Source: Roseicyclus marinus (GTDB lineage: Bacteria; Pseudomonadota; Alphaproteobacteria; Rhodobacterales; Rhodobacteraceae). From it: DNA of 64,000 bases. The position numbers and the translations under genes are program-made. The DNA lies in assembly GCF_036322625.1 (NCBI RefSeq), contig NZ_AP027266.1, forward strand, positions 809,001-873,000, in the 5' to 3' direction. Below, piece after piece: positions 1-64,000 of the stretch (position 1 is its first letter; every line of letters begins with the position of its first letter). Below the pieces are notes generated by a model. It searched no databases. It worked only from the letters and a program-made list of their open reading frames with translations, and was not told the origin of the DNA.

Positions 1-720
1 CGTTCCATCCACACCACGGCGGAACAGGGTCTGCCGTCATGATCGGGCAGCGGCACAAGCGTAAAGGGCCCGCCCGAGCGGTGGATCTCGGTCGATACGT
101 TCTCGTGCGGGATCGGGTGGGTCACGGCAAAGGCCAGCGCCTTTTGTCCATAGCGCAGCGTGGTCGCGGCGATGCCTGCGGCCTCCCGCACGGGGCTGGT
201 GCGGCCATCGGCGCCGATCACGAGTTTCGCCGAAATCCGGGCACCGTCGCTCAGGCTCACGCGCGCCTCGGCCTCGCGGGTCATCAGCTGCGCCGTGCCT
301 TTGCCGGGGCGGAAATCCACATTGGGCAGCTCTGCCAGATGCGCCGAGATCTCGCGCCGCAAGAGCCAATTGGGCAGGTTCCAGCCAAAGGGCAGCTCCG
401 AGATATCGGCGGCGTTGAAATCATGGGCCACGCGGGGTTCCGCGATCTCGCCGCCCGCATCCACGATCCGCATCACCTGCAGCGGCATGGCATGGGGGGC
501 AAGGCGATCCCAGAGCCCCGCGCGGTCGAGGAACTGGCGCGAGGGTTGAAGAAAGGCCGTGGTGCGCAGGTCGGAGCCTTCGGCCGCCGCGTCGGTCACT
601 GGGGGGGCCGGGTCTGCGCAGATCACCGACAAGCCCGCTTTCCCGAAGGCTGCGGCGGCGATCAGGCCGGCGATGCCGCCGCCCGAGATGAAGATGTCGG
701 TGTGTTCGATCTGAGCCATG
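1..720 (-). CDS. UbiH/UbiF-type FAD-dependent hydroxylase (3' part outside window)
   Basis: The gene runs off the left window edge, so only the first 240 residues are visible. The N-terminus carries a Rossmann FAD-binding fingerprint, GGGIAGL, near residues 13-19. A second flavin motif of the aromatic hydroxylase family, GADGRTSPVR, lies near residue 185. This layout matches the UbiH/UbiF/VisC/COQ6 family, which hydroxylates the polyprenyl-phenol ring during ubiquinone synthesis using FAD, NAD(P)H and O2. The start is the ATG at 720; no alternative is needed. Which ring position is hydroxylated cannot be told from this half. It stands alone downstream of the HAD gene, separated from it by two palindromes. 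Confidence 0.8.
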
Positions 721-772
721 GTCCAGAGCTAGGGCGATCTGGGGCCCACGACGACGCGACAGGCTGTCCCAA

Positions 773-830
773 GGCGATTTTTCGTACGAAAAAATCGCCG
801 GCTCAAAAAATTCGTACGAATTTTTTGAGC
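773..830. repeat. Two adjacent palindromes sharing the core TTCGTACGAA
   Basis: Two back-to-back inverted repeats fill the gap between the HAD gene stop (831) and the UbiH-type start (720). The first (773-799) has GGCGATTTTT arms and one unpaired base. The second (801-830) is a perfect 30-bp palindrome with GCTCAAAAAA arms. Both are centred on TTCGTACGAA. On the minus strand they follow the HAD stop codon directly, so they could form terminator-like hairpins with A/T tracts, but two successive copies with different arms and an identical core is more than a terminator needs. Confidence 0.85.
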
Positions 831-1499
831 TTACCGGAGGCGCGACAGGAACCCGGCCAGATCGTCGGTGTGATGCTCGATGAAATCCGCCGGTTCGGGC
901 GCGGGGGCGACATGGATCGTGCGCAGCCCCATGGCATGGGGCACGGCCAGGTTGCGCGGATCATCCTCGAACATCGCGGCCCGCGTCGCGGTCAGGCCAT
1001 CGGCGGCAAAGACCGTCTCATAGGCCGCGCGTTCCGGTTTCGGGATCAGGCCTGCGTGTTCCACCCCGTAGATCGCGTCGAACAGCCCATCGAGGCCGCG
1101 ATGCGCGATCACCCGTTCGGCATAGGGCCTGGTGCCGTTGGTATAGACGATCTTGCGCCCGGGCAGCGCCGCGATGGCCTCGGCCAGCGCCGCATCCGGG
1201 GCGAGAACGGTGAAATCGATGTCATGCACCTCTTCGAGATAGGGGCCGGGATCGACCCCGTGGTGGCGCATCAGGCCCGCAAGCGTCGTCCCATGGTCGC
1301 GCCAGTAGCGGTGGCGCAGCCGATCCGCCTCGGGCTGGTCGACGCCGAGCGCCCGCATCACCCAATCCGTCATGCGGATGTTGATCTGGTCAAACAGCGC
1401 CATCTCAGGCGGATAGAGCGTGTTGTCGAGGTCAAAGACCCAGGTCTCGACATGGGCAAAGCCCGGCAGGGCGGCGGGGGCGTGATATGTCTGGCTCAT
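831..1499 (-). CDS. HAD-family pyrimidine 5'-nucleotidase
   Basis: A 222-residue haloacid dehalogenase-fold hydrolase. Motif I is DLDNTLYPP near residues 23-31 (nucleophile Asp and acid/base Asp), motif II is the TNG of IVYTNGTRP, the motif III Lys is in GLIPKPE, and motif IV is FEDDPRN. The C1 cap and the DLDNTLY signature are typical of the pyrimidine 5'-nucleotidase (SDT1/YjjG-like) branch, which removes phosphate from pyrimidine nucleoside monophosphates. The ATG at 1499 is chosen because the upstream extension is low-complexity and overlaps the divergent gntR leader. Substrate is inferred from family only. Confidence 0.8.
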   Translation of the reverse strand: MSQTYHAPAALPGFAHVETWVFDLDNTLYPPEMALFDQINIRMTDWVMRALGVDQPEADRLRHRYWRDHGTTLAGLMRHHGVDPGPYLEEVHDIDFTVLAPDAALAEAIAALPGRKIVYTNGTRPYAERVIAHRGLDGLFDAIYGVEHAGLIPKPERAAYETVFAADGLTATRAAMFEDDPRNLAVPHAMGLRTIHVAPAPEPADFIEHHTDDLAGFLSRLR

Positions 1500-1596
1500 G
1501 CGCCATGGCCTAGGGCCGCGCGGCGCGCGCCGCAAGTCTGGACAGGGGCGGGATCACCCCCTAGCGTCCTGCGGCATACGAAAGGATACCGCACCC

Positions 1597-2250
1597 ATGG
1601 CCATGCGACCCGCCCCCGATCCGCACAAGGATGCCTATGCCCTGATCCTCGATGCGATAGACCAGGGCATCTACCGCCCAGGCGACCGGCTGGTGGAATC
1701 GGAACTGGCCGACCGTTTCGGGGTAAGCCGCACGCCGATCCGCGAGGCGCTCCAGCGGCTGGAAACCCAAAGCCTGCTGACCCGCGACGGACGGTCGCTG
1801 ATCGTCGCCTCGCTCGATCATGCGCAGATGGCCGAGCTATATGCCGTCCGCCAGGAGCTGGAGGGGCTGGCGGCCCGGCTTGCGGCCCAGCATGCCGCCA
1901 TCGAGGAGATCGAGGTTCTGCGCGGCATGGTCGAGGCCGATCACGCGCTTCTGGGCGATCCCCAGGCGCTGGCGCGCGCGAACCGCCGTTTCCACCACCA
2001 GATCCACCTGGCCAGCCACAACCGGTTTCTCGTCCAGCAACTGGATCTCGTCTACCGCTCCATGGCGCTGATGGCGCGCACCTCTCTGGCGGCGCAGGGG
2101 CGCGGGCAAAAGGCGCTCGCCGAACATGCCGAGATCGTGGAGGCCATCGCCGCCCGGGACGGTGCGCGCGCGGCCCAAGCGCTCAAGGATCACCTGTCGA
2201 TCGCCTTCGTGGTGCGTCTGAAGGAAGAGGCCCAGAAGGTCGAGGGATGA
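1597..2250 (+). CDS. GntR-family (FadR/FCD subfamily) transcriptional regulator
   Basis: A 217-residue regulator. Residues 10-75 form a winged helix-turn-helix with the GntR signature (GDRLVESELADRFGVSRTPI, then REALQRLE). Residues 85-205 are an all-helical FCD ligand-binding domain of the FadR class, with metal/carboxylate-type residues in RRFHHQIH and AEHAEIVEAI. The ATG at 1597 is preceded by AAAGGA at 1581-1586; a longer open frame upstream has no support. The regulator is divergent from the HAD nucleotidase and its 3' end overlaps the tail of the convergent glycosyltransferase gene. Effector and targets cannot be read from sequence. Confidence 0.85.
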   Translation: MAMRPAPDPHKDAYALILDAIDQGIYRPGDRLVESELADRFGVSRTPIREALQRLETQSLLTRDGRSLIVASLDHAQMAELYAVRQELEGLAARLAAQHAAIEEIEVLRGMVEADHALLGDPQALARANRRFHHQIHLASHNRFLVQQLDLVYRSMALMARTSLAAQGRGQKALAEHAEIVEAIAARDGARAAQALKDHLSIAFVVRLKEEAQKVEG

Positions 2251-4291
2251 GATCCGTATCCGGATCCGGGGCTGCCGCGCCGCCGAATTTCCCATGCTCC
2301 GTCTTGTCCCAGAGAAATGGCCGCCAGATCATGTCCGCCAGTGCCTTCCAGGCTGAGAGCGTGGCGAGCAGGAAATAGAGTTCGATCAAGAGGATCGCGG
2401 GTCGCAGATGGCGCAGGTGCGGCGCAGCCGTCGCTTGCAGGGTAACGGCGATCGACAAGACCGAGCTGGCCACGAAAGCTGTCCCCAACACACCATATCC
2501 CGTCGGACCGACAATCGCGTCGAGCGGATGGGCCTGGCCAAAGGGCTTGATCATCAACGACCACAGGAGCGGTGCGACGAGAAAACCCGCCACCGCCCCG
2601 AGAATCTGCACCTGAAGCGCGAGAAACCGGATCGGGCCCAGATCGCGCCAAAGGGATCGAGGCGCGCGCATCGCCGTCGCCCATGTCATCAGGTAGCCCT
2701 TTTGCCACCGCGCGCGTTGCCGGATCCAGGGCAGGATTGCGGCATTCGCCTCCTCGTAGGTCGTGGTCTCGAGAATCTCGGTCCGGTATCCGCTGCGGGC
2801 GAGCCTCAGGCCCAGCTCCGCATCCTCGGTCACGTTATGGGCATCCCAGCAGCCGACGGCGATCAAAACGTCCCGGCGCAGGAATTGTGTCGTGCCCCCA
2901 AGCGGCACGACCAGTCCCATGTGCTGGACACCCGGCAGCATGACCCGGAACCAGCTGGCATATTCGAGGGCGAACAGGCGCGACAGGAGGTTGTGGCGGG
3001 CATTGAAGTAATCGAGCCGTCCCTGAAGACAGGCGACATCGGGGGGGCATGTGGCAAAGCGGCGGGCGACCTTGTCGATCTGGTCGGGTTCCGGTCGATC
3101 TTCGGCATCATAAACCCCGATGATCTCGCCACGGGCGAAGGGCAGGGCGAAATTCAGCGCGCGCGGCTTGGTCCGCGGCGTCCCCGGGGGCACGGTGAGC
3201 ACCCGCCATGTCGGCGGAAGACACGTGTCGGCCAGCGCCTTGTGCGTGGTTGTGTCATCAAGCTCGGTGATCAGCAGCACGTCGAGCAATTCGGGCGGAT
3301 AGTCGAGGCGCGACAGATGCGACACCAGTGTCGCCGCGATATCCTGTTCGCGATAGAGGGGCACGAGAAGCAAGACGACAGGTTGACGTGTCAGGGGGGC
3401 GGGATCCGGCGATGTCACCAAGGTCTGCTTGGCACGCCGTGCTGCCGCGAATGCGGCGATCTTGAGCGTCATGTTGCCTGCAAAGACGAGCAGGGCGACC
3501 GAGAACAAGACGGCTGTCAGGATGTTCGGGAACACCATGGCTGAAAGAACAATACAGATCGCAAACAACAGCGCCCAACGCTTGGCCATCGCCGCGCGCC
3601 AGGTGCGGCAACTTGAATTCCGGGGCGCCTGACCCTCTGCCGTCCGGGCGAGGGATTGGCCGTAGAGCGCGACCTGCGCCATCGTGATCTGCGCGCGCGG
3701 GGCAAGGGTGACCACGGTGTGCAGGTCCCGCTGCCATGCCGAGGGCAGCGCGGAAACCGGGCCGGAACCCGGCAGGATGGCAAGCCGATCCGCTTGGGCC
3801 TTTGTCGCGGCTCGGATGGCCTCCGCATTTTCGGGTCTTGAGGTCGCGACCACCAGGATTGGTCCCGCGCGCCGGATCGGCACACAGTTCAGCGCCAGCG
3901 CGTCGTGCGGGTCGAGATACCGTGCAAGCGCAGGATCGGGGCGGGAAAGGGACAGATCGACCTGACCAAGACCGTGGCATTCCGCCTGTGCGGCAATCAG
4001 GTCGGGTTCGGAAACGAAGCCGCGCGCAAGCAGGACCTCCCCAAGATCGGCCCCCGTCGTGGCGCGCAGCCGTTCCGCGGTCGACATATCCACCGCCGGG
4101 ACCGCGCCACGCAGCATCAAGAGCGCCGGAAGCCTGTCATGCGCGCGGTGTGCGGTGGTCAGCCGACGCTCAAGACGTGCCCGTGTCGAGTGAGGGGGAT
4201 GGCTTGTGTCCGGTGCAGGACTGCGGGCCTGCTGCGGCCATGCCGCATGCTCCGTGGTCGGGGATGCACCCCGCATCTCGATATGTTCCAT
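2183..4291 (-). CDS. Membrane glycosyltransferase family 2 with N-terminal GspE-N-like domain
   Basis: About 702 residues. Residues ~80-190 resemble the GspE/T2SSE N-terminal domain (LGEVLLARGFVSEPDL ... ALNCVPIRR). Two transmembrane helices follow near 235-275. A GT-A catalytic domain then carries the nucleotide-sugar motif DAED, the acceptor motif TEDAELGLRL and the processive QxxRW motif (QRARW), with three or four C-terminal transmembrane helices. That organisation is seen in inner-membrane polysaccharide synthases; the sugar is unknown. The ATG at 4291 has AGGGG upstream; an in-frame ATG at 4327 is also possible. The last 68 bp overlap the 3' end of the convergent gntR gene. Confidence 0.78.
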   Translation of the reverse strand: MEHIEMRGASPTTEHAAWPQQARSPAPDTSHPPHSTRARLERRLTTAHRAHDRLPALLMLRGAVPAVDMSTAERLRATTGADLGEVLLARGFVSEPDLIAAQAECHGLGQVDLSLSRPDPALARYLDPHDALALNCVPIRRAGPILVVATSRPENAEAIRAATKAQADRLAILPGSGPVSALPSAWQRDLHTVVTLAPRAQITMAQVALYGQSLARTAEGQAPRNSSCRTWRAAMAKRWALLFAICIVLSAMVFPNILTAVLFSVALLVFAGNMTLKIAAFAAARRAKQTLVTSPDPAPLTRQPVVLLLVPLYREQDIAATLVSHLSRLDYPPELLDVLLITELDDTTTHKALADTCLPPTWRVLTVPPGTPRTKPRALNFALPFARGEIIGVYDAEDRPEPDQIDKVARRFATCPPDVACLQGRLDYFNARHNLLSRLFALEYASWFRVMLPGVQHMGLVVPLGGTTQFLRRDVLIAVGCWDAHNVTEDAELGLRLARSGYRTEILETTTYEEANAAILPWIRQRARWQKGYLMTWATAMRAPRSLWRDLGPIRFLALQVQILGAVAGFLVAPLLWSLMIKPFGQAHPLDAIVGPTGYGVLGTAFVASSVLSIAVTLQATAAPHLRHLRPAILLIELYFLLATLSAWKALADMIWRPFLWDKTEHGKFGGAAAPDPDTDLIPRPSGPLPSDAPRRRSTGDP

Positions 4292-4439
4292 CCGCACGTG
4301 CCCCTGGCGGCCAATGACAAGCAGCATCAGGACGTCCGGCGCGGCTGGTACACCTTCGGTCGCCGTCAGGATGGGGCAGTTTGGTTAAGGGACGGTTAAT
4401 CCGCACCCGCCTTGGTCGTGGCGGGTGCAAGGGACCGGA

Positions 4440-5588
4440 TCAGGCTGCCCCGCGTGCCCGGATGGCTTCGGCGAAGCGTTCGAACAGGTAGAAACTGTCC
4501 TGCGGGCCGGGGCTGGCCTCGGGGTGGTATTGCACCGAATAGACGGGACGGTCCGCCATGCGGATCCCGCAATTCGAGCCGTCGAACAGGCTCACATGGG
4601 TTTCGATCACGCCCTTGGGCAGGGTCTGGCTGTCCACGGTAAAGCCATGGTTCATCGAGGTGATCTCGACCTTGCCGCTTTCCAGATCCTTGACCGGGTG
4701 GTTGGCGCCATGGTGGCCGTGGTTCATCTTGACGGTCTTGGCCCCCAGCGCCAGCGCCAGCATCTGGTGGCCGAGGCAGATGCCGAAGATCGGCAGATCG
4801 GCCTTGAGCACGCCCTGGATCATGGGAACGGCATAGGTGCCGGTCGCGGCCGGATCGCCGGGGCCGTTGGACAGGAAGACGCCGTCGGGGTTCTGGGCCA
4901 GCACCTCTTCGGCGGTGGTGGTCGCGGGCATCACGGTCACGTCGCAGCCCACGGAGGCAAGGCAGCGCAGGATGTTGCGCTTGGCGCCATAGTCGATGGC
5001 CACGACCTTGGGGGCGGGACCTTCGCGGCGGGTATAGCCGTCGGGCCAGGCCCACCGCTTTTCATCCCAACGATAGGATTGCGCGCAGGTGACCCCCTTG
5101 GCGAGGTCGAGGCCGACAAGCCCCGGAAAGCCGCGCGCGGCCTGAACCAGCGCCTCGATGTCGAAATTGCCCTCCGGGTCATGGGCGAGCGCCACATGGG
5201 GCGCGCCCTGCTGACGGATGGCGCGGGTCAGGCGGCGGGTGTCGACGCCGCCCATCCCGATGCGGCCCGTCTTTTCCAGCCAGGACACCAGATCGCCGGT
5301 CGCGCGCCAGTTCGACGGCTCGGTCGGGTCCCATTTCACGATCATGCCTTCGGCCACGGGATCGCCGGTTTCGTCATCCTCGGGGGTGACGCCGGTATTG
5401 CCGATATGGGGGAAGGTGAAGGTCACGATCTGCCCGGCATAGGACGGGTCGGTCATGATCTCCTGGTAGCCGGTCATGGCGGTGTTGAAGCACAGCTCGG
5501 CCACGCGCATCCCCGTCGCGCCGAAGCCGCGCCCATAGAACAACGTACCATCGGCAAGTGCGAGACAGGCGGTGGGTTTTGCGGGCAT
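4440..5588 (-). CDS. carA: Carbamoyl-phosphate synthase small (glutaminase) subunit
   Basis: 382 residues, the family's usual length. The N-terminal half is the CPSase small-chain domain (FNTAMTGYQEIMTDPSYAGQ). The C-terminal half is a class I glutamine amidotransferase with the nucleophile Cys in FGICLGHQ and the catalytic His-Glu in YHPEASPGP. It supplies ammonia from glutamine to CarB for carbamoyl phosphate, feeding arginine and pyrimidine synthesis. The ATG at 5588 is preceded by a CGGAG ribosome site; an in-frame ATG ten codons upstream is less likely. It is divergent from yqeY. carB is not in the window. Confidence 0.96.
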   Translation of the reverse strand: MPAKPTACLALADGTLFYGRGFGATGMRVAELCFNTAMTGYQEIMTDPSYAGQIVTFTFPHIGNTGVTPEDDETGDPVAEGMIVKWDPTEPSNWRATGDLVSWLEKTGRIGMGGVDTRRLTRAIRQQGAPHVALAHDPEGNFDIEALVQAARGFPGLVGLDLAKGVTCAQSYRWDEKRWAWPDGYTRREGPAPKVVAIDYGAKRNILRCLASVGCDVTVMPATTTAEEVLAQNPDGVFLSNGPGDPAATGTYAVPMIQGVLKADLPIFGICLGHQMLALALGAKTVKMNHGHHGANHPVKDLESGKVEITSMNHGFTVDSQTLPKGVIETHVSLFDGSNCGIRMADRPVYSVQYHPEASPGPQDSFYLFERFAEAIRARGAA

Positions 5589-5730
5589 GGCGGCAGCTCC
5601 GTGCAGGGGTCCGGGCAAATTGGGCGTGGTCTAAGGGGGGCGCGGGGTCGGGTCAAGGCGGTGCAGGGGGTGTTGTTGCCGCGCCCTGTCTGTCCTATCT
5701 GTCCCGCTTGGACACATCGTGGGGGTTGTC

Positions 5731-6195
5731 ATGGGTATGGATCTGAGGGAACGGATCGGCGCGGGCCTGAAAGCGGCCATGCGCGACAAGGATGCCGCGC
5801 GGCTCAGCACGCTGCGGCTGATCAATGCCGCGATCAAGGATCAGGACATCGCGCTGCGCGGCGAAGGCCGGGCCGATGGCGTGGACGAGGCGGGTGTGCT
5901 CGCGATCCTCGGCAAGATGGTCAAGCAGCGCCAGGAAAGCGCGCGCGCCTACGAGGAAGGCGGACGGCTCGAACTGGCCGAAAAGGAGCGCGCGGAAATC
6001 GGCGTGATCGAGGAATACCTGCCGCGCCAATTGTCCGCCGAAGAGGTCGAGGCCGCGGTCACCCGCGCCATTGCCGATACCGGCGCTGCGGGCCTGCGCG
6101 ACATGGGCCGCGTCATGGCGGCGCTCAAGGAAAAATACACCGGCCAGATGGATTTCGGCGCCGTGGGCCCGATGGTGAAGGCGCGGCTGGCCTGA
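5731..6195 (+). CDS. GatB/YqeY domain protein
   Basis: A 154-residue protein matching the YqeY family, a free-standing version of the helical tail of the GatB amidotransferase subunit. Visible signatures are LSTLRLINAAIKDQDI, a KQRQESARAYEEGGR helix, EEYLPRQLS, and the C-terminal DMGRVMAALKEKYTGQMD. In many bacteria the gene sits near carA or dnaG/rpoD, as here, divergent from carA. The family may bind tRNA but has no settled role. The ATG at 5731 follows a weak purine stretch; the ATG at 5737 and the GTG at 5719 are in-frame alternatives. Confidence 0.85.
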   Translation: MGMDLRERIGAGLKAAMRDKDAARLSTLRLINAAIKDQDIALRGEGRADGVDEAGVLAILGKMVKQRQESARAYEEGGRLELAEKERAEIGVIEEYLPRQLSAEEVEAAVTRAIADTGAAGLRDMGRVMAALKEKYTGQMDFGAVGPMVKARLA

Positions 6196-6220
6196 GCACC
6201 GATCGGGCTTGGTCAAATGC

Positions 6221-6256
6221 AAAGGGGCGCATCCGGCATGGGTGCGCCCCTTTTTT
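6221..6256 (+). terminator. Rho-independent terminator after yqeY
   Basis: A GC-rich hairpin with stem AAGGGGCGCA paired to TGCGCCCCTT, followed directly by a run of T at 6251-6256. It begins 25 bp after the yqeY stop. The same stem read in the other direction is preceded by an A-run, so it could also serve the convergent DUF2244/ctaD unit. Confidence 0.85.
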
Positions 6257-6282
6257 CGTGCGTCTTTGCCGCGCGCCCCGCG

Positions 6283-6810
6283 TCAGGCAGCGCGCAGGGC
6301 GCGTTCCAGCGTGTCCTTGAGCCCCACGCGCTCGGGCGGGGTCAGGAAGGCGCCCAGTTCCACCTCCCTGTCGCCGCCCTGCAGCGTCAGGTATTGCGGC
6401 ACCGGCCCGCCGCGCGCGTGCAGCACGACGCGGACCCAGTAGGGATTGGCCTCCCAGTCGCGGGGCGGGCGGCGCGGTTCGTGCCGTTCCAGCCGGATCA
6501 GGTCATCCCAGACCACGACTTCCTCGTAGATGTCATGGTCGCGCCAGTTGCGTTTGAGCGCGGCCCAGATGCCCCAGACCGCCGCCCCCAGAAAGGGCAG
6601 GAGCGCCCAGAACACGGCAGTGCCGAGGATGGCGAACAGCGGCACCGAGATCAGCGCCGCCGTCAGCCCGATGAACCAGACGAATCCCTCGGGCGTCAGC
6701 GATTTGTGCGGCCTGAGCGTCAGGCGCAGCCGGGGTGTTCCGTGCCCCTCACGGAAAAGGGCCCCGGTTTTGTCCGGGGCCCCGTTCAGGTTTTCGATCT
6801 CTACCGGCAT
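6283..6810 (-). CDS. DUF2244 integral membrane protein, downstream of ctaD
   Basis: About 175 residues. The N-terminal third contains LRPHKSL followed by two hydrophobic segments near residues 45-90 (FVWFIGLTAALISVPLFAIL and FWALLPFLGAAVWGIWAAL); the soluble C-terminal half has the DWEANPYWVRVVLH stretch typical of DUF2244. It starts 7 bp after the ctaD stop, so it is almost certainly co-transcribed. The recurring ctaD neighbourhood suggests a role around the aa3 oxidase, but no function is established. The ATG at 6810 is preferred to upstream starts that would run inside ctaD. Confidence 0.78.
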   Translation of the reverse strand: MPVEIENLNGAPDKTGALFREGHGTPRLRLTLRPHKSLTPEGFVWFIGLTAALISVPLFAILGTAVFWALLPFLGAAVWGIWAALKRNWRDHDIYEEVVVWDDLIRLERHEPRRPPRDWEANPYWVRVVLHARGGPVPQYLTLQGGDREVELGAFLTPPERVGLKDTLERALRAA

Positions 6811-6817
6811 GGCCCTG

Positions 6818-8482
6818 TCAGTGATGCGGCTGACGGTCCCACATCTCGCGCGTCGGAAGCTCTTCGAAGGTGTGCTCCGGCGGCGGGTTGGGCAGGGTCC
6901 ATTCCAGCGTGTCGGCATGTTCGCCCCAATAGGCGTTTTCCTCGATCTTCTTGCCGGCGCGCAGCGTGTAGAAGACGATGCCGATGAAAAGCAGGAACGA
7001 GGCGAAGGAGATGAACGCGCCGATCGAGCTGACGTAGTTCCAGAGCGCGAAAGCGTCCGGGTAGTCGATGTAGCGGCGCGGCATGCCCTGACGGCCCAGG
7101 AAGTGCTGCGGGAAGAAGGTCAGGTTGGTGCCGATGAAGAACATCCAGAAATGCACCTTGCCCATCAGCTCGGGATACTGGCGGCCCGACATCTTGCCGA
7201 TCCAGTAGTAGATGCCCGCGAAGATGCCGAAAACGGCGCCCAGCGACATCACGTAGTGGAAGTGGGCCACGACGTAATAGGTGTCGTGATAGGCCCGGTC
7301 CACGCCTGCCTGGCTCAGGATGATGCCGGTCACACCCCCCAGCGTGAACAGGAAGATGAAGCCCACGGCAAAGAGCATCGGCGTCTTGAAGCTGATCGAG
7401 CCCTGCCACATCGTGGCGATCCAGCTGAAGATCTTGATGCCCGTGGGCACCGCGATCACCATGGTTGCGACCATGAAATAGGCCTGCTGGGTCAGGGTCA
7501 TGCCGACCGTGTACATGTGGTGCGCCCACACGACGAAGCCCAGGCCCCCGATGGCGACCAGCGCGTAGACCATCGGCAGGTAGCCGAAGATCGGCTTCTT
7601 GGAGAAGGTCGAGACGATATGGCTGATCACGCCGAAGGCCGGCAGGATCACGATGTAGACCTCGGGGTGGCCGAAGAACCAGAAGATGTGCTGGAACAGG
7701 ACCGGGTCACCGCCGCCCGACACGTCGAAGAAGGCCGTGCCGAAGTTGCGGTCGGTCAGAAGCATGGTGATCGCGCCCGCCAGAACCGGCAGCGACAGAA
7801 GCAGCAGCCAGGCGGTGACGAAGATCGACCAGGCAAAGAGCGGCACCTTGTGCAGCGTCATGCCCGGTGCGCGCATGTTCAGGAAGGTCGTGATGATGTT
7901 GATCGAGCCGAGGATCGAGGACGCCCCCGAAACGTGCACGGCGAAGATCGCGAAATCGACCGCGCGGCTGGTGGGCGCATCCTGCCACGAGAGCGGCGGG
8001 TAGAAGGTCCAGCCGGGGCCTGCGCCGCCATCGATGAACACCGCGCAGAAAGCCAGCGCCGTGCCCGCGACATACAGCCAGTAGGACAGGTTGTTCAGAC
8101 GCGGAAACGCCATGTCCGGCGCGCCGATCATCAGCGGCATGAAATAGTTGCCGAAGCCGCCGAACAGCGCGGGAATCACCACGAAGAACATCATCAGAAC
8201 GCCGTGGCCCGTGATCATCACGTTCCACAGGTGCCCGTCCGGGGTACATTCACCCTCGGCGGCCGCAGAAAGCACCCGCGCGCCTTCGGCGCACATGTAC
8301 TGGACGCCCGGTTCCATCAACTCCATCCGCATGTAGACGGTGAAGATGACCGAGATCAGACCCACGATACCTGCAGTGAACAGGTAGAGGATCCCGATAT
8401 CCTTGTGGTTTGTGGACATGAACCACCGGGTGAAGAAACCCGGGCGTTCGTGGTCATGCCCCGAAATGGCGGCGTCTGCCAT
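6818..8482 (-). CDS. ctaD: Cytochrome c oxidase aa3-type subunit I
   Basis: 554 residues with twelve predicted transmembrane helices. All landmark ligands are present: the low-spin haem His in [12 protein letters not shown], the Cu-B His and cross-linked Tyr in [14 protein letters not shown], the His pair in [10 protein letters not shown], and the haem a/a3 His residues in [10 protein letters not shown]. This is the proton-pumping terminal oxidase core reducing O2 with electrons from cytochrome c. The start at 8482 has AGGAG at good spacing. Subunits II and III and assembly factors are not in the window; only the DUF2244 gene follows. Confidence 0.97.
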
Positions 8483-8628
8483 GTGAAACTCCTGTCTGTC
8501 GCTCGTCGCACGGCAGCCAGGCTAGTGCCGGATGGCTGCGCGCGCGTTCCATGATGACCTTCTAGGGCGATCCTGTCAGTGCCGCAATGTTGCTGGCGTC
8601 AATCAGCCGCGCCGGGGGGTGAGGAAAA

Positions 8629-8642
8629 TTGTCTCAGATCAA
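8629..8642. promoter_or_regulatory. Possible FNR/CRP-type box upstream of ctaD
   Basis: TTGTCTCAGATCAA resembles the FnrL/FNR consensus TTGAT-N4-ATCAA, with one perfect half (ATCAA) and one degenerate half. It lies about 150 bp upstream of the ctaD start and also just beyond the lipB 3' end. Oxygen control of ctaD would be sensible, but a degenerate 14-mer can occur by chance. Confidence 0.25.
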
Positions 8643-8676
8643 GGCGCGCGGAAACCATTCGTGCCGACCAGAAGGA

Positions 8677-9339
8677 TCAGCTTTCGCGCTCTTCGCCGAA
8701 AACCGCGTCGAACGCACCGCGCAGCGCAACATCGAGGTCGTCCATCGTCACCGGCAGGCCCAGATCGATCAGGCTCGTGACGCCATGGCCGGTGATTCCG
8801 CAGGGCACGATCCCGTCGAAATGGGACAGGTCCGGGTCGAGATTGATCGACAGCCCGTGAAAGCTGATCCATCTGCGCAGGCGCACGCCGATGGCCGCGA
8901 TCTTGTCCTCGCGCGGGGTGCCGTCGGGCAGGGGGGGCTTGTCGGGTCGCGCGACCCAGACGCCGACACGGCCCGCGCGCACCTCTCCCGTGACGTTGAA
9001 ACTGGCGAGCGTCGTGATCACCCAAGCCTCGAGCGCGGCGACGAAGGCGCGCACGTCGCGCCCGCGCGTGTTCAGGTCGAGCATCACGTAGACCACGCGC
9101 TGGCCCGGCCCGTGATACGTATATTGCCCGCCGCGCCGGGTTTCGAAGATCGGGAAACGGTCGGGATCCTTGAGATCGGACAGCTTGGCCGAGGTTCCGG
9201 CCGTATAGAGCGGGGGGTGTTCCAGAAGCCAGATCGCCTCGGGCGCTTCGCCGCGCGCGATGGCATCGGCGCGCGCCTCCATCCAGGCGACGGCCTCCGC
9301 ATAGGCGACCGGGCTGTCCGAGATGATCCATTCGACCAT
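8677..9339 (-). CDS. lipB: Lipoyl(octanoyl) transferase
   Basis: 220 residues, the usual LipB length. It transfers octanoate from acyl carrier protein to the lipoyl domains of 2-oxoacid dehydrogenases and GcvH. The conserved [13 protein letters not shown] is near residues 68-80; the catalytic pair is Lys146 ([10 protein letters not shown]) and Cys180 ([13 protein letters not shown]). The ATG at 9339 gives the standard N-terminus; the longer frame adds only 12 residues. It is followed downstream by the ctaD promoter region and lies just after the LytTR regulator gene on the same strand, with 13 bp between them. Confidence 0.95.
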
Positions 9340-9352
9340 GTGGCACCTGTTC

Positions 9353-10129
9353 TCAGCGCGGCAGAAGGCCCGCATCCCTCAGGGCGGTCATATGCGAGCG
9401 CGAGGCGGGAATGTCACGTCCCGTCGTCATCGTGAGAATGGCGCGATCCCCCTCGCGGCGCACGGCGCGGACGGCATCGATGGCGATCCAATGCGAGCGG
9501 TGGACCTGCAGGCCCGGCGTGGGCGCCGTTTCCCGGATCGCATCGGCAAGCCGCATCAGGAGCATCGTCTCGCCCCGCGTCGTGCGGATGCGGACATAAT
9601 GATCCTCGACCGACAGCGCGATGAGCGGCCCGCGTTTGTCGAGCGGCAGACGGTCCATCAGGATGGGTTGGGTTTCGACTGGGCCGGCAGGCGCTGTCGC
9701 CTGTCCCTGCAGTTGTAAGAGCAAGCTGGCGATGGCGGCCACAAGAAAGATGGATGCGATGATGGGCATCATGCCGTCATCTTGGGGCCATAGCCCCAGA
9801 AGCACCCCGTTCAGCACGCTCACCAGACCCGTGACCGCGCATGCCGTCGCCATGGCCACGCCTGCGAGCCGGATCGCCCGACCCCGCGCGGCAAGACGGG
9901 GCCGCAGCCAGATGTCGATGGCGGTTCCCGTCGCATAGGTGCTGATCACCACGATCCCCCAATAGCCTGCGCGCGCGGTAAGCGTCAGGCTTTCGAGCGT
10001 GCCGAAGGGACCGGCCAGCACCAGGAGCGCCACGGCCCCGGCCAGACCCGACAGGGTCATCGGTCGCCCAAGATGGGCCCGCAACTCACGAAGCGCGGAT
10101 GACGGCGGGCGGTCAGTCACGAAGTCCAT
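9353..10129 (-). CDS. Membrane-anchored LytTR-family DNA-binding regulator
   Basis: About 258 residues. The N-terminal half has four predicted transmembrane segments (roughly residues 25-45, 52-72, 85-110 and 122-140). The C-terminal ~100 residues form a LytTR DNA-binding domain with the hallmarks [37 protein letters not shown] and [16 protein letters not shown]. LytTR domains bind DNA through beta strands and often control membrane or cell-surface functions. There is no receiver domain, so signalling would come through the membrane part. The ATG at 10129 is chosen; a start at 10156 is possible. It is divergent from the DUF2306 gene. Confidence 0.82.
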
Positions 10130-10239
10130 CCGTTTCTTGCGAAGGCGCGCTGGCACGGCGGCGCGCGGTCAGAACAGGAGGGTGCCAAAGCCATGCCGCG
10201 CTCACAAGCCGTTGCGCAGCTGACACAGGGAAAGACCCG

Positions 10240-10737
10240 ATGACCGCTTCCGAACTCGCCGCCTTGCCGCTTGCCGTGCATCTGCATCTGTGGCCCGCCC
10301 TCGGCGCGCTGGTGCTTGGTCCCTTTGCCCTGACCCGGCGTCGCCGCGACATCTGGCACAAGGGGGCGGGATATCTCTGGGTCGGGTTGATGGCGCTCAC
10401 GGCGGGCAGCGCCTTGTGGATCGAGGCGGCGGTCCTGCCCATCGGCTATGGATTTGGTCCCATTCACGCGCTGTCGGTGCTGGTGTTCTATGGTTTGTGG
10501 CGCGGCGTTTTCGCGGCGCGCGCGGGCGATGTGGCGACCCATTCCGGCTGGATGCGCGCGCTTTACTGGCAGGCGCTGATCATCGCGGGCAGCTTCACGC
10601 TCTTGCCGGGACGGACGCTCAACACGCTGCTTTTCCCGGAGCGTCCCATGCTTGGGGTGGTCGTGATCTGTGGCGTCGGCTTGGCCCTTTCGATGCGTTT
10701 CATGCGCCTGCGGTCCGTGCGGCGCTTGGTCGGGTGA
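10240..10737 (+). CDS. Small integral membrane protein, DUF2306-like
   Basis: 165 residues with four hydrophobic segments. The segment WHKGAGYLWVGLMALTAGSA, followed by FGPIHALSVLVFYGL and a conserved HSGWMRALYWQALIIAG, is characteristic of DUF2306 membrane proteins, in which His residues inside the membrane recur. The function is unknown. The ATG at 10240 follows a short AGGGAAA ribosome site; the open frame extends further upstream but without a better start. It is divergent from the LytTR regulator, a possible target relationship. Confidence 0.65.
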   Translation: MTASELAALPLAVHLHLWPALGALVLGPFALTRRRRDIWHKGAGYLWVGLMALTAGSALWIEAAVLPIGYGFGPIHALSVLVFYGLWRGVFAARAGDVATHSGWMRALYWQALIIAGSFTLLPGRTLNTLLFPERPMLGVVVICGVGLALSMRFMRLRSVRRLVG

Positions 10738-10756
10738 TGTTCCAGACCTTGCCCAC

Positions 10757-10782
10757 CCCGCCTGCGTGACGGGGCGGGTTTT
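10757..10782 (+). terminator. Weak terminator-like hairpin after the DUF2306 gene
   Basis: CCCGCC at 10757-10762 can pair with GGCGGG at 10773-10778, followed by TTTT. The stem is short, so this is a modest candidate. Confidence 0.4.
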
Positions 10783-10895
10783 CCTGACCCTGCGGCATTT
10801 TTGCCTCGGGTTTCGGACGAGCTGTGCTAGCTTCATGCCCGATAAGGGCCCCGCTGCCGCATTTTGGGCCTGTACCGTGACCTGGAGGGACAAAC

Positions 10896-12239
10896 ATGAT
10901 CGCACGTTTCCTGACCTCGGCCAGCCTTGTTGCTGCGCTTGCGCTTGTGCCGGCCAAGCGGGCCGAGGCCGATGCCGCCGAATTTCTCGGCGGTGCCATC
11001 ATCGGCGGGGTGATCGCCCATGCCTTGACGCAGGGCAACCGCAACACGACGCGGACGACGACCACGACACGGGTCGTGCGCCCCGGCATCCCGGCCACCC
11101 AGCAGGGGCGCGAAACCCAGCTCGCGCTGAACTATTTCGGTTTCAACGCCGGGACCGTGGACGGACAGGTCGGCAACGGGACGCGCGCCGCCATCGAACG
11201 CTTCCAGCGCGCGATGGGCTATCCGGTCAATGGGCGCGAGTTTTCGAGCTACCAGTTCGATTACCTGATGGATGCCTATTACTGGGGCCAGAACGGGGGC
11301 GCGCAGCAGACCGGGCTGGCCGGTCAGCCGCTGCTCTTCGCCTATCGGGACAGCCGCGAGGGGCGGACCCTGCCTGCGGCAGCCCCCCAACCCTTTGCCC
11401 CGCAGCCTTTCGCGCCGCAGCCGCCCGCGACGACCGTCATCGTCAATCCGCAGCCTGCAGCCCCGGTTCCCGCGCCCGGTGTGCTGGCGGCCACGGCACC
11501 GGCGGTCCCGAATCTCTTTGCCAATGCCGCGCCCACGGCCTCGCTGGCCAATACCTGCAATGGCGTGATGCTTCAGACCTCGACGAATGGCGGCTATGTC
11601 ACCCTGGCCAACCTGAGCGATCCCGATTTCGCGCTGAGCGAACAATTCTGCGTCGCGCGGACCTATGCCATGGCACAGGGCGAGCAGCTGATGCAGGCCA
11701 TCGCGGGGCTGTCTCCGGCGCAGATCAGCGACCAATGCGGCCAGTTCACGCAATTGTTCGCCACCCAGATCGACCAGGCCTCCCTGATGCCGCAGGCGCA
11801 GCTGATGCCGCAAGTGACGACTGTCGCGCTGGGCACGGGCATTCCGCCCGCCGATCTGGTGGCCACCGCGCGGGTCTGCCTGTCGGTCGGCTATGCACAG
11901 GACAACATGCGCATGGCGGTGGGATCGGTCCTTGCCCTCGCCGCGATGGGCGAAGTCGCCTATGGCGAACTGCTGGGCCACCACCTGCGCGAAGGGTTCG
12001 GCACGACCACGCGGCCCGATCTTGCCCAGCAATGGTACAATGCCAGCCTGAGCGCGGTGGAACAGGGCGCGCAGCCCGCCTTCATGCCCGGCCAGCCCGA
12101 GCGCACCCAGCTGTTGCGTGCTGCCACGGCGCGGATGCAGGGGGGTGGTGCGATGCCCATGCCCGTGCCCGCGGCCCAGCCGGTTCCGGTTCCGGTGCCC
12201 GTCCCGGTTCCCGTTCCGAGCAGCAGCATCACGCAGTGA
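10896..12239 (+). CDS. Secreted peptidoglycan-binding-domain protein with Pro-rich linkers
   Basis: 447 residues. A Sec signal peptide spans about residues 1-25. A glycine-rich segment (FLGGAIIGGVIAHAL) and a Thr-rich stretch precede a PG_binding_1-type module near residues 68-105 (LALNYFGFNAGTVDGQVGNGTRAAI, shortened here to its core TRAAIERFQRAMGYPV). A Pro/Gln linker contains QPFAPQPFAPQP. The C-terminal part is a helical domain with several Cys residues (CNGV, QFCVART, DQCGQF, RVCLSVG) that I do not recognise. The protein ends in a run of Pro-Val dipeptides. GGAGGGA precedes the ATG. It probably acts at the cell wall; no enzymatic motif is seen. Confidence 0.72.
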   Translation: MIARFLTSASLVAALALVPAKRAEADAAEFLGGAIIGGVIAHALTQGNRNTTRTTTTTRVVRPGIPATQQGRETQLALNYFGFNAGTVDGQVGNGTRAAIERFQRAMGYPVNGREFSSYQFDYLMDAYYWGQNGGAQQTGLAGQPLLFAYRDSREGRTLPAAAPQPFAPQPFAPQPPATTVIVNPQPAAPVPAPGVLAATAPAVPNLFANAAPTASLANTCNGVMLQTSTNGGYVTLANLSDPDFALSEQFCVARTYAMAQGEQLMQAIAGLSPAQISDQCGQFTQLFATQIDQASLMPQAQLMPQVTTVALGTGIPPADLVATARVCLSVGYAQDNMRMAVGSVLALAAMGEVAYGELLGHHLREGFGTTTRPDLAQQWYNASLSAVEQGAQPAFMPGQPERTQLLRAATARMQGGGAMPMPVPAAQPVPVPVPVPVPVPSSSITQ

Positions 12240-12380
12240 TCCCACGCTGACCCTTGGCTTTGTCCGGCCCCCTTTTCAGGCCGGGCAAAGTTTGTTGTGG
12301 GCCGGATGCGAAAAATCGCGTCACACCCTCTTCACAAGCCCGAAACGCTCGGCTAAACGCCTGCCACTACCTGATCACGT

Positions 12381-12467
12381 GCGGTCGTGGCGGAATTGGT
12401 AGACGCGCAGCGTTGAGGTCGCTGTGGGGTAACTCCCGTGGAAGTTCGAGTCTTCTCGACCGCACCA
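12381..12467 (+). tRNA. tRNA-Leu (anticodon GAG)
   Basis: An 87-nt class II tRNA. The acceptor stem GCGGTCG pairs with CGACCGC, followed by discriminator A and an encoded CCA at 12465-12467. The anticodon stem CAGCG/CGCTG encloses the loop TTGAGGT, giving anticodon GAG at 12415-12417 (reads CUC/CUU). A long variable arm (GGGGTAACTCCC) and the T-loop TTCGAGT are present, as expected for leucine. Confidence 0.96.
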
Positions 12468-12477
12468 ATCAGGCCTT

Positions 12478-12507
12478 AAGGCCATGCCGGACGGCCCCGG
12501 CCTTTCT
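12478..12507 (+). terminator. Terminator candidate after tRNA-Leu
   Basis: AAGGCC at 12478-12483 pairs with GGCCTT at 12499-12504 and is followed by a short T-rich stretch. It lies about 10 bp beyond the CCA end. The loop is GC-rich and may fold further. Confidence 0.4.
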
Positions 12508-12570
12508 CCCGTGACACCGACGCCAAGCTATGGTTAGTCGCCTCCGACCATTCAGCGGAGGAGGGCGGTC

Positions 12571-13416
12571 ATGCGGTTCATGCGGATCGGTACGGCAGGG
12601 GCGGAACGCCCCGCCATCTTGGATGCAGCAGGCGTTGCGCGCGATATCTCGACCATCGTGCCCGATATCGGGCCCGAGACGATCGCGGATCTTGGCGCAA
12701 GGCTTGCCGGCGTCGATCTGTCGACCCTTCCCGCGCTCGACATGGCGGGGCAGCGCATCGGGTCCCCCATCGCGCGGCCGCGCAACATCTGGTGCATCGG
12801 GTTGAATTATTCGGACCATGCCGCCGAAGCGGGGATGCCCGTGCCCTCCGAACCCATCGTCTTCAGCAAGCCGGGGAGCGCGCTTTGCGGGCCGAATGAC
12901 CCGATCCTGACTTCGCCCGGCATGACCAAGATCGACTGGGAGGTGGAACTGGGCATCGTGATCGGCGCGCCCGCGCTCGACATCGCGCCGGGGACGGCGA
13001 TGGATCATGTCTTTGGCTATGTCGCGGCCAATGACGTGTCCGAACGCGCCTGGCAGATCGAGCGCGGCGGCCAGTGGATGAAGGGCAAGAGCTATCCAAA
13101 TTTCTGCCCCTGCGGCCCGTGGCTTGTCACCCGGGACGAGATCGCCGATCCGCAGGCGCTGGGGATGGAATTGTCGGTCAACGGGGCGGTCATGCAAAAG
13201 GGCACGACCGCGACGATGATTTTCGGCGTCGCCCATATCGTCGAATACCTGAGCCAATTCGCCCTGCTCGAGCCGGGCGACCTGATCGTCACGGGCACGC
13301 CGCCGGGCGTGGGCATGGGCCAAAAGCCGCCGCGCTACCTTGCCAATGGCGATGTGGTGGAATTGTCCATCGACGGCCTTGGCGCGCAGCGTTCGGAGGT
13401 CAGGGCGCGCGTCTAG
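12571..13416 (+). CDS. Fumarylacetoacetate hydrolase (FAH) family protein
   Basis: 281 residues of the FAH/HpcE fold. The conserved entry IWCIGLNYSDHAAEAG is near residues 72-87; metal-binding acidic residues appear in DWEVELGIVIG, then YVAANDVSERAWQ and the C-terminal GDLIVTGTPPGVGMG. Members hydrolyse or decarboxylate C-C bonds of acylpyruvates and 2-keto-diene acids using Mg2+. The full GVGMG and KG motifs are intact, so it looks active; the substrate is unknown (acylpyruvase or 2-hydroxyhepta-2,4-diene-dioate-type isomerase). GGAGG precedes the ATG. It is a single gene between tRNA-Leu and the convergent ABC exporter. Confidence 0.87.
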   Translation: MRFMRIGTAGAERPAILDAAGVARDISTIVPDIGPETIADLGARLAGVDLSTLPALDMAGQRIGSPIARPRNIWCIGLNYSDHAAEAGMPVPSEPIVFSKPGSALCGPNDPILTSPGMTKIDWEVELGIVIGAPALDIAPGTAMDHVFGYVAANDVSERAWQIERGGQWMKGKSYPNFCPCGPWLVTRDEIADPQALGMELSVNGAVMQKGTTATMIFGVAHIVEYLSQFALLEPGDLIVTGTPPGVGMGQKPPRYLANGDVVELSIDGLGAQRSEVRARV

Positions 13417-13471
13417 TCGCCTTTAGCCGGACGTGGCGGCGGCCCTCTGCGGGTCGCCGCGAACACCGGCG

Positions 13472-15325
13472 TCAAAGCGGTGTGGCGACCCCTGCGGCCT
13501 GCAGATCGTGCAGGCGGGCATAGGCCCCGTTTTTGGCCATCAGATCGGCGTGGCGCCCCTCTTCGATCACGCGGCCCCGGTCGAGCACGACGATCTTGTC
13601 GGCGTCGCGGATCGTGGACAGGCGATGCGCGATCACCAGAGTCGTGCGACCCTCGGCAAGGCGGGCCAAGGCTTCCTGCACCAGCTGTTCGGACCGCGCG
13701 TCGAGCGCCGAGGTCGGTTCGTCGAGCAACAGGATCGGTGCCGCCTTGAGCATGGCGCGCGCAATCGCCACGCGCTGGCGCTGCCCCCCCGACAGGGCGG
13801 AGCCGCGCGGCCCGACGGGCGAATCGAGGCCTTGCGGCAGGTTGTCGGCGAATTCGAGGACCGATGCCGCCTCGGCGGCGGCGCGCACCTCGGCCTCGGT
13901 CGCGTCGAGACGGCCAAGACGGATGTTCTGTGCGATACTGGCATCGAACAGCGCGGTTTCCTGCCCGACGACGGCGATGGCATCGCGCAATCCGTCCAGC
14001 CCAAGCCGGCGCAGCTCGGTGCCGCCGATGGTGATTGCCCCGGCATCGGGGTCGATCAGCCGCGTCAGGAGGCCGAAAACCGTGGTCTTGCCCGCGCCCG
14101 ACGGGCCGACCAGCGCCGTGGTCTGGCCAGCCGCAGCTGTCAGGCTCAGACCTTGCAGGACGGGCAGGCCGTCATAGCCGAAGCGCACATCCTCGAACCG
14201 GATGTCGCCTCGCGGCACAGGCTGCGGATCGCTGGGCGGCAGGATCGTCGGGCGCGCTTCGAGCACGGCGTAAAGCCGGTCGAGCGAGGCGATCCCGGCC
14301 TGGATCTGCCCCGCGATGTTCGACAGCCGCCGGAGCGGATCGAACAGGAGGGCCAGCGCGGTGAAAAAGGACATGAATTCGCCCACGGTCTTTTCGCCCG
14401 CGACGATCTGGCCGCCCCCGAAATAGAGCACCGCGACGAACCCTGCCGCCGAGATCACGTCGATCATCGCCGGATTGGCCGCAAGCCCGCGCTGCGAGCG
14501 GACCGCCTGCCGCAAGAAGGCCTTGACCTCTTCGCCGAAGCGGCCGGTTTCATGGGCTTCCAGCCGGTTCAGCTTGATCGACTGGATGCCGTGGAACATC
14601 TCGTCGAGCTGGGTGGAAAGCCGCGCTGCGGCCTCGCGGCTGGCGGTGGCGGTCTTGCGGATATAGCCCTGGATGGCCATGATCGGCAGCACCAGAAGCG
14701 GCAGGCCGATCAGCGCCAGAAGCGTCCAGACCCAGTCATTGGTCAGCATCACCGTCAGGAGCGAGACCAGCGTGATCGTGTCCCGCCCCAGCGACATGAC
14801 GGTGGAGGAGGCAAGCCCCTGCAGCGCCAGCGTGTCGCCCCGCACCCGTTCGATCAGGGCACCGGGCGGGTTGTCGCGGAAATAGCCGATGTCGAGCGCC
14901 AGAAGATGGGTCACGAGGCGCGATTGCAGCTCTGTCGTGACCTTGAGGCCGATCGTCACGATGATCAGGCGCTGGGCAAAGCCCGCGATGGCGCGCGCCA
15001 CGAAGATCAGCGCGATGGCCAGCGCGATCCAGCCCACCCCATCCATGCTGCCCGCGCCGAACATGTCGTCGAAAAGCGGCTGGACCATGTAGGCCAGAAC
15101 GCCGAGCGTCGCGCCCTCGATGGTCATCAGCACGGCGGCCACGAGCAAGCGGGGCAAGTGCGCGCGCACGTGATCGTGCCACAGACGCCCCAACAGGTGA
15201 CGGGCCTTGGCCTCGGGGTGGGCGGAGGTGGAGACGGCGGTCGGCAGGGTGCGGCTCCGCAGGCGGTGCAAGGTGTCGAGCCCGTGGCTTACGCGATGGA
15301 TGCGGGGCAGACAAGCGGCGGGCAT
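13472..15325 (-). CDS. ABC exporter, MsbA-type (fused membrane and ATPase domains)
   Basis: About 617 residues with the classic half-exporter layout: six transmembrane helices within residues 60-360, then a nucleotide-binding domain. Walker A is GPSGAGKT, the signature is ALSGGQRQRVAIARA, Walker B is ILLLDEPTSALD and the switch His is in VIAHRLST. It resembles MsbA/lipid or drug exporters that work as homodimers. The start at 15325 keeps it clear of the divergent DUF1330 gene (ATG at 15371); the start could lie further in, since only 45 bp separate the two starts and the first ~40 residues are poorly conserved-looking. Confidence 0.88.
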   Translation of the reverse strand: MPAACLPRIHRVSHGLDTLHRLRSRTLPTAVSTSAHPEAKARHLLGRLWHDHVRAHLPRLLVAAVLMTIEGATLGVLAYMVQPLFDDMFGAGSMDGVGWIALAIALIFVARAIAGFAQRLIIVTIGLKVTTELQSRLVTHLLALDIGYFRDNPPGALIERVRGDTLALQGLASSTVMSLGRDTITLVSLLTVMLTNDWVWTLLALIGLPLLVLPIMAIQGYIRKTATASREAAARLSTQLDEMFHGIQSIKLNRLEAHETGRFGEEVKAFLRQAVRSQRGLAANPAMIDVISAAGFVAVLYFGGGQIVAGEKTVGEFMSFFTALALLFDPLRRLSNIAGQIQAGIASLDRLYAVLEARPTILPPSDPQPVPRGDIRFEDVRFGYDGLPVLQGLSLTAAAGQTTALVGPSGAGKTTVFGLLTRLIDPDAGAITIGGTELRRLGLDGLRDAIAVVGQETALFDASIAQNIRLGRLDATEAEVRAAAEAASVLEFADNLPQGLDSPVGPRGSALSGGQRQRVAIARAMLKAAPILLLDEPTSALDARSEQLVQEALARLAEGRTTLVIAHRLSTIRDADKIVVLDRGRVIEEGRHADLMAKNGAYARLHDLQAAGVATPL

Positions 15326-15370
15326 CACGCTATGAGCGGTCCGACCCTGCAACGAGGAGGACAGGAAACC

Positions 15371-15658
15371 ATGCCCAAGGGCTATATCATCGGCCATATC
15401 ACCGTGAACGATCCCGAAGCCTACAAGGAATACGTGGAACGCGACACGCCGATCCTTCTGGGTCTGGGCGGGCAGTTCATCGTGCGCGGCGGACAGGCGC
15501 AGGTGATGGAGGGCGAGACCCTCATGCGCCATGTCGTGATCGAATTCCCGAGCTACGCGGCGGCGCTTGCGGCCTATAACGATCCCGCCTACCAGGAGGT
15601 GGCCGACATCCGTCGCCGCACGGCCGACAGCGTGATCCTCGTCGTCGAAGGCGTCTGA
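15371..15658 (+). CDS. DUF1330 family small protein
   Basis: 95 residues with a dimeric alpha/beta-barrel (ferredoxin-like) appearance: GYIIGHITVNDPEAYKEYVE at the start, HVVIEFPSYAAALAAYNDP in the middle and a C-terminal YQEVADIRRRTADSVILVVEG. This is a strong match to DUF1330, a widespread family without an agreed function, perhaps monooxygenase-like or ligand-binding. A clear GAGGAGGACAGG ribosome site precedes the ATG. It is divergent from the ABC exporter and shares a very short promoter region with it. Confidence 0.88.
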   Translation: MPKGYIIGHITVNDPEAYKEYVERDTPILLGLGGQFIVRGGQAQVMEGETLMRHVVIEFPSYAAALAAYNDPAYQEVADIRRRTADSVILVVEGV

Positions 15659-15748
15659 GACGGCGACAGGCGCAGTGTCGTGGCGGAATTGGGGCAGGGC
15701 GCAAGGCCGGTCCCCAAAATGCCCAGATCGGTTCGCATTGCTGCCCGA

Positions 15749-15770
15749 GACCTTACCTAGACCTTACCAG
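15749..15770 (+). repeat. Tandem AGACCTTACC repeat upstream of the Hint gene
   Basis: Two direct copies of AGACCTTACC lie at 15749-15758 and 15760-15769, about 30 bp upstream of the Hint-domain gene start. They fall in its presumed promoter region. With two copies only, this may be a binding site or chance. Confidence 0.45.
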
Positions 15771-15798
15771 GCAGGGTAGAGTCACAAAGGGTATGTAA

Positions 15799-16458
15799 AT
15801 GTCCGCACCATTCCGCCACGAATTCTTAACCACGCCGCGCGCGCTGGCGCGTGACCCCTCCACCGGGCCCGAAGCGGCCGGGCTGGAGGCCACGGGCTTT
15901 GTCGCGGGAACGCGGATCGCCACGCCCATGGGCTATGTCGCGGTCGAACGGCTCCGGGCTGGCGACAGCGTTCTGACGGCGGATGGACGGCATGCCACGA
16001 TCCTTTGGTCAGGGGCGAGCCAGATGCCGGGACAGGGCGCCTTTGCGCCGGTCCTGATCGAGACGGGCGTCATGGACAACATCCGGCCGCTGCGCGTCGG
16101 ACAGGGGCATCTTGTCCGGTTCGAGGGCTGGCAGGCCGAGCTTCTCTTCGATACCGGGGCCGTTCTGGCCAGCGCGCGGAGTTTCGTGGACGGGGCAGGC
16201 ATCCGGATCGACGACAGCGCCGAGACGGTCACCTATATCCACCTGATGCTGGAGCGCCACGAGATCATCCTGGCCGAGAACGTGGCTTGCGAAACGCTGC
16301 GGCCCGGTGCGGAAACGGCCTTGTTGCTTGCAGGGCTTGCGGCCTGCGCCGAGGCTTTCGAACACCCGGCCTTGCCGATGGTCGATGCGCCCCTGCCGTC
16401 CGAGGCGGCCTTGCCCGTTCTGTCGGAGCGGGAGGAACGGCTGCTGCGCGCGGCCTGA
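15799..16458 (+). CDS. Hint-domain (Hint_2) protein
   Basis: 219 residues. From residue ~32 the sequence FVAGTRIATPMGYVAVERLRAGDSVLTADG is a Hint (hedgehog/intein) fold N-terminal block, quoted here only by its key parts AGTRIATPMG and AGDSVLTADG. A later block, TYIHLMLERHEIILAEN, corresponds to the second Hint motif with the conserved His. The N-terminal nucleophile Cys/Ser of self-splicing Hint domains is not present (Gly precedes FVAGT), as in many short roseobacter Hint_2 proteins. No signal peptide is visible. Its role is unknown; larger relatives are exported Ca-binding proteins. Confidence 0.75.
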   Translation: MSAPFRHEFLTTPRALARDPSTGPEAAGLEATGFVAGTRIATPMGYVAVERLRAGDSVLTADGRHATILWSGASQMPGQGAFAPVLIETGVMDNIRPLRVGQGHLVRFEGWQAELLFDTGAVLASARSFVDGAGIRIDDSAETVTYIHLMLERHEIILAENVACETLRPGAETALLLAGLAACAEAFEHPALPMVDAPLPSEAALPVLSEREERLLRAA

Positions 16459-16480
16459 GCACAGGGGCGGGCGGGACGGG

Positions 16481-17410
16481 TTATCCCAGAATCCAGATCC
16501 AGGCCGAGGCGGCCAGCACGGTCAGGGCCGTGCCGATGAGGATCGAAGAGGCCACGACCCGCCGCGCCGCGCCATACATGTCGGCGAAGATGTAGGTGTT
16601 CACGCCCGGCGCCATGGCCGCCGTGATCACCGCGGCGCGCAGCTGCCCCTGCGAGAGATTGCCGATCGTGCTGCCCATGGCAAAGGCGATGGCCGGATGC
16701 AGCACGAGCGAGATGGCGCAGATCATCGCGATCACGCCCGCGTCGCCTTCGGGCTTGTAGCGGTAGAGCACACCGCCAAGGCCGAAGAGCGCTGCGGGCA
16801 GCGCAGCCCGGATCATCAGGGCGAGCGCGTCATCGACGACGCCCGGAATGGGCAGGCCCGAGAGGTTCACGACAAAGCCAAGCCCGATGCCGATCATCAG
16901 CGCATTGCTGAAGATCCCCTTGAGCACCCGTGTGGCAAGCCGGGGCCCGCCCGCTTCGGCCCGGACGATTTCCATCGTGATGATCCCGAGCAGGTAGCAA
17001 AAGGGCGCATGCAGCGCGATGATCGCGTAATTCGGCCCAAGGCTGTCGATGCCATAGGCGCTTTCCCCGATGGCCAGGCCCAGAAGGACGGAATTGGCCA
17101 TGAGGCCGCAAAAGCCGATCACCACGCTGTCGATCATCGGGCGGCGAAAGATCAGCCTTGCGCCGAGCATCCCCACGAAAAAGCTGATGGTGGAGCCGGT
17201 ATAATAGCTGACCAGAAGCGACAGGTCGAAATCCGCCCCCAGATCCAGCGTCGCGATGGCCGAGAAGAGCAGGCAGGGAATGGCGAATTTCTGGGTGAAG
17301 ACCATCAGCCCGTCGACGGCGCTGTCGGCGAAAAGCCGGGCCCAGACCGCAAGGTAGCCCGCGCCCACGACCAGAAAGACGGGCACGACGATGGCAAGGA
17401 TATCGAGCAA
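16481..17410 (-). CDS. AEC-family transporter (auxin efflux carrier fold)
   Basis: 309 residues with about ten hydrophobic helices in two five-helix halves, each with a polar break. The start (MLDILAIVVPVFLVVGAGY) and the PAALFGLGGVLYRY and MAPGVNTYIFADMYG motifs are typical of AEC transporters, which export organic acids such as malate or malonate. The predicted start is a TTG at 17410, 4 bp after the stop of the upstream MBL gene, with GAGGT at ribosome-binding distance. It is the last gene of the SPOR-to-AEC minus-strand run. The substrate is not predictable. Confidence 0.83.
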   Translation of the reverse strand: MLDILAIVVPVFLVVGAGYLAVWARLFADSAVDGLMVFTQKFAIPCLLFSAIATLDLGADFDLSLLVSYYTGSTISFFVGMLGARLIFRRPMIDSVVIGFCGLMANSVLLGLAIGESAYGIDSLGPNYAIIALHAPFCYLLGIITMEIVRAEAGGPRLATRVLKGIFSNALMIGIGLGFVVNLSGLPIPGVVDDALALMIRAALPAALFGLGGVLYRYKPEGDAGVIAMICAISLVLHPAIAFAMGSTIGNLSQGQLRAAVITAAMAPGVNTYIFADMYGAARRVVASSILIGTALTVLAASAWIWILG

Positions 17411-17414
17411 TCGC

Positions 17415-18212
17415 TCAGACCTCGTAGGTGAGGGTCAGGCCGTCATGGGCGGGCGTGACGTGATCGGGGGTTTCGGCGGCGACGGTCGCGTAATCGAGGT
17501 CGATATGCATGTTCGTCAGCACGGCGCGGCGGGGTTTCGCACGCGCGATCCATTCGAGCGAGCGGTCCAGATGCGCGTGGCTGGGATGGGGCGTGCGGCG
17601 CAGCGCGTCGAGGATCCAGCAATCGAGACCCTCAAGCACCGCCCAGGCCGGATCGGGGATGTCGGAGACATCGGGCAGGTAGGCCAGGTCGCCGATGCGA
17701 AAGCCGAGCGCGTCGATATTGCCGTGTTCCACCTCGAACGGGGTCAGGGTGATCGCCCCGCCCTTGCCCGTGATCGTCACATCGCCCTCGATCGCGTTCA
17801 GGTCGAGGATCGGGGGATAGGCGGAATTGGGCGGTTGCACGAAGGCATAGCCGAAGCGGTTCAGAAGGTCGTTCTGGGTCGGGCCATCGGCCCAGACCGG
17901 CAGGCGGCGGCGCATGTTGAAGACGATCATGCGCAGATCGTCGATCCCGTGGACGTGATCGGCATGGGCATGGGTGAAGACGACGGCGTCAAGCTCGCCG
18001 ATCCCGGCATCCAGAAGCTGGGCGCGCAGATCGGGGGAGGCGTCGATCAGAACGGCGGTTTCGCCCGCCGTATCGCGCCGCCGGATCAGGAGCGAACAGC
18101 GCCGCCGGGCGTTTTTGGGATTGGTCGGATCGCAATCGCCCCAATGCCCGCCCAGACGCGGCACACCGCCCGAAGACCCGCAGCCGAGGATGGTGAAGCT
18201 CAGTTGGGCCAT
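17415..18212 (-). CDS. MBL-fold metallo-hydrolase (PhnP-like)
   Basis: 265 residues with the metallo-beta-lactamase metal motif THAHADHVHG near residues 80-89 and the N-terminal LGCGSSGGVPRLGG typical of the PhnP/RNase Z-like branch. Further metal-binding residues are in VEHGN and YLPDVSD and the terminal TNMHIDLDY. Such enzymes hydrolyse phosphodiesters, for example cyclic ribose phosphates. It starts 3 bp after the tatD stop and is translationally close-packed with both neighbours, as is common in this group. Confidence 0.85.
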   Translation of the reverse strand: MAQLSFTILGCGSSGGVPRLGGHWGDCDPTNPKNARRRCSLLIRRRDTAGETAVLIDASPDLRAQLLDAGIGELDAVVFTHAHADHVHGIDDLRMIVFNMRRRLPVWADGPTQNDLLNRFGYAFVQPPNSAYPPILDLNAIEGDVTITGKGGAITLTPFEVEHGNIDALGFRIGDLAYLPDVSDIPDPAWAVLEGLDCWILDALRRTPHPSHAHLDRSLEWIARAKPRRAVLTNMHIDLDYATVAAETPDHVTPAHDGLTLTYEV

Positions 18213-18215
18213 GGG

Positions 18216-19025
18216 TCAGGCGGCCTTTGCCCAAGCGGCGGCTTTCCAGAACAGCCGGTCGAAATTGGTCGAGGTGGCCGCCGCGAAATCCGCGTAATCG
18301 AGGCCGAAGACCTCGGCGCCGACGCGTGCGGTATGGGCGGTATAGGCCGGTTCGTTGCGCTTGCCGCGATGGGGCGGCGGCGCGAGATAGGGGCTGTCGG
18401 TTTCCAGCAAGATGCGCTCGAGCGGTGCTGCTGCAAAGATCGCGCGCAACTCGGCGCTTTTGGGAAAGGCGGCGATGCCCGACATGGACAGATAGAAGCC
18501 GAGGTCGAGCGCGGCGCGCGCCAGTTCCGCGCTCGAGGAAAAGCAGTGCATCACGCAGCTATAGGGGCCTGCGCGATATTCCTCGGTCAGGATGCGGGCC
18601 ATGTCGTCATCGGCGTCGCGGGCATGGATGATGAGCGGCAGGCCGGTCCGGCGCGCGGCCTCGATATGCAGGCGCAGGCTGTCTTGTTGCAGGGCCTTTG
18701 TTTCGGCGGTGTAGTGATAATCGAGCCCGGTTTCGCCGATGCCCACGAATTTCGGATGGCGGGCGAGCTTTTCCAGCTCGTCGAGGGTGGCCATGGGTTC
18801 GTCGGCCACGCTCATCGGATGGGTGCCCGCGGCCCAGAACACGGGGCCATGCGTCTCGGCGATGGCGCGGACGTGGGCCGCGTTGCGCAGGCGGGTGCAG
18901 ATCGTGACCATGCGGGTGACGCCCGCCGCCGTGGCGCGCGCGACGACATCGGGCAGATCGGCGGCGAGGTCGTCGAAATCCAGATGGCAATGGCTGTCGA
19001 CGATCTGGGGCAGGGGGTCTTGCAT
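18216..19025 (-). CDS. tatD: TatD-family metal-dependent hydrolase
   Basis: 269 residues. The TIM-barrel amidohydrolase metal ligands appear in DSHCHLDF (residues 10-17), GIGETGLDYHY, HARDAD, MHCFSS and the terminal LETDSPYLAPPPHRGKRNEP. These are the standard TatD signatures. The family has 3'-5' DNA exonuclease activity and roles in DNA repair or quality control. It lies between holB and the MBL hydrolase, a frequent bacterial order (tmk-holB-tatD). Confidence 0.93.
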   Translation of the reverse strand: MQDPLPQIVDSHCHLDFDDLAADLPDVVARATAAGVTRMVTICTRLRNAAHVRAIAETHGPVFWAAGTHPMSVADEPMATLDELEKLARHPKFVGIGETGLDYHYTAETKALQQDSLRLHIEAARRTGLPLIIHARDADDDMARILTEEYRAGPYSCVMHCFSSSAELARAALDLGFYLSMSGIAAFPKSAELRAIFAAAPLERILLETDSPYLAPPPHRGKRNEPAYTAHTARVGAEVFGLDYADFAAATSTNFDRLFWKAAAWAKAA

Positions 19026-19043
19026 GGCGGGCTTTCGCGGGGG

Positions 19044-20174
19044 TCAGGCCGCGGGAAGCTGTGCGGCGGTCCGGTCGAGGTCGAGGAACATATCGAACGT
19101 GAGCGCGGCATGGTCAAGGTTGACCGCCCGCCCGCGCCGCGCCCGTTGGGTCAGGTTGGCCGCAAGATCGGCCCAGAGGCGGGCGGCGACGGGATCGGGG
19201 GCAAGGCGGGCCAAGGTTTTCGCCTCGCCCGGAACGATCTCGGTCAGGGGATGGCCGGTGGCCCCTTGCCGGGCAAGGCGGGCCAGCGCGCGGTCAAGGA
19301 GCGAGAGCGTCAGGTCAAAGGCCGTCTCGCCGCCCTTGCCGGCCGTGGCCTCCGACAGGCGGAGCGCCAGCGCGCGGTCGAGCCGGGGCAGGCCATCGAG
19401 CAGCATGACGAGGTCGCGGTAGAGGCCGAGACCGCCATGGGCGGCAAGGCGCACCGCCTCGCCCACCGAGCCTGCGGCCAGTTCGGCCAAGGCTGCCGCG
19501 TTTTCGGGCGGGGTCTGGCCGGCCTGCGCCAGCGCGGCGGTCAGGTCATCGGGCGAGAGCGGGCCGAAGCGCAGGGTCCGGCAACGCGAGCGGATCGTGG
19601 GCAAAAGACCCGAGGGGCGGTGCGAGATGAGGAACAGGACCGCGTCGGCGGGCGGTTCCTCCAGCTCCTTGAGGAGCGCATTGGCGGCGGAGGCGTTCAT
19701 CTCGTCGGCGCTGTCGACGATGACGACGCGGCGGCCGCTGTCGCCTGCGGACATGTGGAAGAAGGATTTGACGCGGCGCACCTCGTCCACGGTGAGCTGC
19801 GATTTGAGTTTCTTGGTCTTTTCGTCCCAGGGCCTGCGGATGAGGCAGAGCCCCGGTTCGGAGAGCGCGCGCAGGCGGGCGGCGACGGGGTGGTCGTCGT
19901 CGATGTCGAGCGTTTGGGGCGGCGGGGGCGCGCCGAACAGGCTGTCGCCGGTATCGGGGGGCGTGGCCAGAAGAAAGCGGGCGGCGCGCCAGGCGAAGGT
20001 GGCTTTGCCCACGCCCTCGGGTCCGGTCAGAAGCCAGCCATGGGGCAGCCGGCCCGAGGTGAAGGCCGCGAGAAACGCCGCCTCGGCCTCGGGCTGGCCG
20101 AAGAGCCGCGCGGTCTGGCGCGGGTGCGGCGCACCGTCGAGGCGGTCGGGTTCTGGGAGGGCGTCCTCGGTCAT
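19044..20174 (-). CDS. holB: DNA polymerase III delta' subunit
   Basis: 376 residues. The AAA+ clamp-loader signature is visible: the P-loop-like segment LLTGPEGVGKATFAWRAA near residues 48-65, VVIVDSADEMNASAANALLKELEEPP as the sensor/Walker B region (key part NALLKELEEPP), and SHRPSGLLPTIRSRCR with the SRC motif. It is the delta' part of the clamp loader that opens the beta clamp on DNA. It follows tmk after 96 bp containing three palindromes and precedes tatD. Confidence 0.93.
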   Translation of the reverse strand: MTEDALPEPDRLDGAPHPRQTARLFGQPEAEAAFLAAFTSGRLPHGWLLTGPEGVGKATFAWRAARFLLATPPDTGDSLFGAPPPPQTLDIDDDHPVAARLRALSEPGLCLIRRPWDEKTKKLKSQLTVDEVRRVKSFFHMSAGDSGRRVVIVDSADEMNASAANALLKELEEPPADAVLFLISHRPSGLLPTIRSRCRTLRFGPLSPDDLTAALAQAGQTPPENAAALAELAAGSVGEAVRLAAHGGLGLYRDLVMLLDGLPRLDRALALRLSEATAGKGGETAFDLTLSLLDRALARLARQGATGHPLTEIVPGEAKTLARLAPDPVAARLWADLAANLTQRARRGRAVNLDHAALTFDMFLDLDRTAAQLPAA

Positions 20175-20202
20175 GGCATGGTGGTAGCATGGGGGGAGGG
20201 GG

Positions 20203-20267
20203 CGGAAAACTCGAGTTTTCCGGTTGGGAAATCTGCAGATTTCCCGCGTGAAAAACTGCAGTTTTTC
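20203..20267. repeat. Three perfect palindromes in the tmk-holB gap
   Basis: Three separate perfect palindromes lie side by side. They are 20203-20222 (CGGAAAAC-TCGA-GTTTTCCG), 20226-20245 (GGGAAAT-CTGCAG-ATTTCCC) and 20250-20267 (GAAAAA-CTGCAG-TTTTTC). On the minus strand they come after the tmk stop (20271) and before the holB start (20174). Each has purine/A-rich arms ending in G or C and a short self-complementary core. They resemble the pair at 773-830 in architecture but not in exact sequence. Confidence 0.9.
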
Positions 20268-20270
20268 GGG

Positions 20271-20912
20271 TCAGCGCAGGCGGCGGGCGACGGCGGCCTC
20301 GATATCGGTGGCGATGGCGTCGGCGTCGCGGCCCGCATCGATCAGGACGCAGCGGTCGGGATATTCCCCGGCCAGCGCGCGAAAGCCCTCGCGCAAGCGG
20401 TGCTGGAAGGCGAGGCCGAAATCCTCGAACCGGTCCTCGCCCGAGCGGCGGGCAAGGCCACGGGTCAGCGCGACCTCGGGGTCCATGTCGAGGATCAGCG
20501 TCAGGTCGGGTTCGATGCCGATCACGCGGGCGTGGATGTCATCGACCAGCCCGCGCAGGTCGCCGCGCGTGGCGCCTTGGTAGATGCGGGTCGAATCGGC
20601 GAAGCGGTCGGTGATCACGTCGCGCCCTGCCGCCAGCGCCGGGCGGATCGTGCGTTCGAGGTGATCGCGGCGCGCGGCGGTGAACAGGAGGATCTCGGTC
20701 TCGGGCGACCAGCGGTCCGGATCGCCTTCGACAAGGAGGCGGCGGATCTCCTCGGCCCCCGGCGCGCCGCCCGGTTCGCGGGTGCGCAAGGGATCGCGGC
20801 CAAGATGGGCCAGATGCGCGGCAAGGCGCTGGGCCTGTGTGGATTTGCCCGAACCGTCGATGCCTTCGAGGCTGATGAAGAGCGCGCCCCCCGCGGGCCC
20901 CGTGCGCGACAT
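20271..20912 (-). CDS. tmk: Thymidylate kinase
   Basis: 213 residues. The P-loop is FISLEGIDGSGKSTQAQRLA near residues 12-31; the DRY-like motif appears as DRFADSTRIYQGATRG, and REPGGAPGAEEIRRLL is the conserved dTMP-binding region. It phosphorylates dTMP to dTDP. The start codon overlaps the stop of the upstream D,D-carboxypeptidase by one base (TGATG), so translation is probably coupled. The length is normal. Confidence 0.95.
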   Translation of the reverse strand: MSRTGPAGGALFISLEGIDGSGKSTQAQRLAAHLAHLGRDPLRTREPGGAPGAEEIRRLLVEGDPDRWSPETEILLFTAARRDHLERTIRPALAAGRDVITDRFADSTRIYQGATRGDLRGLVDDIHARVIGIEPDLTLILDMDPEVALTRGLARRSGEDRFEDFGLAFQHRLREGFRALAGEYPDRCVLIDAGRDADAIATDIEAAVARRLR

Positions 20913-22120
20913 CAGCCGCCCACGAGCGTCGGCGGCGGCCCGATCAGCCGGTGCAGCACATCGCGCGTGGCCGTGCCAAGCCGCGTGCCAATGCCGCCCT
21001 GCGCCACATCTTCGGTCGCGAGCAGGGGGATGCGGTGTTCGATGGCATCCGCGCCCTCGCCCATGCGCACGACCAGTTCGCCCAGTTGGTCACCCGCCGA
21101 AACGGGCGCGGGGAGGGGCGCGGTATAGGTGATCTCGGCCGCAAGATCGGGCGTGCCGCTGGCGGGCAGGAGCAGCGTCAGATCGCTGGCGGGCGCCATG
21201 CCCACATCGGCGGCGGCCCCCATGAAGACGGGCGCGCGGGCCATTTCCGTGCCGCCGGTCACGACCTGGCGTTCGACGAATTGGCGCAGCGCCCAGGTGG
21301 TGATGCGCTCGGCCTCCCGCGCGCGGGCCTCGGCGCTGGGCAGGCCGGTGATCACGAAGGTCACCCGGCGCGTGCCCTGCACGGCGGAACCCACGAGCCC
21401 GTAGCCCGCCTCGGAGGTGTGGCCGGTCTTGAGCCCGTCGGCCCCGATCCCCAACGACAGAAGCGGGTTGCGGTTGAACCGGTTGGCGGGCGAGCGGTTC
21501 TCGTAATCGAATTCGGTTTCGGCGAAATAGCGATAGTATTCGGGATGTTCGGTGATGATGCGCTCGGCCAGGATGCCCAGGTCGCGCATGCTCATCACAT
21601 GGCCCGGCGCGGGCCAGCCCGAGGCATTCATCAGCGTCGTCTGGTTCATGCCCAGTTCGCGCGCCCGGTCGGTGGCGATGCGCGCCCATCCGGCTTCGGT
21701 CCCGTCGGGGCTGAGCGCCTCGGCGAGCGCGACGGAGGCGTCATTGCCCGAGACGATGATCACGCCGCGGATCAGATCCTCGACCGTGGGGCGGTCGGAG
21801 GTGTTGAGAAACATGGTCGAGCCGCCAAAGCTCATCGCATGGGCGCTGACCGGCAGGCGCGTGTCGAGCGACAGCCGCCCCTCGTCCAGCGCCTCGAAGG
21901 TGGTCAGAAGCACCATGAGCTTGGACATGGAGGCCGGGGGCAGCGGCACCTCGGCGTCATGGGCAAACAGGACCTGGCCGGTGCCGTGATCGATCACATA
22001 GGCCGCCGTCGCCTCGGTCTGGTAGGCCTGCGCCAGCGCGGCGCCCGCCCCGAGCGCGAGGGAGAGCGCCACCACGATCCGGGCGGCGCAGGAGGTCAGT
22101 CGGGTCAGCGAAAAGGGCAT
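20912..22120 (-). CDS. dacC: D-alanyl-D-alanine carboxypeptidase (PBP5/6 type)
   Basis: 402 residues with a Sec signal peptide ending near LAQA (about residue 30). The penicillin-binding active site is complete: SMSK (Ser-x-x-Lys) following PLPPA, SGN in IVSGNDASVALAE, and KTG in GLKTGHTSEAGYGL. A C-terminal PBP5-type beta domain follows, ending in a short amphipathic-looking tail. It trims the terminal D-Ala of peptidoglycan stem peptides in the periplasm. AGGACC precedes the ATG at 22120. The SPOR lipoprotein gene lies just upstream. The exact dac paralogue name is a convention rather than a deduction. Confidence 0.9.
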   Translation of the reverse strand: MPFSLTRLTSCAARIVVALSLALGAGAALAQAYQTEATAAYVIDHGTGQVLFAHDAEVPLPPASMSKLMVLLTTFEALDEGRLSLDTRLPVSAHAMSFGGSTMFLNTSDRPTVEDLIRGVIIVSGNDASVALAEALSPDGTEAGWARIATDRARELGMNQTTLMNASGWPAPGHVMSMRDLGILAERIITEHPEYYRYFAETEFDYENRSPANRFNRNPLLSLGIGADGLKTGHTSEAGYGLVGSAVQGTRRVTFVITGLPSAEARAREAERITTWALRQFVERQVVTGGTEMARAPVFMGAAADVGMAPASDLTLLLPASGTPDLAAEITYTAPLPAPVSAGDQLGELVVRMGEGADAIEHRIPLLATEDVAQGGIGTRLGTATRDVLHRLIGPPPTLVGG

Positions 22121-22142
22121 TCCGGGTCCTGTGTCTTTGGCG

Positions 22143-23057
22143 TCACCTCGTGACCGGGTAGGCGTCCGCGAAGCCGAGATCCCGCACGGTGCGCAGCATG
22201 GTCGCGCGTTCCTGTTCCGTCTGGGCCGGGCCGACAACCACCCGCCAGAACCGGCGGCCGTTGGTGCTTTGGTCATATATTGTCGGCACAAGACCGGCAT
22301 TGCGCAAGGCCTGCCCGGTGTTGTTGGCGTTTTCCTGCACAGAGAAGATGCCGATCTGGACGAAGGGCCGCTCGAGCGTGCTGGTTGCTGTCGCTGCGGG
22401 CGCGGGCGCGGCAGCGGCGGCGGGCCTGGGCGCGGGGCTGGCCGTTTCCTCGGCCCGTTCGGCCTCGGTGATGGCGGCGGCGGCGGCGGCGATGGGGTCG
22501 CCGATCGGGGTGGCGGTGATCTCGGGCGTGGCGATCGCGGTCTCCGCCCCGGCGACCTCGGCGGTCTGAGCCTCGGGGGCGGGGGTGACGACGGGGTCGG
22601 GGCGTTCCTCGCGGCGGAGTGCCGTGACCTGCACCTGCGTCGGATCGCCCGCAAGGATGTTGAGCGCCGCCGCGGCATCGGAGGATATCATCAGCGCGGG
22701 CCCGGGTCGGTCGATCTCGCGCCGGAACAACGCCCCGATGACGAAGCGGCCGTTTTCCTCGTTGCGGATGATCACGCGCTCGGGGTCGTCGGCGGTGGGA
22801 TGGGCCACCCAGACCCCGCCGAGCGAGGGTCGGCCATCCCACAGACCTTCCTCGGTGACCTGGAAGACTTCGGGGGCTTCGACATCGCGTTCGACAAGCC
22901 GCGTCGCGCCGATGGGGGCGGGGGTGCCCTCGGCCGCGGAACCCGCGCGGAGATTGGCGAAGGGCGAGCCGCCCTCGCCGCAGGCGGTGAGCGCCAGGAG
23001 GGCGCAGGCGGCAAGACCCAGCCGGGCCTGCTTGGGTGTCTTGTGCAATCGGGTCAT
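22143..23057 (-). CDS. SPOR-domain lipoprotein
   Basis: 304 residues. The N-terminus has a lipobox, LLALTAC (Cys near residue 26), so it is a predicted outer- or inner-membrane lipoprotein. The middle is Ala/Pro-rich low complexity. The C-terminal ~75 residues are a SPOR domain (FVQIGIFSVQENANNTGQAL, then WRVVVGPAQTEQER), which binds denuded septal peptidoglycan. It starts the run leading to dacC and tmk. A role in cell division or cell-wall remodelling beside the carboxypeptidase is plausible. Confidence 0.87.
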   Translation of the reverse strand: MTRLHKTPKQARLGLAACALLALTACGEGGSPFANLRAGSAAEGTPAPIGATRLVERDVEAPEVFQVTEEGLWDGRPSLGGVWVAHPTADDPERVIIRNEENGRFVIGALFRREIDRPGPALMISSDAAAALNILAGDPTQVQVTALRREERPDPVVTPAPEAQTAEVAGAETAIATPEITATPIGDPIAAAAAAITEAERAEETASPAPRPAAAAAPAPAATATSTLERPFVQIGIFSVQENANNTGQALRNAGLVPTIYDQSTNGRRFWRVVVGPAQTEQERATMLRTVRDLGFADAYPVTR

Positions 23058-23276
23058 CTGCTGCTCTGTCCGCGCTCGACGGGCACCATGGTGCCTCTGG
23101 TTTCGCGGCCCGATGCCGTCTTTCGGGCAGGGTGCCGCTTTCGTTTGGCGGATAGATACCCTGTTCGGCCTTGTCTGGAAACCCGTTTGCCGAGGGCGCG
23201 GCAGCGGATCGCCGATAGGGTGCGGCCCGGAGCATCTTTCAGAATCGCCGGAGCGCGCTTACCAGAGCGCCAGGCC

Positions 23277-23366
23277 GGAGGAGTGGCCGAGCGGTTTAAG
23301 GCACCGGTCTTGAAAACCGGCGTGCGTGAGAGCGTACCGTGGGTTCGAATCCCACCTCCTCCGCCA
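23277..23366 (+). tRNA. tRNA-Ser (anticodon TGA)
   Basis: A 90-nt class II tRNA. The acceptor stem GGAGGAG pairs with CTCCTCC at 23356-23362, then discriminator G and encoded CCA to 23366. The anticodon stem CCGGT/ACCGG encloses CTTGAAA, giving anticodon TGA at 23311-23313. The long variable arm (CGTGCGTGAGAGCGTACCG) is typical of serine tRNAs. The accessory segment with the recombinase begins directly after it. Confidence 0.97.
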
Positions 23367-23727
23367 CCGCCCTATGTCTCTGTTTTTATTACAGATTCCG
23401 CGTCAAATTCCCGCCTTATTCCCGTGGCTTGCGAGGCAGGCCTGCGAACAGAGACTCACTGTAACTGGTCGTTTGCGCTGGTTTTCGGATGCGGTCTCTG
23501 TTGGCCCGATTTGCCGGTGTGGTTTTTCGGGATTTCCCTGATGCTGGGTATTTTACAGGGAATTCCCGCCGTTTTCCGCCATTGTGGTGGTCTGGGGCTC
23601 TGAATCGCTCAGCGTTTTCAGTTGGTTGCTCGCAAATTCCCTGCGCCCCGGAACAGGGAATTTTTCCCGTCGAACAGGGAAACATCCACAAGAAACAGGG
23701 ATCTTGTCGTGCGCAGCAGGAAGGCGA
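23367..23727. other. Gene-free stretch after tRNA-Ser, rich in ACAGGG motifs
   Basis: These 361 bp between tRNA-Ser and the recombinase stop hold no convincing gene. Base composition is more AT-rich than the flanks. The stretch has many copies of (A)CAGGGAA and its complement TTCCCTG (see the repeat entry). No copy of the tRNA 3' end was found at the other side of the accessory segment, so I cannot call att sites. Confidence 0.6.
23531..23702. repeat. ACAGGG(A) motif cluster, three copies at 21-bp spacing
   Basis: ACAGGG occurs at 23555, 23653, 23674 and 23695. The last three are exactly 21 bp apart (two helical turns) and each is preceded by GA(A). The copy at 23555 is part of GGGAATTCCC, a 10-bp palindrome. 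Reverse-orientation copies TTCCCTG lie at 23534 and 23637. The pattern looks like phased binding sites for a DNA-binding protein, possibly the nearby recombinase or a replication/partition factor. Confidence 0.75.
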
Positions 23728-25410
23728 TCAGGCCGTGAGCCCGAAGCGGCGCTCCTGATCAGACCAAGTTAACGGCAGCGAGCTGCGGACGAGAACTTCA
23801 AGAGAGAGCTCGACGGGTTGGGTGCCGGTGATGATGGCTTGCTGCAGGGAGGGTGATAGCGTGGCCAGTGGCAGGAGACGGGCGACATAGCTCTCAGAGC
23901 GAGCTTCGGTTTGGGCGATGTCTTTGAGCGACCATCCACTCTTCATCATGTCAGCCCATCGATGCGCGAGCCGTAGGGCTCGAAGAAGTGTCCGATCTGG
24001 TTTTGGTGCCCTTGAGCCGACGATGATCTTTGTTTCCACGCCACGGCGACGAAGGGAGAGGGGCGCTTGGAAGGCAAGCAAGCTGGATGTGAGCAGAGCG
24101 CCGTCGAGACCGGACAGGCTTGCAATGGCTGTCCTGTCGAGCCGGATGTGGAGATGGTCCTGGATGATCTCGATAGAGGCTATTGCATGCGCGATGACGG
24201 CGCAGCCCTTGGCTCTGATCGATTTGGCCATGCCTTGGACCTGAGCTGCGGCGCTGGCCTGTTCGGTCGCGGATCCCGATTGCAGCACCTCGTGGCGTGT
24301 CGCTTGCGTCTCGAGATGTCCCGCAATCACCTCGACGATGGCGGCTTCAAGCGCCGGGGCGGGAAGGCGCCAGCCTTTGGGGTCTGGTCCAGCAGAGATA
24401 AGGCGGTTCGAGACATAGTATCGGAAGCGTCGACCACGTGCCTGCGTATGGGTGGGCGTGAGCAGATCGCCAGTCTCGTCCCGTAGCTTGCCTAAGAGCG
24501 GGGCGTCCGGGGTCGCGTCCTTCAGGGATCCGGTTGGGTGTTGCGATCCACGCTGCCGGGCGCTGGCCGATTGTAGCTGTACCTGCACCCTTTCCCAGAG
24601 CACCTCATCGATGATCGCGCTGTGCGTTCCCGGCCAGATCCGATCGTGGTGTCGGATCTGACCGCGGTAGATCGGGTTGGTCAGGATCCGATGGATATGG
24701 CCTCGACCGAGGAGGCCGCCGCCTTGCGTGCGTCCGCTCGTGAAGCAGCGATGTTTTGACCGTAGCCCTTCAGCCGCGGCGGCCCGGGCGGTGGCATTGA
24801 GACAGCCACGCTCAAGGTAGAGGGTGAATAGACGAAGGACGGTCTCGGCCTCGGCTTTGTTGATCACGAGTTCGCGTCGGTTCGTGTCGGGATGGGGATC
24901 ATAGCCGAGAGGCGGCAGACCACCCATCCAGAGCCCCTTCTTCTTCGAGGCGGCAATCTTGTCGCGGATCCGCTCGGCGGTGACCTCGCGCTCGAACTGG
25001 GCAAAGGAGAGGAGCACGTTGAGGGTCAGGCGCCCCATGGAGGACGAGGTGTTGAAGGCCTGCGTCACGGAGACGAAGGAGCAGCTTGCGGCGTCAAAGC
25101 GGTCCACGAGCTTTGCGAAGTCGGCGAGGGATCGCGTCAGCCGGTCGATCTTGTAGACCACGACCATGTCGACGCGCCCTGCCTCGATGTCGCTGAGCAA
25201 GCGCTGTAGCGCAGGGCGCTCCAGCGTGCCGCCGGAAACGCCGCCGTCGTCATAACGGGACGGCAGGCACTTCCAGCCCTCGTGCTTTTGGCTGGCGATG
25301 TAGGCGGCGCAGGCTTCCGCCTGCGCATCAAGCGAGTTGTAATCCTGATCGAGACCCTCTTCGGAGGATTTGCGTGTGTAGATCGCACAACGGATAGCCG
25401 GCTTGGTCAT
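23728..25410 (-). CDS. Large serine recombinase
   Basis: 560 residues. The N-terminal ~150 residues are the serine resolvase/invertase catalytic domain: YTRKSSEEGLD (nucleophile about Ser15), the Arg-rich YKIDRLTRSLADFAKLVD and the E-helix start FAQFEREVTAERIRDKIAASKKKG. A recombinase domain follows (LWMGGLPPLGYDP to NPIYRGQIRH), then a long C-terminal region with no clear zinc-ribbon Cys cluster. It would cut and rejoin att sites for integration or excision. The ATG at 25410 overlaps the DUF2924 stop (ATGA). Together with DUF2924 and DUF3489 this is a recurrent alphaproteobacterial cassette. Confidence 0.92.
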   Translation of the reverse strand: MTKPAIRCAIYTRKSSEEGLDQDYNSLDAQAEACAAYIASQKHEGWKCLPSRYDDGGVSGGTLERPALQRLLSDIEAGRVDMVVVYKIDRLTRSLADFAKLVDRFDAASCSFVSVTQAFNTSSSMGRLTLNVLLSFAQFEREVTAERIRDKIAASKKKGLWMGGLPPLGYDPHPDTNRRELVINKAEAETVLRLFTLYLERGCLNATARAAAAEGLRSKHRCFTSGRTQGGGLLGRGHIHRILTNPIYRGQIRHHDRIWPGTHSAIIDEVLWERVQVQLQSASARQRGSQHPTGSLKDATPDAPLLGKLRDETGDLLTPTHTQARGRRFRYYVSNRLISAGPDPKGWRLPAPALEAAIVEVIAGHLETQATRHEVLQSGSATEQASAAAQVQGMAKSIRAKGCAVIAHAIASIEIIQDHLHIRLDRTAIASLSGLDGALLTSSLLAFQAPLSLRRRGVETKIIVGSRAPKPDRTLLRALRLAHRWADMMKSGWSLKDIAQTEARSESYVARLLPLATLSPSLQQAIITGTQPVELSLEVLVRSSLPLTWSDQERRFGLTA

Positions 25411-25817
25411 GACGCGGCCTTCGCATTCAAGCCAAAGAAGCGTGGTCCGGACCAGTGCGCGCCGGTGATCTCGCGGGCAATGACTGAGAGGGAGCGCCAG
25501 CGCTGGCCGTTCCAAAGGTAGCCATTCTCGACAACCTCAACGACATGGGTGACGCCGTTCCATTCCCGCAACAGGCGGCCACCGGGCTTGAGGTTGGGGG
25601 ATATGCTCCGGCCCGAGCCACCTTCTGTGTCTCGCCTGAGCGCTGCGAGAACTTGCTTTGGCAGTCCGCCCGATCTTCTGGCCTGGAGTTCGAAGGCCAA
25701 GAAGCGGCGCAGGCAGGTGCGGCCTATTCCCTTTGGTGCAGGTCTGCCGAAGATCTGTGACCAGGCCGCGAGAAGCGCGGCCCGATCCATACCTTCAAGA
25801 TCAGCGAGGCGGATCAT
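25407..25817 (-). CDS. DUF2924 domain protein (recombinase partner)
   Basis: 136 residues. It matches DUF2924: an N-terminal segment (LAAWSQIFGRPAPKGIGRTCL and RRFLAFELQARRSGGL), a basic middle, and a C-terminal GGRLLREWNGVTHVVEVVENGYLWNGQRWRSLSVIAREITGAHW module, quoted by its parts LREWNG, GYLWNG and SLSVIAREITG. The gene overlaps the recombinase start by 4 bp and the DUF3489 stop by 4 bp, so the three are translationally coupled. Its role is unproven; the steady pairing suggests a directionality or DNA-binding partner of the recombinase. Confidence 0.82.
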   Translation of the reverse strand: MIRLADLEGMDRAALLAAWSQIFGRPAPKGIGRTCLRRFLAFELQARRSGGLPKQVLAALRRDTEGGSGRSISPNLKPGGRLLREWNGVTHVVEVVENGYLWNGQRWRSLSVIAREITGAHWSGPRFFGLNAKAAS

Positions 25818-26047
25818 GTGGCTGATCCGGGCGTGGCGATGATGCGGTAAACTGCGCTGCCGGTCGTGCCCTCTTCAGTCGCTGTGCGCTCGACCGCATA
25901 CCCGGCCTTGCGAAGCCCGCTGAGGGCTGCGCGTGCCGAATGCGGTTGCCAGCCGGTGGCTGAGCAGATTGCTGCAAGGCTTGCACCCTTTGGCTGCGCG
26001 AGCAGCGCCCGCACCATCTCTATCTTCGTTTGCTTGGGCTTGGACAT
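25814..26047 (-). CDS. DUF3489 domain protein (small winged-helix-like)
   Basis: 77 residues. KIEMVRALLAQPKGASLAAI, CSATGWQPHSARAALSGLRKAG and the final VYRI(I) strand form a predicted helix-turn-helix/winged helix, the DUF3489 pattern. It is the first gene of the three-gene recombinase cassette, with GGAGAG before its ATG and a 4-bp overlap with the next gene. It probably binds DNA, perhaps the element's own promoter or att region. Confidence 0.82.
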   Translation of the reverse strand: MSKPKQTKIEMVRALLAQPKGASLAAICSATGWQPHSARAALSGLRKAGYAVERTATEEGTTGSAVYRIIATPGSAT

Positions 26048-26513
26048 GAGTTCTCTCCTCGGTTGGTTGGACCGACGACGTGTCGGTCCTTGTACCGAGG
26101 CAGGCCCGGGAGTGATCCGGGCGTGGGTGCAGTACCGCTCTGTTCGCAGAGGAAGTCGAGCGCGTTCTGCGCTGCCTGAGAGGCCAAGTTACGCGGTGCC
26201 ATAGCTGCGATAGATTGAGCGGTTTGACTAAGCATCAGTAGCTGTAACCAATTGTAATAAAGCAAAAATATTACGTCAGGCCCCTTGATCTCGCTTGACA
26301 CGCTCGCGCCTTTTGGCAAGGTGACAGTGCTTCAGCAGAACAGCCCTCACGACTGGGGCATGAGGGCCCTCGGAGGAGGGCCTCTGGGCAGTCCGAAGCC
26401 ACTTCACCGGATCGCGTGATCCGGGAGGCGGCGGTCTGTTCAGCGCTCCCGAGATCAGCAGCGATCCATTCCGATCAAGCGCCCGAACGGCGTCACCACG
26501 AATGGAGGCTTTA
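26048..26513. other. Divergent intergenic region between the recombinase cassette and the ParB-methyltransferase
   Basis: 466 bp with no supported gene. An AT-rich patch at about 26235-26275 (TTGTAATAAAGC, AAAATATTACG) stands out against the GC-rich surroundings and is the likely promoter area for one or both divergent units. Nearby GAGGGCCCTC is a short palindrome. Open frames here lack homology I can recognise. Confidence 0.5.
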
Positions 26514-27464
26514 ATGTCGAAACCCGAAACACCCCAAACCCGTACGCGCCGCAATCGGCCGATCTGGTGCAGCCAGCAGATCGAGCAGGTGCCAATCACC
26601 GAGCTGACCCGTTACGGTAAGCGACTTCGGTCTCATGACGACAAAAGCCTCGCTCGCCTTGCTGAAGCGATTGCCGAGTTTGGGTTCGTTGTCCCGGTCG
26701 TGATCGACGGCGCAGGGGGTATCGTCTCCGGGGAGGCGCGGATTGAGGCGGCGCGGCGACTTGGTCTTGAGAGCGTCCCTGCGATCCGCGTCGACCACCT
26801 TACGCGGGAGCAGGTTCGGGCCTACCGGATTGCCGAGAACCGTCTGGCCGAGCTGTCGAGCTGGAACCGCGATGCGTTGCGCCTCGAGTTCGCCGAACTT
26901 GCTGAACTGCAGCTGGAGGACGCGCTTGCGTTTGATCTTACCATCACTGGCTTTGATACGCCCGAGATCGATCTGCTGATCCTCGATCCTGAGGAGCAGA
27001 GTGCATCGCCTTGCGAAGTCATCGAGCATCCAGATCGCGCTACGGTGCCGGTGACACGACGTGGCGATCTTTGGCAGTTGGGACGTCACAGGCTGTTGTG
27101 CGGCGACGCTCTGGACCGGGAGACCTATGCTCAGCTCCTTGGCGGTGATCATGGGGGAGGGGTGCGGATGGTGTTCACGGACCCGCCTTACAATGTTCCG
27201 GTGAACGGGCATGTGCGCAGCGCCAAAAACGGGCACCGTGAGTTCGCGATGGCTTCGGGCGAAATGAGTGAGGATCAGTTCGCGATCTTCCTGCGGACCT
27301 TCCTTGGGAGGGTGCTTGACGCACTCGTCCCGGGGGGCGTGGCCATGGTTTGCATGGATTGGCGCCACATCGATCAGGTAATCGTAGCGGGCAAATCCTG
27401 CGGCTTCGATCTGATCAATCCCAGCGTGAGGGCCGACTTCGTGGTCGCACCAGTGACCTCGTGA
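26514..27464 (+). pseudogene. ParB-N plus DNA methyltransferase, C-terminally truncated
   Basis: 316 residues. Residues ~28-120 form a ParB/Srx nuclease-like domain (SHDDKSLARLAEAIAEFGF, IVSGEARIEAARRLG, VRAYRIAENRLAELS). A DNA methyltransferase domain follows with the catalytic DPPYNVPV at about residue 223 and VPGGVAMVCMDWRHIDQVI. In full-length relatives a target-recognition region and the AdoMet motif (FxGSGTT) come after this point. Here the frame diverges near 27420 and stops, so the AdoMet site is missing. I therefore call it a truncated, probably inactive remnant. The ATG at 26514 has GGAGG upstream. Confidence 0.72.
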
Positions 27465-27607
27465 AGCTCATTGAGGGGTGCCGCGGATATGACCCGCGCC
27501 CCGACCCTCATCCAGCTGGACATGCGCGCCGCGTCGCGTCGCGCCTCGATCCGCGGCCTCTCCTGACGATCGGAGAAGCGCCGCGGCAGATGTCGGTTCC
27601 CCGGATC

Positions 27608-28468
27608 TCAGGACGGGATTGCTGTTGTTGGCAGTGTGATCTCGAGCACAAGGGTGCGACCCCGTTCCATCCTGACCCTTGCGCCAATTCGCCGGGCCAT
27701 GTGGGACGCGATTTCCCAGGCCATATCGATCCGGTCATAGCTCTCTGGATCCGCGCTGTCGGCATGTGCGTTGCCGTCATGGGTAACCAAGATCCGGGCG
27801 CGGGTGCCGCGCTTGGCTTGGCCGAGGATCTTCGCTCCGAGGGTCACGGAGCTGGTGCCGGAGGTGATCATGGCGATTTCCAGCATCAGCAAGAGGATCT
27901 GAAGCAGGGTCTCGGCATCGATTGCCTCCAAGGGCAGGTCGGGAAGGTCGGGGGCGATGTCGAGGCCGGTCCCCGCAGCGTCAAAGGCAAAGCCGATGCG
28001 CCGATGCGCCTCGGTGCCAAGGTCCGCCAGCGTATGCACGTTGTTGCAGGCCAGCGGTTCGTCGGCCTGCAGCGCACTGAAGGCGATGATATGGTCAACG
28101 CGAAACTGCAGCATCGAAACGGCATTTGATCGCGCCTTTCGGAGTGGGTCGTCCGGGCTGTCCTGGCCGATCGCTTCCAGCCCCTGAAGCGCGTTGAGCG
28201 GGTTTCGAAGCTGGTCGCTGACCAAGTCAAGGAAGCGTGACTTCATCGAATTGGAGACCTGCATCGGGCGCACAAGCAACACGTAGATGAAGGGCCCGAT
28301 GAGAACGCTCAGCATGAGCGGATCGACGACAGCCTCGATGATGCGGTGCCTGAAGATCGACGGAAAATGTGCCTCGAGCTGGAACAGCACCAACATCACG
28401 AACATTTCCACCACGAAGACGGCGGCGAGCAGCAGCAAGATCTTGAAAAGCGTGATTTCGCGTTTCAT
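27608..28468 (-). CDS. Sensor-kinase-like membrane protein with degenerate H-box
   Basis: 286 residues. Two N-terminal transmembrane segments (about 8-30 and 46-66) are followed by a HisKA-like helix, RFLDLVSDQLRNPLNALQGL. In active kinases this reads SHELRTPLN; here the phospho-acceptor His is Asp (about residue 85). The C-terminal part resembles a HATPase_c domain, but the N-box (LLQILLLMLEIAM) and G-boxes are weak or absent. It may be a pseudokinase or scaffold. It lies at the far side of the accessory segment, with no response regulator beside it. The ATG at 28468 starts the first membrane helix. Confidence 0.7.
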   Translation of the reverse strand: MKREITLFKILLLLAAVFVVEMFVMLVLFQLEAHFPSIFRHRIIEAVVDPLMLSVLIGPFIYVLLVRPMQVSNSMKSRFLDLVSDQLRNPLNALQGLEAIGQDSPDDPLRKARSNAVSMLQFRVDHIIAFSALQADEPLACNNVHTLADLGTEAHRRIGFAFDAAGTGLDIAPDLPDLPLEAIDAETLLQILLLMLEIAMITSGTSSVTLGAKILGQAKRGTRARILVTHDGNAHADSADPESYDRIDMAWEIASHMARRIGARVRMERGRTLVLEITLPTTAIPS

Positions 28469-28996
28469 GCGGCTCTGTCTGCCGATCCGTGCATCTTGCC
28501 TGCCTGCGTGCCGGAAACCGATTGCCGGGTCCGTGGGGCCTTTGGCTCCGGTGCCATACACAATTGTGGGTTTGTCATGCCCGCGACATCCTGTTTCGTG
28601 CTCTTTGAGGTTTCTCTCATCTGGCGAAGATGCCTGGTCAAACGATCTGCGCCCCTGATTTGTCCGGCGTCGTGCTGGCACGCGATCTTGAAGGGCACTT
28701 GGAGGGCTGGGACGCTACAGCTCGATTTTCAGCGGGGCACGCCCTGCGCGAGACGGCAAGACATGCTGCATGCCCGCCAGATCCAAGAGCAAACATGTAT
28801 TGCAACCATAAATTGCAAAACGATCCTGTTCGTCAACAACTTCAATCTGGATCGCAGCCTCTCCGACAGAGCCGGTTGCAAGGCCACCCGCAACGCCCCT
28901 GTCCCGGCCGAATTGGTCCACCGGCACCGCCACGGACCTTCGGGCACTGCAGATCGCCCATATGCCCCCGCGTGGCGGTCATGCCGGGCGCTCGCG
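28469..28996. other. Gene-poor stretch between the kinase-like gene and the carnitine regulator
   Basis: 528 bp without a gene I can support. A locally AT-rich segment near 28795-28835 contains two ATTGCAA copies (in TGTATTGCAACC and TAAATTGCAAAA) about 13 bp apart. A 72-codon minus-strand frame at 28715-28933 has no recognisable family. The region may hold promoters for the minus-strand kinase-like gene, or decayed mobile DNA. Confidence 0.5.
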
Positions 28997-29926
28997 TCAG
29001 CCCCCGTTCTGCTGGCGGCGGATCTCTTGCGGGGTTGCGCCGAATTCGGCCCGGAAGCGCCGCGTCATCGCCGAGGCATCGGCATAGCCCACGCGCCCCG
29101 CGATCTCGGTCACCGACAGGGCGCTGTCTTGCACCAGCCGCAAGGCCTCGGACATGCGGATGGCGGTGTAGACGCCTTGCGGCGAGCGGCCCGCCGCTGC
29201 CCGGCAGCGCGTCTCGAGGCCCCGCTGGCTCACGCCCAGCCGTCGGGCCAGTTTGGGGATCGGCAAGGGCTGTTCGAGGTGTCGCCGCATCAGCGCCGCG
29301 GCGGCGCGCAGCACCCTGTCGCCCGTCAAACCGGGCAGATGCGGTCCCATCGCGGGCCGCTCGCCATGCATGAAAAGCGCCGCGACATCGAGGCTGAGCC
29401 TTGGCCCATGGTGGCGCGCGATCAGCTCCAGCATCAATTCCAGCGTCGTGGTGGCCCCCCCGCAGCTCAACCGGTCGCGGTCGATCACGGTGCGGTCACG
29501 CAGCACCTGCACCTCGGGAAAGCCTTCTTCGAACTCGGTCAGAACGTCCCAATGCGAGGTCGCGGCATAGCCGTCGAGCAGCCCCGCCGCCGCCAGTAGC
29601 AGGCTGCCCGTATCGAGCCCCACCAGCGCCTGACAGCGCCGCGCGGCCGAGCGCAGCGCGCGCAGCGTTTCAGGCGTGGCGAATTGGCGGTGCCCGTAGC
29701 CCGGCATCACCATCAGGTAATCGGCCCCCGGCATCTCGGACAGGCGCATCTCGGGCGTGACCGGCAGCCCGCTCGAGGCGTGCAGCGGCAGTGCGTCGAG
29801 CCCCAGGTAGGTCCAGCGATAGAGCGGTCGGCGCGACAGGCCGTTGGCCGCGCGCAAGGGTTCCACCGCATTGGCCAGGCACAGGTTCGAGAAGCCGGGA
29901 AAGAGGAGGACGGCAAAGGTGATCAT
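28997..29926 (-). CDS. GlxA-family AraC-type regulator (CdhR-like)
   Basis: 309 residues. The N-terminal ~190 residues are a DJ-1/PfpI (class I amidotransferase-like) domain without enzymatic purpose (FAVLLFPGFSNLCLANAVEPL, LVGLDTGSLLLAAAGLLDG). The C-terminal ~100 residues are an AraC double helix-turn-helix (LARRLGVSQRGLETRCRAA, IAGRVGYADASAMTRRFRAEFG). Pseudomonas CdhR, which activates carnitine catabolism, belongs to this class. It is divergent from the carnitine operon, with a 9-bp inverted repeat between the two. I infer it controls that operon in response to carnitine or a related betaine. Confidence 0.85.
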   Translation of the reverse strand: MITFAVLLFPGFSNLCLANAVEPLRAANGLSRRPLYRWTYLGLDALPLHASSGLPVTPEMRLSEMPGADYLMVMPGYGHRQFATPETLRALRSAARRCQALVGLDTGSLLLAAAGLLDGYAATSHWDVLTEFEEGFPEVQVLRDRTVIDRDRLSCGGATTTLELMLELIARHHGPRLSLDVAALFMHGERPAMGPHLPGLTGDRVLRAAAALMRRHLEQPLPIPKLARRLGVSQRGLETRCRAAAGRSPQGVYTAIRMSEALRLVQDSALSVTEIAGRVGYADASAMTRRFRAEFGATPQEIRRQQNGG

Positions 29927-29941
29927 GCGCGCAATTTTCGA

Positions 29942-29974
29942 ATCCTGCAGGGTTGTCGCCCAAGTCTGCAGGAT
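29942..29974. promoter_or_regulatory. Candidate operator: ATCCTGCAG-N15-CTGCAGGAT
   Basis: A perfect 9-bp inverted repeat separated by 15 bp, centred in the 97-bp gap between the divergent GlxA-type regulator (start 29926) and the acyl-CoA dehydrogenase gene (start 30024). Dyads of this sort bind dimeric AraC/GlxA regulators. Position and symmetry make it a good operator candidate for the carnitine locus. Confidence 0.65.
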
Positions 29975-30023
29975 GGGCCAAAGCGGCCCTTCCTAGCAAT
30001 GAAGGAGATGCGGGGAGGGCGTG

Positions 30024-31184
30024 ATGAATTTCGGTCTGACACCGGAACAGGAGATGATCGTCTCGACGGTCCGCGACTTCGTCGAGACCGAGATCTACCC
30101 GCATGAGGCCGAGGTGGAACGTACGGGCCGGGTGCCCCCCGATCTGGCCGCCGATCTGCGCCGCAAGGTCATCGAGATGGGCTTTTGGGCCTGCAATTTT
30201 CCCGAAGCGGTGGGCGGCGGGGGCCTTGGCCATCTGGATTTCACGCTGGTCGAGCGCGAGCTTGGGCGCGGGTCCATGGCGCTGACGCATTTCTTCGGAC
30301 GGCCGCAGAACATCCTCATGGCCTGCGAGGGCGATCAGCGCGACCGCTACCTGTTGCCCGCCGTGCGCGGCGAGCGGATGGATGCGTTGGCCATGACCGA
30401 ACCCGATGCCGGCTCGGACGTGCGGGGGATGAAATGCACGGCGGTACGCGATGGCGGCGATTGGGTCGTCAACGGGACCAAGCATTTCATCTCGGGTGCC
30501 GATCACGCCGATTTCTTCATCGTCTTCGTCGCCACCGGCGTCGATGACACGCCCCATGGGCCGAAAAAGCGGATCACCTGTTTTCTGGTCGATCGCGGGC
30601 ATCCCGGCTTTACCGTGCGCGATGGCTACAATTCGGTGAGCCACCGGGGCTACAAGAACTGCATCCTCGAATTCGACGATTGCCGCCTGCCGGACGCCCA
30701 GGTGCTGGGCGCGGTCGATGGTGGCTTCGACGTGATGAACACATGGCTTTACGCCACCCGTCTGACGGTTGCGGCCTTTTCGGTGGGCCGCGCGCGGCGC
30801 TGTTTCGACATGGCCGTCGATTGGGCCGCCGAGCGGCGGCAGTTCGGCCAACAGATCGCCAAGTTCCAGGGCGTCAGTTTCCAGGTCGCCGACATGGTGA
30901 CCGAGATCGACGCCGCCGATTGGCTGACGCTTGCGGCGGCCTGGCGGCTGGACCAGGGCCTGCCCGCCAACCGCGAGATCGCCTCCGCCAAGCTCTATGC
31001 CTCCGAGATGCTGGCGCGCGTCACCGATACCACCCTGCAGATCCATGGCGGCATGGGCCTGATGGATGACCTGCCCATCGAACGCTTCTGGCGGGATGCG
31101 CGCGTGGAACGCATCTGGGATGGCACATCGGAAATCCAACGCCACATCATCGGGCGCGAGATCTTTCGCCCCAAGGGCGCCTGA
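30024..31184 (+). CDS. Acyl-CoA dehydrogenase (putative gamma-butyrobetainyl-CoA dehydrogenase)
   Basis: 386 residues, standard length for the FAD acyl-CoA dehydrogenase family. The signatures AMTEPDAGSDVRGMKCTA and the C-terminal QIHGGMGLMDDLPIERFWRDARV are present (key part IHGGMGLM). The catalytic base position, normally Glu in YEGTSEIQR, reads WDGTSEIQR, an Asp at about residue 366. In this operon, next to CaiD, it probably oxidises gamma-butyrobetainyl-CoA to crotonobetainyl-CoA. The ATG at 30024 follows GGGGAGGG; a GTG just before it is in frame. It is the first gene of the operon, and the ligase ATG lies 2 bp after its stop. Confidence 0.85.
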   Translation: MNFGLTPEQEMIVSTVRDFVETEIYPHEAEVERTGRVPPDLAADLRRKVIEMGFWACNFPEAVGGGGLGHLDFTLVERELGRGSMALTHFFGRPQNILMACEGDQRDRYLLPAVRGERMDALAMTEPDAGSDVRGMKCTAVRDGGDWVVNGTKHFISGADHADFFIVFVATGVDDTPHGPKKRITCFLVDRGHPGFTVRDGYNSVSHRGYKNCILEFDDCRLPDAQVLGAVDGGFDVMNTWLYATRLTVAAFSVGRARRCFDMAVDWAAERRQFGQQIAKFQGVSFQVADMVTEIDAADWLTLAAAWRLDQGLPANREIASAKLYASEMLARVTDTTLQIHGGMGLMDDLPIERFWRDARVERIWDGTSEIQRHIIGREIFRPKGA

Positions 31185-31185
31185 G

Positions 31186-33237
31186 ATGCAACCGCTCGCG
31201 CGCCTCATGCGCCCAGCTTCCATCGCCGTGGTGGGTGGGGGCACGTGGTGCGCGGCGGTCGTCGAGGGCTGTCGCCGCATCGGGTTCGCCGGACCCGTCT
31301 GGCCGGTGCATCCGACCAGGCCCGAGATCGCGGGCCTCCCCGCCTTTGCCTCTGTTGCGGCGCTGCCCGAGGCACCTGATGCCGTTTTCATCGGCGTCAA
31401 TCGCGCGGCCAGCATCGAGGTGCTCGGCGCGCTCTCTGCCATGGGGGCAGGGGGGGCTGTCTGTTTCGCCTCGGGCTTTCGGGAATCCACCTCCGAAACC
31501 GGGGATGGCGCGGCGCTCGAGGCGGCGCTGGTCGCGGCCGCGGGTCCGATGCGCATCCTCGGGCCGAATTGCTACGGCTTTCTCAACCTGCTCGACGGGG
31601 CATCGCTCTGGCCCGATCAGCATGGGGCCGAACGGGGGACGCGCGGTGTCGCCATCGTCACCCAATCCTCGAACCTTGCGCTGAACCTGACCATGCAGGC
31701 GCGTGGCCTCCCGCTCGCCTATGTCGTGACGGTCGGCAATCAGGCGCAATCGGGCCTGCCCGAGATCGCCGAGACCTTGCTCGAGGATCCGCGCGTCACC
31801 GCGCTTGGCCTGCATGTGGAGGGGGTGGGCCACCTGCCCGCCTTCATCGCCATGGCCGCGCGCGCGCGGGCCTTGGGCAAGCCCGTGGTGATCCTGAAAT
31901 CCGGGTCCTCCGAAGGGGCGCGTGCCGCCGCCCTGTCGCATACCGGCTCGCTTGCGGGCAATGATGCGGGGGCGGGGGCGCTTTTCGACCGGCTGGGCAT
32001 GGCGCGGGTCCGCACACCGGCCGAAATGGTCGAGGCGCTGAAGCTTCTCCACGCGATCGGCCCGCTGTCGTCGACCCGCATCGGGGTCCTGTCGAGCTCG
32101 GGGGGTGAGGCCGGGATCATCGCCGATATGGTCGAGCATCGCGCGCTCGATTGTCCCCCCCTGACGCAGACGCAGCGCGACGGGTTGCGCGCGGCCCTTG
32201 GGCCCAAGGTGGCGCTCGCCAACCCGCTTGATTACCACACCTATATCTGGGGCGACCGGGATGCGCTGGCCCGTGTCTTTGCCGCCATGCTGGCCCCCCA
32301 TATCGCCATCGGGGTCGCCATCCTCGACTTTCCGCGCCCGGACCGCTGCGATGCGGCCGCGTGGGAGATCGTGATCGAGGCCTGCGCCGATGCGATGGCG
32401 GCGACGGGCAAGCCCATGGCGATCCTGTCGAGCCTCACCGAAACGATGCCCGAGGCGACGGCCAAGGCGATGATGGCGCGCGGTGTCGTGCCGCTGGCGG
32501 GCTTTGCCGAAGGTCTGGCCGCGCTCGAGGCGGCCGCGCGGCTGGGACAGGTGCCGGGGCAGGGGCATCGCGCGGGCGATCCGCTTGTGCCGGGGCCGGA
32601 GCCGGTCAACGCCCGCCTTCTGACCGAAGCCCAAGCCAAGGCGCTTTTGGCCGAGCATGGCGTGCCCGTGCCGCGCCGGGCCCTTGCCGCATCGCCGACC
32701 GAGGCGGCAGAGGCCGCAGCGCGGATCGGCTTTCCCGTGGTGCTCAAGGCGCTGGGCGTGGCCCACAAGACCGAGGCGGGCGCGATTGCGCTGAACCTGT
32801 CCGACGCCCCTGCGGTCGCGGCGGCTGCCGCGCGGATGGGCGGCGCCGAATTTCTTGTAGAAGAAATGGTGGATGGCAGCGTGGCCGAGGTCCTTGTCGG
32901 CATCCTGCGCGACCCGGCCCATGGTTTCGTTCTGACGCTGGGCGCGGGCGGTGTGCTGACCGAGGTGTTGGCCGACACGACCTCGCTCCTGCTTCCCGTG
33001 CGTGCCGATGACATCGACGCGGCCCTCGACCGGCTTCGCATCGCACCGCTGCTGCGCGGTTATCGGGGCAGACCCGCCGCCGACCGCGCGGGCCTGATCG
33101 CCGCGATCCTTGCCGTGCAGGATTGCGCCATGGCCCATGCCGCGACCCTTCTGGAGCTGGAGATCAACCCGCTCATCGCCACCCCTGACCGCGCCGTCGC
33201 GGTCGATGCCCTGATCCAACTGGGAGAGAGACCATGA
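31186..33237 (+). CDS. NDP-forming acyl-CoA ligase (acetate-CoA ligase family)
   Basis: 683 residues in the fused alpha-beta order of NDP-forming acyl-CoA synthetases. The alpha part has CoA-binding (SIAVVGGGTWCAA), the ligase-CoA domains, and the phospho-His in ALSHTGSLAG. The beta part is an ATP-grasp domain (LLAEHGVPVPRRAL, FPVVLKALGVAHKTEAGAI, LEINPLIATPD). It would form a CoA thioester with ADP and Pi release. In a carnitine operon it likely activates gamma-butyrobetaine or carnitine, a job done by the AMP-forming CaiC in E. coli. It overlaps the caiD-like start (ATGA). Confidence 0.85.
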   Translation: MQPLARLMRPASIAVVGGGTWCAAVVEGCRRIGFAGPVWPVHPTRPEIAGLPAFASVAALPEAPDAVFIGVNRAASIEVLGALSAMGAGGAVCFASGFRESTSETGDGAALEAALVAAAGPMRILGPNCYGFLNLLDGASLWPDQHGAERGTRGVAIVTQSSNLALNLTMQARGLPLAYVVTVGNQAQSGLPEIAETLLEDPRVTALGLHVEGVGHLPAFIAMAARARALGKPVVILKSGSSEGARAAALSHTGSLAGNDAGAGALFDRLGMARVRTPAEMVEALKLLHAIGPLSSTRIGVLSSSGGEAGIIADMVEHRALDCPPLTQTQRDGLRAALGPKVALANPLDYHTYIWGDRDALARVFAAMLAPHIAIGVAILDFPRPDRCDAAAWEIVIEACADAMAATGKPMAILSSLTETMPEATAKAMMARGVVPLAGFAEGLAALEAAARLGQVPGQGHRAGDPLVPGPEPVNARLLTEAQAKALLAEHGVPVPRRALAASPTEAAEAAARIGFPVVLKALGVAHKTEAGAIALNLSDAPAVAAAAARMGGAEFLVEEMVDGSVAEVLVGILRDPAHGFVLTLGAGGVLTEVLADTTSLLLPVRADDIDAALDRLRIAPLLRGYRGRPAADRAGLIAAILAVQDCAMAHAATLLELEINPLIATPDRAVAVDALIQLGERP

Positions 33238-34025
33238 CCGACAGCCCCAGCCCCATCCGCACCACCCGCCGTGGCGCGGTGCTCGAGGTGACGCTGGACC
33301 GGCCAAAGGCCAATGCCATCGATGCCGCCACCAGCCGGATCATGGGCGAGGTCTTTACCGGTTTCCGCGACGACCCCGACTTGCGCGTGGCCATCCTGAC
33401 CGGGGCGGGCGAGAAATTCTTTTGCCCCGGCTGGGATCTCAAGGCCGCCGCCGCGGGCGAGGCCCCGGATACCGATTACGGTGTCGGCGGCTTTGGTGGC
33501 CTGCAGGAGCTGCGGGGCCTCAACAAACCCGTCATCGCCGCCGTCAACGGCATCGCCTGCGGGGGTGGGCTGGAACTGGCGCTGTGTGCCGACATCATCC
33601 TTGCCGCCGATCACGCGACCTTTGCCCTGCCGGAAATCCGCTCGGGGACGGTGGCCGATGCGGCCTCGATCAAGCTGCCCAAACGCATCCCCCATCACAT
33701 CGCGATGGAGCTTTTGTTCACCGGCCGCTGGTTCGACGCCGCCGAAGCGGCGCGTTGGGGTCTTGTGAACCGCGTGCTGCCGGGGTCCGAGCTGTTGGAG
33801 GCCGCCCGCGCCATGGCCGATGATCTGGCCGCAGGTCCGCCGCTGGTCTTTGCCGCGATCAAGGAAATCGTGCGCGAGGCCGAGGCGATGGCCTTCACCG
33901 ATGCGCTCAACCGGATCACGCGCAGCCAGTTCGAAACGGTCGAACGTCTCTATCGTTCGGATGATCAGAAAGAAGGCGCGCGCGCCTTTGCCGAGAAACG
34001 CGATCCGGTCTGGAAAGGGAGATAA
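33234..34025 (+). CDS. caiD: Carnitinyl-CoA dehydratase / crotonobetainyl-CoA hydratase
   Basis: 263 residues of the crotonase fold. The match to E. coli CaiD as I remember it is close: VTLDRPKANAIDAATS, ILTGAGEKFFCPGWDLKAAAAGEAPDTD (key parts TGAGEKFF and WDLKAAA), PVIAAVNGIACGGGLELAL and the identical C-terminal FAEKRDPVWKGR. The oxyanion-hole Gly residues and the active-site acid region are present. It interconverts crotonobetainyl-CoA and L-carnitinyl-CoA. The start overlaps the ligase stop (ATGA) and the next gene begins 5 bp downstream. Confidence 0.9.
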   Translation: MTDSPSPIRTTRRGAVLEVTLDRPKANAIDAATSRIMGEVFTGFRDDPDLRVAILTGAGEKFFCPGWDLKAAAAGEAPDTDYGVGGFGGLQELRGLNKPVIAAVNGIACGGGLELALCADIILAADHATFALPEIRSGTVADAASIKLPKRIPHHIAMELLFTGRWFDAAEAARWGLVNRVLPGSELLEAARAMADDLAAGPPLVFAAIKEIVREAEAMAFTDALNRITRSQFETVERLYRSDDQKEGARAFAEKRDPVWKGR

Positions 34026-34030
34026 CCCAG

Positions 34031-34942
34031 ATGCCGCTGACCATGAGCCGAGAGGTTTTCATCACCTGTGCCGTGACCGGATCGGGCGGCACGCAGGACC
34101 GCAGCCCCCATGTGCCGCGCAGCCCCGAAGCGATCGCCAAGAGCGCCATCGACGCGGCCCGGGCGGGGGCCGCCATCGTCCATTGCCATGTCCGCGACCC
34201 GGAGACGGGCGCGCCCTCGCGCCGGCTCGACCTCTACCGCGAGGTGACCGAGCGCATCCGCGACGCCGAGGTGGACGTGGTCCTGAACCTGACCGCCGGC
34301 ATGGGCGGCGACATCGTCTTTGGCGGCACCGACAGCCCGCTGCCCGTGGCCCCCGGAACCGACATGGTCGGCGCCGAGGAACGCGTGGCGCATGTCGCCC
34401 AATGCCTGCCCGAGATCTGCACGCTCGATTGCGGCACGATGAATTTCGCCGAGGCCGATTACGTCATGACCAACACGCCAGGCATGCTGCGCGCCATGGG
34501 GCGGATGATGACCGATCTGGGCGTGAAGCCCGAGATCGAGGCCTTCGACACCGGCCACCTCTGGTTCGCCAAGGAACTGGTCAAGGAAGGCGTGCTGGAC
34601 AGCCCCGCCCTTGTCCAGCTGTGCATGGGCGTGCCATGGGGCGCGCCCGATGACCTCAACACTTTCATGGCGATGGTCAACAACGTGCCGCAGGACTGGA
34701 CCTTTTCGGCCTTTTCGCTGGGCCGCAACCAGATGGCCTATGCCGCCGCCGCCGTGCTGGCGGGGGGCCATGTCCGCGTCGGGCTCGAGGATAATCTCTG
34801 GCTCGACAAGGGCGTGCTGGCCACCAACGCGCAACTGGTCGAGCGTGCCGTGGGCATCGTCGAACGGATGGGCGCCCGCGTGATGACCCCGGCCGAGGTG
34901 CGCGCGAAACTGGGGCTGGTGAAACGGGCGCCCGGCGCATGA
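34031..34942 (+). CDS. BKACE (DUF849) beta-keto acid cleavage enzyme, dehydrocarnitine type
   Basis: 303 residues. It has the BKACE core: FITCAVTGSGGTQDRSPHVP, HCHVRDPETGAPSRRLDLY (metal-binding His pair, key part IVHCHVRD), LNLTAGMGGD and the C-terminal HVRVGLEDN. The family condenses a beta-keto acid with acetyl-CoA to give acetoacetate and a new CoA ester. In carnitine catabolism the substrate is 3-dehydrocarnitine, giving betainyl-CoA plus acetoacetate (CdhC role). The neighbouring dehydrogenase-thioesterase supports this. It overlaps the SDR start by 4 bp. Confidence 0.88.
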   Translation: MPLTMSREVFITCAVTGSGGTQDRSPHVPRSPEAIAKSAIDAARAGAAIVHCHVRDPETGAPSRRLDLYREVTERIRDAEVDVVLNLTAGMGGDIVFGGTDSPLPVAPGTDMVGAEERVAHVAQCLPEICTLDCGTMNFAEADYVMTNTPGMLRAMGRMMTDLGVKPEIEAFDTGHLWFAKELVKEGVLDSPALVQLCMGVPWGAPDDLNTFMAMVNNVPQDWTFSAFSLGRNQMAYAAAAVLAGGHVRVGLEDNLWLDKGVLATNAQLVERAVGIVERMGARVMTPAEVRAKLGLVKRAPGA

Positions 34943-35691
34943 GCCGCCGCATCGTCATCACCGGCGGTGCCTCGGGCCTTGGCCTGGCCATGGCGCGCGC
35001 CTTCATGGGGCAGGGCGATCGCGTCGCCGTCTGCGATGCCGACCCCGCCGCCGTGGCCGCCGTACCCGATGGCCTGCGCGCCGATGTGGCCGACGTGACC
35101 GACGAGGCCGCGATGGGGCGCTTCCTTGGACAGATCGAGGCCGATTGGGGCGGGGCCGATGTGGTCATCTCCAACGCCGGCATCGGCGGACCCGCAGGCC
35201 CGCTCGAAGATCTGGCGTTCGACGATTGGCAACGCTGCCTGTCTGTCAATCTCGACGGGGCCTTTCTGACCTGCCGCTGGGCGGCCCGCGTGATGAAGGG
35301 GCAGGGCGCGGGGCTGATCCTGCTCACCAGTTCCGTCTCGGGGCTCTTCGGCTTTCCCTTCCGCACGCCCTATGTGGCGGCGAAATGGGGGATCGTGGGC
35401 CTGACCAAGGCGCTCGCCTCCGAGCTTGGGCCGCATGGTATCCGCGTCAACGCGATCTGCCCCGGCGCAGTCGAGGGGCCGCGCATGGACCGTGTTCTCG
35501 CGATGGAGGCCGCGGCCCGTGGCGTGACAGAGGACGCGGTGCGCGCAGGCTTTACCGAAGGGGCCGCGCTGCGCCGCTTCGTGACCGCGGACGAGGTCGC
35601 GGCGATGGCGCTGTTTCTTGCCTCGCCGGGGGCGGCGGCGATCAGCGGGCAGGCGCTCGCGGTGGATGGACATACCGAAAGGACGACATGA
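34939..35691 (+). CDS. Short-chain dehydrogenase/reductase
   Basis: 250 residues of the classical SDR fold. The cofactor motif TGGASGLGLAMA is near residues 8-19, NAG appears in VVISNAGIGGP, the catalytic Ser in LTSSVSGLFG, and the YxxxK motif in YVAAKWG. It uses NAD(P). Its job within the carnitine operon is not fixed by the other enzymes; D-carnitine or 3-hydroxybutyrate oxidation are candidates. It overlaps the upstream stop by 4 bp and the downstream start by 4 bp, so it is translated with the pathway. Confidence 0.85.
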   Translation: MSRRIVITGGASGLGLAMARAFMGQGDRVAVCDADPAAVAAVPDGLRADVADVTDEAAMGRFLGQIEADWGGADVVISNAGIGGPAGPLEDLAFDDWQRCLSVNLDGAFLTCRWAARVMKGQGAGLILLTSSVSGLFGFPFRTPYVAAKWGIVGLTKALASELGPHGIRVNAICPGAVEGPRMDRVLAMEAAARGVTEDAVRAGFTEGAALRRFVTADEVAAMALFLASPGAAAISGQALAVDGHTERTT

Positions 35692-37118
35692 TGGGACGGA
35701 AAGCGGCGATCATCGGGGGCGGCGTCATCGGCGGCGGCTGGGCTGCGCGCTTCCTCCTGAACGGCTGGGACGTGGCGGTTTTCGACCCCGACCCGGAGGC
35801 GGCGCGCAAGATCGGCGAAGTGCTGGCCAATGCGCGCCGGTCGCTGCCGGGCCTTTATGAACGCGCGCTGCCGCCCGAGGGGGTGTTGAGCTATCACAGC
35901 GATCTGGCAGAGGCCGTGGCCGGTGCGGATTGGGTGCAGGAAAGCGTGCCCGAACGGCTGGACCTCAAGCACGGGGTTCTGACCCGGATCATGGCGGCAG
36001 CCCCAGCGGACGCCGTGATCGGCAGCTCGACCTCGGGCTTCAAACCCTCCGAATTGAACGAGAAAGGCGCGCGCGCCATCGTCGCCCACCCGTTCAACCC
36101 GGTCTATCTTTTGCCCTTGGTCGAACTGGTGGGCGCAAGCGATCAGACCGCCAAGGCCGCCGACATCCTGCGCACCATCGGCATGTTCCCCCTGACGCTC
36201 CGCAAGGAGATCGACGCCCATATCGCCGACCGCTTTCTCGAAGCCGTCTGGCGCGAGGCGCTGTGGCTCGTGAAGGACGGCATCGCCACGACCGAGGAAA
36301 TCGACGAGGCGATCCGCATGGGCTTTGGCCTGCGCTGGGCGCAGATGGGCCTGTTCGAAACCTACCGGATCGCGGGCGGCGAGGCGGGCATGCGCCATTT
36401 CCTCGCGCAGTTCGGGCCCTGCCTGACATGGCCCTGGACCAAGCTGATGGATGTGCCCGACTTCAACGACGCGCTTGTCGACCTGATCGCGGGTCAATCC
36501 GATGCGCAATCGGGGCATCGCTCGATCCGCGACCTGGAACGGCTGCGCGATGAGAACCTCGTCGGGATCATGCGCGCGCTCAAGCGCACCGGCTCGGGCG
36601 CGGGGGGCGTGATCCGAGCCCATGAACAAAGCCTGCCCTTGGGCGGCACGGGGCCCGACGGGTTGCCGGTGACGCTCGACATCCAGGTGCCGACCAGTTT
36701 CGTCGATTACAACGGCCACATGAACGAGGCGCGCTACATGGAGGTGGCCTCGCGCGCCTCGGACCGTTTCATGGCGATGGTCGGGGCCGATGACGCCTAT
36801 ATCGCGGGCGGTTTCAGCTATTTCACCGCCGAGAACCACATCCGCTATTTCGCCGAGATCGCCATCGGCGACCGCGTCACGGTGACGACACAGGCTTTGG
36901 GGGGCGACGGGCGCAAGCTGCACCTGCTCAACCGTTTCTGGACCGGGGGCGAGACCCCCGCCGCGACGGTGGAAACGCTGCTGTTGCATGTCGACCTGTC
37001 GACCCGGCGTGTCGTGGCCCCCGAAGGCCCCGTGGCGGAGCGGACCGCCGCCTATGTCGCGGCCCATGCCGATCATCCCAGGCCCGACCGCATCGTGTTG
37101 AACCAGCCGCGGGGCTAA
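35688..37118 (+). CDS. lcdH: L-carnitine dehydrogenase fused to betainyl-CoA thioesterase
   Basis: 476 residues in two domains. Residues 1-~320 are a 3-hydroxyacyl-CoA-dehydrogenase-like NAD enzyme (IGGGVIGGGWAARFLLNGWD; VAHPFNPVYLLPLVELVG). Residues ~325-476 are a hotdog thioesterase with the 4HBT motif VDYNGHMNEARYM. Such fusions, oxidising L-carnitine to 3-dehydrocarnitine and hydrolysing betainyl-CoA to glycine betaine, are known in Rhizobiales and Rhodobacterales. The two reactions flank the BKACE step. It is the last gene of the operon and begins at ATGATG overlapping the SDR stop. Confidence 0.9.
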   Translation: MMGRKAAIIGGGVIGGGWAARFLLNGWDVAVFDPDPEAARKIGEVLANARRSLPGLYERALPPEGVLSYHSDLAEAVAGADWVQESVPERLDLKHGVLTRIMAAAPADAVIGSSTSGFKPSELNEKGARAIVAHPFNPVYLLPLVELVGASDQTAKAADILRTIGMFPLTLRKEIDAHIADRFLEAVWREALWLVKDGIATTEEIDEAIRMGFGLRWAQMGLFETYRIAGGEAGMRHFLAQFGPCLTWPWTKLMDVPDFNDALVDLIAGQSDAQSGHRSIRDLERLRDENLVGIMRALKRTGSGAGGVIRAHEQSLPLGGTGPDGLPVTLDIQVPTSFVDYNGHMNEARYMEVASRASDRFMAMVGADDAYIAGGFSYFTAENHIRYFAEIAIGDRVTVTTQALGGDGRKLHLLNRFWTGGETPAATVETLLLHVDLSTRRVVAPEGPVAERTAAYVAAHADHPRPDRIVLNQPRG

Positions 37119-37134
37119 GATGCCTGGCCCTGCG

Positions 37135-37159
37135 CGCCCGGCCTTTTGCGGGTCGGGCG
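37135..37159. terminator. Weak hairpin between the convergent carnitine and ABC operons
   Basis: CGCCCG at 37135-37140 can pair with CGGGCG at 37154-37159, with CTTTT in the loop. The two operons converge here (stops at 37118 and 37214). There is no U-run after the stem, so termination strength is doubtful. Shortly after, a CTGCATATTTGGAG stretch at 37176-37189 may be an intergenic motif. Confidence 0.3.
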
Positions 37160-37213
37160 GGCGTCGGCCGCGGATCTGCATATTTGGAGAAACATGAAGG
37201 GCAGGGGGCGCGG

Positions 37214-38851
37214 TCAGGCGCCCGCCGCTACCTGCCCGGCCTCGCGCGCCTCCAGCAGGCGGGTCAGCCAATCGGGGTCCATCTCGGGCACCGAGGACAA
37301 GAGCAACTCCGTATAGGGTTCGTGCGGAGCGGCGAGCGCGAACATCTCGGCCTTGGGCCCCTGTTCCACGACCCGGCCGCGCTGCATCACCACCACCTCG
37401 TCCGCGATGGCCCGCACCGTGCCGAGGTCATGGGTGATGAACATGTAGGCCAGCCCGAATTCCCCCTGCAACCGGTCCAAGAGCTTCAGGATGCCTTCCT
37501 GCACGATCTGGTCGAGCGCCGATGTGACCTCGTCGCAGATGATCAGCCTTGGCTCGGCGGCCAGCGCGCGGGCGATGCCGATGCGCTGCTTCTGTCCGCC
37601 GGACAATTCGCCGGGCAGGCGGTCGATATAGGTGTCGGGGTCCAGTTCGATCAGCGCGAGCAGGTCGCGGACCCTTTCGGTCAGTTTGCGCCCCTGCAAG
37701 CCAAGATACATCTGCGCAGGCCGCCCGATCAGCTCGCGCAGGCGCAGCTTGGGGTTCAGCGCGGTATCGGCCATCTGGTAGATCATCTGGACCTGGCGCA
37801 ACTGTTCGCGCGTGCGCCCCTTGAGCGCCGGGGGCAGGGCGCTGTTCTCGAACAGCACCTCGCCCCGTTTCGGCGGCAAAAGCCCGGTGATGACTCGCGC
37901 GGTCGTCGACTTGCCAGAGCCGCTTTCGCCCACCACGGCCACGGTGCGGCCCGCGTGGATGTCGAAGCTGACATCCTCCAGCACGTTCACGGTGCCATAG
38001 GCGGCGGTGACATTGCGCACCGACAGGATCGGCGTGCCCGTGGGGGCAGGCTGTTCGGCGCGGGCGAAGCTGCGCACGGCCCAGAGCGATTTGGTATATT
38101 CCTCGCGCGGTGCCTCGAGCATCTGGCGCGTCTCGGCCTCTTCCACCTCTTCGCCCCGCAAGAGCACCTTGATCCGGTCGGCGGCCTGCGCCACCACGGC
38201 CAGGTCATGGGTGATGTAGATGGCGGCGGTATCGAACTGCCGGACGATGTCGCGGATCGCGGCCAGAACCTCGATCTGGGTCGTCACGTCCAATGCGGTG
38301 GTGGGCTCGTCGAAGATGATCAGGTCCGGCCGGCAGGCCATGGCCATGGCCGTCATCGCGCGCTGCAATTGCCCGCCCGAAACCTGGTGGGGGTAACGAA
38401 AGCCGATCCCCTCGGGGTCGGGCAGCTGCATGCGGCGGTAGAGGTCGATCGCGTCCCGCTCGGCCGCGTCGCGCGACATCACGTCATGGACGACCGGCAC
38501 CTCGCAATACTGGTCGATCAGCTTGTGGGCGGGGTTGAAGCTTGCCGCTGCCGATTGCGCCACATAGGCGATGCGCGCGCCGCGCAGGTCGCGTTTGGCC
38601 GCCTCGGTCGCGCGGCGCAGGTCGGTCCCGTCGAAATCGATGGTGCCGCCCGTGATCCGGCAGCCGTCGCGGGCAAAGCCCATCGCGGCCAGACCCACGG
38701 TCGATTTGCCCGCGCCGCTTTCGCCGATCAGGCCCAGAACCTCGCCCCGGTGCAGCGTCAGGTTCACGCCCTTGACGATCTCGGACCAGGTGTCGCCCGA
38801 GCGTCCCTCGATCCGCAGATCTTCAATCTTCAGTAATATTTCGCCGCGCAT
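37214..38851 (-). CDS. ABC transporter ATPase, two fused nucleotide-binding domains (DppD-DppF type)
   Basis: 545 residues with two complete ATPase domains. The first has Walker A GESGAGKS, signature VSGGQLQRAMTAMAMA and Walker B LIIFDEPTTALD. The second has GESGSGKS, LSGGQKQRIGIARALA and LIICDEVTSALD, where Glu follows Asp as needed but Pro is replaced by Val. This is the peptide/opine/nickel importer class. It starts 2 bp after the stop of the permease gene, with AAGGAAG as ribosome site. It energises import through the two permeases upstream. Confidence 0.92.
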   Translation of the reverse strand: MRGEILLKIEDLRIEGRSGDTWSEIVKGVNLTLHRGEVLGLIGESGAGKSTVGLAAMGFARDGCRITGGTIDFDGTDLRRATEAAKRDLRGARIAYVAQSAAASFNPAHKLIDQYCEVPVVHDVMSRDAAERDAIDLYRRMQLPDPEGIGFRYPHQVSGGQLQRAMTAMAMACRPDLIIFDEPTTALDVTTQIEVLAAIRDIVRQFDTAAIYITHDLAVVAQAADRIKVLLRGEEVEEAETRQMLEAPREEYTKSLWAVRSFARAEQPAPTGTPILSVRNVTAAYGTVNVLEDVSFDIHAGRTVAVVGESGSGKSTTARVITGLLPPKRGEVLFENSALPPALKGRTREQLRQVQMIYQMADTALNPKLRLRELIGRPAQMYLGLQGRKLTERVRDLLALIELDPDTYIDRLPGELSGGQKQRIGIARALAAEPRLIICDEVTSALDQIVQEGILKLLDRLQGEFGLAYMFITHDLGTVRAIADEVVVMQRGRVVEQGPKAEMFALAAPHEPYTELLLSSVPEMDPDWLTRLLEAREAGQVAAGA

Positions 38852-38853
38852 CT

Positions 38854-39771
38854 TTACACTTCCTTAAGGCCTGAGGCGCGGTGGAGCTGCCAGTCGACCA
38901 CGAAATTCACCGCCACCGTCAAGAGCGCGATACAGCCCGCGGGCAAGAGCGGGGTCACGTCGCCGAAGGTGATGAGCGTCGCATTGTCCCGCACCATGCT
39001 GCCCCAGTCGGCCGTTGGCGGCTTGATCCCGAGACCGAGGAAGCTGAGCGAGGAAATCGTCAGGAACACGAAGCAGAAGCGCAGGCCGAATTCGGCCACG
39101 AGGGGCGCCATCGCATTGGGCAGGATCTCGCGCCGGATCAGGAACCACGCGCCTTCGCCGCGCAGTTTCGCGGCCTCGATGTAATCCATCACCACGATGC
39201 CCTGGGCCACGGCGCGCGCCAAGCGGAAGACGCGCGTGGCATCGACCGCCGCGATGACAAGGATCAGGGTCAGCACCGAGGTGCCGAAAATCGTGAGCAA
39301 CAACAACGAGAAGATCAGCGCCGGGATCGACATCAGCGCATCGACGAAGCGCGACAGAACCTGGTCGAGCCACCCGCCCGTCAGCGCCGCCCAAAGCCCC
39401 AGCACCGCGCCCACGACAAAGGCGAGCGCGGTCGTGGCAAAGGCGATCCCCACCGTGTTGCGCGCCCCGAAGATCAGCCGCGAGAGCATGTCGCGCCCGA
39501 TCCGGTCCGTGCCGAGCGGATGGTCGGCCGACCATGCCGCGAATTGCGTGCCCACGATCTCGCGCTCGGGGAAGGGAGCAAGGACGGGGGCCGCGATCGC
39601 GACCGCGGCATAGATCGCGATGACCAAGAGGCCAAAGGCGGCCGTCAGGGGCATATCGTTGAAAAGGCTGCGGGATTGCCCGGTCAGAATGACCCGGCCG
39701 GCTGCCCGCATGACCCATGCCAGCGCGAATAGGCCGAGCAGGCCGAGGATGACGGAAGTGGCGAAACCCAT
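38854..39771 (-). CDS. ABC transporter permease (DppC type)
   Basis: 305 residues with six hydrophobic segments. An N-terminal extra helix plus the DppC-type beginning (SLFNDMPLTAAFGLLVIAIY), the periplasmic HPLGTDRIGRDMLSRLIFGARNT motif (key part GTDRIGRD) and the cytoplasmic EAA-like loop EAAKLRGEGAWFLIRREILPNAM identify it. It forms the channel with the DppB-type partner. Its start lies 4 bp after the stop of that gene. Confidence 0.92.
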   Translation of the reverse strand: MGFATSVILGLLGLFALAWVMRAAGRVILTGQSRSLFNDMPLTAAFGLLVIAIYAAVAIAAPVLAPFPEREIVGTQFAAWSADHPLGTDRIGRDMLSRLIFGARNTVGIAFATTALAFVVGAVLGLWAALTGGWLDQVLSRFVDALMSIPALIFSLLLLTIFGTSVLTLILVIAAVDATRVFRLARAVAQGIVVMDYIEAAKLRGEGAWFLIRREILPNAMAPLVAEFGLRFCFVFLTISSLSFLGLGIKPPTADWGSMVRDNATLITFGDVTPLLPAGCIALLTVAVNFVVDWQLHRASGLKEV

Positions 39772-39775
39772 GTCG

Positions 39776-40720
39776 CTACCTCCTGTGCATCAGGCGCGGG
39801 TTCGTGATCGTCGAGAGCACGTCCGCGAGGAGGTTGAGGGCGACATAGGCCCCGGCGAAGATCAGCGCGACAGCCTGCACCACGGCGATATCGCGGTTGG
39901 ACACGGCATCGACCATCAATTGCCCGAGACCGGGGTAGACGAAGACGACCTCCACCACGACGACGCCGGTGATCAGATAGGCGAGGTTCAGCGCCACCAC
40001 GTTGATGATGGGGGCCAGCGCATTGGGCAGGGCGTGGCGCAACACGATGCGCAGCGGCGACAGGCCCTTGAGGCGCGCCATCTCGATATAGGGGCTGGCC
40101 AGAAGGTTGATGATCGCGGCCCGGGTCATGCGCATCATGTGCGCGGTGACGACAAGCGTCAGGGTCAGCGCGGGCAAGAAGGTCATGTAGATCCGGTCGC
40201 CGAAGGTGGTCGCGGGACTGATCCGCACCATCGAGGGAAACAGCCCCGTCTGCGCCAGCCACAGGACGAGGATATAGGCGACGAAGAATTCGGGGAAGGA
40301 AATCGCGGTCAGCGCGCCCGCATTGGCGGCGCGGTCAAAGATCGAGTTGCGCCAGAGCGCCGCGAGAATGCCGAGGATGAGCGAGATCGGCACCGAGAGT
40401 GCCGCGGCATAGAGCGCGAGGAAGACGGTATTGCCCAGCCGCGCGCCGATCAGTTCCGAGATCGGGCGGCCATTCGAAAGCGACACTCCGAAATCGCCTG
40501 TCAGCGCGCCCGAGAGCCAGTTCCAGTAGCGCACCGGCGCCGGGTCGTTCAGGCCCAGCTGTTCGCGCAGGGCGGCCAGCGTTTCGGGCGTGGCGCCCTG
40601 ACCGAGGATCTGTTGCGCCAGGTCGCCGGGCAGAAGTTCGGTGGCGGCGAAGATGATCAGCGATACGATGAAAAGAAGTCCGATCCCCAGCGCAAGGCGC
40701 AGGGCGATCATGCGGATCAC
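39776..40720 (-). CDS. ABC transporter permease (DppB type)
   Basis: 314 residues, six helices. The family start IALRLALGIGLLFIVSLIIF, the SLSNGRPISELIGARLGNTVFLA segment (key part GRPISELIGARL) and the EAA-like loop EMARLKGLSPLRIVLRHALPNA are typical. The frame opens with a GTG at 40720; an ATG three codons in (40711) is the alternative. A strong hairpin sits between this gene and the upstream binding-protein gene. Confidence 0.9.
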   Translation of the reverse strand: MIRMIALRLALGIGLLFIVSLIIFAATELLPGDLAQQILGQGATPETLAALREQLGLNDPAPVRYWNWLSGALTGDFGVSLSNGRPISELIGARLGNTVFLALYAAALSVPISLILGILAALWRNSIFDRAANAGALTAISFPEFFVAYILVLWLAQTGLFPSMVRISPATTFGDRIYMTFLPALTLTLVVTAHMMRMTRAAIINLLASPYIEMARLKGLSPLRIVLRHALPNALAPIINVVALNLAYLITGVVVVEVVFVYPGLGQLMVDAVSNRDIAVVQAVALIFAGAYVALNLLADVLSTITNPRLMHRR

Positions 40721-40759
40721 GTTGGACAGGGGTCCGTCCTCCCTCGCAGGTTGGAAAGA

Positions 40760-40787
40760 CCCCCGGCGCGACGGTGCGCGCCGGGGG
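40760..40787 (-). other. Strong intercistronic hairpin between binding protein and permease genes
   Basis: CCCCCGGCGCG at 40760-40770 pairs perfectly with CGCGCCGGGGG at 40777-40787 across a 6-nt loop. No U-run follows in the transcript direction. Such stems after a binding-protein gene commonly protect its mRNA and lower expression of the permease genes. Confidence 0.8.
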
Positions 40788-40799
40788 CGAGAGGGAAGA

Positions 40800-42374
40800 T
40801 CAGGCCATCCACCAACGCTCGACGCAGCGGAAGCCGTCGAAGTTCCAGTTGGCCGAGATCTGATCGGGCGTGGCCACGCCGTTGGCCACGGCCATCACGT
40901 AGTTGTTGTACATCGGGATGATGGTCGAACCCTCGAAGGACACGATCTGCTGCATCTCCATGTACATTTCGCGGCGCAGGCTTTCGTTCACCTCCGAGCG
41001 GGCGGCGACGAGCAGCTCGTTGAAGCGGTCGTTGCTCCAATGGCCTTCGTTCCAGTCCGCACCGGCGGCATAGGCCGTGGTGAACATGTGATCCTCGACC
41101 GCGCGGCCGCCCCAATAGGTGGCGCAGAACGGCGTGTCGCCGTTGGGGTTGAGCCAGACGTTGGACCAGTAGCCATCGTTCGGCACGCGGTTGACGTTGA
41201 GGTTGATCCCCGCCGCACGCGCGGTTTCCGAGAACATCGTCCCCGCATCGACCGCGCCCGAGAAGGCCGCATCGGCCACGGCGATGGTGACATCGAGGCT
41301 TTCGAGCCCGGCTTCGCGCAGGTGGAAGCGCGCGCGGTCGGGATCGTAGGTCTTCATCTCCATCTCGGTGTTGAAGTAGCGGTTCGCGGGCCCGATCGGG
41401 TTGTCGTTGGACACCGCGCCATGGCCGCCGAGGATCACGTCGACCATCGCTTCGCGGTCGAGCGCGTATTTCAGCGCGAGACGGACGTTGTTGTCGTCAT
41501 AGGGCCCTTGCCGGCTGTCCATCGGGAAGCCGTAATGCGCGTTGCCCGGGATCGACAGGATGCGCGCGACACCGCGGGATTCCAGCATGCCGATCGTGGC
41601 CGGATCGACCTGGTCGATCAGGTGCACTTCGCCGGTGATCAGCGCGTTCAGACGCGCCGCCGGGTCGAGGATCGAGACCAGTTCCACCCGGTCGAACCAG
41701 GCGCGGTCCGATTTCCAGTAGTTCGGGTTGCGGTTCACGGTCGATTGCACGCCATGTTCGAAGCTTTCGACGATGTAGCCGCCGCAGCCATCGGTCGAGG
41801 CAGGATCGATGCGCCCGTCCATGCCCGGCATGATCGGGATATGGTAATCCGTCATCAGGTAGGGCAGGTCGGCGTTCGGGGCTTCGAGCGTCACGACAAC
41901 GGTATTGCCATCGGCCCGGACGTCGGTGATGGCGGCCAGCAGCGGCTTGACGACCGAGGTCGAGCTGTCGCCGCGGTGATGGTTGATGGAGGCCACGACA
42001 TCCTCGGCGGTGACATCCTTGCCGGAGTGGAAGGTCACGCCCTGCCGGATCGAGAAGACCCAGGTGGAGCCGTCCGTGCTGTCCCAGCTTTCGGCGATCT
42101 CGGGGACCAGCTGACCGTCCGATCCGACTTCGATCAGGTAGTTGTGGCGGCAGGCGGCGAAGGTCTGCACATAGAGGTTTTCCCACAGGCCCGGATCGAG
42201 GCTGTCGGTGGTCGAGCCATGGCCGATGCCCACGCGGAAGGTGCCGCCGCGGGCTTGTGCGCGTGCAGGCAGCGAGGTGTGGGGCAGGATAAGGCCCGCG
42301 GCGGTGACGGCGGCCGCCCCTTTCAGGACGCCCCTGCGCGACAGCGGCATTGCGGGAATTCTGGGTCGTGTCAT
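40800..42374 (-). CDS. ABC transporter substrate-binding protein (family 5), Tat-exported
   Basis: 524 residues. A Tat signal is clear: LSRRGVLKGAAAVTAAGLIL followed by LPARAQA. The mature part is an extracellular solute-binding family 5 (DppA/OppA) protein: GSTTDSLDPGLWEN, LVPEIAESWDSTDGSTWVF, VTFHSGKDVTAEDV and NVRLALKYALDREAMVDVIL (key part LKYALDRE). It would deliver a peptide, opine or similar betaine-like solute to the DppBCDF-type complex. The ATG at 42374 follows GGGAGGAAG; the frame extends upstream without a ribosome site. The Tat route is unusual for this family but recurrent in alphaproteobacteria. Confidence 0.9.
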   Translation of the reverse strand: MTRPRIPAMPLSRRGVLKGAAAVTAAGLILPHTSLPARAQARGGTFRVGIGHGSTTDSLDPGLWENLYVQTFAACRHNYLIEVGSDGQLVPEIAESWDSTDGSTWVFSIRQGVTFHSGKDVTAEDVVASINHHRGDSSTSVVKPLLAAITDVRADGNTVVVTLEAPNADLPYLMTDYHIPIMPGMDGRIDPASTDGCGGYIVESFEHGVQSTVNRNPNYWKSDRAWFDRVELVSILDPAARLNALITGEVHLIDQVDPATIGMLESRGVARILSIPGNAHYGFPMDSRQGPYDDNNVRLALKYALDREAMVDVILGGHGAVSNDNPIGPANRYFNTEMEMKTYDPDRARFHLREAGLESLDVTIAVADAAFSGAVDAGTMFSETARAAGINLNVNRVPNDGYWSNVWLNPNGDTPFCATYWGGRAVEDHMFTTAYAAGADWNEGHWSNDRFNELLVAARSEVNESLRREMYMEMQQIVSFEGSTIIPMYNNYVMAVANGVATPDQISANWNFDGFRCVERWWMA

Positions 42375-42569
42375 GGTCGGTCTTCCTCCCTTGTCTGCCC
42401 GTTTCGCAGCATCGCGAGGGCATGTTTTTTCCGGTTTTCCGGTTGGACCCCGGTGCAGATGCGGGGATTTTCCCTGCTCTGTCCGGTTGGTGATGGTGCG
42501 ATCATACATACAGGGGCTTCATGACAAAGCGTTGATTTGCCCCGAAAGGCCGGTTTTTTCCTCCTTTCG

Positions 42570-43700
42570 CTACTCGGTCGGCCAAAATGCGGCGTGCTCG
42601 GGCCAGGTGCTGGACTGCGCCGTCGCCCGCGACAGCCAATCGGACGAGATGTCCACCCCCCAGCCCGGCGCGTCCGACAGGATCGCGTGGCCATCCTCGA
42701 TCCGGTAGGGCGAGGTGGTGAAAAGATCGTATTGCCACGGGTAGTATTCGGGTCCCTCGATCGAGAATTCGAGGTATTTGCCCGCATTGGGAATGGCCCG
42801 CAGCAGGTGAAGGGTGAACAGCGTCACCATGGACAGGTTAGCGCAATGGGGTGTCACGGGGAGGTTTGCGGCCGCTGCCATCTTGCACACCCGCAAGGTG
42901 CGGGAGAGGCCGCCGAGATACATGATGTCGGGTTGCACCACGTCGACCGCGCGCATGTCGATCATGCGTTTCCAGGTCGAGAGCTGGCAATCCTGCTCGC
43001 CGCCGGTCACGTCGATGCTCAGCGCGTCGGCGACGGCCTTGGTCGCGTCGAGGTCCCAGTAGGGGCAGGGTTCTTCGTAATGGGAAAAGCCGCTGTCCTC
43101 GAGCATCCGCCCGACTTCGATCGCGCGCGGGACGGAATAGCAGGAATTGGCGTCGATCAGCAGCTCGGCCTCGGGCAGGGCGCGGCGCATGGCGGGGATG
43201 ATCGCCTCGGTGCGGCCCGGCCATTCGTCGCGGTCGCGCCCCACTTCGGAGCCGGCGCGGATCTTGAAGGCGGTATAGCCGTCCTCGCCCGACAGTCGTT
43301 TCAGCCGCTCGGCCTCGTCCTCGGGCGTGATGTCGCGCCGCATCGAGGAGGCATAGGCCCGCACGCGGCCCGGCGCGCCGCCGATCAGGGCGGTCACCGG
43401 CAGGCCCGCGCGCTTGCCGCGCATGTCCCAGATGGCGGTATCCACGCCCCCCATCGCCCGCCGCAGGTAGGAGCCGGGGAATTTGTGCTCGCGCTCCGTC
43501 ACCCAGTCCATCAGGTCGTCGAGGTCCGTCGCATCACGCCCCAGGACCCAGGGCGCGACCTGTCGGTGCAGCACGGTGCAGGTGATATCGGCGTGATAGG
43601 TCGAAACCTGCCCCCAGCCCTGTGATCCATCCTCCATCGTGACGCGGACAAAGCCCACGTCGCGGGTGGTGAAACTGTCGATCCGAGTGATCCGGTCCAT
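42570..43700 (-). CDS. Mandelate racemase/muconate lactonizing enzyme family protein (enolase superfamily)
   Basis: 376 residues with the lid domain followed by a modified TIM barrel. Metal ligands are in LLIDANSCYS, HYEEPCPYW and TGGEQDC. A basic FKIRAG on the second strand (Lys general base) and a His in VTPHCANLS on the barrel end point to the mandelate racemase subgroup. It probably dehydrates or epimerises a sugar acid, amino acid or betaine. Its place beside a solute importer on the same strand suggests it processes the imported compound. The start at 43700 is 5 bp from a small upstream frame. Confidence 0.87.
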   Translation of the reverse strand: MDRITRIDSFTTRDVGFVRVTMEDGSQGWGQVSTYHADITCTVLHRQVAPWVLGRDATDLDDLMDWVTEREHKFPGSYLRRAMGGVDTAIWDMRGKRAGLPVTALIGGAPGRVRAYASSMRRDITPEDEAERLKRLSGEDGYTAFKIRAGSEVGRDRDEWPGRTEAIIPAMRRALPEAELLIDANSCYSVPRAIEVGRMLEDSGFSHYEEPCPYWDLDATKAVADALSIDVTGGEQDCQLSTWKRMIDMRAVDVVQPDIMYLGGLSRTLRVCKMAAAANLPVTPHCANLSMVTLFTLHLLRAIPNAGKYLEFSIEGPEYYPWQYDLFTTSPYRIEDGHAILSDAPGWGVDISSDWLSRATAQSSTWPEHAAFWPTE

Positions 43701-43705
43701 GCGCC

Positions 43706-43966
43706 TCAGGCCTCCGCAGCGATCAGGTCGGCGGCGCGCATGGCCGACGTGATGGTAGGTGCGCGGGCCCCGGCCGGCCCAGGGTCGGGAAGGGCCAAGG
43801 CGTCGACGCCGCGCAACCGATCAAAGCGCCCGACCCGCAAGGGCGGGTTCATCGCGGCCCCGTCCGACAGGGGCAGGGCGCGGGGTTTGGGACCGACACC
43901 TTGCCATTCGGCCGCATCGCAAGCTGCCGCGCCTGCGCCGTGCATGATGTCCTTGCAGATCGCCAT
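43706..43966 (-). CDS. Possible small protein upstream of the MR/MLE gene
   Basis: An 86-codon frame starting at ATG 43966 (AAAGGCGAG ribosome-like site) and stopping 5 bp before the MR/MLE gene. The sequence (MAICKDIMHGAGAAACDAAE..., RVGRFDRLRGVDAL...) matches nothing I recognise and has no signal peptide. Tight spacing favours a real gene; the lack of family and GC-rich bias leave it open that it is a decayed remnant or chance frame. Confidence 0.25.
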   Translation of the reverse strand: MAICKDIMHGAGAAACDAAEWQGVGPKPRALPLSDGAAMNPPLRVGRFDRLRGVDALALPDPGPAGARAPTITSAMRAADLIAAEA

Positions 43967-44078
43967 CTCGCCTTTCCCCGTGCCGCCCGAGGATTGCAGG
44001 CTTGCTGACCACCGACAAACAATGGAAAGCGGGGTGAAGGCCAAACTTTAACGGGGTCTTTCGGTGGCGTGTCGGGGT

Positions 44079-44993
44079 TCAGCCGTTCCAGACCACTGCG
44101 CCCAGGTCGCTCAGGTCGTAGCCCCCCAGATGCGTTGCACGCGTGGCAAAGGTGTCGGTCCTTGCAAAGGCGAGGAGCTTCTGGATCGGCGGATCGAAAT
44201 AGGCGCGGCGGGTCATCACCAGGTCAAAGCTTTCGTCCGACATCAGCGGCAGGAAATCCAGCGCACCCGCCGCCGCCTGAAGCCCGAGGCCGCAATCGGC
44301 CTGTCCGGTCTCGATCAGGGCCGCGAGATCGGCATGGGTGTCGGCGGCCTGACCGGCGGTGACAAGGTCGGCATGCGAAAGACCCTTGCGGGCGAGCAGC
44401 ACCTCGAGCAGGCGTTGGGAGCCCGCCCCCTCGGACCGGAGCGCGAAACGCAGGCCGCGCGCCACGGCATCGGCCAGTCCCGTGACGCCTTGCGGATTGC
44501 CGGGTGCCAGCAAAAGGCCCTGGGTCCGGCGCGCCCAATGGATCAGGACGTGGCGCGATCCGGGCAGATGCGCGCGGACAGCCGCGATGTTCCACGCCCC
44601 GCTTTGGGGATCGACCAGGTGCAGGCCGGACATGACCGCCCGGCCCGCCGCCAGATCGTCGAGCCCTTGCGCCGAGCCGCGCGCCAGCACCGCCAGACCG
44701 CTGCCCGATTGGCGCAGCGCCCATTCCAGCAAGGGATCGTTCGACCCCGCATAGATCGGTGGGGCCGGGGCGATGCCCGCATCCGGCAATTCGGTCTGTG
44801 CCTCGAGCCAGGCGTCGATGAGGCGGCGCGGAAAGAGAATCTTTCCGGTGGCGCGGGTGAAGGGAATCGTCTGGCGGGCCACCATCTCGTAGATCGTGCG
44901 TTCCCGCAGGCGCAGGTAGGTCGCGACTTCGCCCGTGGTCATGAGGGTCGATGCCTCGGTGCCGGGCGCGGGGGATGGGGTCGAGTTCTGCAT
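44079..44993 (-). CDS. HTH regulator with PBP-like metabolite domain (tungstate/molybdate type)
   Basis: 304 residues. Residues ~17-60 form an excisionase-type helix-turn-helix (MTTGEVATYLRLRERTIYEM, LFPRRLIDAWLEAQ). Residues ~85-300 are a periplasmic-binding-protein-like domain (GSNDPLLEWALRQSG, SGLHLVDPQSG, RRTQGLLLAPGNPQGV) that recurs with molybdenum/tungsten genes. It is divergent from tupBCA and probably senses the oxyanion or cofactor to control uptake. The MoeA fusion at 48385 carries the same kind of domain. The start at 44993 is preceded by the possible operator at 44998. Confidence 0.82.
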   Translation of the reverse strand: MQNSTPSPAPGTEASTLMTTGEVATYLRLRERTIYEMVARQTIPFTRATGKILFPRRLIDAWLEAQTELPDAGIAPAPPIYAGSNDPLLEWALRQSGSGLAVLARGSAQGLDDLAAGRAVMSGLHLVDPQSGAWNIAAVRAHLPGSRHVLIHWARRTQGLLLAPGNPQGVTGLADAVARGLRFALRSEGAGSQRLLEVLLARKGLSHADLVTAGQAADTHADLAALIETGQADCGLGLQAAAGALDFLPLMSDESFDLVMTRRAYFDPPIQKLLAFARTDTFATRATHLGGYDLSDLGAVVWNG

Positions 44994-44997
44994 TATC

Positions 44998-45013
44998 TTG
45001 CAGTTCCATGCAA
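44998..45013. promoter_or_regulatory. Candidate operator TTGCA-N6-TGCAA in the tup divergent promoter
   Basis: A perfect 5-bp inverted repeat with 6-bp spacer lies immediately before the regulator start (44993). A further TTGCA half-site occurs at 45035-45039, 37 bp away. The region is AT-rich for this genome. It is a reasonable binding site for the HTH-PBP regulator, controlling itself and tupBCA. Confidence 0.5.
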
Positions 45014-45082
45014 AAATTACGTTGTTGAACGATATTGCAGTTTGCTCCTAATTTCCAGCGGGTTTCGGGGAAAGGGGTGCCT

Positions 45083-45778
45083 GTGGAGGGACCGTTCGCG
45101 ACCGCTTTCGGCCTGCTGCTGGCAGCCGATCCGGTGCTGATGCAGATCATCGGCCTGTCGTTGCGCGTGACGCTGACGGCGGTGTTGATCGCCTGCCTGA
45201 TCGGTCTGCCGCTCGGGGCGGCGCTGGCCTTGGCACGGTTTCCCGGCCGGGGCGCGGTCATTGTCCTGTTCAACGCGCTGATGGGTCTGCCGCCCGTGGT
45301 GGCGGGTCTGATCGTCTACCTGATGCTGTCGCGCTCGGGGCCACTGGGCGATCTGGGGCTGCTGTTCACGCCCGAGGCGATGATCCTTGCGCAGGTCGTG
45401 CTGATCCTGCCCATCGTCGTGTCGCTCACGCGGTCGGTGGTCGAGGATATCTGGGCCGAATACCGCGAACAGTTGCAGAGCCTGGGCGCGGGTCGCCTGC
45501 GGGCAGTGCCGACGCTTTTGTGGGATGGTCGGGTCAGTCTGCTGACCGGGGTTCTGGCGGGGTTTGGCCGCGCCAGTGCCGAGGTGGGGGCGGTTCTGGT
45601 CGTGGGCGGCAATATCGCGGGCCATACCCGCACCATGACGACGGCGATCACGCTGGAGACCAACCGGGGCAACCTGGGCCTTGCGGTGGCTTTGGGGATC
45701 ATCCTGCTTGCGCTGACCCTGACGCTGAACGCGGCGGCCTGGGGGGCGGGGCAATGGGCAAGGGGGCGGCTTGGATGA
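45083..45778 (+). CDS. tupB: Tungstate ABC transporter permease
   Basis: About 231 residues with five to six hydrophobic helices. LSLRVTLTAVLIACLIGLPLGAALALARF opens it, and the inner-membrane EAA-type loop reads REQLQSLGAGRLRAVPTLLWDGRVSLLTGVLAGFGRASAEVGA (key part LQSLGAGRLRA). This matches the TupB/WtpB permease family. The start is uncertain: GTG at 45083 has GAAAGG at 7 bp; GTG at 45077 and TTG at 45035 are in frame. Its 3' end overlaps the ATPase gene by 4 bp. Confidence 0.85.
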   Translation: MEGPFATAFGLLLAADPVLMQIIGLSLRVTLTAVLIACLIGLPLGAALALARFPGRGAVIVLFNALMGLPPVVAGLIVYLMLSRSGPLGDLGLLFTPEAMILAQVVLILPIVVSLTRSVVEDIWAEYREQLQSLGAGRLRAVPTLLWDGRVSLLTGVLAGFGRASAEVGAVLVVGGNIAGHTRTMTTAITLETNRGNLGLAVALGIILLALTLTLNAAAWGAGQWARGRLG

Positions 45779-46506
45779 CGCATCTGCGCGCGCTTGTGCC
45801 GTCGATCCTGCCGCTCCGGCTCGAGGGGGTGGGCTATGCCGTGGGCGGCAAGCCCCTGTTGTCGGATGTGTCCTTGACGGTGGAACCGGGGCGGCGGCTG
45901 GTCGTGCTGGGCTCGAACGGGGCGGGCAAGAGCCTGCTCTTGCGGCTGTGCCACGGGTTGATCGCGCCGACCTCGGGCCGGTGTCTCTGGGCGGATGGAT
46001 CGCCCCGCCCAGAGGCGCAGGCGATGGTGTTCCAGCGCCCGATCCTGCTGCGCCGGAGCGTGGCGGCCAATATCGAGTATCCGCTGGCCCTGCGCGGCCT
46101 GTCGCAAGCCGACCGGCGGCAGGCGCTGGCGCGCACGATCGAGCGTTTCGGGCTGGGCGCGATGGCCGACCGGCCCGCGCGGCTGTTGTCGGGGGGCGAA
46201 CAGCAGCGGCTGGCGCTGGCGCGGGCCTGGGCGATGCGGCCCGAGGTCCTGTTTCTGGACGAGCCGACATCGGCGCTCGACCCATCGGCCACGCGGATCA
46301 TCGAGGAGATGATCGAGAGCTTTTCGGCCGAGGGCATCACCATCGTGCTGACCACGCACAACCTGGGTCAGGCGCGTCGCCTTGCCGAGGATGTGGCCTT
46401 TCTCCATCGCGGTCGGCTGACCGAACAGGGGGCTGCCGCCACCTTTTTCGCAGGGCCGAAAACCCCCGAGGCCCGCGCATTCCTTGCGGGCGATCTGATC
46501 TGGTAG
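45775..46506 (+). CDS. tupC: Tungstate ABC transporter ATPase
   Basis: 243 residues with a single ABC ATPase domain: Walker A GSNGAGKS, signature LLSGGEQQRLALARAW, Walker B VLFLDEPTSALD and switch His in TTHNLGQARRL. It pairs with TupB and TupA. The ATG overlaps the tupB stop (ATGA), so the subunits are made together. The domain lacks the C-terminal MOP extension of ModC, in keeping with TupC. Confidence 0.88.
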   Translation: MTHLRALVPSILPLRLEGVGYAVGGKPLLSDVSLTVEPGRRLVVLGSNGAGKSLLLRLCHGLIAPTSGRCLWADGSPRPEAQAMVFQRPILLRRSVAANIEYPLALRGLSQADRRQALARTIERFGLGAMADRPARLLSGGEQQRLALARAWAMRPEVLFLDEPTSALDPSATRIIEEMIESFSAEGITIVLTTHNLGQARRLAEDVAFLHRGRLTEQGAAATFFAGPKTPEARAFLAGDLIW

Positions 46507-46525
46507 ACAACGGGAGAGAGTTACC

Positions 46526-47341
46526 ATGACACCGACGCGTCGTTCGGCCCTGATGGGCGTTGCGTCCAGCCTTGCCCTGCTGGCGGCACTGCCTGCGGCG
46601 GCACAGGATTTCATCACCGTCGCCTCGACCACCTCGACCGAGAATTCGGGGCTGTTCGGGCATATCCTGCCGATCTTTCAGGCCGAGACCGGGATCGAGG
46701 TGCGTGTCGTGTCCCAGGGCACCGGGCAGGCGCTTGAAACCGGGCGGCGCGGCGATGCGGATGTGGTCTTCGTCCATGCGCGCGCGCAGGAAGAGACCTT
46801 TGTCGCCGAAGGCTACGGCGTGCAGCGCTTCGACGTGATGTACAACGATTTCGTCGTCGTCGGCCCGTCCGATGATCCGGCGGGCGTGCGCGCGACCGAC
46901 AGCGCCGCCGGTGCCATGGCCGCGATTGCCGAGGCCGGGGCCTCCTTTGCCTCGCGCGGGGATGACAGCGGCACCCATGTGGCCGAACAGGGTCTGTGGG
47001 CCGCCGCCGGGATCGAACCTGCGGGGGAATGGTATCTGTCGACCGGTTCGGGCATGGGCGCGACGCTCAACACCGCGGCGCAGGTTCCCGCCTATGCGCT
47101 GACCGACCGGGGCACCTGGTTGTCCTTTGCCAACCGTGGCCCGCTCGAGATCGTGTCCGAGGGCGATCCGGTGCTGTTCAACCCCTATGGCATCATCTTG
47201 GTCAATCCCGAGCGCCATGCCCATGTGAAGGCTGATCTGGGTCAGGCCTTCATCGACTGGATCGTCTCGCCCGACGGGCAGGCCGCCATCGCGAGCTTCC
47301 AGGTGGGTGGCGAGCAGCTGTTCTTTCCCTCTGCACAGTGA
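46526..47341 (+). CDS. tupA: Tungstate-binding periplasmic protein
   Basis: 271 residues with a signal peptide ending AAAQD. The mature start VASTTSTENSGLFGHILP has the TTST oxyanion-binding motif of TupA, and FASRGDDSGTH, then LSTGSGMGATLN complete the site (RGDDSGT is conserved). TupA binds tungstate with very high affinity and selects it against molybdate. That suggests the formate dehydrogenase encoded nearby uses tungsten. GGGAGAG precedes the ATG. Confidence 0.9.
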   Translation: MTPTRRSALMGVASSLALLAALPAAAQDFITVASTTSTENSGLFGHILPIFQAETGIEVRVVSQGTGQALETGRRGDADVVFVHARAQEETFVAEGYGVQRFDVMYNDFVVVGPSDDPAGVRATDSAAGAMAAIAEAGASFASRGDDSGTHVAEQGLWAAAGIEPAGEWYLSTGSGMGATLNTAAQVPAYALTDRGTWLSFANRGPLEIVSEGDPVLFNPYGIILVNPERHAHVKADLGQAFIDWIVSPDGQAAIASFQVGGEQLFFPSAQ

Positions 47342-47348
47342 CGGTAGT

Positions 47349-47376
47349 CCCCGCACTGGCCTTTGCCTGTGCGGGG
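47349..47376 (+). terminator. Hairpin after tupA
   Basis: CCCCGCAC at 47349-47356 pairs perfectly with GTGCGGGG at 47369-47376 across a 12-nt loop, starting 8 bp after the tupA stop. There is no U-run, so it may act as an mRNA-stabilising or partial attenuating stem between uptake and cofactor genes. Confidence 0.5.
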
Positions 47377-47392
47377 GCCTAAGTCAGGCGGG

Positions 47393-48379
47393 ATGAGCAG
47401 CCTTGTTCCCCTTGACGATTGCCTTGCGCAGGCGCTGGCAGGTGTGACCCCGGTCGCGCCCGAGCGCGTGGCGCTGGCTGTCGCGCGGGGCGGAGTTCTG
47501 GCTGAAGATCTGGAGTTTGCGCAAGATACCCCGCCCATGGCGGAGGCGCTGCGGGCAGGCTATGCCGTGACCGCGCTGGACCTGATCGGGGCGAGTGCCA
47601 CTCTGCCTATCCCCTTGGCTGTAGCGGTTCCCGTTCTGCCCGGTGATCCCATGCCCCCCGGCACCGATGCCGTCCTGCCGCCCGACGGGGTCGAGGAGAT
47701 GCCTTTGGGTGTTGCCGCGATCCGGCTCATCGCGCCGGGCGAGGGGATACGCCGCGCGGGTCATGACGGGCGGGCGGGAGTGGCCCTTGCGCCGATGGGG
47801 ACGATCCTGTCCGAGCGTTTGTGCCGTGTCGCGGAATTGGCGGGGTTGAGCGATTGCCGCCTGCGCCGCGCGCGGGTCGCGGTCGATCTGCCCGATCCGG
47901 TGCAGGCGGGGTTGGCCCGTGCGCTGTTGGGGGTGGTGGGCGATCCGGTCGCGCCCGATGCGGCGGACATGGTGCTGCGGCCGTCGGCCGATCATGGTCC
48001 GCGTCTGGCCCTTGCCCCCGGTGACACGGCATGGCTTGCGCGGGAGGGGGCGGCGCTGGTCCTGTCGGTGCCGCGCCGGTTCGACGGTCTGGTTGCCGCC
48101 TGTCTGGCGCTGGGCCTGCCCGCGTTGGGCGCGTTGACGGGGACGATCCGCGCGCCCGAGACGCGCGCGCTGACGCGCAAGGTTACCTCAGGCCTCGGCC
48201 TGTCCGATCTGGTTCTCTTGCGGCGCTCGGGCGAGGGTTGGGGTCCCGGCCCGGCGGGGAGCGTGACGCTTGCGGGTCTCGCCGCCGCCGATGCCTTTGC
48301 CATCCTGCCCCCCGGCAGCGAGGGCCTGCCTGCGGGTGGGATGCTGGAGGGTATGTCTTTGTCCATGTCTTTCGGGTGA
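47393..48379 (+). CDS. MoeA-like protein with degenerate active site
   Basis: 328 residues. It looks like a shortened and diverged MoeA: PLDDCLAQALAGVTPVAPERVALAVARGGVLAEDL aligns with the MoeA N-terminus (key part LDDCLAQALAGV), and PPGTDAVLPPDGVE with PxGADAVVxxE. The usual MDGYA motif with its catalytic Asp reads RAGYAV (about residues 54-59), with Ala55 for Asp, and the GGTSxGxxD loop of domain III is not found. It precedes a complete MoeA gene after 5 bp. It may be a partner or regulator of cofactor insertion rather than the enzyme. No signal peptide. Confidence 0.7.
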   Translation: MSSLVPLDDCLAQALAGVTPVAPERVALAVARGGVLAEDLEFAQDTPPMAEALRAGYAVTALDLIGASATLPIPLAVAVPVLPGDPMPPGTDAVLPPDGVEEMPLGVAAIRLIAPGEGIRRAGHDGRAGVALAPMGTILSERLCRVAELAGLSDCRLRRARVAVDLPDPVQAGLARALLGVVGDPVAPDAADMVLRPSADHGPRLALAPGDTAWLAREGAALVLSVPRRFDGLVAACLALGLPALGALTGTIRAPETRALTRKVTSGLGLSDLVLLRRSGEGWGPGPAGSVTLAGLAAADAFAILPPGSEGLPAGGMLEGMSLSMSFG

Positions 48380-48384
48380 CCCTG

Positions 48385-50322
48385 ATGTCCGCACCGAATG
48401 CGCCAAGTCCTGCAGGCCATCAGCAGGAACAATTCCTAAAGGTCCTGTCCCGCGACGAGGCGGAGGCCGCTTTCATGGCCGCGCTCTGCCCGCAGCCCTT
48501 GGGCGTGGAGGAGGTCGCGCTCGAGGCGCTGCTGGGGAGGGTGCTTGCGCGCGACATCGCCGCCCCGGTCGATGCCCCGCCCTTTGACCGGGCGGTGGTC
48601 GATGGATTTGCTTTGCGCGCCGCCGATCTGTTCGAGGCCTCCGAGGCGGAGCCGGTGCGGTTGCGCCTGAACCCGGAGGTGATCCATTGCGGCACCGCGC
48701 CCGCGCTGCCGGTCACCCCCGGCACCGCCACGCCCATCGCCACGGGCGGACCCATCCCCCGTGGGGCCGATGCCGTGGTGATGATCGAACATACCGAGCC
48801 CGAGGGTAACGGGATCGCCGTTGCCCGTGCGGTGGCACCGGGCAGTTTCATCGGCTTTGCAGGGTCCGACATCGCGCGGGGACAGACGCTGTTGCGCAGG
48901 GGCGTGGTGATCGGGGCGCGCGAGGTGGCGATGCTGGCCGCCGTGGGCCTTGACCGCGCGCCGGTCTGGCGCAGGCCGCGGGTTGCGGTCCTGTCGACGG
49001 GTGACGAGCTGGTGCGGCCCGGCGATCCGTTGCGCCCGGCAGGGGTTTACGATTCGAACGGCCCGGTGATCGTCGCGGCGCTGGCCGAGAATGGCTGTGA
49101 TGCGGTGCATCTGGGTTCCATCCCCGATGACGAGGCGCGGTTGACTGAAGCGGTCCGCGCGGCCTTTGCTGCCCATGATGCGCTGATCCTGTCGGGCGGC
49201 ACGTCCAAGGGTGCGGGCGATCTGACGACCAAGGTCATCGCGGGGCTTGGCGCGCCGGGGATCGTGGCGCATGGCGTGGCGCTCAAGCCCGGAAAGCCGC
49301 TCTGCCTTGCGGTTTGTGACGGCAAGCCGGTGGCGGTGCTGCCGGGGTTTCCGACATCGGCGATGTTCACTCTGCACGAGATGGTGGCGCCCGCGCTGCG
49401 GATCATGGCGGGGCTGCCGCCCCGGGGGGCGGCCCGGATCGAGGCTGTGCTGCCCCAGCGCCTTGGCTCGGAACTGGGTCGGACGGAATTCACCATGGTC
49501 GCGCTGACCGAGGGGCCGGACGGGCCGGTGGCCCATCCGGTCGGCAAGGGATCGGGCGCGGTCACGGCCTTTGCGCAGGCCGACGGGTTCCTGACGGTGC
49601 CGGCGCTGGTCGACAGCCTGCCCCCCGGCACGCGGGCCGAGGTGACGCTGTTCGGGTCCGGTGTCGCCGCGCCCCGGTTGGCGGTGATCGGCAGCCATTG
49701 CCTGGGTCTTGATGCGGTGGTCGGGCATCTGGTCGAACGGGGCATGACGGCGCGCATTCTGGCGACCGGATCGCAGGGCGGGTTGGCGGCGCTGGCCCGG
49801 CGGGAATGCGATATCGCCCCGATCCACCTGTTCGATCCCGCCACCGACCGCTTCAACACGCCCTATCTTGCCCAAGGGATGCGGCTGATCCCCGGCTGGC
49901 GGCGGATGCAGGGTCTGGTTTTTCGCGCAGGTGACGGGCGGATCGAGGGGAAGGGCGTGGCCGAGGCGCTGGCCAGCCTGCTCGCCGATCCCGAGGCGAT
50001 CATGGTCAACCGCAATCAGGGCGCGGGCACGCGCGTGCTGATCGACCGGCTGCTGTCGGGGACAAGGCCGCAGGGCTACTGGAACCAGCCCAATTCGCAC
50101 AATGCCGTCGCCGCCGCCGTGGCGCAGGGGCGCGCGGATTGGGGCGTGGCGATCCGCCCGGCCGCCGAGGCGCTGGGTCTGGGTTTCCTGCCGGTGGCCG
50201 AGGAACATTACGATTTCGCCGTCTGGCAGGACCCTCGCGATGCCGCGGCGCTGGAGGCGTTCGAGGCGGCGCTGGGCGAAAGCGGGCAGGCGCTGCGCGC
50301 GCTGGGCTTCGATCCGGGCTGA
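48385..50322 (+). CDS. moeA: MoeA fused to a PBP-like domain (molybdopterin cofactor synthesis)
   Basis: 645 residues. Residues ~15-410 are a full MoeA: VVDGFALRA (Asp73), ATGGPIPRGADAVVMIEHTE (key part IPRGADAVVM), STGDELVRPGDP, SGGTSKGAGDLT and LPGFPTSAMFT. MoeA inserts Mo or W into adenylylated molybdopterin. Residues ~430-645 are a periplasmic-binding-protein-like domain (VIGSHCLGLDAVVGHL, NRNQGAGTRVLIDRLLSG, AVAQGRADWGVAI), possibly presenting the metal oxyanion or sensing it. This fusion is known in bacteria and archaea. It follows the degenerate MoeA gene closely. Confidence 0.88.
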   Translation: MSAPNAPSPAGHQQEQFLKVLSRDEAEAAFMAALCPQPLGVEEVALEALLGRVLARDIAAPVDAPPFDRAVVDGFALRAADLFEASEAEPVRLRLNPEVIHCGTAPALPVTPGTATPIATGGPIPRGADAVVMIEHTEPEGNGIAVARAVAPGSFIGFAGSDIARGQTLLRRGVVIGAREVAMLAAVGLDRAPVWRRPRVAVLSTGDELVRPGDPLRPAGVYDSNGPVIVAALAENGCDAVHLGSIPDDEARLTEAVRAAFAAHDALILSGGTSKGAGDLTTKVIAGLGAPGIVAHGVALKPGKPLCLAVCDGKPVAVLPGFPTSAMFTLHEMVAPALRIMAGLPPRGAARIEAVLPQRLGSELGRTEFTMVALTEGPDGPVAHPVGKGSGAVTAFAQADGFLTVPALVDSLPPGTRAEVTLFGSGVAAPRLAVIGSHCLGLDAVVGHLVERGMTARILATGSQGGLAALARRECDIAPIHLFDPATDRFNTPYLAQGMRLIPGWRRMQGLVFRAGDGRIEGKGVAEALASLLADPEAIMVNRNQGAGTRVLIDRLLSGTRPQGYWNQPNSHNAVAAAVAQGRADWGVAIRPAAEALGLGFLPVAEEHYDFAVWQDPRDAAALEAFEAALGESGQALRALGFDPG

Positions 50323-50323
50323 G

Positions 50324-50346
50324 GGCGGGATTGTTGACAATCCGCC
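50324..50346 (+). other. Stem-loop between moeA and the DUF2478 gene
   Basis: GGCGGGATTGT at 50324-50334 pairs with ACAATCCGCC at 50337-50346 with one bulged G. It begins 2 bp after the moeA stop and has no U-run. It may separate or stabilise transcripts. Confidence 0.4.
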
Positions 50347-50416
50347 GGGCGCTTGCCTAAGCACGGGCGCGAACCCGCCACGGCGGCGGGCCCGCGCGGG
50401 GTGGAGGCGCAGGTCG

Positions 50417-50944
50417 ATGCTGGGTTACATGATCTCGACAGGGCGGGGCGCGGGCGACCGGCTGATGATCGCCGTGGCCGAAGGGCTTGCCGCCAAGGGC
50501 ATCGCCGTGGCGGGAGCGGTGCAGCTCAACGTCGAACATGATCCCGAGCGGCATTGCCACATGGATCTGCATATCCTTGGCCGGGATGACGTGCTGCGCA
50601 TCTCGGAGGACCGGGGGCGGCATGCGCGCGGCTGCCGGTTGGACCCGCGCGGTCTGGCCGATGCGGTGCAGCGGGTCGAAACCGTTCTGGACGAGGGTCG
50701 GGCAGGCGTTCTTCTGATCAACAAGTTCGGCAAGCAGGAAGCCGAAGGCGGTGGCTTTCGCGAAGTGATCGGCCGTGCGCTGCTGGATGGCAGGCCCGTC
50801 CTGACCACCGTCTCGCAGGGCAGTCTTCCTGCTTTTCTGGCCTTTGCCGACGGGCTTGGGGTCGAGATTGCGCCCAACCCGGAGGCTGCGGTCGGATGGT
50901 GCCTTGCGGCGCTGTCGGGCCCGCCAGCGGCGCTCGCCGTCTAG
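50417..50944 (+). CDS. DUF2478 protein, molybdenum/tungsten-associated
   Basis: 175 residues. MLGYMISTGRGAGDRLMIAVAEGLAAKG at the start resembles a nucleotide-binding alpha/beta fold; CHMDLHILGRDDVLRISEDRG, then RGCRLDPRGLADAV and LLINKFGKQEAEGGGFREVI (key part NKFGKQEAEG) are typical of DUF2478, often found with ModABC or Mo-enzyme genes. It may bind nucleotide and help cofactor maturation; no experimental role that I know of. GGAGGCGCAGG precedes the ATG. It converges on the 4Fe-4S protein gene. Confidence 0.72.
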   Translation: MLGYMISTGRGAGDRLMIAVAEGLAAKGIAVAGAVQLNVEHDPERHCHMDLHILGRDDVLRISEDRGRHARGCRLDPRGLADAVQRVETVLDEGRAGVLLINKFGKQEAEGGGFREVIGRALLDGRPVLTTVSQGSLPAFLAFADGLGVEIAPNPEAAVGWCLAALSGPPAALAV

Positions 50945-50960
50945 TCCGAAGAGCCGCCCG

Positions 50961-52913
50961 TTACCCGGTCGGCCCCTCGTGCGGGTCGAAACCTGCGATC
51001 ACCACCTCCTTGGTCCGGCAATCGTCGCACATGGTCAAAAGCCGTTTGCGGGTGGCGCCATCCTCGCCGGTGAACATCCAGTGGCCCTCGAGCCGCTCCA
51101 TCACGCGGCGGATGGACGAACCGGTGCCGAACCCCTTGCCGCAGGAGGTGCAGCAGAAGGGTTCTTCTTCCTTGAGGATGCGCTTGGGGTTTGCCCATGC
51201 GGCGAAATCCATCTGGGGCGTGATGGAAATGGCCTCTTCGGGACAGGTCACCGTGCAGATCCCGCATTGCACGCAAGCGCTTTCGGTGAAGCGCAGCATC
51301 GGCTTGTCGGGGTTGTCGCCAAGCGCGCCTGTGGGGCAGGCCCCGACGCAGGCAAGGCAGAGCGTGCAGCTGTCGAGGTTGAGCGACACGGTGCCGAAGG
51401 GCGCGCCCTTGGGCAGGTCGATCCGCTCGGTCGGGCGGGGCGCGGTGCGGTTCAGCTCTTCCATCGCCAGCGTCAACAGCCCGCGCTTGTCCTCGGGCGG
51501 CAGGAAGGAGGAGCGGGTGGGGCGCAGCGGCTGGGCCGGATGCCACAGCGCGGTTTCGAGCGCGTCGGGATCATCGGTCTGGATCAGCGCGCAGGCCTGG
51601 GCGGCGTGGCCGGTCGCCTCGCAGATAGCGGCCATCAGGTCGAGCGTCGTGGCCAGCCCATCGAGCGGATGGGCTGGGCGATCCTTGGCCAGAACGCGCA
51701 CGCCGCCCGCGCCCCATGCCATGGCTGCGGCCATGATCTCGGGGCCGATCTGGCTCGGTTCATTCACCTGAACCGGGATGACATGGGCGGGCAGGCCGCG
51801 CCCGAAGCGCGCTGCCGCATCGATCAGGGGCGCGCCATGGACTTCGTCGTGGAAGAGGATCACGGGGGCGCTGCGCCCGCCCGCATCCACCCATGCCGCA
51901 AGGCCCGCGCGCAGGCGGTCGGCCAAGCTGCCCACGGCAGGCAGCGCATAGGAAGCAGCCCCCGTCGGGCAGGCCGCCGCGCATTGCCCGCAGCCCGCGC
52001 AGATCGCGGGGTCGATGGCCACGGTGTCGCCCGCAGGCAGGATCGCACCGGTGGGACACAGGTCGAGGCAGCGGGTGCAGCCGGTCTTGGTGTTGCGCGA
52101 ATGGGCGCAGAGACCCGCTTCGAAATCGATGTATTTGGGCTTGTCGAAGATGCCGACCATCTGGCCCGCCTCGGCCACCAGGGCTGCAACGGCTGCGGGG
52201 TCACGCGGATCGGCGCGCAGATAGCCCGGGCGCGTGTGGTGGAAGAGCGGCTGCCCCCCCGTCAGGTCCAGCACCAGATCGCAGCGCGACACCGCGCCAT
52301 CACGGGCCGGGCCGAAATCAAGCCTTGCGCGGGAGGACGGGGCGGGCGCGGCATAGGCATCGACCGTCAGTTCGAAGGCGCCCATATGCCCCTTGGCCCG
52401 CGCGATCCGGCCCTGAAGCACAGGCCATGTCGTCTGGCGTGGCGGCGCGACATCGGCGCCGGGCAAAAGAAGCACGGTCAGATCCAGCATGCCCGACAAT
52501 TGCCGTGCGGCGTCGATCGCCACCTCGTCGCGGCCCAGAACGAGGGCGATGCCGTTGCTTTCGAGGCTGACGGTTTCGAAGGAGGAGCCGGGCATTTCCG
52601 CCATGGCCAGAAGGGCCGCCATCTTGGGTGCGGCCTTGGCCCCGTCGTCCGACCAGCCTGCGGTTTCGCGGATATTGGCAAAGCGCAGGGTCCCTGCATA
52701 TCCCGCATCCTCGGCCACTTCGGAGAAGAGCGGCGCTTCTTGCGTGCAGGCGACCGTGATGGCGGCAAAGCTGCCGAGCGCCTGCCGGAAATTGTCGAGC
52801 TGGGCGCGACAAAGCTGGCTGGCCGGTTTGCCGGTTGCCCCCAACGTGTCGCCGTCGAGGGTCATGGTCGCTTCGCAGGTGCAGATCAGGCGGGTTTCAT
52901 TCTGGTCTTGCAT
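50961..52913 (-). CDS. 4Fe-4S dicluster-type protein, formate dehydrogenase associated
   Basis: 650 residues. Cys motifs form several clusters: CTRCLDLCPTGAI with CAGCGQCAAACPTGA in the middle, and CTLCLACVGACPTGAL with CVQCGICTVTCPEEAI near the C-terminus; a further CCTSCGKGFG and CDDCRTKE look like a zinc or iron site. The N-terminal region has single Cys residues in LICTCEATM and LCRAQ. It is likely soluble and electron-transferring or assembly-related. It lies between the cofactor genes and the accessory set on the opposite strand, its promoter facing the BirA-like gene. The partner is not known. Confidence 0.82.
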   Translation of the reverse strand: MQDQNETRLICTCEATMTLDGDTLGATGKPASQLCRAQLDNFRQALGSFAAITVACTQEAPLFSEVAEDAGYAGTLRFANIRETAGWSDDGAKAAPKMAALLAMAEMPGSSFETVSLESNGIALVLGRDEVAIDAARQLSGMLDLTVLLLPGADVAPPRQTTWPVLQGRIARAKGHMGAFELTVDAYAAPAPSSRARLDFGPARDGAVSRCDLVLDLTGGQPLFHHTRPGYLRADPRDPAAVAALVAEAGQMVGIFDKPKYIDFEAGLCAHSRNTKTGCTRCLDLCPTGAILPAGDTVAIDPAICAGCGQCAAACPTGAASYALPAVGSLADRLRAGLAAWVDAGGRSAPVILFHDEVHGAPLIDAAARFGRGLPAHVIPVQVNEPSQIGPEIMAAAMAWGAGGVRVLAKDRPAHPLDGLATTLDLMAAICEATGHAAQACALIQTDDPDALETALWHPAQPLRPTRSSFLPPEDKRGLLTLAMEELNRTAPRPTERIDLPKGAPFGTVSLNLDSCTLCLACVGACPTGALGDNPDKPMLRFTESACVQCGICTVTCPEEAISITPQMDFAAWANPKRILKEEEPFCCTSCGKGFGTGSSIRRVMERLEGHWMFTGEDGATRKRLLTMCDDCRTKEVVIAGFDPHEGPTG

Positions 52914-53005
52914 GGGGCTTTCGTCGGGCTTTCGGCTGGACTATCTGGATGTGCATCTAATCTGATCCGCGTGGGATGGGTAGCGGTCTCGGGAGGGAAA
53001 ATCGG

Positions 53006-53743
53006 ATGACAATGGTCCGGGAGGACAATCTTGCCGCGCCGAAGGTGGTTTTGCCGCCGCCATTCACCTTGCATCGCACCGAGGGGCGCGATGTGCTGGC
53101 CGAAACGGTCGCGCTTGCACCGTCCGAAGGGGCGGGGACACTGGTGCTGCACCAATCGCCGGGGCTTTTGGCTTTCGCGGTGGTTCTGGAACCCGAACAA
53201 GAACTGGTCGAGGCGCAGCTTGCGTTCCTGCTGGGGATGACGGCCGTGGGCGATGCGCTGGCAGCCCATTGCCCGCCTGACCGCTCGGTTCGGTTGAATT
53301 GGCCCGACGAGGTGCTCTTTGACGGGGCCCGCATCGGTGGCGGACGGTTTGCCATTGCGCCCGGCACCGCCGATGACGCCGTGCCCGACTGGATGGTCTT
53401 TGCCGCCGAACTGATCGCCGACCGCGACCATATCGCGGAGCCGGGTGCCTATCCCGACAGCACGTCGCTGTTGGAGGAAGGTTTCGATCCGGCCGAGGAT
53501 ATCGTGTCGACCTTCGCCTCCTACATGATGCTGTATTTCGACCGCTGGGCGCACGAAGGCTTTGCCGCCGTGTCGAACCGGTTCCTGATGCGCGTCGACC
53601 CGCCCCTGTTGCGCGGCGTGCGCCGGATCGAAGGGGACAGGATGCTGGAGATCACGCCGTCCGGCGGCGGACGCCGGATGGCCCCCTTGCGCGAGGCCTT
53701 GGCCGTTCAGGCATGGCGCGACGAGACGGGCCCCAGGCTGTGA
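53006..53743 (+). CDS. Biotin/lipoate ligase-like protein, catalytic residues absent
   Basis: 245 residues with the fold pattern of the BirA/LplA catalytic domain: QAQ-like helix (LVEAQLAFLLGMTAVGDALA), LNWPDEVLFDGARIGGG matching the KWPNDxxxxxxKLAG element, and a C-terminal helical end. The family's GRGRxGR loop reads EGAGTLVLHQ, the Lys of KWPN is Asn98 and the second Lys region is ARIGGG (108-113). So it looks unable to make biotinyl-AMP and may bind a different ligand. GGGAGGG lies before the ATG at 53006. It is the first gene of the accessory run before formate dehydrogenase. Confidence 0.75.
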   Translation: MTMVREDNLAAPKVVLPPPFTLHRTEGRDVLAETVALAPSEGAGTLVLHQSPGLLAFAVVLEPEQELVEAQLAFLLGMTAVGDALAAHCPPDRSVRLNWPDEVLFDGARIGGGRFAIAPGTADDAVPDWMVFAAELIADRDHIAEPGAYPDSTSLLEEGFDPAEDIVSTFASYMMLYFDRWAHEGFAAVSNRFLMRVDPPLLRGVRRIEGDRMLEITPSGGGRRMAPLREALAVQAWRDETGPRL

Positions 53744-54291
53744 CACGGCTGCCGCGCACGATCCGGCTGGACCCGTCGGACCGCCACATCTTTGCCCATG
53801 CCGCCGAACCCGGCGAATGGGCTGTGCCGGGCACCTTCCTGTTCTGGGGGCGCGCGCCGGACAGCCTGACCCGGAAGGAGGCGATCGCCTTTCGCTCGGG
53901 GTTTCTGGGCGTGGAGAGTTTCGGCCATTCGACGCTTGTCACCGTGCAGGAGGCCCGCCCCGAGGAGCGCGCCGCGATGGTCGAGGCGCTGGCGGATCAG
54001 CTGGTCGCGCAGCTTGGTGCGCCATCGCGCGACATCGCGCGGCCTGCTGCCGAACAGGAAGTGAGCCTGGCCGAAAGCCTGTGCGCCGATCACGGCATCG
54101 GAACGCTCATTGCGCTGCACCGCAAGCACGGCGAGGATGGCGAGATCCGCGAGCAGTTCCGCACCCTGCGCCCACGCGACGAAACGGCGTTCTCCGCCTC
54201 GCATCTGATGGGCCATGACCGGGCGTTTCAATTCTTCGAGGAAGAGACAGAGGATCACGTCGATCTGTTTCAGTTGAGGGGGCAGGACTGA
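53740..54291 (+). CDS. DUF6505-type accessory protein
   Basis: 183 residues, probably starting at GTG 53740, which overlaps the upstream stop; an ATG at 53713 is in frame. RTIRLDPSDRHIFAHAAEPGEWAVPGTFLF opens it (key part DRHIFAHAAEPGEWA), then WGRAPDSLTRKEAIAFRSGFLGVESFGHSTLVTV (key part FRSGFLGVESFG). No motif known to me points to an activity. It recurs in formate dehydrogenase clusters of Rhodobacterales and Rhizobiales to my recollection. The stop overlaps the next start (TGATG). Confidence 0.65.
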   Translation: MTRLPRTIRLDPSDRHIFAHAAEPGEWAVPGTFLFWGRAPDSLTRKEAIAFRSGFLGVESFGHSTLVTVQEARPEERAAMVEALADQLVAQLGAPSRDIARPAAEQEVSLAESLCADHGIGTLIALHRKHGEDGEIREQFRTLRPRDETAFSASHLMGHDRAFQFFEEETEDHVDLFQLRGQD

Positions 54292-55280
54292 TGCCGGAAT
54301 TCTGGGTCGCCTCGGGGCATCATCTGGCGCGGCTGGACCGTGCGGGGCGCATGGTTGTGACGGACGAGCTGTTGCTGGCCTGGCTGGCCCGCCCGGAAAT
54401 CGTGCCGCCGCCCGAAGCTTGCGCGACAGAGCGCGCCGTTCATGCGCGTCTCAGGGCCGCTCCGCGTTCTGCGGTGCCATCCCTTGAACTGGCCGCGATG
54501 AAGGATCCGGATGCGCGCGAGAACTGGCAGTTCTTCCTGACGCTGCGCGACCGTCTGCTGCAGGCGGGAACGATCGAGGAAGGCTATGCCGCGATCATGC
54601 GCGAGGGGCTGCGCCTGCCCGTCGTGTTCCTGTCGCAGCTCGTGCAGCTGATCTTGCGCAACGCGCTGGATGGATGCGACGACCCGCAGGTGTTGCGCGC
54701 CGCCGAATGCCTGTTCCGGCCGCAGCGGGCGCATGTGAAGGACGGCATGGTCCTGATGGCAGACGAAGAGCTTGTGGCGCTGTTCGAGGCGGATATGCAT
54801 GCATCCCCGCTCATGGCCATGTTCTCGGGCGGGATCGACAGTCTGGACGTGTTGGGGGGCGGCAACGAATGGACCTATTGGTCGCGGTCGGACGCCCATA
54901 CGATGATCTACAATTTCGGGGGTGATCCCGAGGCGCGGCGCGGGATGGCAAAGGCGCTGGAGGCCTTCATCCGGCATATGCTGGGGGTGGAGGTGAGCGT
55001 CTCGCCGCAGACGCGCGTCGACGACGTGGACCTGCGGTGGTATGTGGGTCTTGATCCGAACGGCACGGCCATTGGGGATGCGCTCTGGCATGGTCGCCCG
55101 CTCCCGGCCAGCCTGATCGGGGTGTTCCGGCTCGATTTCGCCGACCCGTCCAAGACGCGCGAAGATGTGGCGGGGCATCCGGTCTGGCTTTTGTTGGGCC
55201 TTGGGCAGGACGGGGCCGTGCGGATCAAGCCGCAGAACCTTCTGGCGGGCCTGCCATTGGCCGAACCGCATCTGCACTGA
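54291..55280 (+). CDS. DUF6352-type accessory protein
   Basis: 329 residues. MPEFWVASGHHLARLDRAGRMVVTDELLLAWLARPE is the conserved opening (key part FWVASGHHL), followed by helical stretches, ANECLFRPQR-like RAAECLFRPQRAHVKDG, and NEWTYWSRSDAHTMIYNF with a HMLGVEVSVSP region. I see no nucleotide- or metal-binding motif that I can name. It sits between the DUF6505 and DUF3305 genes with one-base overlap upstream, so it is part of the same translated set. Function unknown; a structural helper for formate dehydrogenase is an inference from context. Confidence 0.65.
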   Translation: MPEFWVASGHHLARLDRAGRMVVTDELLLAWLARPEIVPPPEACATERAVHARLRAAPRSAVPSLELAAMKDPDARENWQFFLTLRDRLLQAGTIEEGYAAIMREGLRLPVVFLSQLVQLILRNALDGCDDPQVLRAAECLFRPQRAHVKDGMVLMADEELVALFEADMHASPLMAMFSGGIDSLDVLGGGNEWTYWSRSDAHTMIYNFGGDPEARRGMAKALEAFIRHMLGVEVSVSPQTRVDDVDLRWYVGLDPNGTAIGDALWHGRPLPASLIGVFRLDFADPSKTREDVAGHPVWLLLGLGQDGAVRIKPQNLLAGLPLAEPHLH

Positions 55281-55295
55281 AACGGAGGGGATGAC

Positions 55296-55835
55296 ATGCC
55301 AAGGGAGATCATCCGCATCGGCGTGGTGGCGGAACGTCGACCGCCCGTGACCCGGTGGAGCACCGGGGAATTGCGGCCGCTTCTGGTTCTGCCGGTCGAA
55401 CCCGCGACGCCGCCGGGCACGTGCCTGGGTACCGATGGCGGGGTCGAGACCTGGTATCTGGGCGGGCGCGACATGGTGCTGTGGTCCGGGGATGCCGGTC
55501 ATCATCGCGACAACCTGATGTCGGGGCGTCCGTCCGTCTGGGTCGCCTTGCGCGGAACCGACCCGGCGCGGGCGGAGGTTCTGGCCGTCACGGTCGATCC
55601 CTACGAGGGCGAGGGGCTGGCCTCGGACCCCGAGCTGATCGTCGATGCGGTGCCGATGCCCGATCCTGTCGCGCGCGCGGTGGCGGCCTTTGCCGATCGG
55701 TATTTCGTCGAGATGCCCTTCAAGAAGCGCAAGCGCCTGCCGGTCGATCCGAATGCGGTCGCGGCGCGCGCGCCCCGCGTGCTGCAGCCCGAGGACAAAT
55801 GGGAGAATCGCAAGGGCCGGAGGTCGGACCCATGA
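55296..55835 (+). CDS. DUF3305 protein
   Basis: 179 residues. IIRIGVVAERRPPVTRWSTGELRPLLVLP at the start (key part VAERRPPVTRW) and MVLWSGDAGHHRDNLMSGRPSVWVAL (key part HRDNL) are DUF3305 features, and the C-terminal half is basic with FKKRKRLPVDPNAVAAR. GGAGGGGATGAC precedes the ATG. The stop overlaps the DUF3306 start (ATGA). The family is known mainly as a formate dehydrogenase neighbour. Confidence 0.75.
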   Translation: MPREIIRIGVVAERRPPVTRWSTGELRPLLVLPVEPATPPGTCLGTDGGVETWYLGGRDMVLWSGDAGHHRDNLMSGRPSVWVALRGTDPARAEVLAVTVDPYEGEGLASDPELIVDAVPMPDPVARAVAAFADRYFVEMPFKKRKRLPVDPNAVAARAPRVLQPEDKWENRKGRRSDP

Positions 55836-56503
55836 GCGGGGACGAGCCCGAGGGTTTCCTGGGCCGTTGGTCGCGCATCAAGCGGACCGCCGCCCGGTCG
55901 CAACAGGAGCCGGAGCCGGAACTCGAAGCTCTGCCCGATGCGGAGCCTGATGACGCCGAATCCCATCCGGACCCGGAGCCTGCGACCGAGCAAGCCCCTC
56001 CGACGTTGTCCGAAGAGGAATTGGCGGCATTGCCCCGGATCGAGGATCTGGTTCCCGGCAGCGACATCCGCCCCTTTCTGCGCCCCGGCGTTCCACGGTC
56101 GCTCAAGAACGCCGCCTTGCGCCGCATGTGGATGCTGACGCCCGTGATCCGCGATCATCAGGACCCGGCCGTCGACTATGCCTGGGATTGGAACACCCCC
56201 GGTGGGGTTCCCGGCGATGGCCTTGCCCCATCCCCGGAGCGCACGGCGCAGATGCTCAAATCGCTCCTGTCGCCGCAGCGGGATGAACCCGAGCCCGAGG
56301 CTGCCACACAAGCCGTGGCAGAAGCGGAGGACGCGCCGGAAACCGTCGATGAAAAGTCTCCCAAAGCCAAGATGATAGCGCCGACATCCGGTGCGCCGTC
56401 ATCGGTCGGGACCAGCGATGAAGAAGGGGCAAACGCGCCCGATTCTGTCGCTGAACCCGATCCACCTGTGCGCAGGCGTCATGGATCGGCACTGCCGGGA
56501 TAG
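55832..56503 (+). CDS. DUF3306 protein
   Basis: 223 residues. The N-terminal FLGRWSRIKRTA, an acidic Pro/Glu-rich stretch, and a conserved core LPRIEDLVPGSDIRPFLRPGVP, SLKNAALRRMWMLTPVIRDHQDPAVDYAWDWN (key part RRMWMLTPVIRDHQD) are DUF3306 signatures. The tail is long, acidic and disordered-looking. It is always beside DUF3305 in such clusters, as here. A physical partner of DUF3305 is inferred. It is followed by a 189-bp gap holding the next promoter. Confidence 0.77.
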   Translation: MSGDEPEGFLGRWSRIKRTAARSQQEPEPELEALPDAEPDDAESHPDPEPATEQAPPTLSEEELAALPRIEDLVPGSDIRPFLRPGVPRSLKNAALRRMWMLTPVIRDHQDPAVDYAWDWNTPGGVPGDGLAPSPERTAQMLKSLLSPQRDEPEPEAATQAVAEAEDAPETVDEKSPKAKMIAPTSGAPSSVGTSDEEGANAPDSVAEPDPPVRRRHGSALPG

Positions 56504-56581
56504 ATGTTTGCGGGCGGGGTCGGTCGCGCGCGGCCAAGCCTGTCTGCCTGGTCGGAAAAAACCGGACAGGGCAGCCGGAAA

Positions 56582-56599
56582 AAATGCATGCATTTGACA
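56582..56599 (+). promoter_or_regulatory. Palindrome AAATGCATGCATTT and TTGACA box upstream of the chaperone gene
   Basis: A perfect 14-bp palindrome at 56582-56595 overlaps TTGACA at 56594-56599, a good -35 match; a second TTGACC follows at 56608. No convincing -10 hexamer at standard spacing is visible. It lies about 100 bp before the TorD-type gene, in the only long gap in the island, so it is the likely control region for the enzyme operon. Confidence 0.45.
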
Positions 56600-56692
56600 A
56601 ATTTCGCTTGACCAAAGGCCTCCTCTGACGCTCCTCTAGGGTAGGGTACGCGACCGTATGCAATGGGCGCGTGTGGGAAGAGAACAGGACCT

Positions 56693-57298
56693 ATGGAAAC
56701 CAGCCAGCCGGGCAACCGGCCCGCTAGTGATGTGGAAAACGCAGCGCGAGGCGACATGTATCGCTTCGTTGCGACCCTGCTTGCTTCTGCGCCTTCTCAA
56801 GAGATTCTGGACGGAACCGCGGGTTTGGCGGGGGACGGAACCGCCCTTGGGCAGGCCGTGACGGCATTGGCGCATGCGGCGCGCGCGACTGACGCGGCAA
56901 AGGTGGAGCGGGAATTCTTCCAGCTTTTCATCGGCGTGGGGCGTGGCGAGCTGTTGCCCTATGCCAGTTTCTACCAGACCGGTTTCTTGAACGAGCGCCC
57001 GCTCGCCGAGGTCAGGGGCGACCTGTCCCGGCTGGGGATCGCGCGTGCCGAAGGGCGCTACGAGCCCGAAGATCATATCGCGCTTTTGTTCGAGGTGATG
57101 GGTGATCTCGCCTCGGGGACGCTGTCCGCACCGGACAAGGCTCAGTCGGAGTTCTTCGGGCGGCACATCGAACCTTGGGCCGCGCAATTCTTCGACGATC
57201 TGGCGATCGCGCCAAGTGCATCTTTCTACCGAGCAGTCGCCGAGGTTGGCCGATTGCTCGTGGATATCGAGGCGCGAGCCTTCTCGCTCGCCGCCTGA
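56693..57298 (+). CDS. TorD/DmsD-family chaperone for formate dehydrogenase
   Basis: 201 residues. The helical TorD/NarJ fold is recognisable: RGDMYRFVATLLASAPS, VEREFFQLFIGVGRGELLPYASFYQTGFLNERPLAEVRGDL (key part GELLPYASFYQTGFL) and EPEDHIALLFEVMGDLA. Such chaperones bind the Tat signal and guide cofactor loading of molybdo/tungsto-enzymes before export. The ATG at 56693 follows AGGACCT. It is the first gene of the run to fdhC. Confidence 0.85.
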   Translation: METSQPGNRPASDVENAARGDMYRFVATLLASAPSQEILDGTAGLAGDGTALGQAVTALAHAARATDAAKVEREFFQLFIGVGRGELLPYASFYQTGFLNERPLAEVRGDLSRLGIARAEGRYEPEDHIALLFEVMGDLASGTLSAPDKAQSEFFGRHIEPWAAQFFDDLAIAPSASFYRAVAEVGRLLVDIEARAFSLAA

Positions 57299-57386
57299 CG
57301 CAGGGACCGGCAAACGGTCTGACCACATGAACGAAACGACACTCGGACCGGCCAAGAGCCCGAACCGAAGCAGAAAGGGGATCGAC

Positions 57387-57602
57387 ATGACCAGCAAGAC
57401 ACCCACACCGATCAGCCGGCGTGCCTTTCTCGGGACAACGGCTGTCGGCGCAACCGCATCCGTTGCGCTCGGCACCGGATCGGCCCGTCCCGCGCTTGCG
57501 CAGGAAACTGGCGATGAGCGCACGCGCGGCCGCTACCAGGCGACCGAACATGTCGAAACCTACTACCGGACCAACCGCTACTATCCTCGGGGGACCAACT
57601 GA
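57387..57602 (+). CDS. Formate dehydrogenase region Tat-target small protein
   Basis: 71 residues. A twin-arginine signal, PISRRAFLGTTAVGATASVAL, ends near LAQE; the short mature part contains GRYQATEHVETYYRTNRYYPRG, matching the small family known by its position beside formate dehydrogenase. It may be an export partner or escort. AAAGGGG precedes the ATG at 57387; the ATG at 57327 is in frame but weaker. Its stop overlaps the fdhA start (TGATG). Confidence 0.8.
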   Translation: MTSKTPTPISRRAFLGTTAVGATASVALGTGSARPALAQETGDERTRGRYQATEHVETYYRTNRYYPRGTN

Positions 57603-60574
57603 TGCTCGTTAAGCGCAGGAATGGTGACACCGCGTCGACCGGGCGCCTGTCACAAATGGCGGCAGCCGTTTCGGCCCGCCCGCTCGATCGCCGCAGCTTT
57701 CTGCGGGCATCGGGTCTGACCGTCGGCGGGCTTGCCGCACTTGGCGCCATGGGCGCAGGCATGACGCGCCGCGTCGAGGCCGCCGAAGGCTTCACCGACA
57801 TGTCCCAGCCGATCGAGATCCGCACCAACATCTGCACCCATTGCTCGGTGGGCTGCACGGTGAAGGCCGAGGTCCAGAACGGCGTCTGGGTCGGCCAGGA
57901 ACCGGCCTACAACAGCCCGATCAACCGCGGCACCCATTGCGCCAAGGGCGCATCGGTGCGCGAGCTCGTTCACGGCGACCGCCGGGTCAAATACCCGATG
58001 AAGAAGGTCGGCGGCGAATGGCAGCGCATCAGCTGGGATCAGGCTCTGACCGAGATCAGCGAAAAGATGACCGAGATCCGGGGCCGCTCGGGCGCGGATT
58101 CCGTCTATCTGCTGGGCTCCGCCAAGTTCTCGAACGAAGGCGCCTACCTGTTCCGCAAGTTCGCGGCATTCTGGGGCACCAACAACGTCGATCACCAGGC
58201 GCGCATCTGTCACTCCACCACCGTGGCGGGCGTTGCGAACACCTGGGGCTACGGCGCCATGACCAACAGCTACAACGACATCCGCAACGCAAAGACCGTC
58301 ATCTTCATGGGGTCGAACGCGGCCGAGGCGCATCCCGTCTCGCTCCAGCACATCCTTGAAGGCAAGGAAACGCAGCGCGCGAATGTCATCGTCTTCGATC
58401 CGCGCTTCACCCGGACCGCGGCGCATGCGACCGAATATGTCCGCTTCCGTCCCGGCACCGACATCGCCGTGATGTACGGGATGCTGTGGCACATCTTCGA
58501 GAACGGCTGGGAAGACCGCGAATACATCGCAAGCCGCGTCTGGGGCATGGATCAGATCCGCGAAGAAACGCGGTCCTATCCGCCGGAAGTCGTGGAGCGG
58601 ATCACCGGCATCGACGGCGAGACCCTGCGTCGCACCGCCGAGAAATTCGCCAAGGAGCGTCCCTCGACCTTCATCTGGTGCATGGGCGGCACGCAGCACA
58701 CCGTCGGCACCGCCAACGTGCGGATGTACAACAACCTGCTGCTGGCCACCGGCAACGTGGGCGGCGAGGGCAATGGTGCCAACATCTTCCGCGGTCACTG
58801 CAACGTGCAGGGCGCGACCGACTTCGGTCTCGATGTGGGCAACCTGCCTTGCTACTACGGCCTGGGTGCGGGTGCATGGCGGCACTGGTCGCGCGTCTGG
58901 GAAGTGCCTTACGAATATTTCGAAAGCCGCTTCGACGCTGTTCCGGCCAAGGGTGGGCGCGATGCCCGGACGCCAGCGCAGAACATGGAAGTGGCGGGCA
59001 TCACCTCGACCCGCTGGTTCGATGCCGTGACGCTCGACGCCGAGGAAGTCGACCAGCTCGACAACATCAAGGCGATGCTCGTCTTCGGTCATGGCGGCAA
59101 CACCGTGCCCCGGATGCAGGATGCACAGCGCGGCATGAACGCGCTTGACCTGCTGGTCGTGGCCGACCCGCATCCGACGACCTTTGCGGCGCTGCACTCG
59201 CGGACCGACAACACCTATCTTCTGCCGATCTGCACGCAGTTCGAATGCTCGGGCTCGCGCACGGCGTCGAACCGCTCGGTGCAGTGGGGCGAGAAGGTGG
59301 TCGATCCGATCTTCGAATCCGACAACGATTACGCGGTGATCTACGGTCTCGCGCAGCGTCTCGGCTTCGCGGACGAGATGTTCAAGAACTACGAGATGGT
59401 TCAGGGCAAGTTCGGCATGGAACCGACACCGGAATCCGTGCTGCGCGAGATCAACCGGGGTGGCTGGTCCACCGGCTACACCGGTCAGAGCCCCGAGCGT
59501 CTCAAGGCGCATATGGCCAACCAGCAGCATTTCGACCTGGTCACGCTGCGTGCCCTGCCCGACGCGCCCGAGGAAATCCGCGGCGACTACTACGGTCTGC
59601 CGTGGCCCTGCTGGGGCACGCCCGAATTGCGGCATCCCGGCACGCATATCCTCTACAACACGAACCTGCCCCCGATGGAGGGTGGCGGCGCGTTCCGCCC
59701 GCGTTTCGGTCTGGACCGCGACGGCGAGACGCTCCTTGCGGAAGGCAGCTGGCCCGCCGGCTCGGAGATCGAGGACGGCTATCCCCAGTTCACCTACGGT
59801 GTTCTGCAGCAGCTTGGCTGGGATGCGGATCTGACGCCGCAGGAGCTGGCCACGATCCGGCGCATCGGGAACAACGATCCCGAAGCGATGGCTGCCGTTT
59901 CCTGGTCGCTTGACCTGTCGGGCGGTATCCAGCGCGTCGCCCTGATGCATGGCTGTGTGCCCTTCGGCAACGGCAAGGCCCGCGCGGTTGCATGGAACCT
60001 GCCCGACCCGATCCCGGTCCACCGCGAGCCGATCTATTCGCCGCGCACCGATCTGGTCGCAGAATACCCGACGCGCGAGGATGGCCGTCAGCAGCGGATG
60101 CCGAACATCGGCCTGACGTTGCAGACCGCGAACCTGGAAAACCGCGTGGCGGAACAATTCCCGATCATCCTGACCTCCGGCCGTCTGGTCGAATACGAGG
60201 GCGGTGGCGAGGAAACCCGGTCGAACCCGTGGCTTGCGGAATTGCAGCAGGACATGTTCGTCGAGATCAACCCTGCCGACGCATCGTCGCGCGGGATCGT
60301 CGATGGCGGTTGGGTTTGGGTGACCGGCCCCGAGGGCGGATCGCGGGCGCGCGTCAAGGCGCTTGTGACCGAACGCGTGGGGCAGGGCGTGGCCTTCATG
60401 CCCTTCCACTTCGCGGGTTGGTTCCAGGGCGAAGACCAGCGGGGCAACTACCCCGAAGGCACCGACCCCATCGTCCTTGGCGAATCCGTCAACGTCATCA
60501 CCACCTATGGCTACGATCCCGTCACCGGGATGCACGAGGGCAAGGTCACCCTTTGCCAGATCGCCGCGGCCTGA
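57602..60574 (+). CDS. fdhA: Formate dehydrogenase catalytic (alpha) subunit, Cys type
   Basis: 990 residues. A Tat signal, LDRRSFLRASGLTVGGL, covers residues 28-55. One [4Fe-4S] cluster is bound by C78, C81, C85 and C113 (NICTHCSVGC...THCAKG). The metal ligand is in ARICHSTTVAG: Cys at about 203 (codon TGT at 58208-58210) followed by the essential His, where E. coli FdnG has Sec. The bis-MGD domains follow (GSNAAEAHPV, GGTQHTVGTANVR, TSGRLVEYEGGGEETRSN). It oxidises formate to CO2 in the periplasm. The nearby tupBCA implies tungsten. Confidence 0.95.
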   Translation: MLVKRRNGDTASTGRLSQMAAAVSARPLDRRSFLRASGLTVGGLAALGAMGAGMTRRVEAAEGFTDMSQPIEIRTNICTHCSVGCTVKAEVQNGVWVGQEPAYNSPINRGTHCAKGASVRELVHGDRRVKYPMKKVGGEWQRISWDQALTEISEKMTEIRGRSGADSVYLLGSAKFSNEGAYLFRKFAAFWGTNNVDHQARICHSTTVAGVANTWGYGAMTNSYNDIRNAKTVIFMGSNAAEAHPVSLQHILEGKETQRANVIVFDPRFTRTAAHATEYVRFRPGTDIAVMYGMLWHIFENGWEDREYIASRVWGMDQIREETRSYPPEVVERITGIDGETLRRTAEKFAKERPSTFIWCMGGTQHTVGTANVRMYNNLLLATGNVGGEGNGANIFRGHCNVQGATDFGLDVGNLPCYYGLGAGAWRHWSRVWEVPYEYFESRFDAVPAKGGRDARTPAQNMEVAGITSTRWFDAVTLDAEEVDQLDNIKAMLVFGHGGNTVPRMQDAQRGMNALDLLVVADPHPTTFAALHSRTDNTYLLPICTQFECSGSRTASNRSVQWGEKVVDPIFESDNDYAVIYGLAQRLGFADEMFKNYEMVQGKFGMEPTPESVLREINRGGWSTGYTGQSPERLKAHMANQQHFDLVTLRALPDAPEEIRGDYYGLPWPCWGTPELRHPGTHILYNTNLPPMEGGGAFRPRFGLDRDGETLLAEGSWPAGSEIEDGYPQFTYGVLQQLGWDADLTPQELATIRRIGNNDPEAMAAVSWSLDLSGGIQRVALMHGCVPFGNGKARAVAWNLPDPIPVHREPIYSPRTDLVAEYPTREDGRQQRMPNIGLTLQTANLENRVAEQFPIILTSGRLVEYEGGGEETRSNPWLAELQQDMFVEINPADASSRGIVDGGWVWVTGPEGGSRARVKALVTERVGQGVAFMPFHFAGWFQGEDQRGNYPEGTDPIVLGESVNVITTYGYDPVTGMHEGKVTLCQIAAA

Positions 60575-60589
60575 AGGAGCATATAGCAA

Positions 60590-61186
60590 ATGGCACGTCT
60601 CAAGTTCCTGTGCGACGCCGACCGCTGCATCGAATGCAACGCCTGCGTCACCGCCTGCAAGAACGAGCATGAGGTTCCGTGGGGCATCAATCGCCGCCGC
60701 GTGGTCACCATCAACGATGGCCTTCCGGGCGAACGCTCGGTCTCCATGGCCTGCATGCACTGCACCGATGCGCCCTGCGCCTCGGTCTGCCCGGTCGATT
60801 GTTTCTACACGACCGATGATGCCGTGGTCCTTCACAACAAGGACACCTGCATCGGCTGCGGCTATTGCTCCTACGCCTGCCCCTTCGGCGCACCCCAGTA
60901 TCCGCAAACCGCCAACTTCGGCACGCGCGGCAAGATGGACAAGTGCACCTATTGCTCGGGCGGCCCGGAGCCGGACATGAGCGAAGTGGAATACATCAAG
61001 TATGGCTCCAACCGCCTGGCGGAAGGCAAGCTGCCGCTCTGCGCGGAGATGTGCTCCACCAAGTCGCTTCTGGCCGGTGACGGCGACATCATCGCGGAAA
61101 TCTACCGCGAGCGTGTCGTGACGCGCGGCTATGGTTCGGGTGCCTGGGGTTGGCGCACGGCCTATGGCGAAACCGTGACGGTCTGA
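60590..61186 (+). CDS. fdhB: Formate dehydrogenase iron-sulfur (beta) subunit
   Basis: 198 residues with Cys motifs for four [4Fe-4S] clusters: CIECNACVTACKNEH, CMHCTDAPCASVCPVD, CIGCGYCSYACPFGAP and CTYCSGGP...CAEMC. It passes electrons from the alpha subunit to the cytochrome b subunit. It lacks the C-terminal membrane anchor helix of FdnH, so it depends on the gamma subunit for attachment. AAGGAGC precedes the ATG; it follows fdhA by 15 bp. Confidence 0.95.
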   Translation: MARLKFLCDADRCIECNACVTACKNEHEVPWGINRRRVVTINDGLPGERSVSMACMHCTDAPCASVCPVDCFYTTDDAVVLHNKDTCIGCGYCSYACPFGAPQYPQTANFGTRGKMDKCTYCSGGPEPDMSEVEYIKYGSNRLAEGKLPLCAEMCSTKSLLAGDGDIIAEIYRERVVTRGYGSGAWGWRTAYGETVTV

Positions 61187-61197
61187 AGGGAAAGAAG

Positions 61198-62190
61198 ATG
61201 GCACAGCAAATCCACCGTCTGGTCGTTGCGTTGGGGCTTGCCCTGACGCTGGGCCTGTTCGCGCCGCAGGCCATGGCGCAGGTCAATCCGACCGCGCAAT
61301 CGGTCACCGAGGAAGCGCTCTTCAACGCACTGGGCAACGGCGGCAACGTCACCGGGCGCATCACCATTCCGGATGCACATGCCGGACAGCTGATCGCACC
61401 GGAAAACCGGGCTTGGGCTGCGCTTCAGGGCGACACGCTCCATACGATCTCGATCTGGGCCGTGATCGGCATGGTCGCGCTCTTGACGCTGTTCTACCTC
61501 GTGCGGGGCAAGATCCGCATCGACAGCGGAATGTCGGGCCGCAAGATCCTGCGCTTCAACGCGATCGAGCGTTTCGCGCATTGGACGCTCGCGTCGACCT
61601 TCATCATCCTCGCTCTGTCCGGGCTCAACATCATCATCGGACGCACGGTTCTGCTTCCGATGCTTGGTGAGGGGGCGTTTGGCACGCTGAGCGCCTGGGG
61701 CAAGGTCGCGCACAACTTCCTTGCCTGGCCCTTCATGGTCGCGCTCGTCATGATCCTGGTTCTCTGGGTGATCCACAACATCCCCAACAAGGTGGACCTC
61801 GAATGGATCAAGCAGGGCGGTGGCCTTCTGAAGAAGGGCGTTCACCCGCCGGCCAAGAAGTTCAACGCCGGGCAGAAGATCATCTTCTGGGCGGTGGTCC
61901 TCGGTGGCGCGGCGCTGTCTTTCACCGGCGTCATGCTCCTGTTCCCCAACGAGGTCGCGAGCTTTGCCGATTGGCAGTTCTACCAGACGATCCACGCGCT
62001 TACCGCAGCCGTCCTGTCGGCGATCATCATCGCGCACATCTACATCGGCTCGGTCGGCATGGAAGGTGCGTTCGACGCCATGGGCTCGGGTGAGGTCGAC
62101 GAGAACTGGGCCAAGGAGCATCATTCGCTCTGGGTCAAGGAAGTGAAGGGCGAAGCTGCCTCCGAAGCACGCCCGCACCCGGCCGAGTGA
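61198..62190 (+). CDS. fdhC: Formate dehydrogenase cytochrome b556 (gamma) subunit
   Basis: 330 residues. A signal peptide (AMAQ) is followed by a periplasmic segment and about four transmembrane helices. Haem-ligand His residues lie in FAHWTLASTF, VAHNFLAWPF, IHALTAAVL and IIIAHIYIG. The C-terminal ENWAKEHHSLWVKEVKGE is typical of the FdoI/FdnI family. It anchors the enzyme and reduces the quinone pool. Eleven bp separate it from fdhB. Confidence 0.93.
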   Translation: MAQQIHRLVVALGLALTLGLFAPQAMAQVNPTAQSVTEEALFNALGNGGNVTGRITIPDAHAGQLIAPENRAWAALQGDTLHTISIWAVIGMVALLTLFYLVRGKIRIDSGMSGRKILRFNAIERFAHWTLASTFIILALSGLNIIIGRTVLLPMLGEGAFGTLSAWGKVAHNFLAWPFMVALVMILVLWVIHNIPNKVDLEWIKQGGGLLKKGVHPPAKKFNAGQKIIFWAVVLGGAALSFTGVMLLFPNEVASFADWQFYQTIHALTAAVLSAIIIAHIYIGSVGMEGAFDAMGSGEVDENWAKEHHSLWVKEVKGEAASEARPHPAE

Positions 62191-62213
62191 CGGTGCGTTA
62201 GGAAATCCGCTGT

Positions 62214-62244
62214 TCGGCCCCGTGCGAAGACCGCGCGGGGCCGA
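62214..62244 (+). other. Strong stem-loop between fdhC and the mrp-type gene
   Basis: TCGGCCCCGTGCG at 62214-62226 pairs with CGCGCGGGGCCGA ending at 62244, with one G-U pair and a short loop. It starts 24 bp after the fdhC stop and has no U-run, so it may stabilise the upstream message or reduce readthrough. Confidence 0.55.
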
Positions 62245-62273
62245 ATGCACCTCAAGCCCGATGGACGGAACCC

Positions 62274-63365
62274 GTGTCTGACACGAACGACAACCTGGTG
62301 ATCGAGGCGTTGCGGGGCCTGACGCTGCCCGACGGGACGCCGCTTGTCGCCACGGACCGCCTGTCCGGGGCAACGGTCGACGGCCATCGCGTCAATCTTT
62401 CCATACGGACAAATCCCGCCGAAGCCGCCTCGCTGGCCGCTTTGCGCGATGAGGCGGAAGCGCGCCTGCGCCGCCTGCCGGGTGTGACAAGCGCCTTTGT
62501 CGTCCTGACCAGCGAGACGCAAAGCCCGAAACCCGCCCCACCGTCCCTGACCATGCCAAAAGCCGAAAAGGCCGATCCGCTCGCCTCTGTCGGGCATGTG
62601 ATCGCCGTCGCCTCGGGCAAGGGGGGCGTGGGCAAATCCACCACGACCGTCAATCTGGCGCTGGCGCTGCGGGCGCAGGGCAAGTCGGTCGGCATTCTCG
62701 ATGCCGATATCTACGGCCCATCCTTGCCGACCCTTCTCGGGCTCCATGGCAAGCCGCAGGCGGCGGGCCGGAAGCTCAAGCCGATGCAGGCCTATGGTCT
62801 CAAGGCGATGTCCATGGGACTGTTGGTCGAAGCCGAGGCCGCGATGGTCTGGCGCGGGCCGATGGTCATGTCCGCGATCACGCAGATGATGGCCGATGTG
62901 GAATGGGGCGCGCTCGACATCCTTCTGGTCGACATGCCCCCCGGCACGGGCGATGCGCAGCTGGCGCTTGCGCAGGGCACGCGGCTCTCGGGGGCCGTGA
63001 TCGTGTCGACACCTCAGGATCTGTCCCTGATCGATGCACGGCGCGGCATATCGATGTTCCGCAAGGTCGATGTGCCGATCCTCGGCATCGTCGAGAACAT
63101 GGCCCATTTCATCTGCCCCGATTGCGGGGGCGCGCATGCGATCTTTGGCCAAGGCGGGGCCGAGGCAGAGGCAAGCCGGCTTGCCGTGCCCTTCCTCGGG
63201 GCCATTCCCCTGACCATGGACCTGCGTGCCGCCTCGGACGCGGGTCAACCGATCACCGCTCGCGATCCCGACGGACCGCTGGGCAGACTTTACCAACAGA
63301 TTGCCCGGTCCGTTCTGGCCGGGCTCGAACCCCGGCAGCGGGCGGCACAACCGACCCGCACCTGA
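62274..63365 (+). CDS. Mrp/ApbC (NBP35)-family iron-sulfur carrier ATPase
   Basis: 363 residues starting at GTG 62274. An N-terminal DUF59-like domain (LVIEALRGLTLPDGTPL) precedes a deviant Walker A, VASGKGGVGKSTTTVNLALAL, then DADIYGPSLPTLLG, LLVDMPPGTGDAQL and the paired Cys CPDCGG. Such ATPases load Fe-S clusters on target proteins. The cluster-rich enzyme just upstream suggests a dedicated maturation role, although it could be the general copy. Confidence 0.88.
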   Translation: MSDTNDNLVIEALRGLTLPDGTPLVATDRLSGATVDGHRVNLSIRTNPAEAASLAALRDEAEARLRRLPGVTSAFVVLTSETQSPKPAPPSLTMPKAEKADPLASVGHVIAVASGKGGVGKSTTTVNLALALRAQGKSVGILDADIYGPSLPTLLGLHGKPQAAGRKLKPMQAYGLKAMSMGLLVEAEAAMVWRGPMVMSAITQMMADVEWGALDILLVDMPPGTGDAQLALAQGTRLSGAVIVSTPQDLSLIDARRGISMFRKVDVPILGIVENMAHFICPDCGGAHAIFGQGGAEAEASRLAVPFLGAIPLTMDLRAASDAGQPITARDPDGPLGRLYQQIARSVLAGLEPRQRAAQPTRT

Positions 63366-63378
63366 CAGGAGACCAACA

Positions 63379-63534
63379 ATGAAAGCTTTTCTCGCCTCCG
63401 TGATCTTTGCCATCGCTCTCGCAGCCGGCGCGTCCTTTGTTCTGAATGACAGCTACCAGACCCCGGCATCGGCTGCCTTCACCACCGAAGGCGCGCGCGT
63501 GGGCGATCCCGGCTCGAACCTGCTGACCAACTGA
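63379..63534 (+). CDS. Small exported or membrane-anchored protein
   Basis: 51 residues beginning MKAFLASVIFAIALAAGASF, a hydrophobic signal or anchor segment, followed by a short polar tail (SYQTPASAAFTTEGARVG). GACAGGAGACC lies before the ATG at 63379 as ribosome site. Similar small proteins follow formate dehydrogenase operons in this group as I remember; the sequence itself gives no function. Confidence 0.6.
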   Translation: MKAFLASVIFAIALAAGASFVLNDSYQTPASAAFTTEGARVGDPGSNLLTN

Positions 63535-63555
63535 TCCAACGGGGTCCCGCCCATC

Positions 63556-64000
63556 GTGTTGCGTCTTGTTCGCACCCTGCTGTGCGCGGGGGCATTTGTT
63601 TGCATGGGTCTTACCGCAGCAGCGGCGCAGGGCACGTCAGGTCATGCGGGGCCTGTCAGCGCCTTGGCCACCGATGGTGAACGGCTGGTGTCAGGCGGTT
63701 TCGACGGGCGCGCGATACTTTGGTCGCCCGATCTGCAGACCGCGCGGGGCGTCGAGCGGTTCCATGACGGCAATGTCACGGCGACGGCGCTGCTGCCCGA
63801 TGCCCGGCATCTGACGGCGGGACAGGACGGGCGCGTCGCGCTTTGGGGTGATGCAGGCGATCTGCTCTTTGCCACGCCGCACGGCATCTCCCCGGTCGCA
63901 GCGCTGGCCCTGTCGCCGGACCACACGGTGATCGCCGTCGGGTTCTGGGACGGGCGGCTGGTGCTCATGGATATCGAGGGGCGCGAGATTTCGAGTGTGC
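63556..64000 (+). CDS. WD40-repeat secreted protein (3' part outside window)
   Basis: An open frame from GTG 63556 to the window end, at least 148 residues. A signal peptide (LLCAGAFVCMGLTAAAAQG) is followed by beta-propeller blades: GHAGPVSALATDGERLVSGGFDGRAILW (key part GGFDGRAILW), VTATALLPDARHLTAGQDGRVALWG (key part AGQDGRVALWG) and VAALALSPDHTVIAVGFWDGRLVLMD. Some relatives also carry a c-type cytochrome domain further on, which would lie beyond the edge. An in-frame ATG lies 16 codons in (63604), inside the signal segment. It continues the operon direction. Confidence 0.78.
   Translation, partial: MLRLVRTLLCAGAFVCMGLTAAAAQGTSGHAGPVSALATDGERLVSGGFDGRAILWSPDLQTARGVERFHDGNVTATALLPDARHLTAGQDGRVALWGDAGDLLFATPHGISPVAALALSPDHTVIAVGFWDGRLVLMDIEGREISSV

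Follow-up and report, generated by a model that had tools for sequence, protein, structure and literature searches.

The window, by which we mean the whole stretch of 64,000 nucleotides, contains five plus-strand frames that are all open between positions 53006 and 56503, which confirms the five-gene arrangement of the original prediction. They encode a protein with a BPL/LplA/LipB domain (BPL-like; 53006..53743), a DUF6505 protein (53740..54291), a DUF6352 protein (54291..55280), a DUF3305 protein (55296..55835) and a DUF3306 protein (55832..56503). All five exceed the curated cut-offs of their Pfam families, with E-values of 4e-52 for PF16917, 8e-58 for PF20115, 8e-47 for PF19879, 4e-32 for PF11749 and 4e-19 for PF11748; DUF6505, DUF6352, DUF3305 and DUF3306 score 194.9, 160.5, 111.7 and 70.1 bits against gathering cut-offs of 23.9-25. 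In the window sequence, the genes are spaced by -4, -1, +15 and -4 bp, i.e. the BPL-like and DUF6505 genes share a 4-bp overlap, DUF6505 and DUF6352 overlap by 1 bp, a 15-bp gap separates DUF6352 from DUF3305, and DUF3305 again overlaps DUF3306 by 4 bp. The DUF6505 gene begins with GTG, and a same-frame ATG at 53713 is also possible. The DUF3306 protein is acidic (pI 4.4) and its conservation is weak except for an N-terminal and a central block.

A gene for a TorD-like chaperone (56663..57298, plus strand) has its first start at 56663, 159 bp downstream of DUF3306. Its product exceeds the cut-off of the broader family PF02613, but not that of the TorD equivalog model NF003442 (54.3 versus 132 bits). 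Further downstream on the same strand, a small Tat-signal peptide (57387..57602; best match TIGR02811 with 40.6 bits, below the cut-off of 48.45) is followed by the catalytic subunit FdhA (57602..60574), the iron-sulfur subunit FdhB (60590..61186), homologous genes of which are annotated as 'FDH3 subunit beta', and the cytochrome b subunit FdhC (61198..62190; an ATG start was chosen, the first start of the frame being TTG at 61150). We use FDH3 for the class of formate dehydrogenase (FDH) that combines a Cys active site and a Tat-exported FdhA with FdhB and a cytochrome b FdhC. Both FDH3-type features are present in the window FdhA, namely the active-site Cys in RICHS and the twin-arginine motif RRSFL, and FdhC scores 153 bits against the cut-off of 115.85 for the FDH3 gamma subunit model TIGR01583. 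Against TIGR01591, formate dehydrogenase alpha, FdhA reaches 448.6 bits and stays below the cut-off of 666.25. Across all fetched regions, a script detected the Cys motif in 41 of 44 fdhA-profile hits; a second look revealed the Cys also in L273, while L271 carries a CHA variant and L270 shows no motif.

Upstream of the five genes are TupABC-like ABC transporter genes (45035..47341, plus strand; permease at 45035-45778, ATPase at about 45817-46506, binding protein at 46526-47341), MoeA-type genes and DUF2478. The binding protein finds its best match in the TupA model and the permease its second-best match in the TupB model, both below cut-off, and the match of the ATPase is unspecific. Tungsten rather than molybdenum as the metal of the enzyme is a putative assignment based on these adjoining transporter genes. 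A helix-turn-helix plus PBP_like gene adjoins the transporter genes, and a related gene is present in 22 of 53 loci with full flanks, which would suit a regulatory or sensing module, with proteins that respond to W/Mo, formate or the state of the cofactor and regulate the expression of fdh. Such a role is rather unlikely for the five proteins, none of which matches a DNA-binding or signalling family in Pfam or NCBIfam, and the regulator-like gene is separate from them.

The five genes had been placed between W/Mo cofactor genes and a TorD-fdh operon. Both flanks are indeed present, but a divergent minus-strand gene for a 4Fe-4S polyferredoxin-like protein (50961..52913) intervenes. This gene, omitted from the original prediction, belongs to the set; of 42 fetched fdhA loci, 36 contain it, as do all 53 full-flank relatives. 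The order BPL-like, DUF6505, DUF6352, DUF3305, DUF3306, TorD, Tat peptide, FdhA, FdhC cannot be explained by chance because it is identical in 49 of these 53 relatives, which were drawn from the best 80 of at least 573 DUF6352 relatives, so that near kin are over-represented. Fusions of module families were flagged in none of the best 80 of these at least 573 relatives, and none was seen in 11 loci with long open frames that were inspected by eye.

The distribution of the families was analysed in two samples, comprising 142 genomes of the same class and 279 genomes of the same phylum, with several genomes shared (the positives G000, G022 and G028). FdhA searches used E <= 1e-100, and no more than the 5 (class) or 3 (phylum) highest-ranking candidates of each genome were scored; counts for DUF3306 and PF16917 refer to the class sample. 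DUF3305 is present in 36/36 FDH3 genomes and in 0/243 others of the phylum sample (n=279; Fisher 4e-46, relatedness ignored), and together with DUF3306 in 22/22 FDH3 genomes of the class sample (n=142), plus one exception, G125. FDH3 accompanies DUF6352 in 19 of 20 carriers of the class sample and in 14 of 14 of the phylum sample; for DUF6505 above cut-off, the respective numbers are 12 of 13 and 20 of 20. PF16917 is found in 94 of the 142 class-sample genomes, and ordinary BirA also matches this family; a threshold of 120 bits, set with the scores already known, retains 15 genomes of this sample, all with FDH3. Thirty genomes without FDH3 were picked, except for G125, among genomes already known to lack DUF3305. 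Twenty-two of these 30 carry an FDH alpha subunit above the TIGR01591 cut-off, and only G125 of the 22 has DUF3305. Thus, the gene set is not tied to FDH in general. Its tie to one FDH class, FDH3, is strong: as expected from the proposed co-occurrence with Cys-type fdhA, the families are not widespread without fdhA in either sample. The three exceptions are G125 (98% completeness), which contains DUF3305, DUF3306, FdhD-type, MobA-type and 4Fe-4S genes and no FDH3-class fdhA; G007 (93% complete, 810 contigs), which has DUF6352 without FDH3; and G119, which has a DUF6505 copy with a stop and likewise no FDH3.

The five genes do adjoin in the window, as the idea of one unit implies, but they fall into two parts, a core pair and an optional triple. 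The DUF3305-DUF3306 pair is present with essentially every FDH3; DUF3306 follows DUF3305 within -40 to 300 nt in 39 of 42 pairs, and 33 pairs overlap when script-chosen starts are used. The triple of BPL-like, DUF6505 and DUF6352 is optional and mainly a feature of the own class. It is dispensable because DUF6352 is absent from 3/22 class-sample and 22/36 phylum-sample FDH3 genomes, and DUF6505 from 10/22 and 16/36, respectively. Among fetched loci having DUF6352 and DUF3305 on one strand, the triple adjoins the pair in 8 of 16, the 60 fetched regions representing a selection of the positive genomes. Frequent adjacency to the core pair, together with absence from many FDH3 genomes, would also be expected if the triple were a passenger, maintained via linkage and with a role unrelated to FDH. 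This is very unlikely, since DUF6352 stays with FDH3 in eight genomes in which it is unlinked to fdhA. The two genes are 0.18-2.8 Mb apart on one contig in G028, G157, G332 and G360. In the other four they lie on different contigs, with a minimum distance of about 27 kb in G135 and of 90 kb in G051, G105 and G128. In five of the eight, the one or two scanned neighbours of DUF6352 are unrelated genes, and in G105 and G135 the unlinked DUF6352 still adjoins other module genes. G001, G064 and G087 are outside this set; both contigs of G001 end inside fdhB and probably adjoin.

The BPL-like protein had been described as BirA-like, which holds for its domain family, PF16917, matched by all 28 aligned members, but not for its catalytic motifs. 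The GRGRxGR-type adenylate-binding loop of biotin protein ligase is present as a strict pattern in one member (L235), and 14 of 16 loop positions are gapped in the other 27, including the window protein. A looser pattern also matches L244, though its loop is gapped too. The Lys of KWPND, the catalytic Lys of the ligase, is found in L235 only; the 27 others lack a Lys at this position, which is Asn in the window protein, where LNWPDE replaces KWPND. As judged from its sequence, the BPL-like protein is therefore a pseudo-ligase and not a normal biotin ligase. In a PDB profile search, the family is related by alignment (E 4e-86) to 3bfm, a 'biotin protein ligase-like protein of unknown function', and to biotin ligases. 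BirA and 3bfm share the domain family with the module protein, a relationship from which one might expect a working ligase that transfers biotin, lipoate or a different acid onto one of the module proteins. Such an activity is highly improbable, because all 27 members that adjoin other module genes have lost both the adenylate loop and the lysine, no module gene is present in the 13 kb fetched for L235, the one aligned member carrying both motifs, and a separate BirA of the host shows both motifs when read by eye. The family would add another case of a ligase fold that is used without its catalytic parts.

A confident AlphaFold2 model of DUF6352 and a confident model of DUF3305 gave no Foldseek match in the PDB at E <= 0.001; for DUF3305, chains of 2qsd recur weakly (E 0.81-2.1). 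The DUF3305 family profile found no relatives among PDB sequences. Using the shorter DUF3305 of L274 as the query of a sequence search gave no matches either. One PDB match of the DUF6352 profile (E 0.24) and two of the DUF6505 profile (E 0.14 and 0.25) were taken as chance, and the match of the DUF3306 profile to a REST corepressor 3 chain (E 0.0019) and a further one at E 0.64 are presumed to be low-complexity noise. Profile comparisons of DUF6505 with the BPL-like family, of DUF6505 with DUF3305 and of DUF6352 with DUF6505 detected no homology.

By simple hydropathy and pattern searches, the five window proteins lack both a strongly hydrophobic 19-residue span and a twin-arginine motif. The latter is carried by FdhA and the small peptide, so that the five most likely act before export. 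Strict co-occurrence with FDH3, and a divergent 4Fe-4S protein that could carry electrons, would be compatible with a place in the FDH3 complex as additional subunits, either structural or for electron transfer. This is unlikely for proteins that lack both export motif and hydrophobic span, while FdhA has a twin-arginine motif, and that match no redox-cofactor family in Pfam. From their association in a demonstrated module, we infer a helper function instead: the five genes probably encode cytoplasmic, FDH3-specific maturation factors for the catalytic subunit, which would act when the W/Mo cofactor is loaded, ahead of Tat export. The originally proposed tie to this FDH class is retained and the proposed complex is putative, but the five are not one uniform unit, the BirA-like protein is a pseudo-ligase, and the missed 4Fe-4S gene is added. 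FdhA would be supplied in the cytoplasm with W/Mo-bis-MGD and its iron-sulfur cofactors, and the TorD-like chaperone would meanwhile keep it from the Tat machinery. DUF3305 and DUF3306 may work as a pair between cofactor synthesis (MobA, FdhD) and the loading of apo-FdhA, a step to which the BPL-like protein, DUF6505 and DUF6352 would contribute as an optional extension. Among these, the BPL-like protein would serve for binding or as a scaffold and attach neither biotin nor lipoate. More tentatively, these proteins might constitute an undescribed cofactor-loading apparatus for one exported W/Mo FDH class, in which DUF3305-DUF3306 hands bis-MGD from MobA/FdhD to apo-FdhA, and which is extended, mainly in Alphaproteobacteria, by DUF6505, DUF6352 and a biotin ligase turned cofactor- or peptide-binding scaffold; the folds of DUF6352 and DUF3305 would then be new to structural biology.

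The system-specific chaperones NarJ, TorD and DmsD (REMPs) are likewise cytoplasmic helpers, each dedicated to one molybdoenzyme whose genes are next to its own. The window has a TorD-like gene, but the five proteins are assigned to different Pfam families, with no match to the TorD family in any of them. FdhD/FdhE and FdsC are FDH maturation factors that act on cofactor loading of FDH. Passages of PMC4464133 and PMC13396061 refer to such factors. The former reported in 2015 that DUF3305/DUF3306 are located upstream of dmsD-fdhGHI operons, in 60% of the dmsD-linked cases, so that both families and the type of operon next to them correspond to those in the window. Thus, the location of this pair beside fdh was already known; in our literature search, which covered subscription papers incompletely, no other paper with DUF3305/DUF3306 in an fdh context was found. 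Those passages call both proteins putative membrane proteins, whereas no hydrophobic span was found in the window proteins, and they do not mention the triple. Metal-dependent formate dehydrogenases are sought for CO2-to-formate conversion, and a 2026 paper names maturation of the alpha subunit as the major bottleneck when E. coli is used to produce a W-dependent FDH from a different class (PMC13396061). A gene set that two samples show almost exclusively together with one FDH class provides a direct candidate list of maturation factors for that class, and would assign functions to four uncharacterised Pfam families.

Different from FdhD, FdhE and FdsC, the five proteins follow FDH3 only, and the one Pfam or NCBIfam match to such factors is the DUF3305 half of the MobA-DUF3305 model. 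The window DUF3305, like three relatives, matches positions 221-377, the C-terminal part, of this NCBIfam model (NF011058; 59.7 bits versus a cut-off of 820); the fusion itself was not seen in the sampled genomes and is known here from the model only. MobA- and/or FdhD-cluster genes, with one member of each cluster checked by Pfam, adjoin the core pair in G051, G125, G128, G184, G199 and G345.

The five plus-strand genes of the original prediction were borne out by reading the sequence, both in location and in tight spacing. All score above their Pfam cut-offs and encode a BPL-like protein (PF16917; 53006-53743), DUF6505 (53740-54291), DUF6352 (54291-55280), DUF3305 (55296-55835) and DUF3306 (55832-56503), with successive spacings of -4, -1, +15 and -4 bp. 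On their 5' side lie TupABC-like genes, MoeA-type genes, DUF2478 and a divergent gene for a 4Fe-4S protein; on their 3' side follow a TorD-like chaperone, a small Tat peptide and fdhABC. FdhA has a cysteine at the active site and a twin-arginine motif, and its class is termed FDH3 here because the FdhB counterparts in homologous operons carry the name 'FDH3 subunit beta' in NCBI annotation. The host encodes a second formate dehydrogenase (FDH) alpha subunit of another class (G000:C1:1192776-1194818; 928 bits to TIGR01591).

Co-occurrence with fdhA had been proposed as a test of the prediction; run on two overlapping samples, it tied the families to fdhA and did not find them widespread without it. 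Among 279 Pseudomonadota genomes (phylum sample), fdhA is present in 36 and DUF3305 in the identical 36 (36/36 versus 0/243), and the 14 genomes with DUF6352 and the 20 with DUF6505 all fall within them. Among 142 alphaproteobacterial genomes from 140 genera (class sample), FDH3-class fdhA, called at E <= 1e-100 to the window fdhA, occurs in 22. DUF3305 and DUF3306 were each found in 23, namely all 22 plus G125, DUF6352 in 20 (19 with fdhA, plus G007), and DUF6505 above the cut-off in 13 (fdhA is present in 12 of them; the other is G119, where DUF6505 has an internal stop) and below it in a fourteenth, G091. Fisher tests of family versus fdhA co-occurrence gave 9e-11 to 4e-46, values that ignore relatedness and whose true weight is therefore smaller. 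Other FDHs are common where the five-gene set is absent: an alpha subunit above the TIGR01591 cut-off was detected in 22 of 30 FDH3-less genomes, which, G125 excepted, were chosen from genomes known beforehand to be without DUF3305 (23/31 including the host, whose second FDH passes). Only G125 among those 22 has DUF3305.

In G125, DUF3305, DUF3306, FdhD-type, MobA-type and 4Fe-4S genes are clustered without FDH3-class fdhA (locus L251), and two big adjacent frames resemble DNA-repair polymerase genes when read by eye. In G007, an assembly of 810 contigs with 7% contamination in which FDH3 was not detected, DUF6352 directly follows a TupA-cluster gene (L254).

The module genes occur on plasmids in several genera (L282, L283, L284), e.g. 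in Sinorhizobium meliloti LMB1 and Bradyrhizobium sp. 184, and 72,556 plasmid records hold DUF6352 on 10 and DUF6505 on 78. Among the best 80 of at least 573 relatives of the window DUF6352, the closest listed being from Roseibacterium persicicum (94% identity), 53 have full 10-kb flanks; fdhA is present in all 53 and the window gene order is kept in 49. The retention of DUF6352 with FDH3 even without linkage argues for a shared function. Eight such genomes were considered, leaving out G001 (whose two contigs probably adjoin), G064 and G087: both genes lie on one contig, 0.18-2.8 Mb apart, in G028, G157, G332 and G360, and on different contigs in G135 (at least about 27 kb) and in G051, G105 and G128 (90 kb or more), the latter distances being lower bounds from the distance to contig ends. 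Five of these genomes (G028, G051, G128, G157, G332) have only unrelated genes among the DUF6352 neighbours scanned; in G105 and G135 DUF6352 still adjoins other module genes.

The set has a two-part structure, a core pair (DUF3305 and DUF3306) and a triple (BPL-like, DUF6505 and DUF6352). In 60 fetched regions, with starts picked by script, same-strand genes were counted as adjacent at -40 to 300 nt. This applied to 39/42 DUF3305-DUF3306 pairs (overlapping in 33), 20/22 BPL-like-DUF6505 pairs and 15/15 DUF6505-DUF6352 pairs, and to only 8/16 DUF6352-DUF3305 pairs, across the junction. In the phylum sample, the host's own class accounts for 18/36 FDH3 genomes, 11/14 DUF6352 genomes and 17/20 DUF6505 genomes; in other classes the core pair often occurs without the triple, as in L274 and L275, where a 4Fe-4S gene adjoins the pair.

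For the BPL-like protein, active ligation is a rival explanation. In an alignment of 28 members, all 27 from regions with other module genes have 14 of 16 adenylate-loop positions gapped and lack the lysine at the KWPND position; the loop and this lysine are motifs of BirA. Both are present in the remaining member, L235 (G087), which has no module gene in the fetched 13 kb, and, read by eye, in the host's separate BirA. We therefore regard the module protein as a pseudo-ligase. A structure of the family (PDB 3bfm, 4e-86) is labelled 'of unknown function'.

AlphaFold2 predictions fed with family alignments gave confident models for DUF6352 (mean pLDDT 93.4, pTM 0.91) and DUF3305 (92.9, 0.79), and Foldseek found no PDB match for either at E <= 0.001; by this comparison alone, new folds are a possibility. 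The 18 invariant columns of the DUF6352 alignment, including E96, R136, E139, R143, Q145, D158, D245, K313, Q315 and N316, would suit a putative ligand or partner site.

Tat substrates like FdhA are folded and loaded with cofactor before export. Neither a strongly hydrophobic span nor a twin-arginine motif was found in the five window proteins, so they most likely reside in the cytoplasm and would act ahead of FdhA export. A MobA-DUF3305 fusion model is matched by the window DUF3305 over its DUF3305 part, and in six fetched genomes the core pair has MobA- and/or FdhD-cluster genes as neighbours. We lean towards a maturation role of the set at the cofactor-loading step over the rival readings of a regulatory function, further FDH subunits, passenger genes or active ligation. 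The TupABC-like genes in the window point only weakly to a tungsten enzyme: a TupA-like gene lies near the module in just 10/53 full-flank relatives.

According to a 2015 study (PMC4464133), DUF3305 and DUF3306 lie upstream of 60% of dmsD-linked fdhGHI operons. Within the literature searched, four points are new: that the set is almost perfectly tied to a single FDH class in both genome samples, that it falls into two parts, that the FDH-linked BPL-like proteins have lost their ligase motifs, and that DUF6352 and DUF3305 give confident predicted models without PDB match.

Several neighbouring genes recur. The 4Fe-4S polyferredoxin-like protein (50961-52913, minus strand), with extra CxxC pairs at its C-terminal end, has counterparts in 36/42 fetched fdhA loci and is encoded between DUF3306 and TorD in L274 and L275. 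A WD40-repeat and cytochrome c protein relative, whose 5' part (63535-64000, plus strand) runs past the window end, has relatives in 44/53 full-flank loci and is a candidate electron acceptor for the FDH. An Mrp/ApbC-type iron-sulfur carrier ATPase (62274-63365, plus strand) scores below model cut-offs; relatives lie directly 5' of the BPL-like gene in several fetched loci without DUF6352, e.g. L284. A short, weakly matching MoeA-like protein (47363-48379, plus strand) is encoded directly 5' of a full MoeA-type fusion protein at about 48448-50322. Beside the TupABC-like genes, a helix-turn-helix and PBP_like protein (44082-45047, minus strand), possibly a metal-oxyanion regulator, has relatives near the module in 22/53 full-flank loci.
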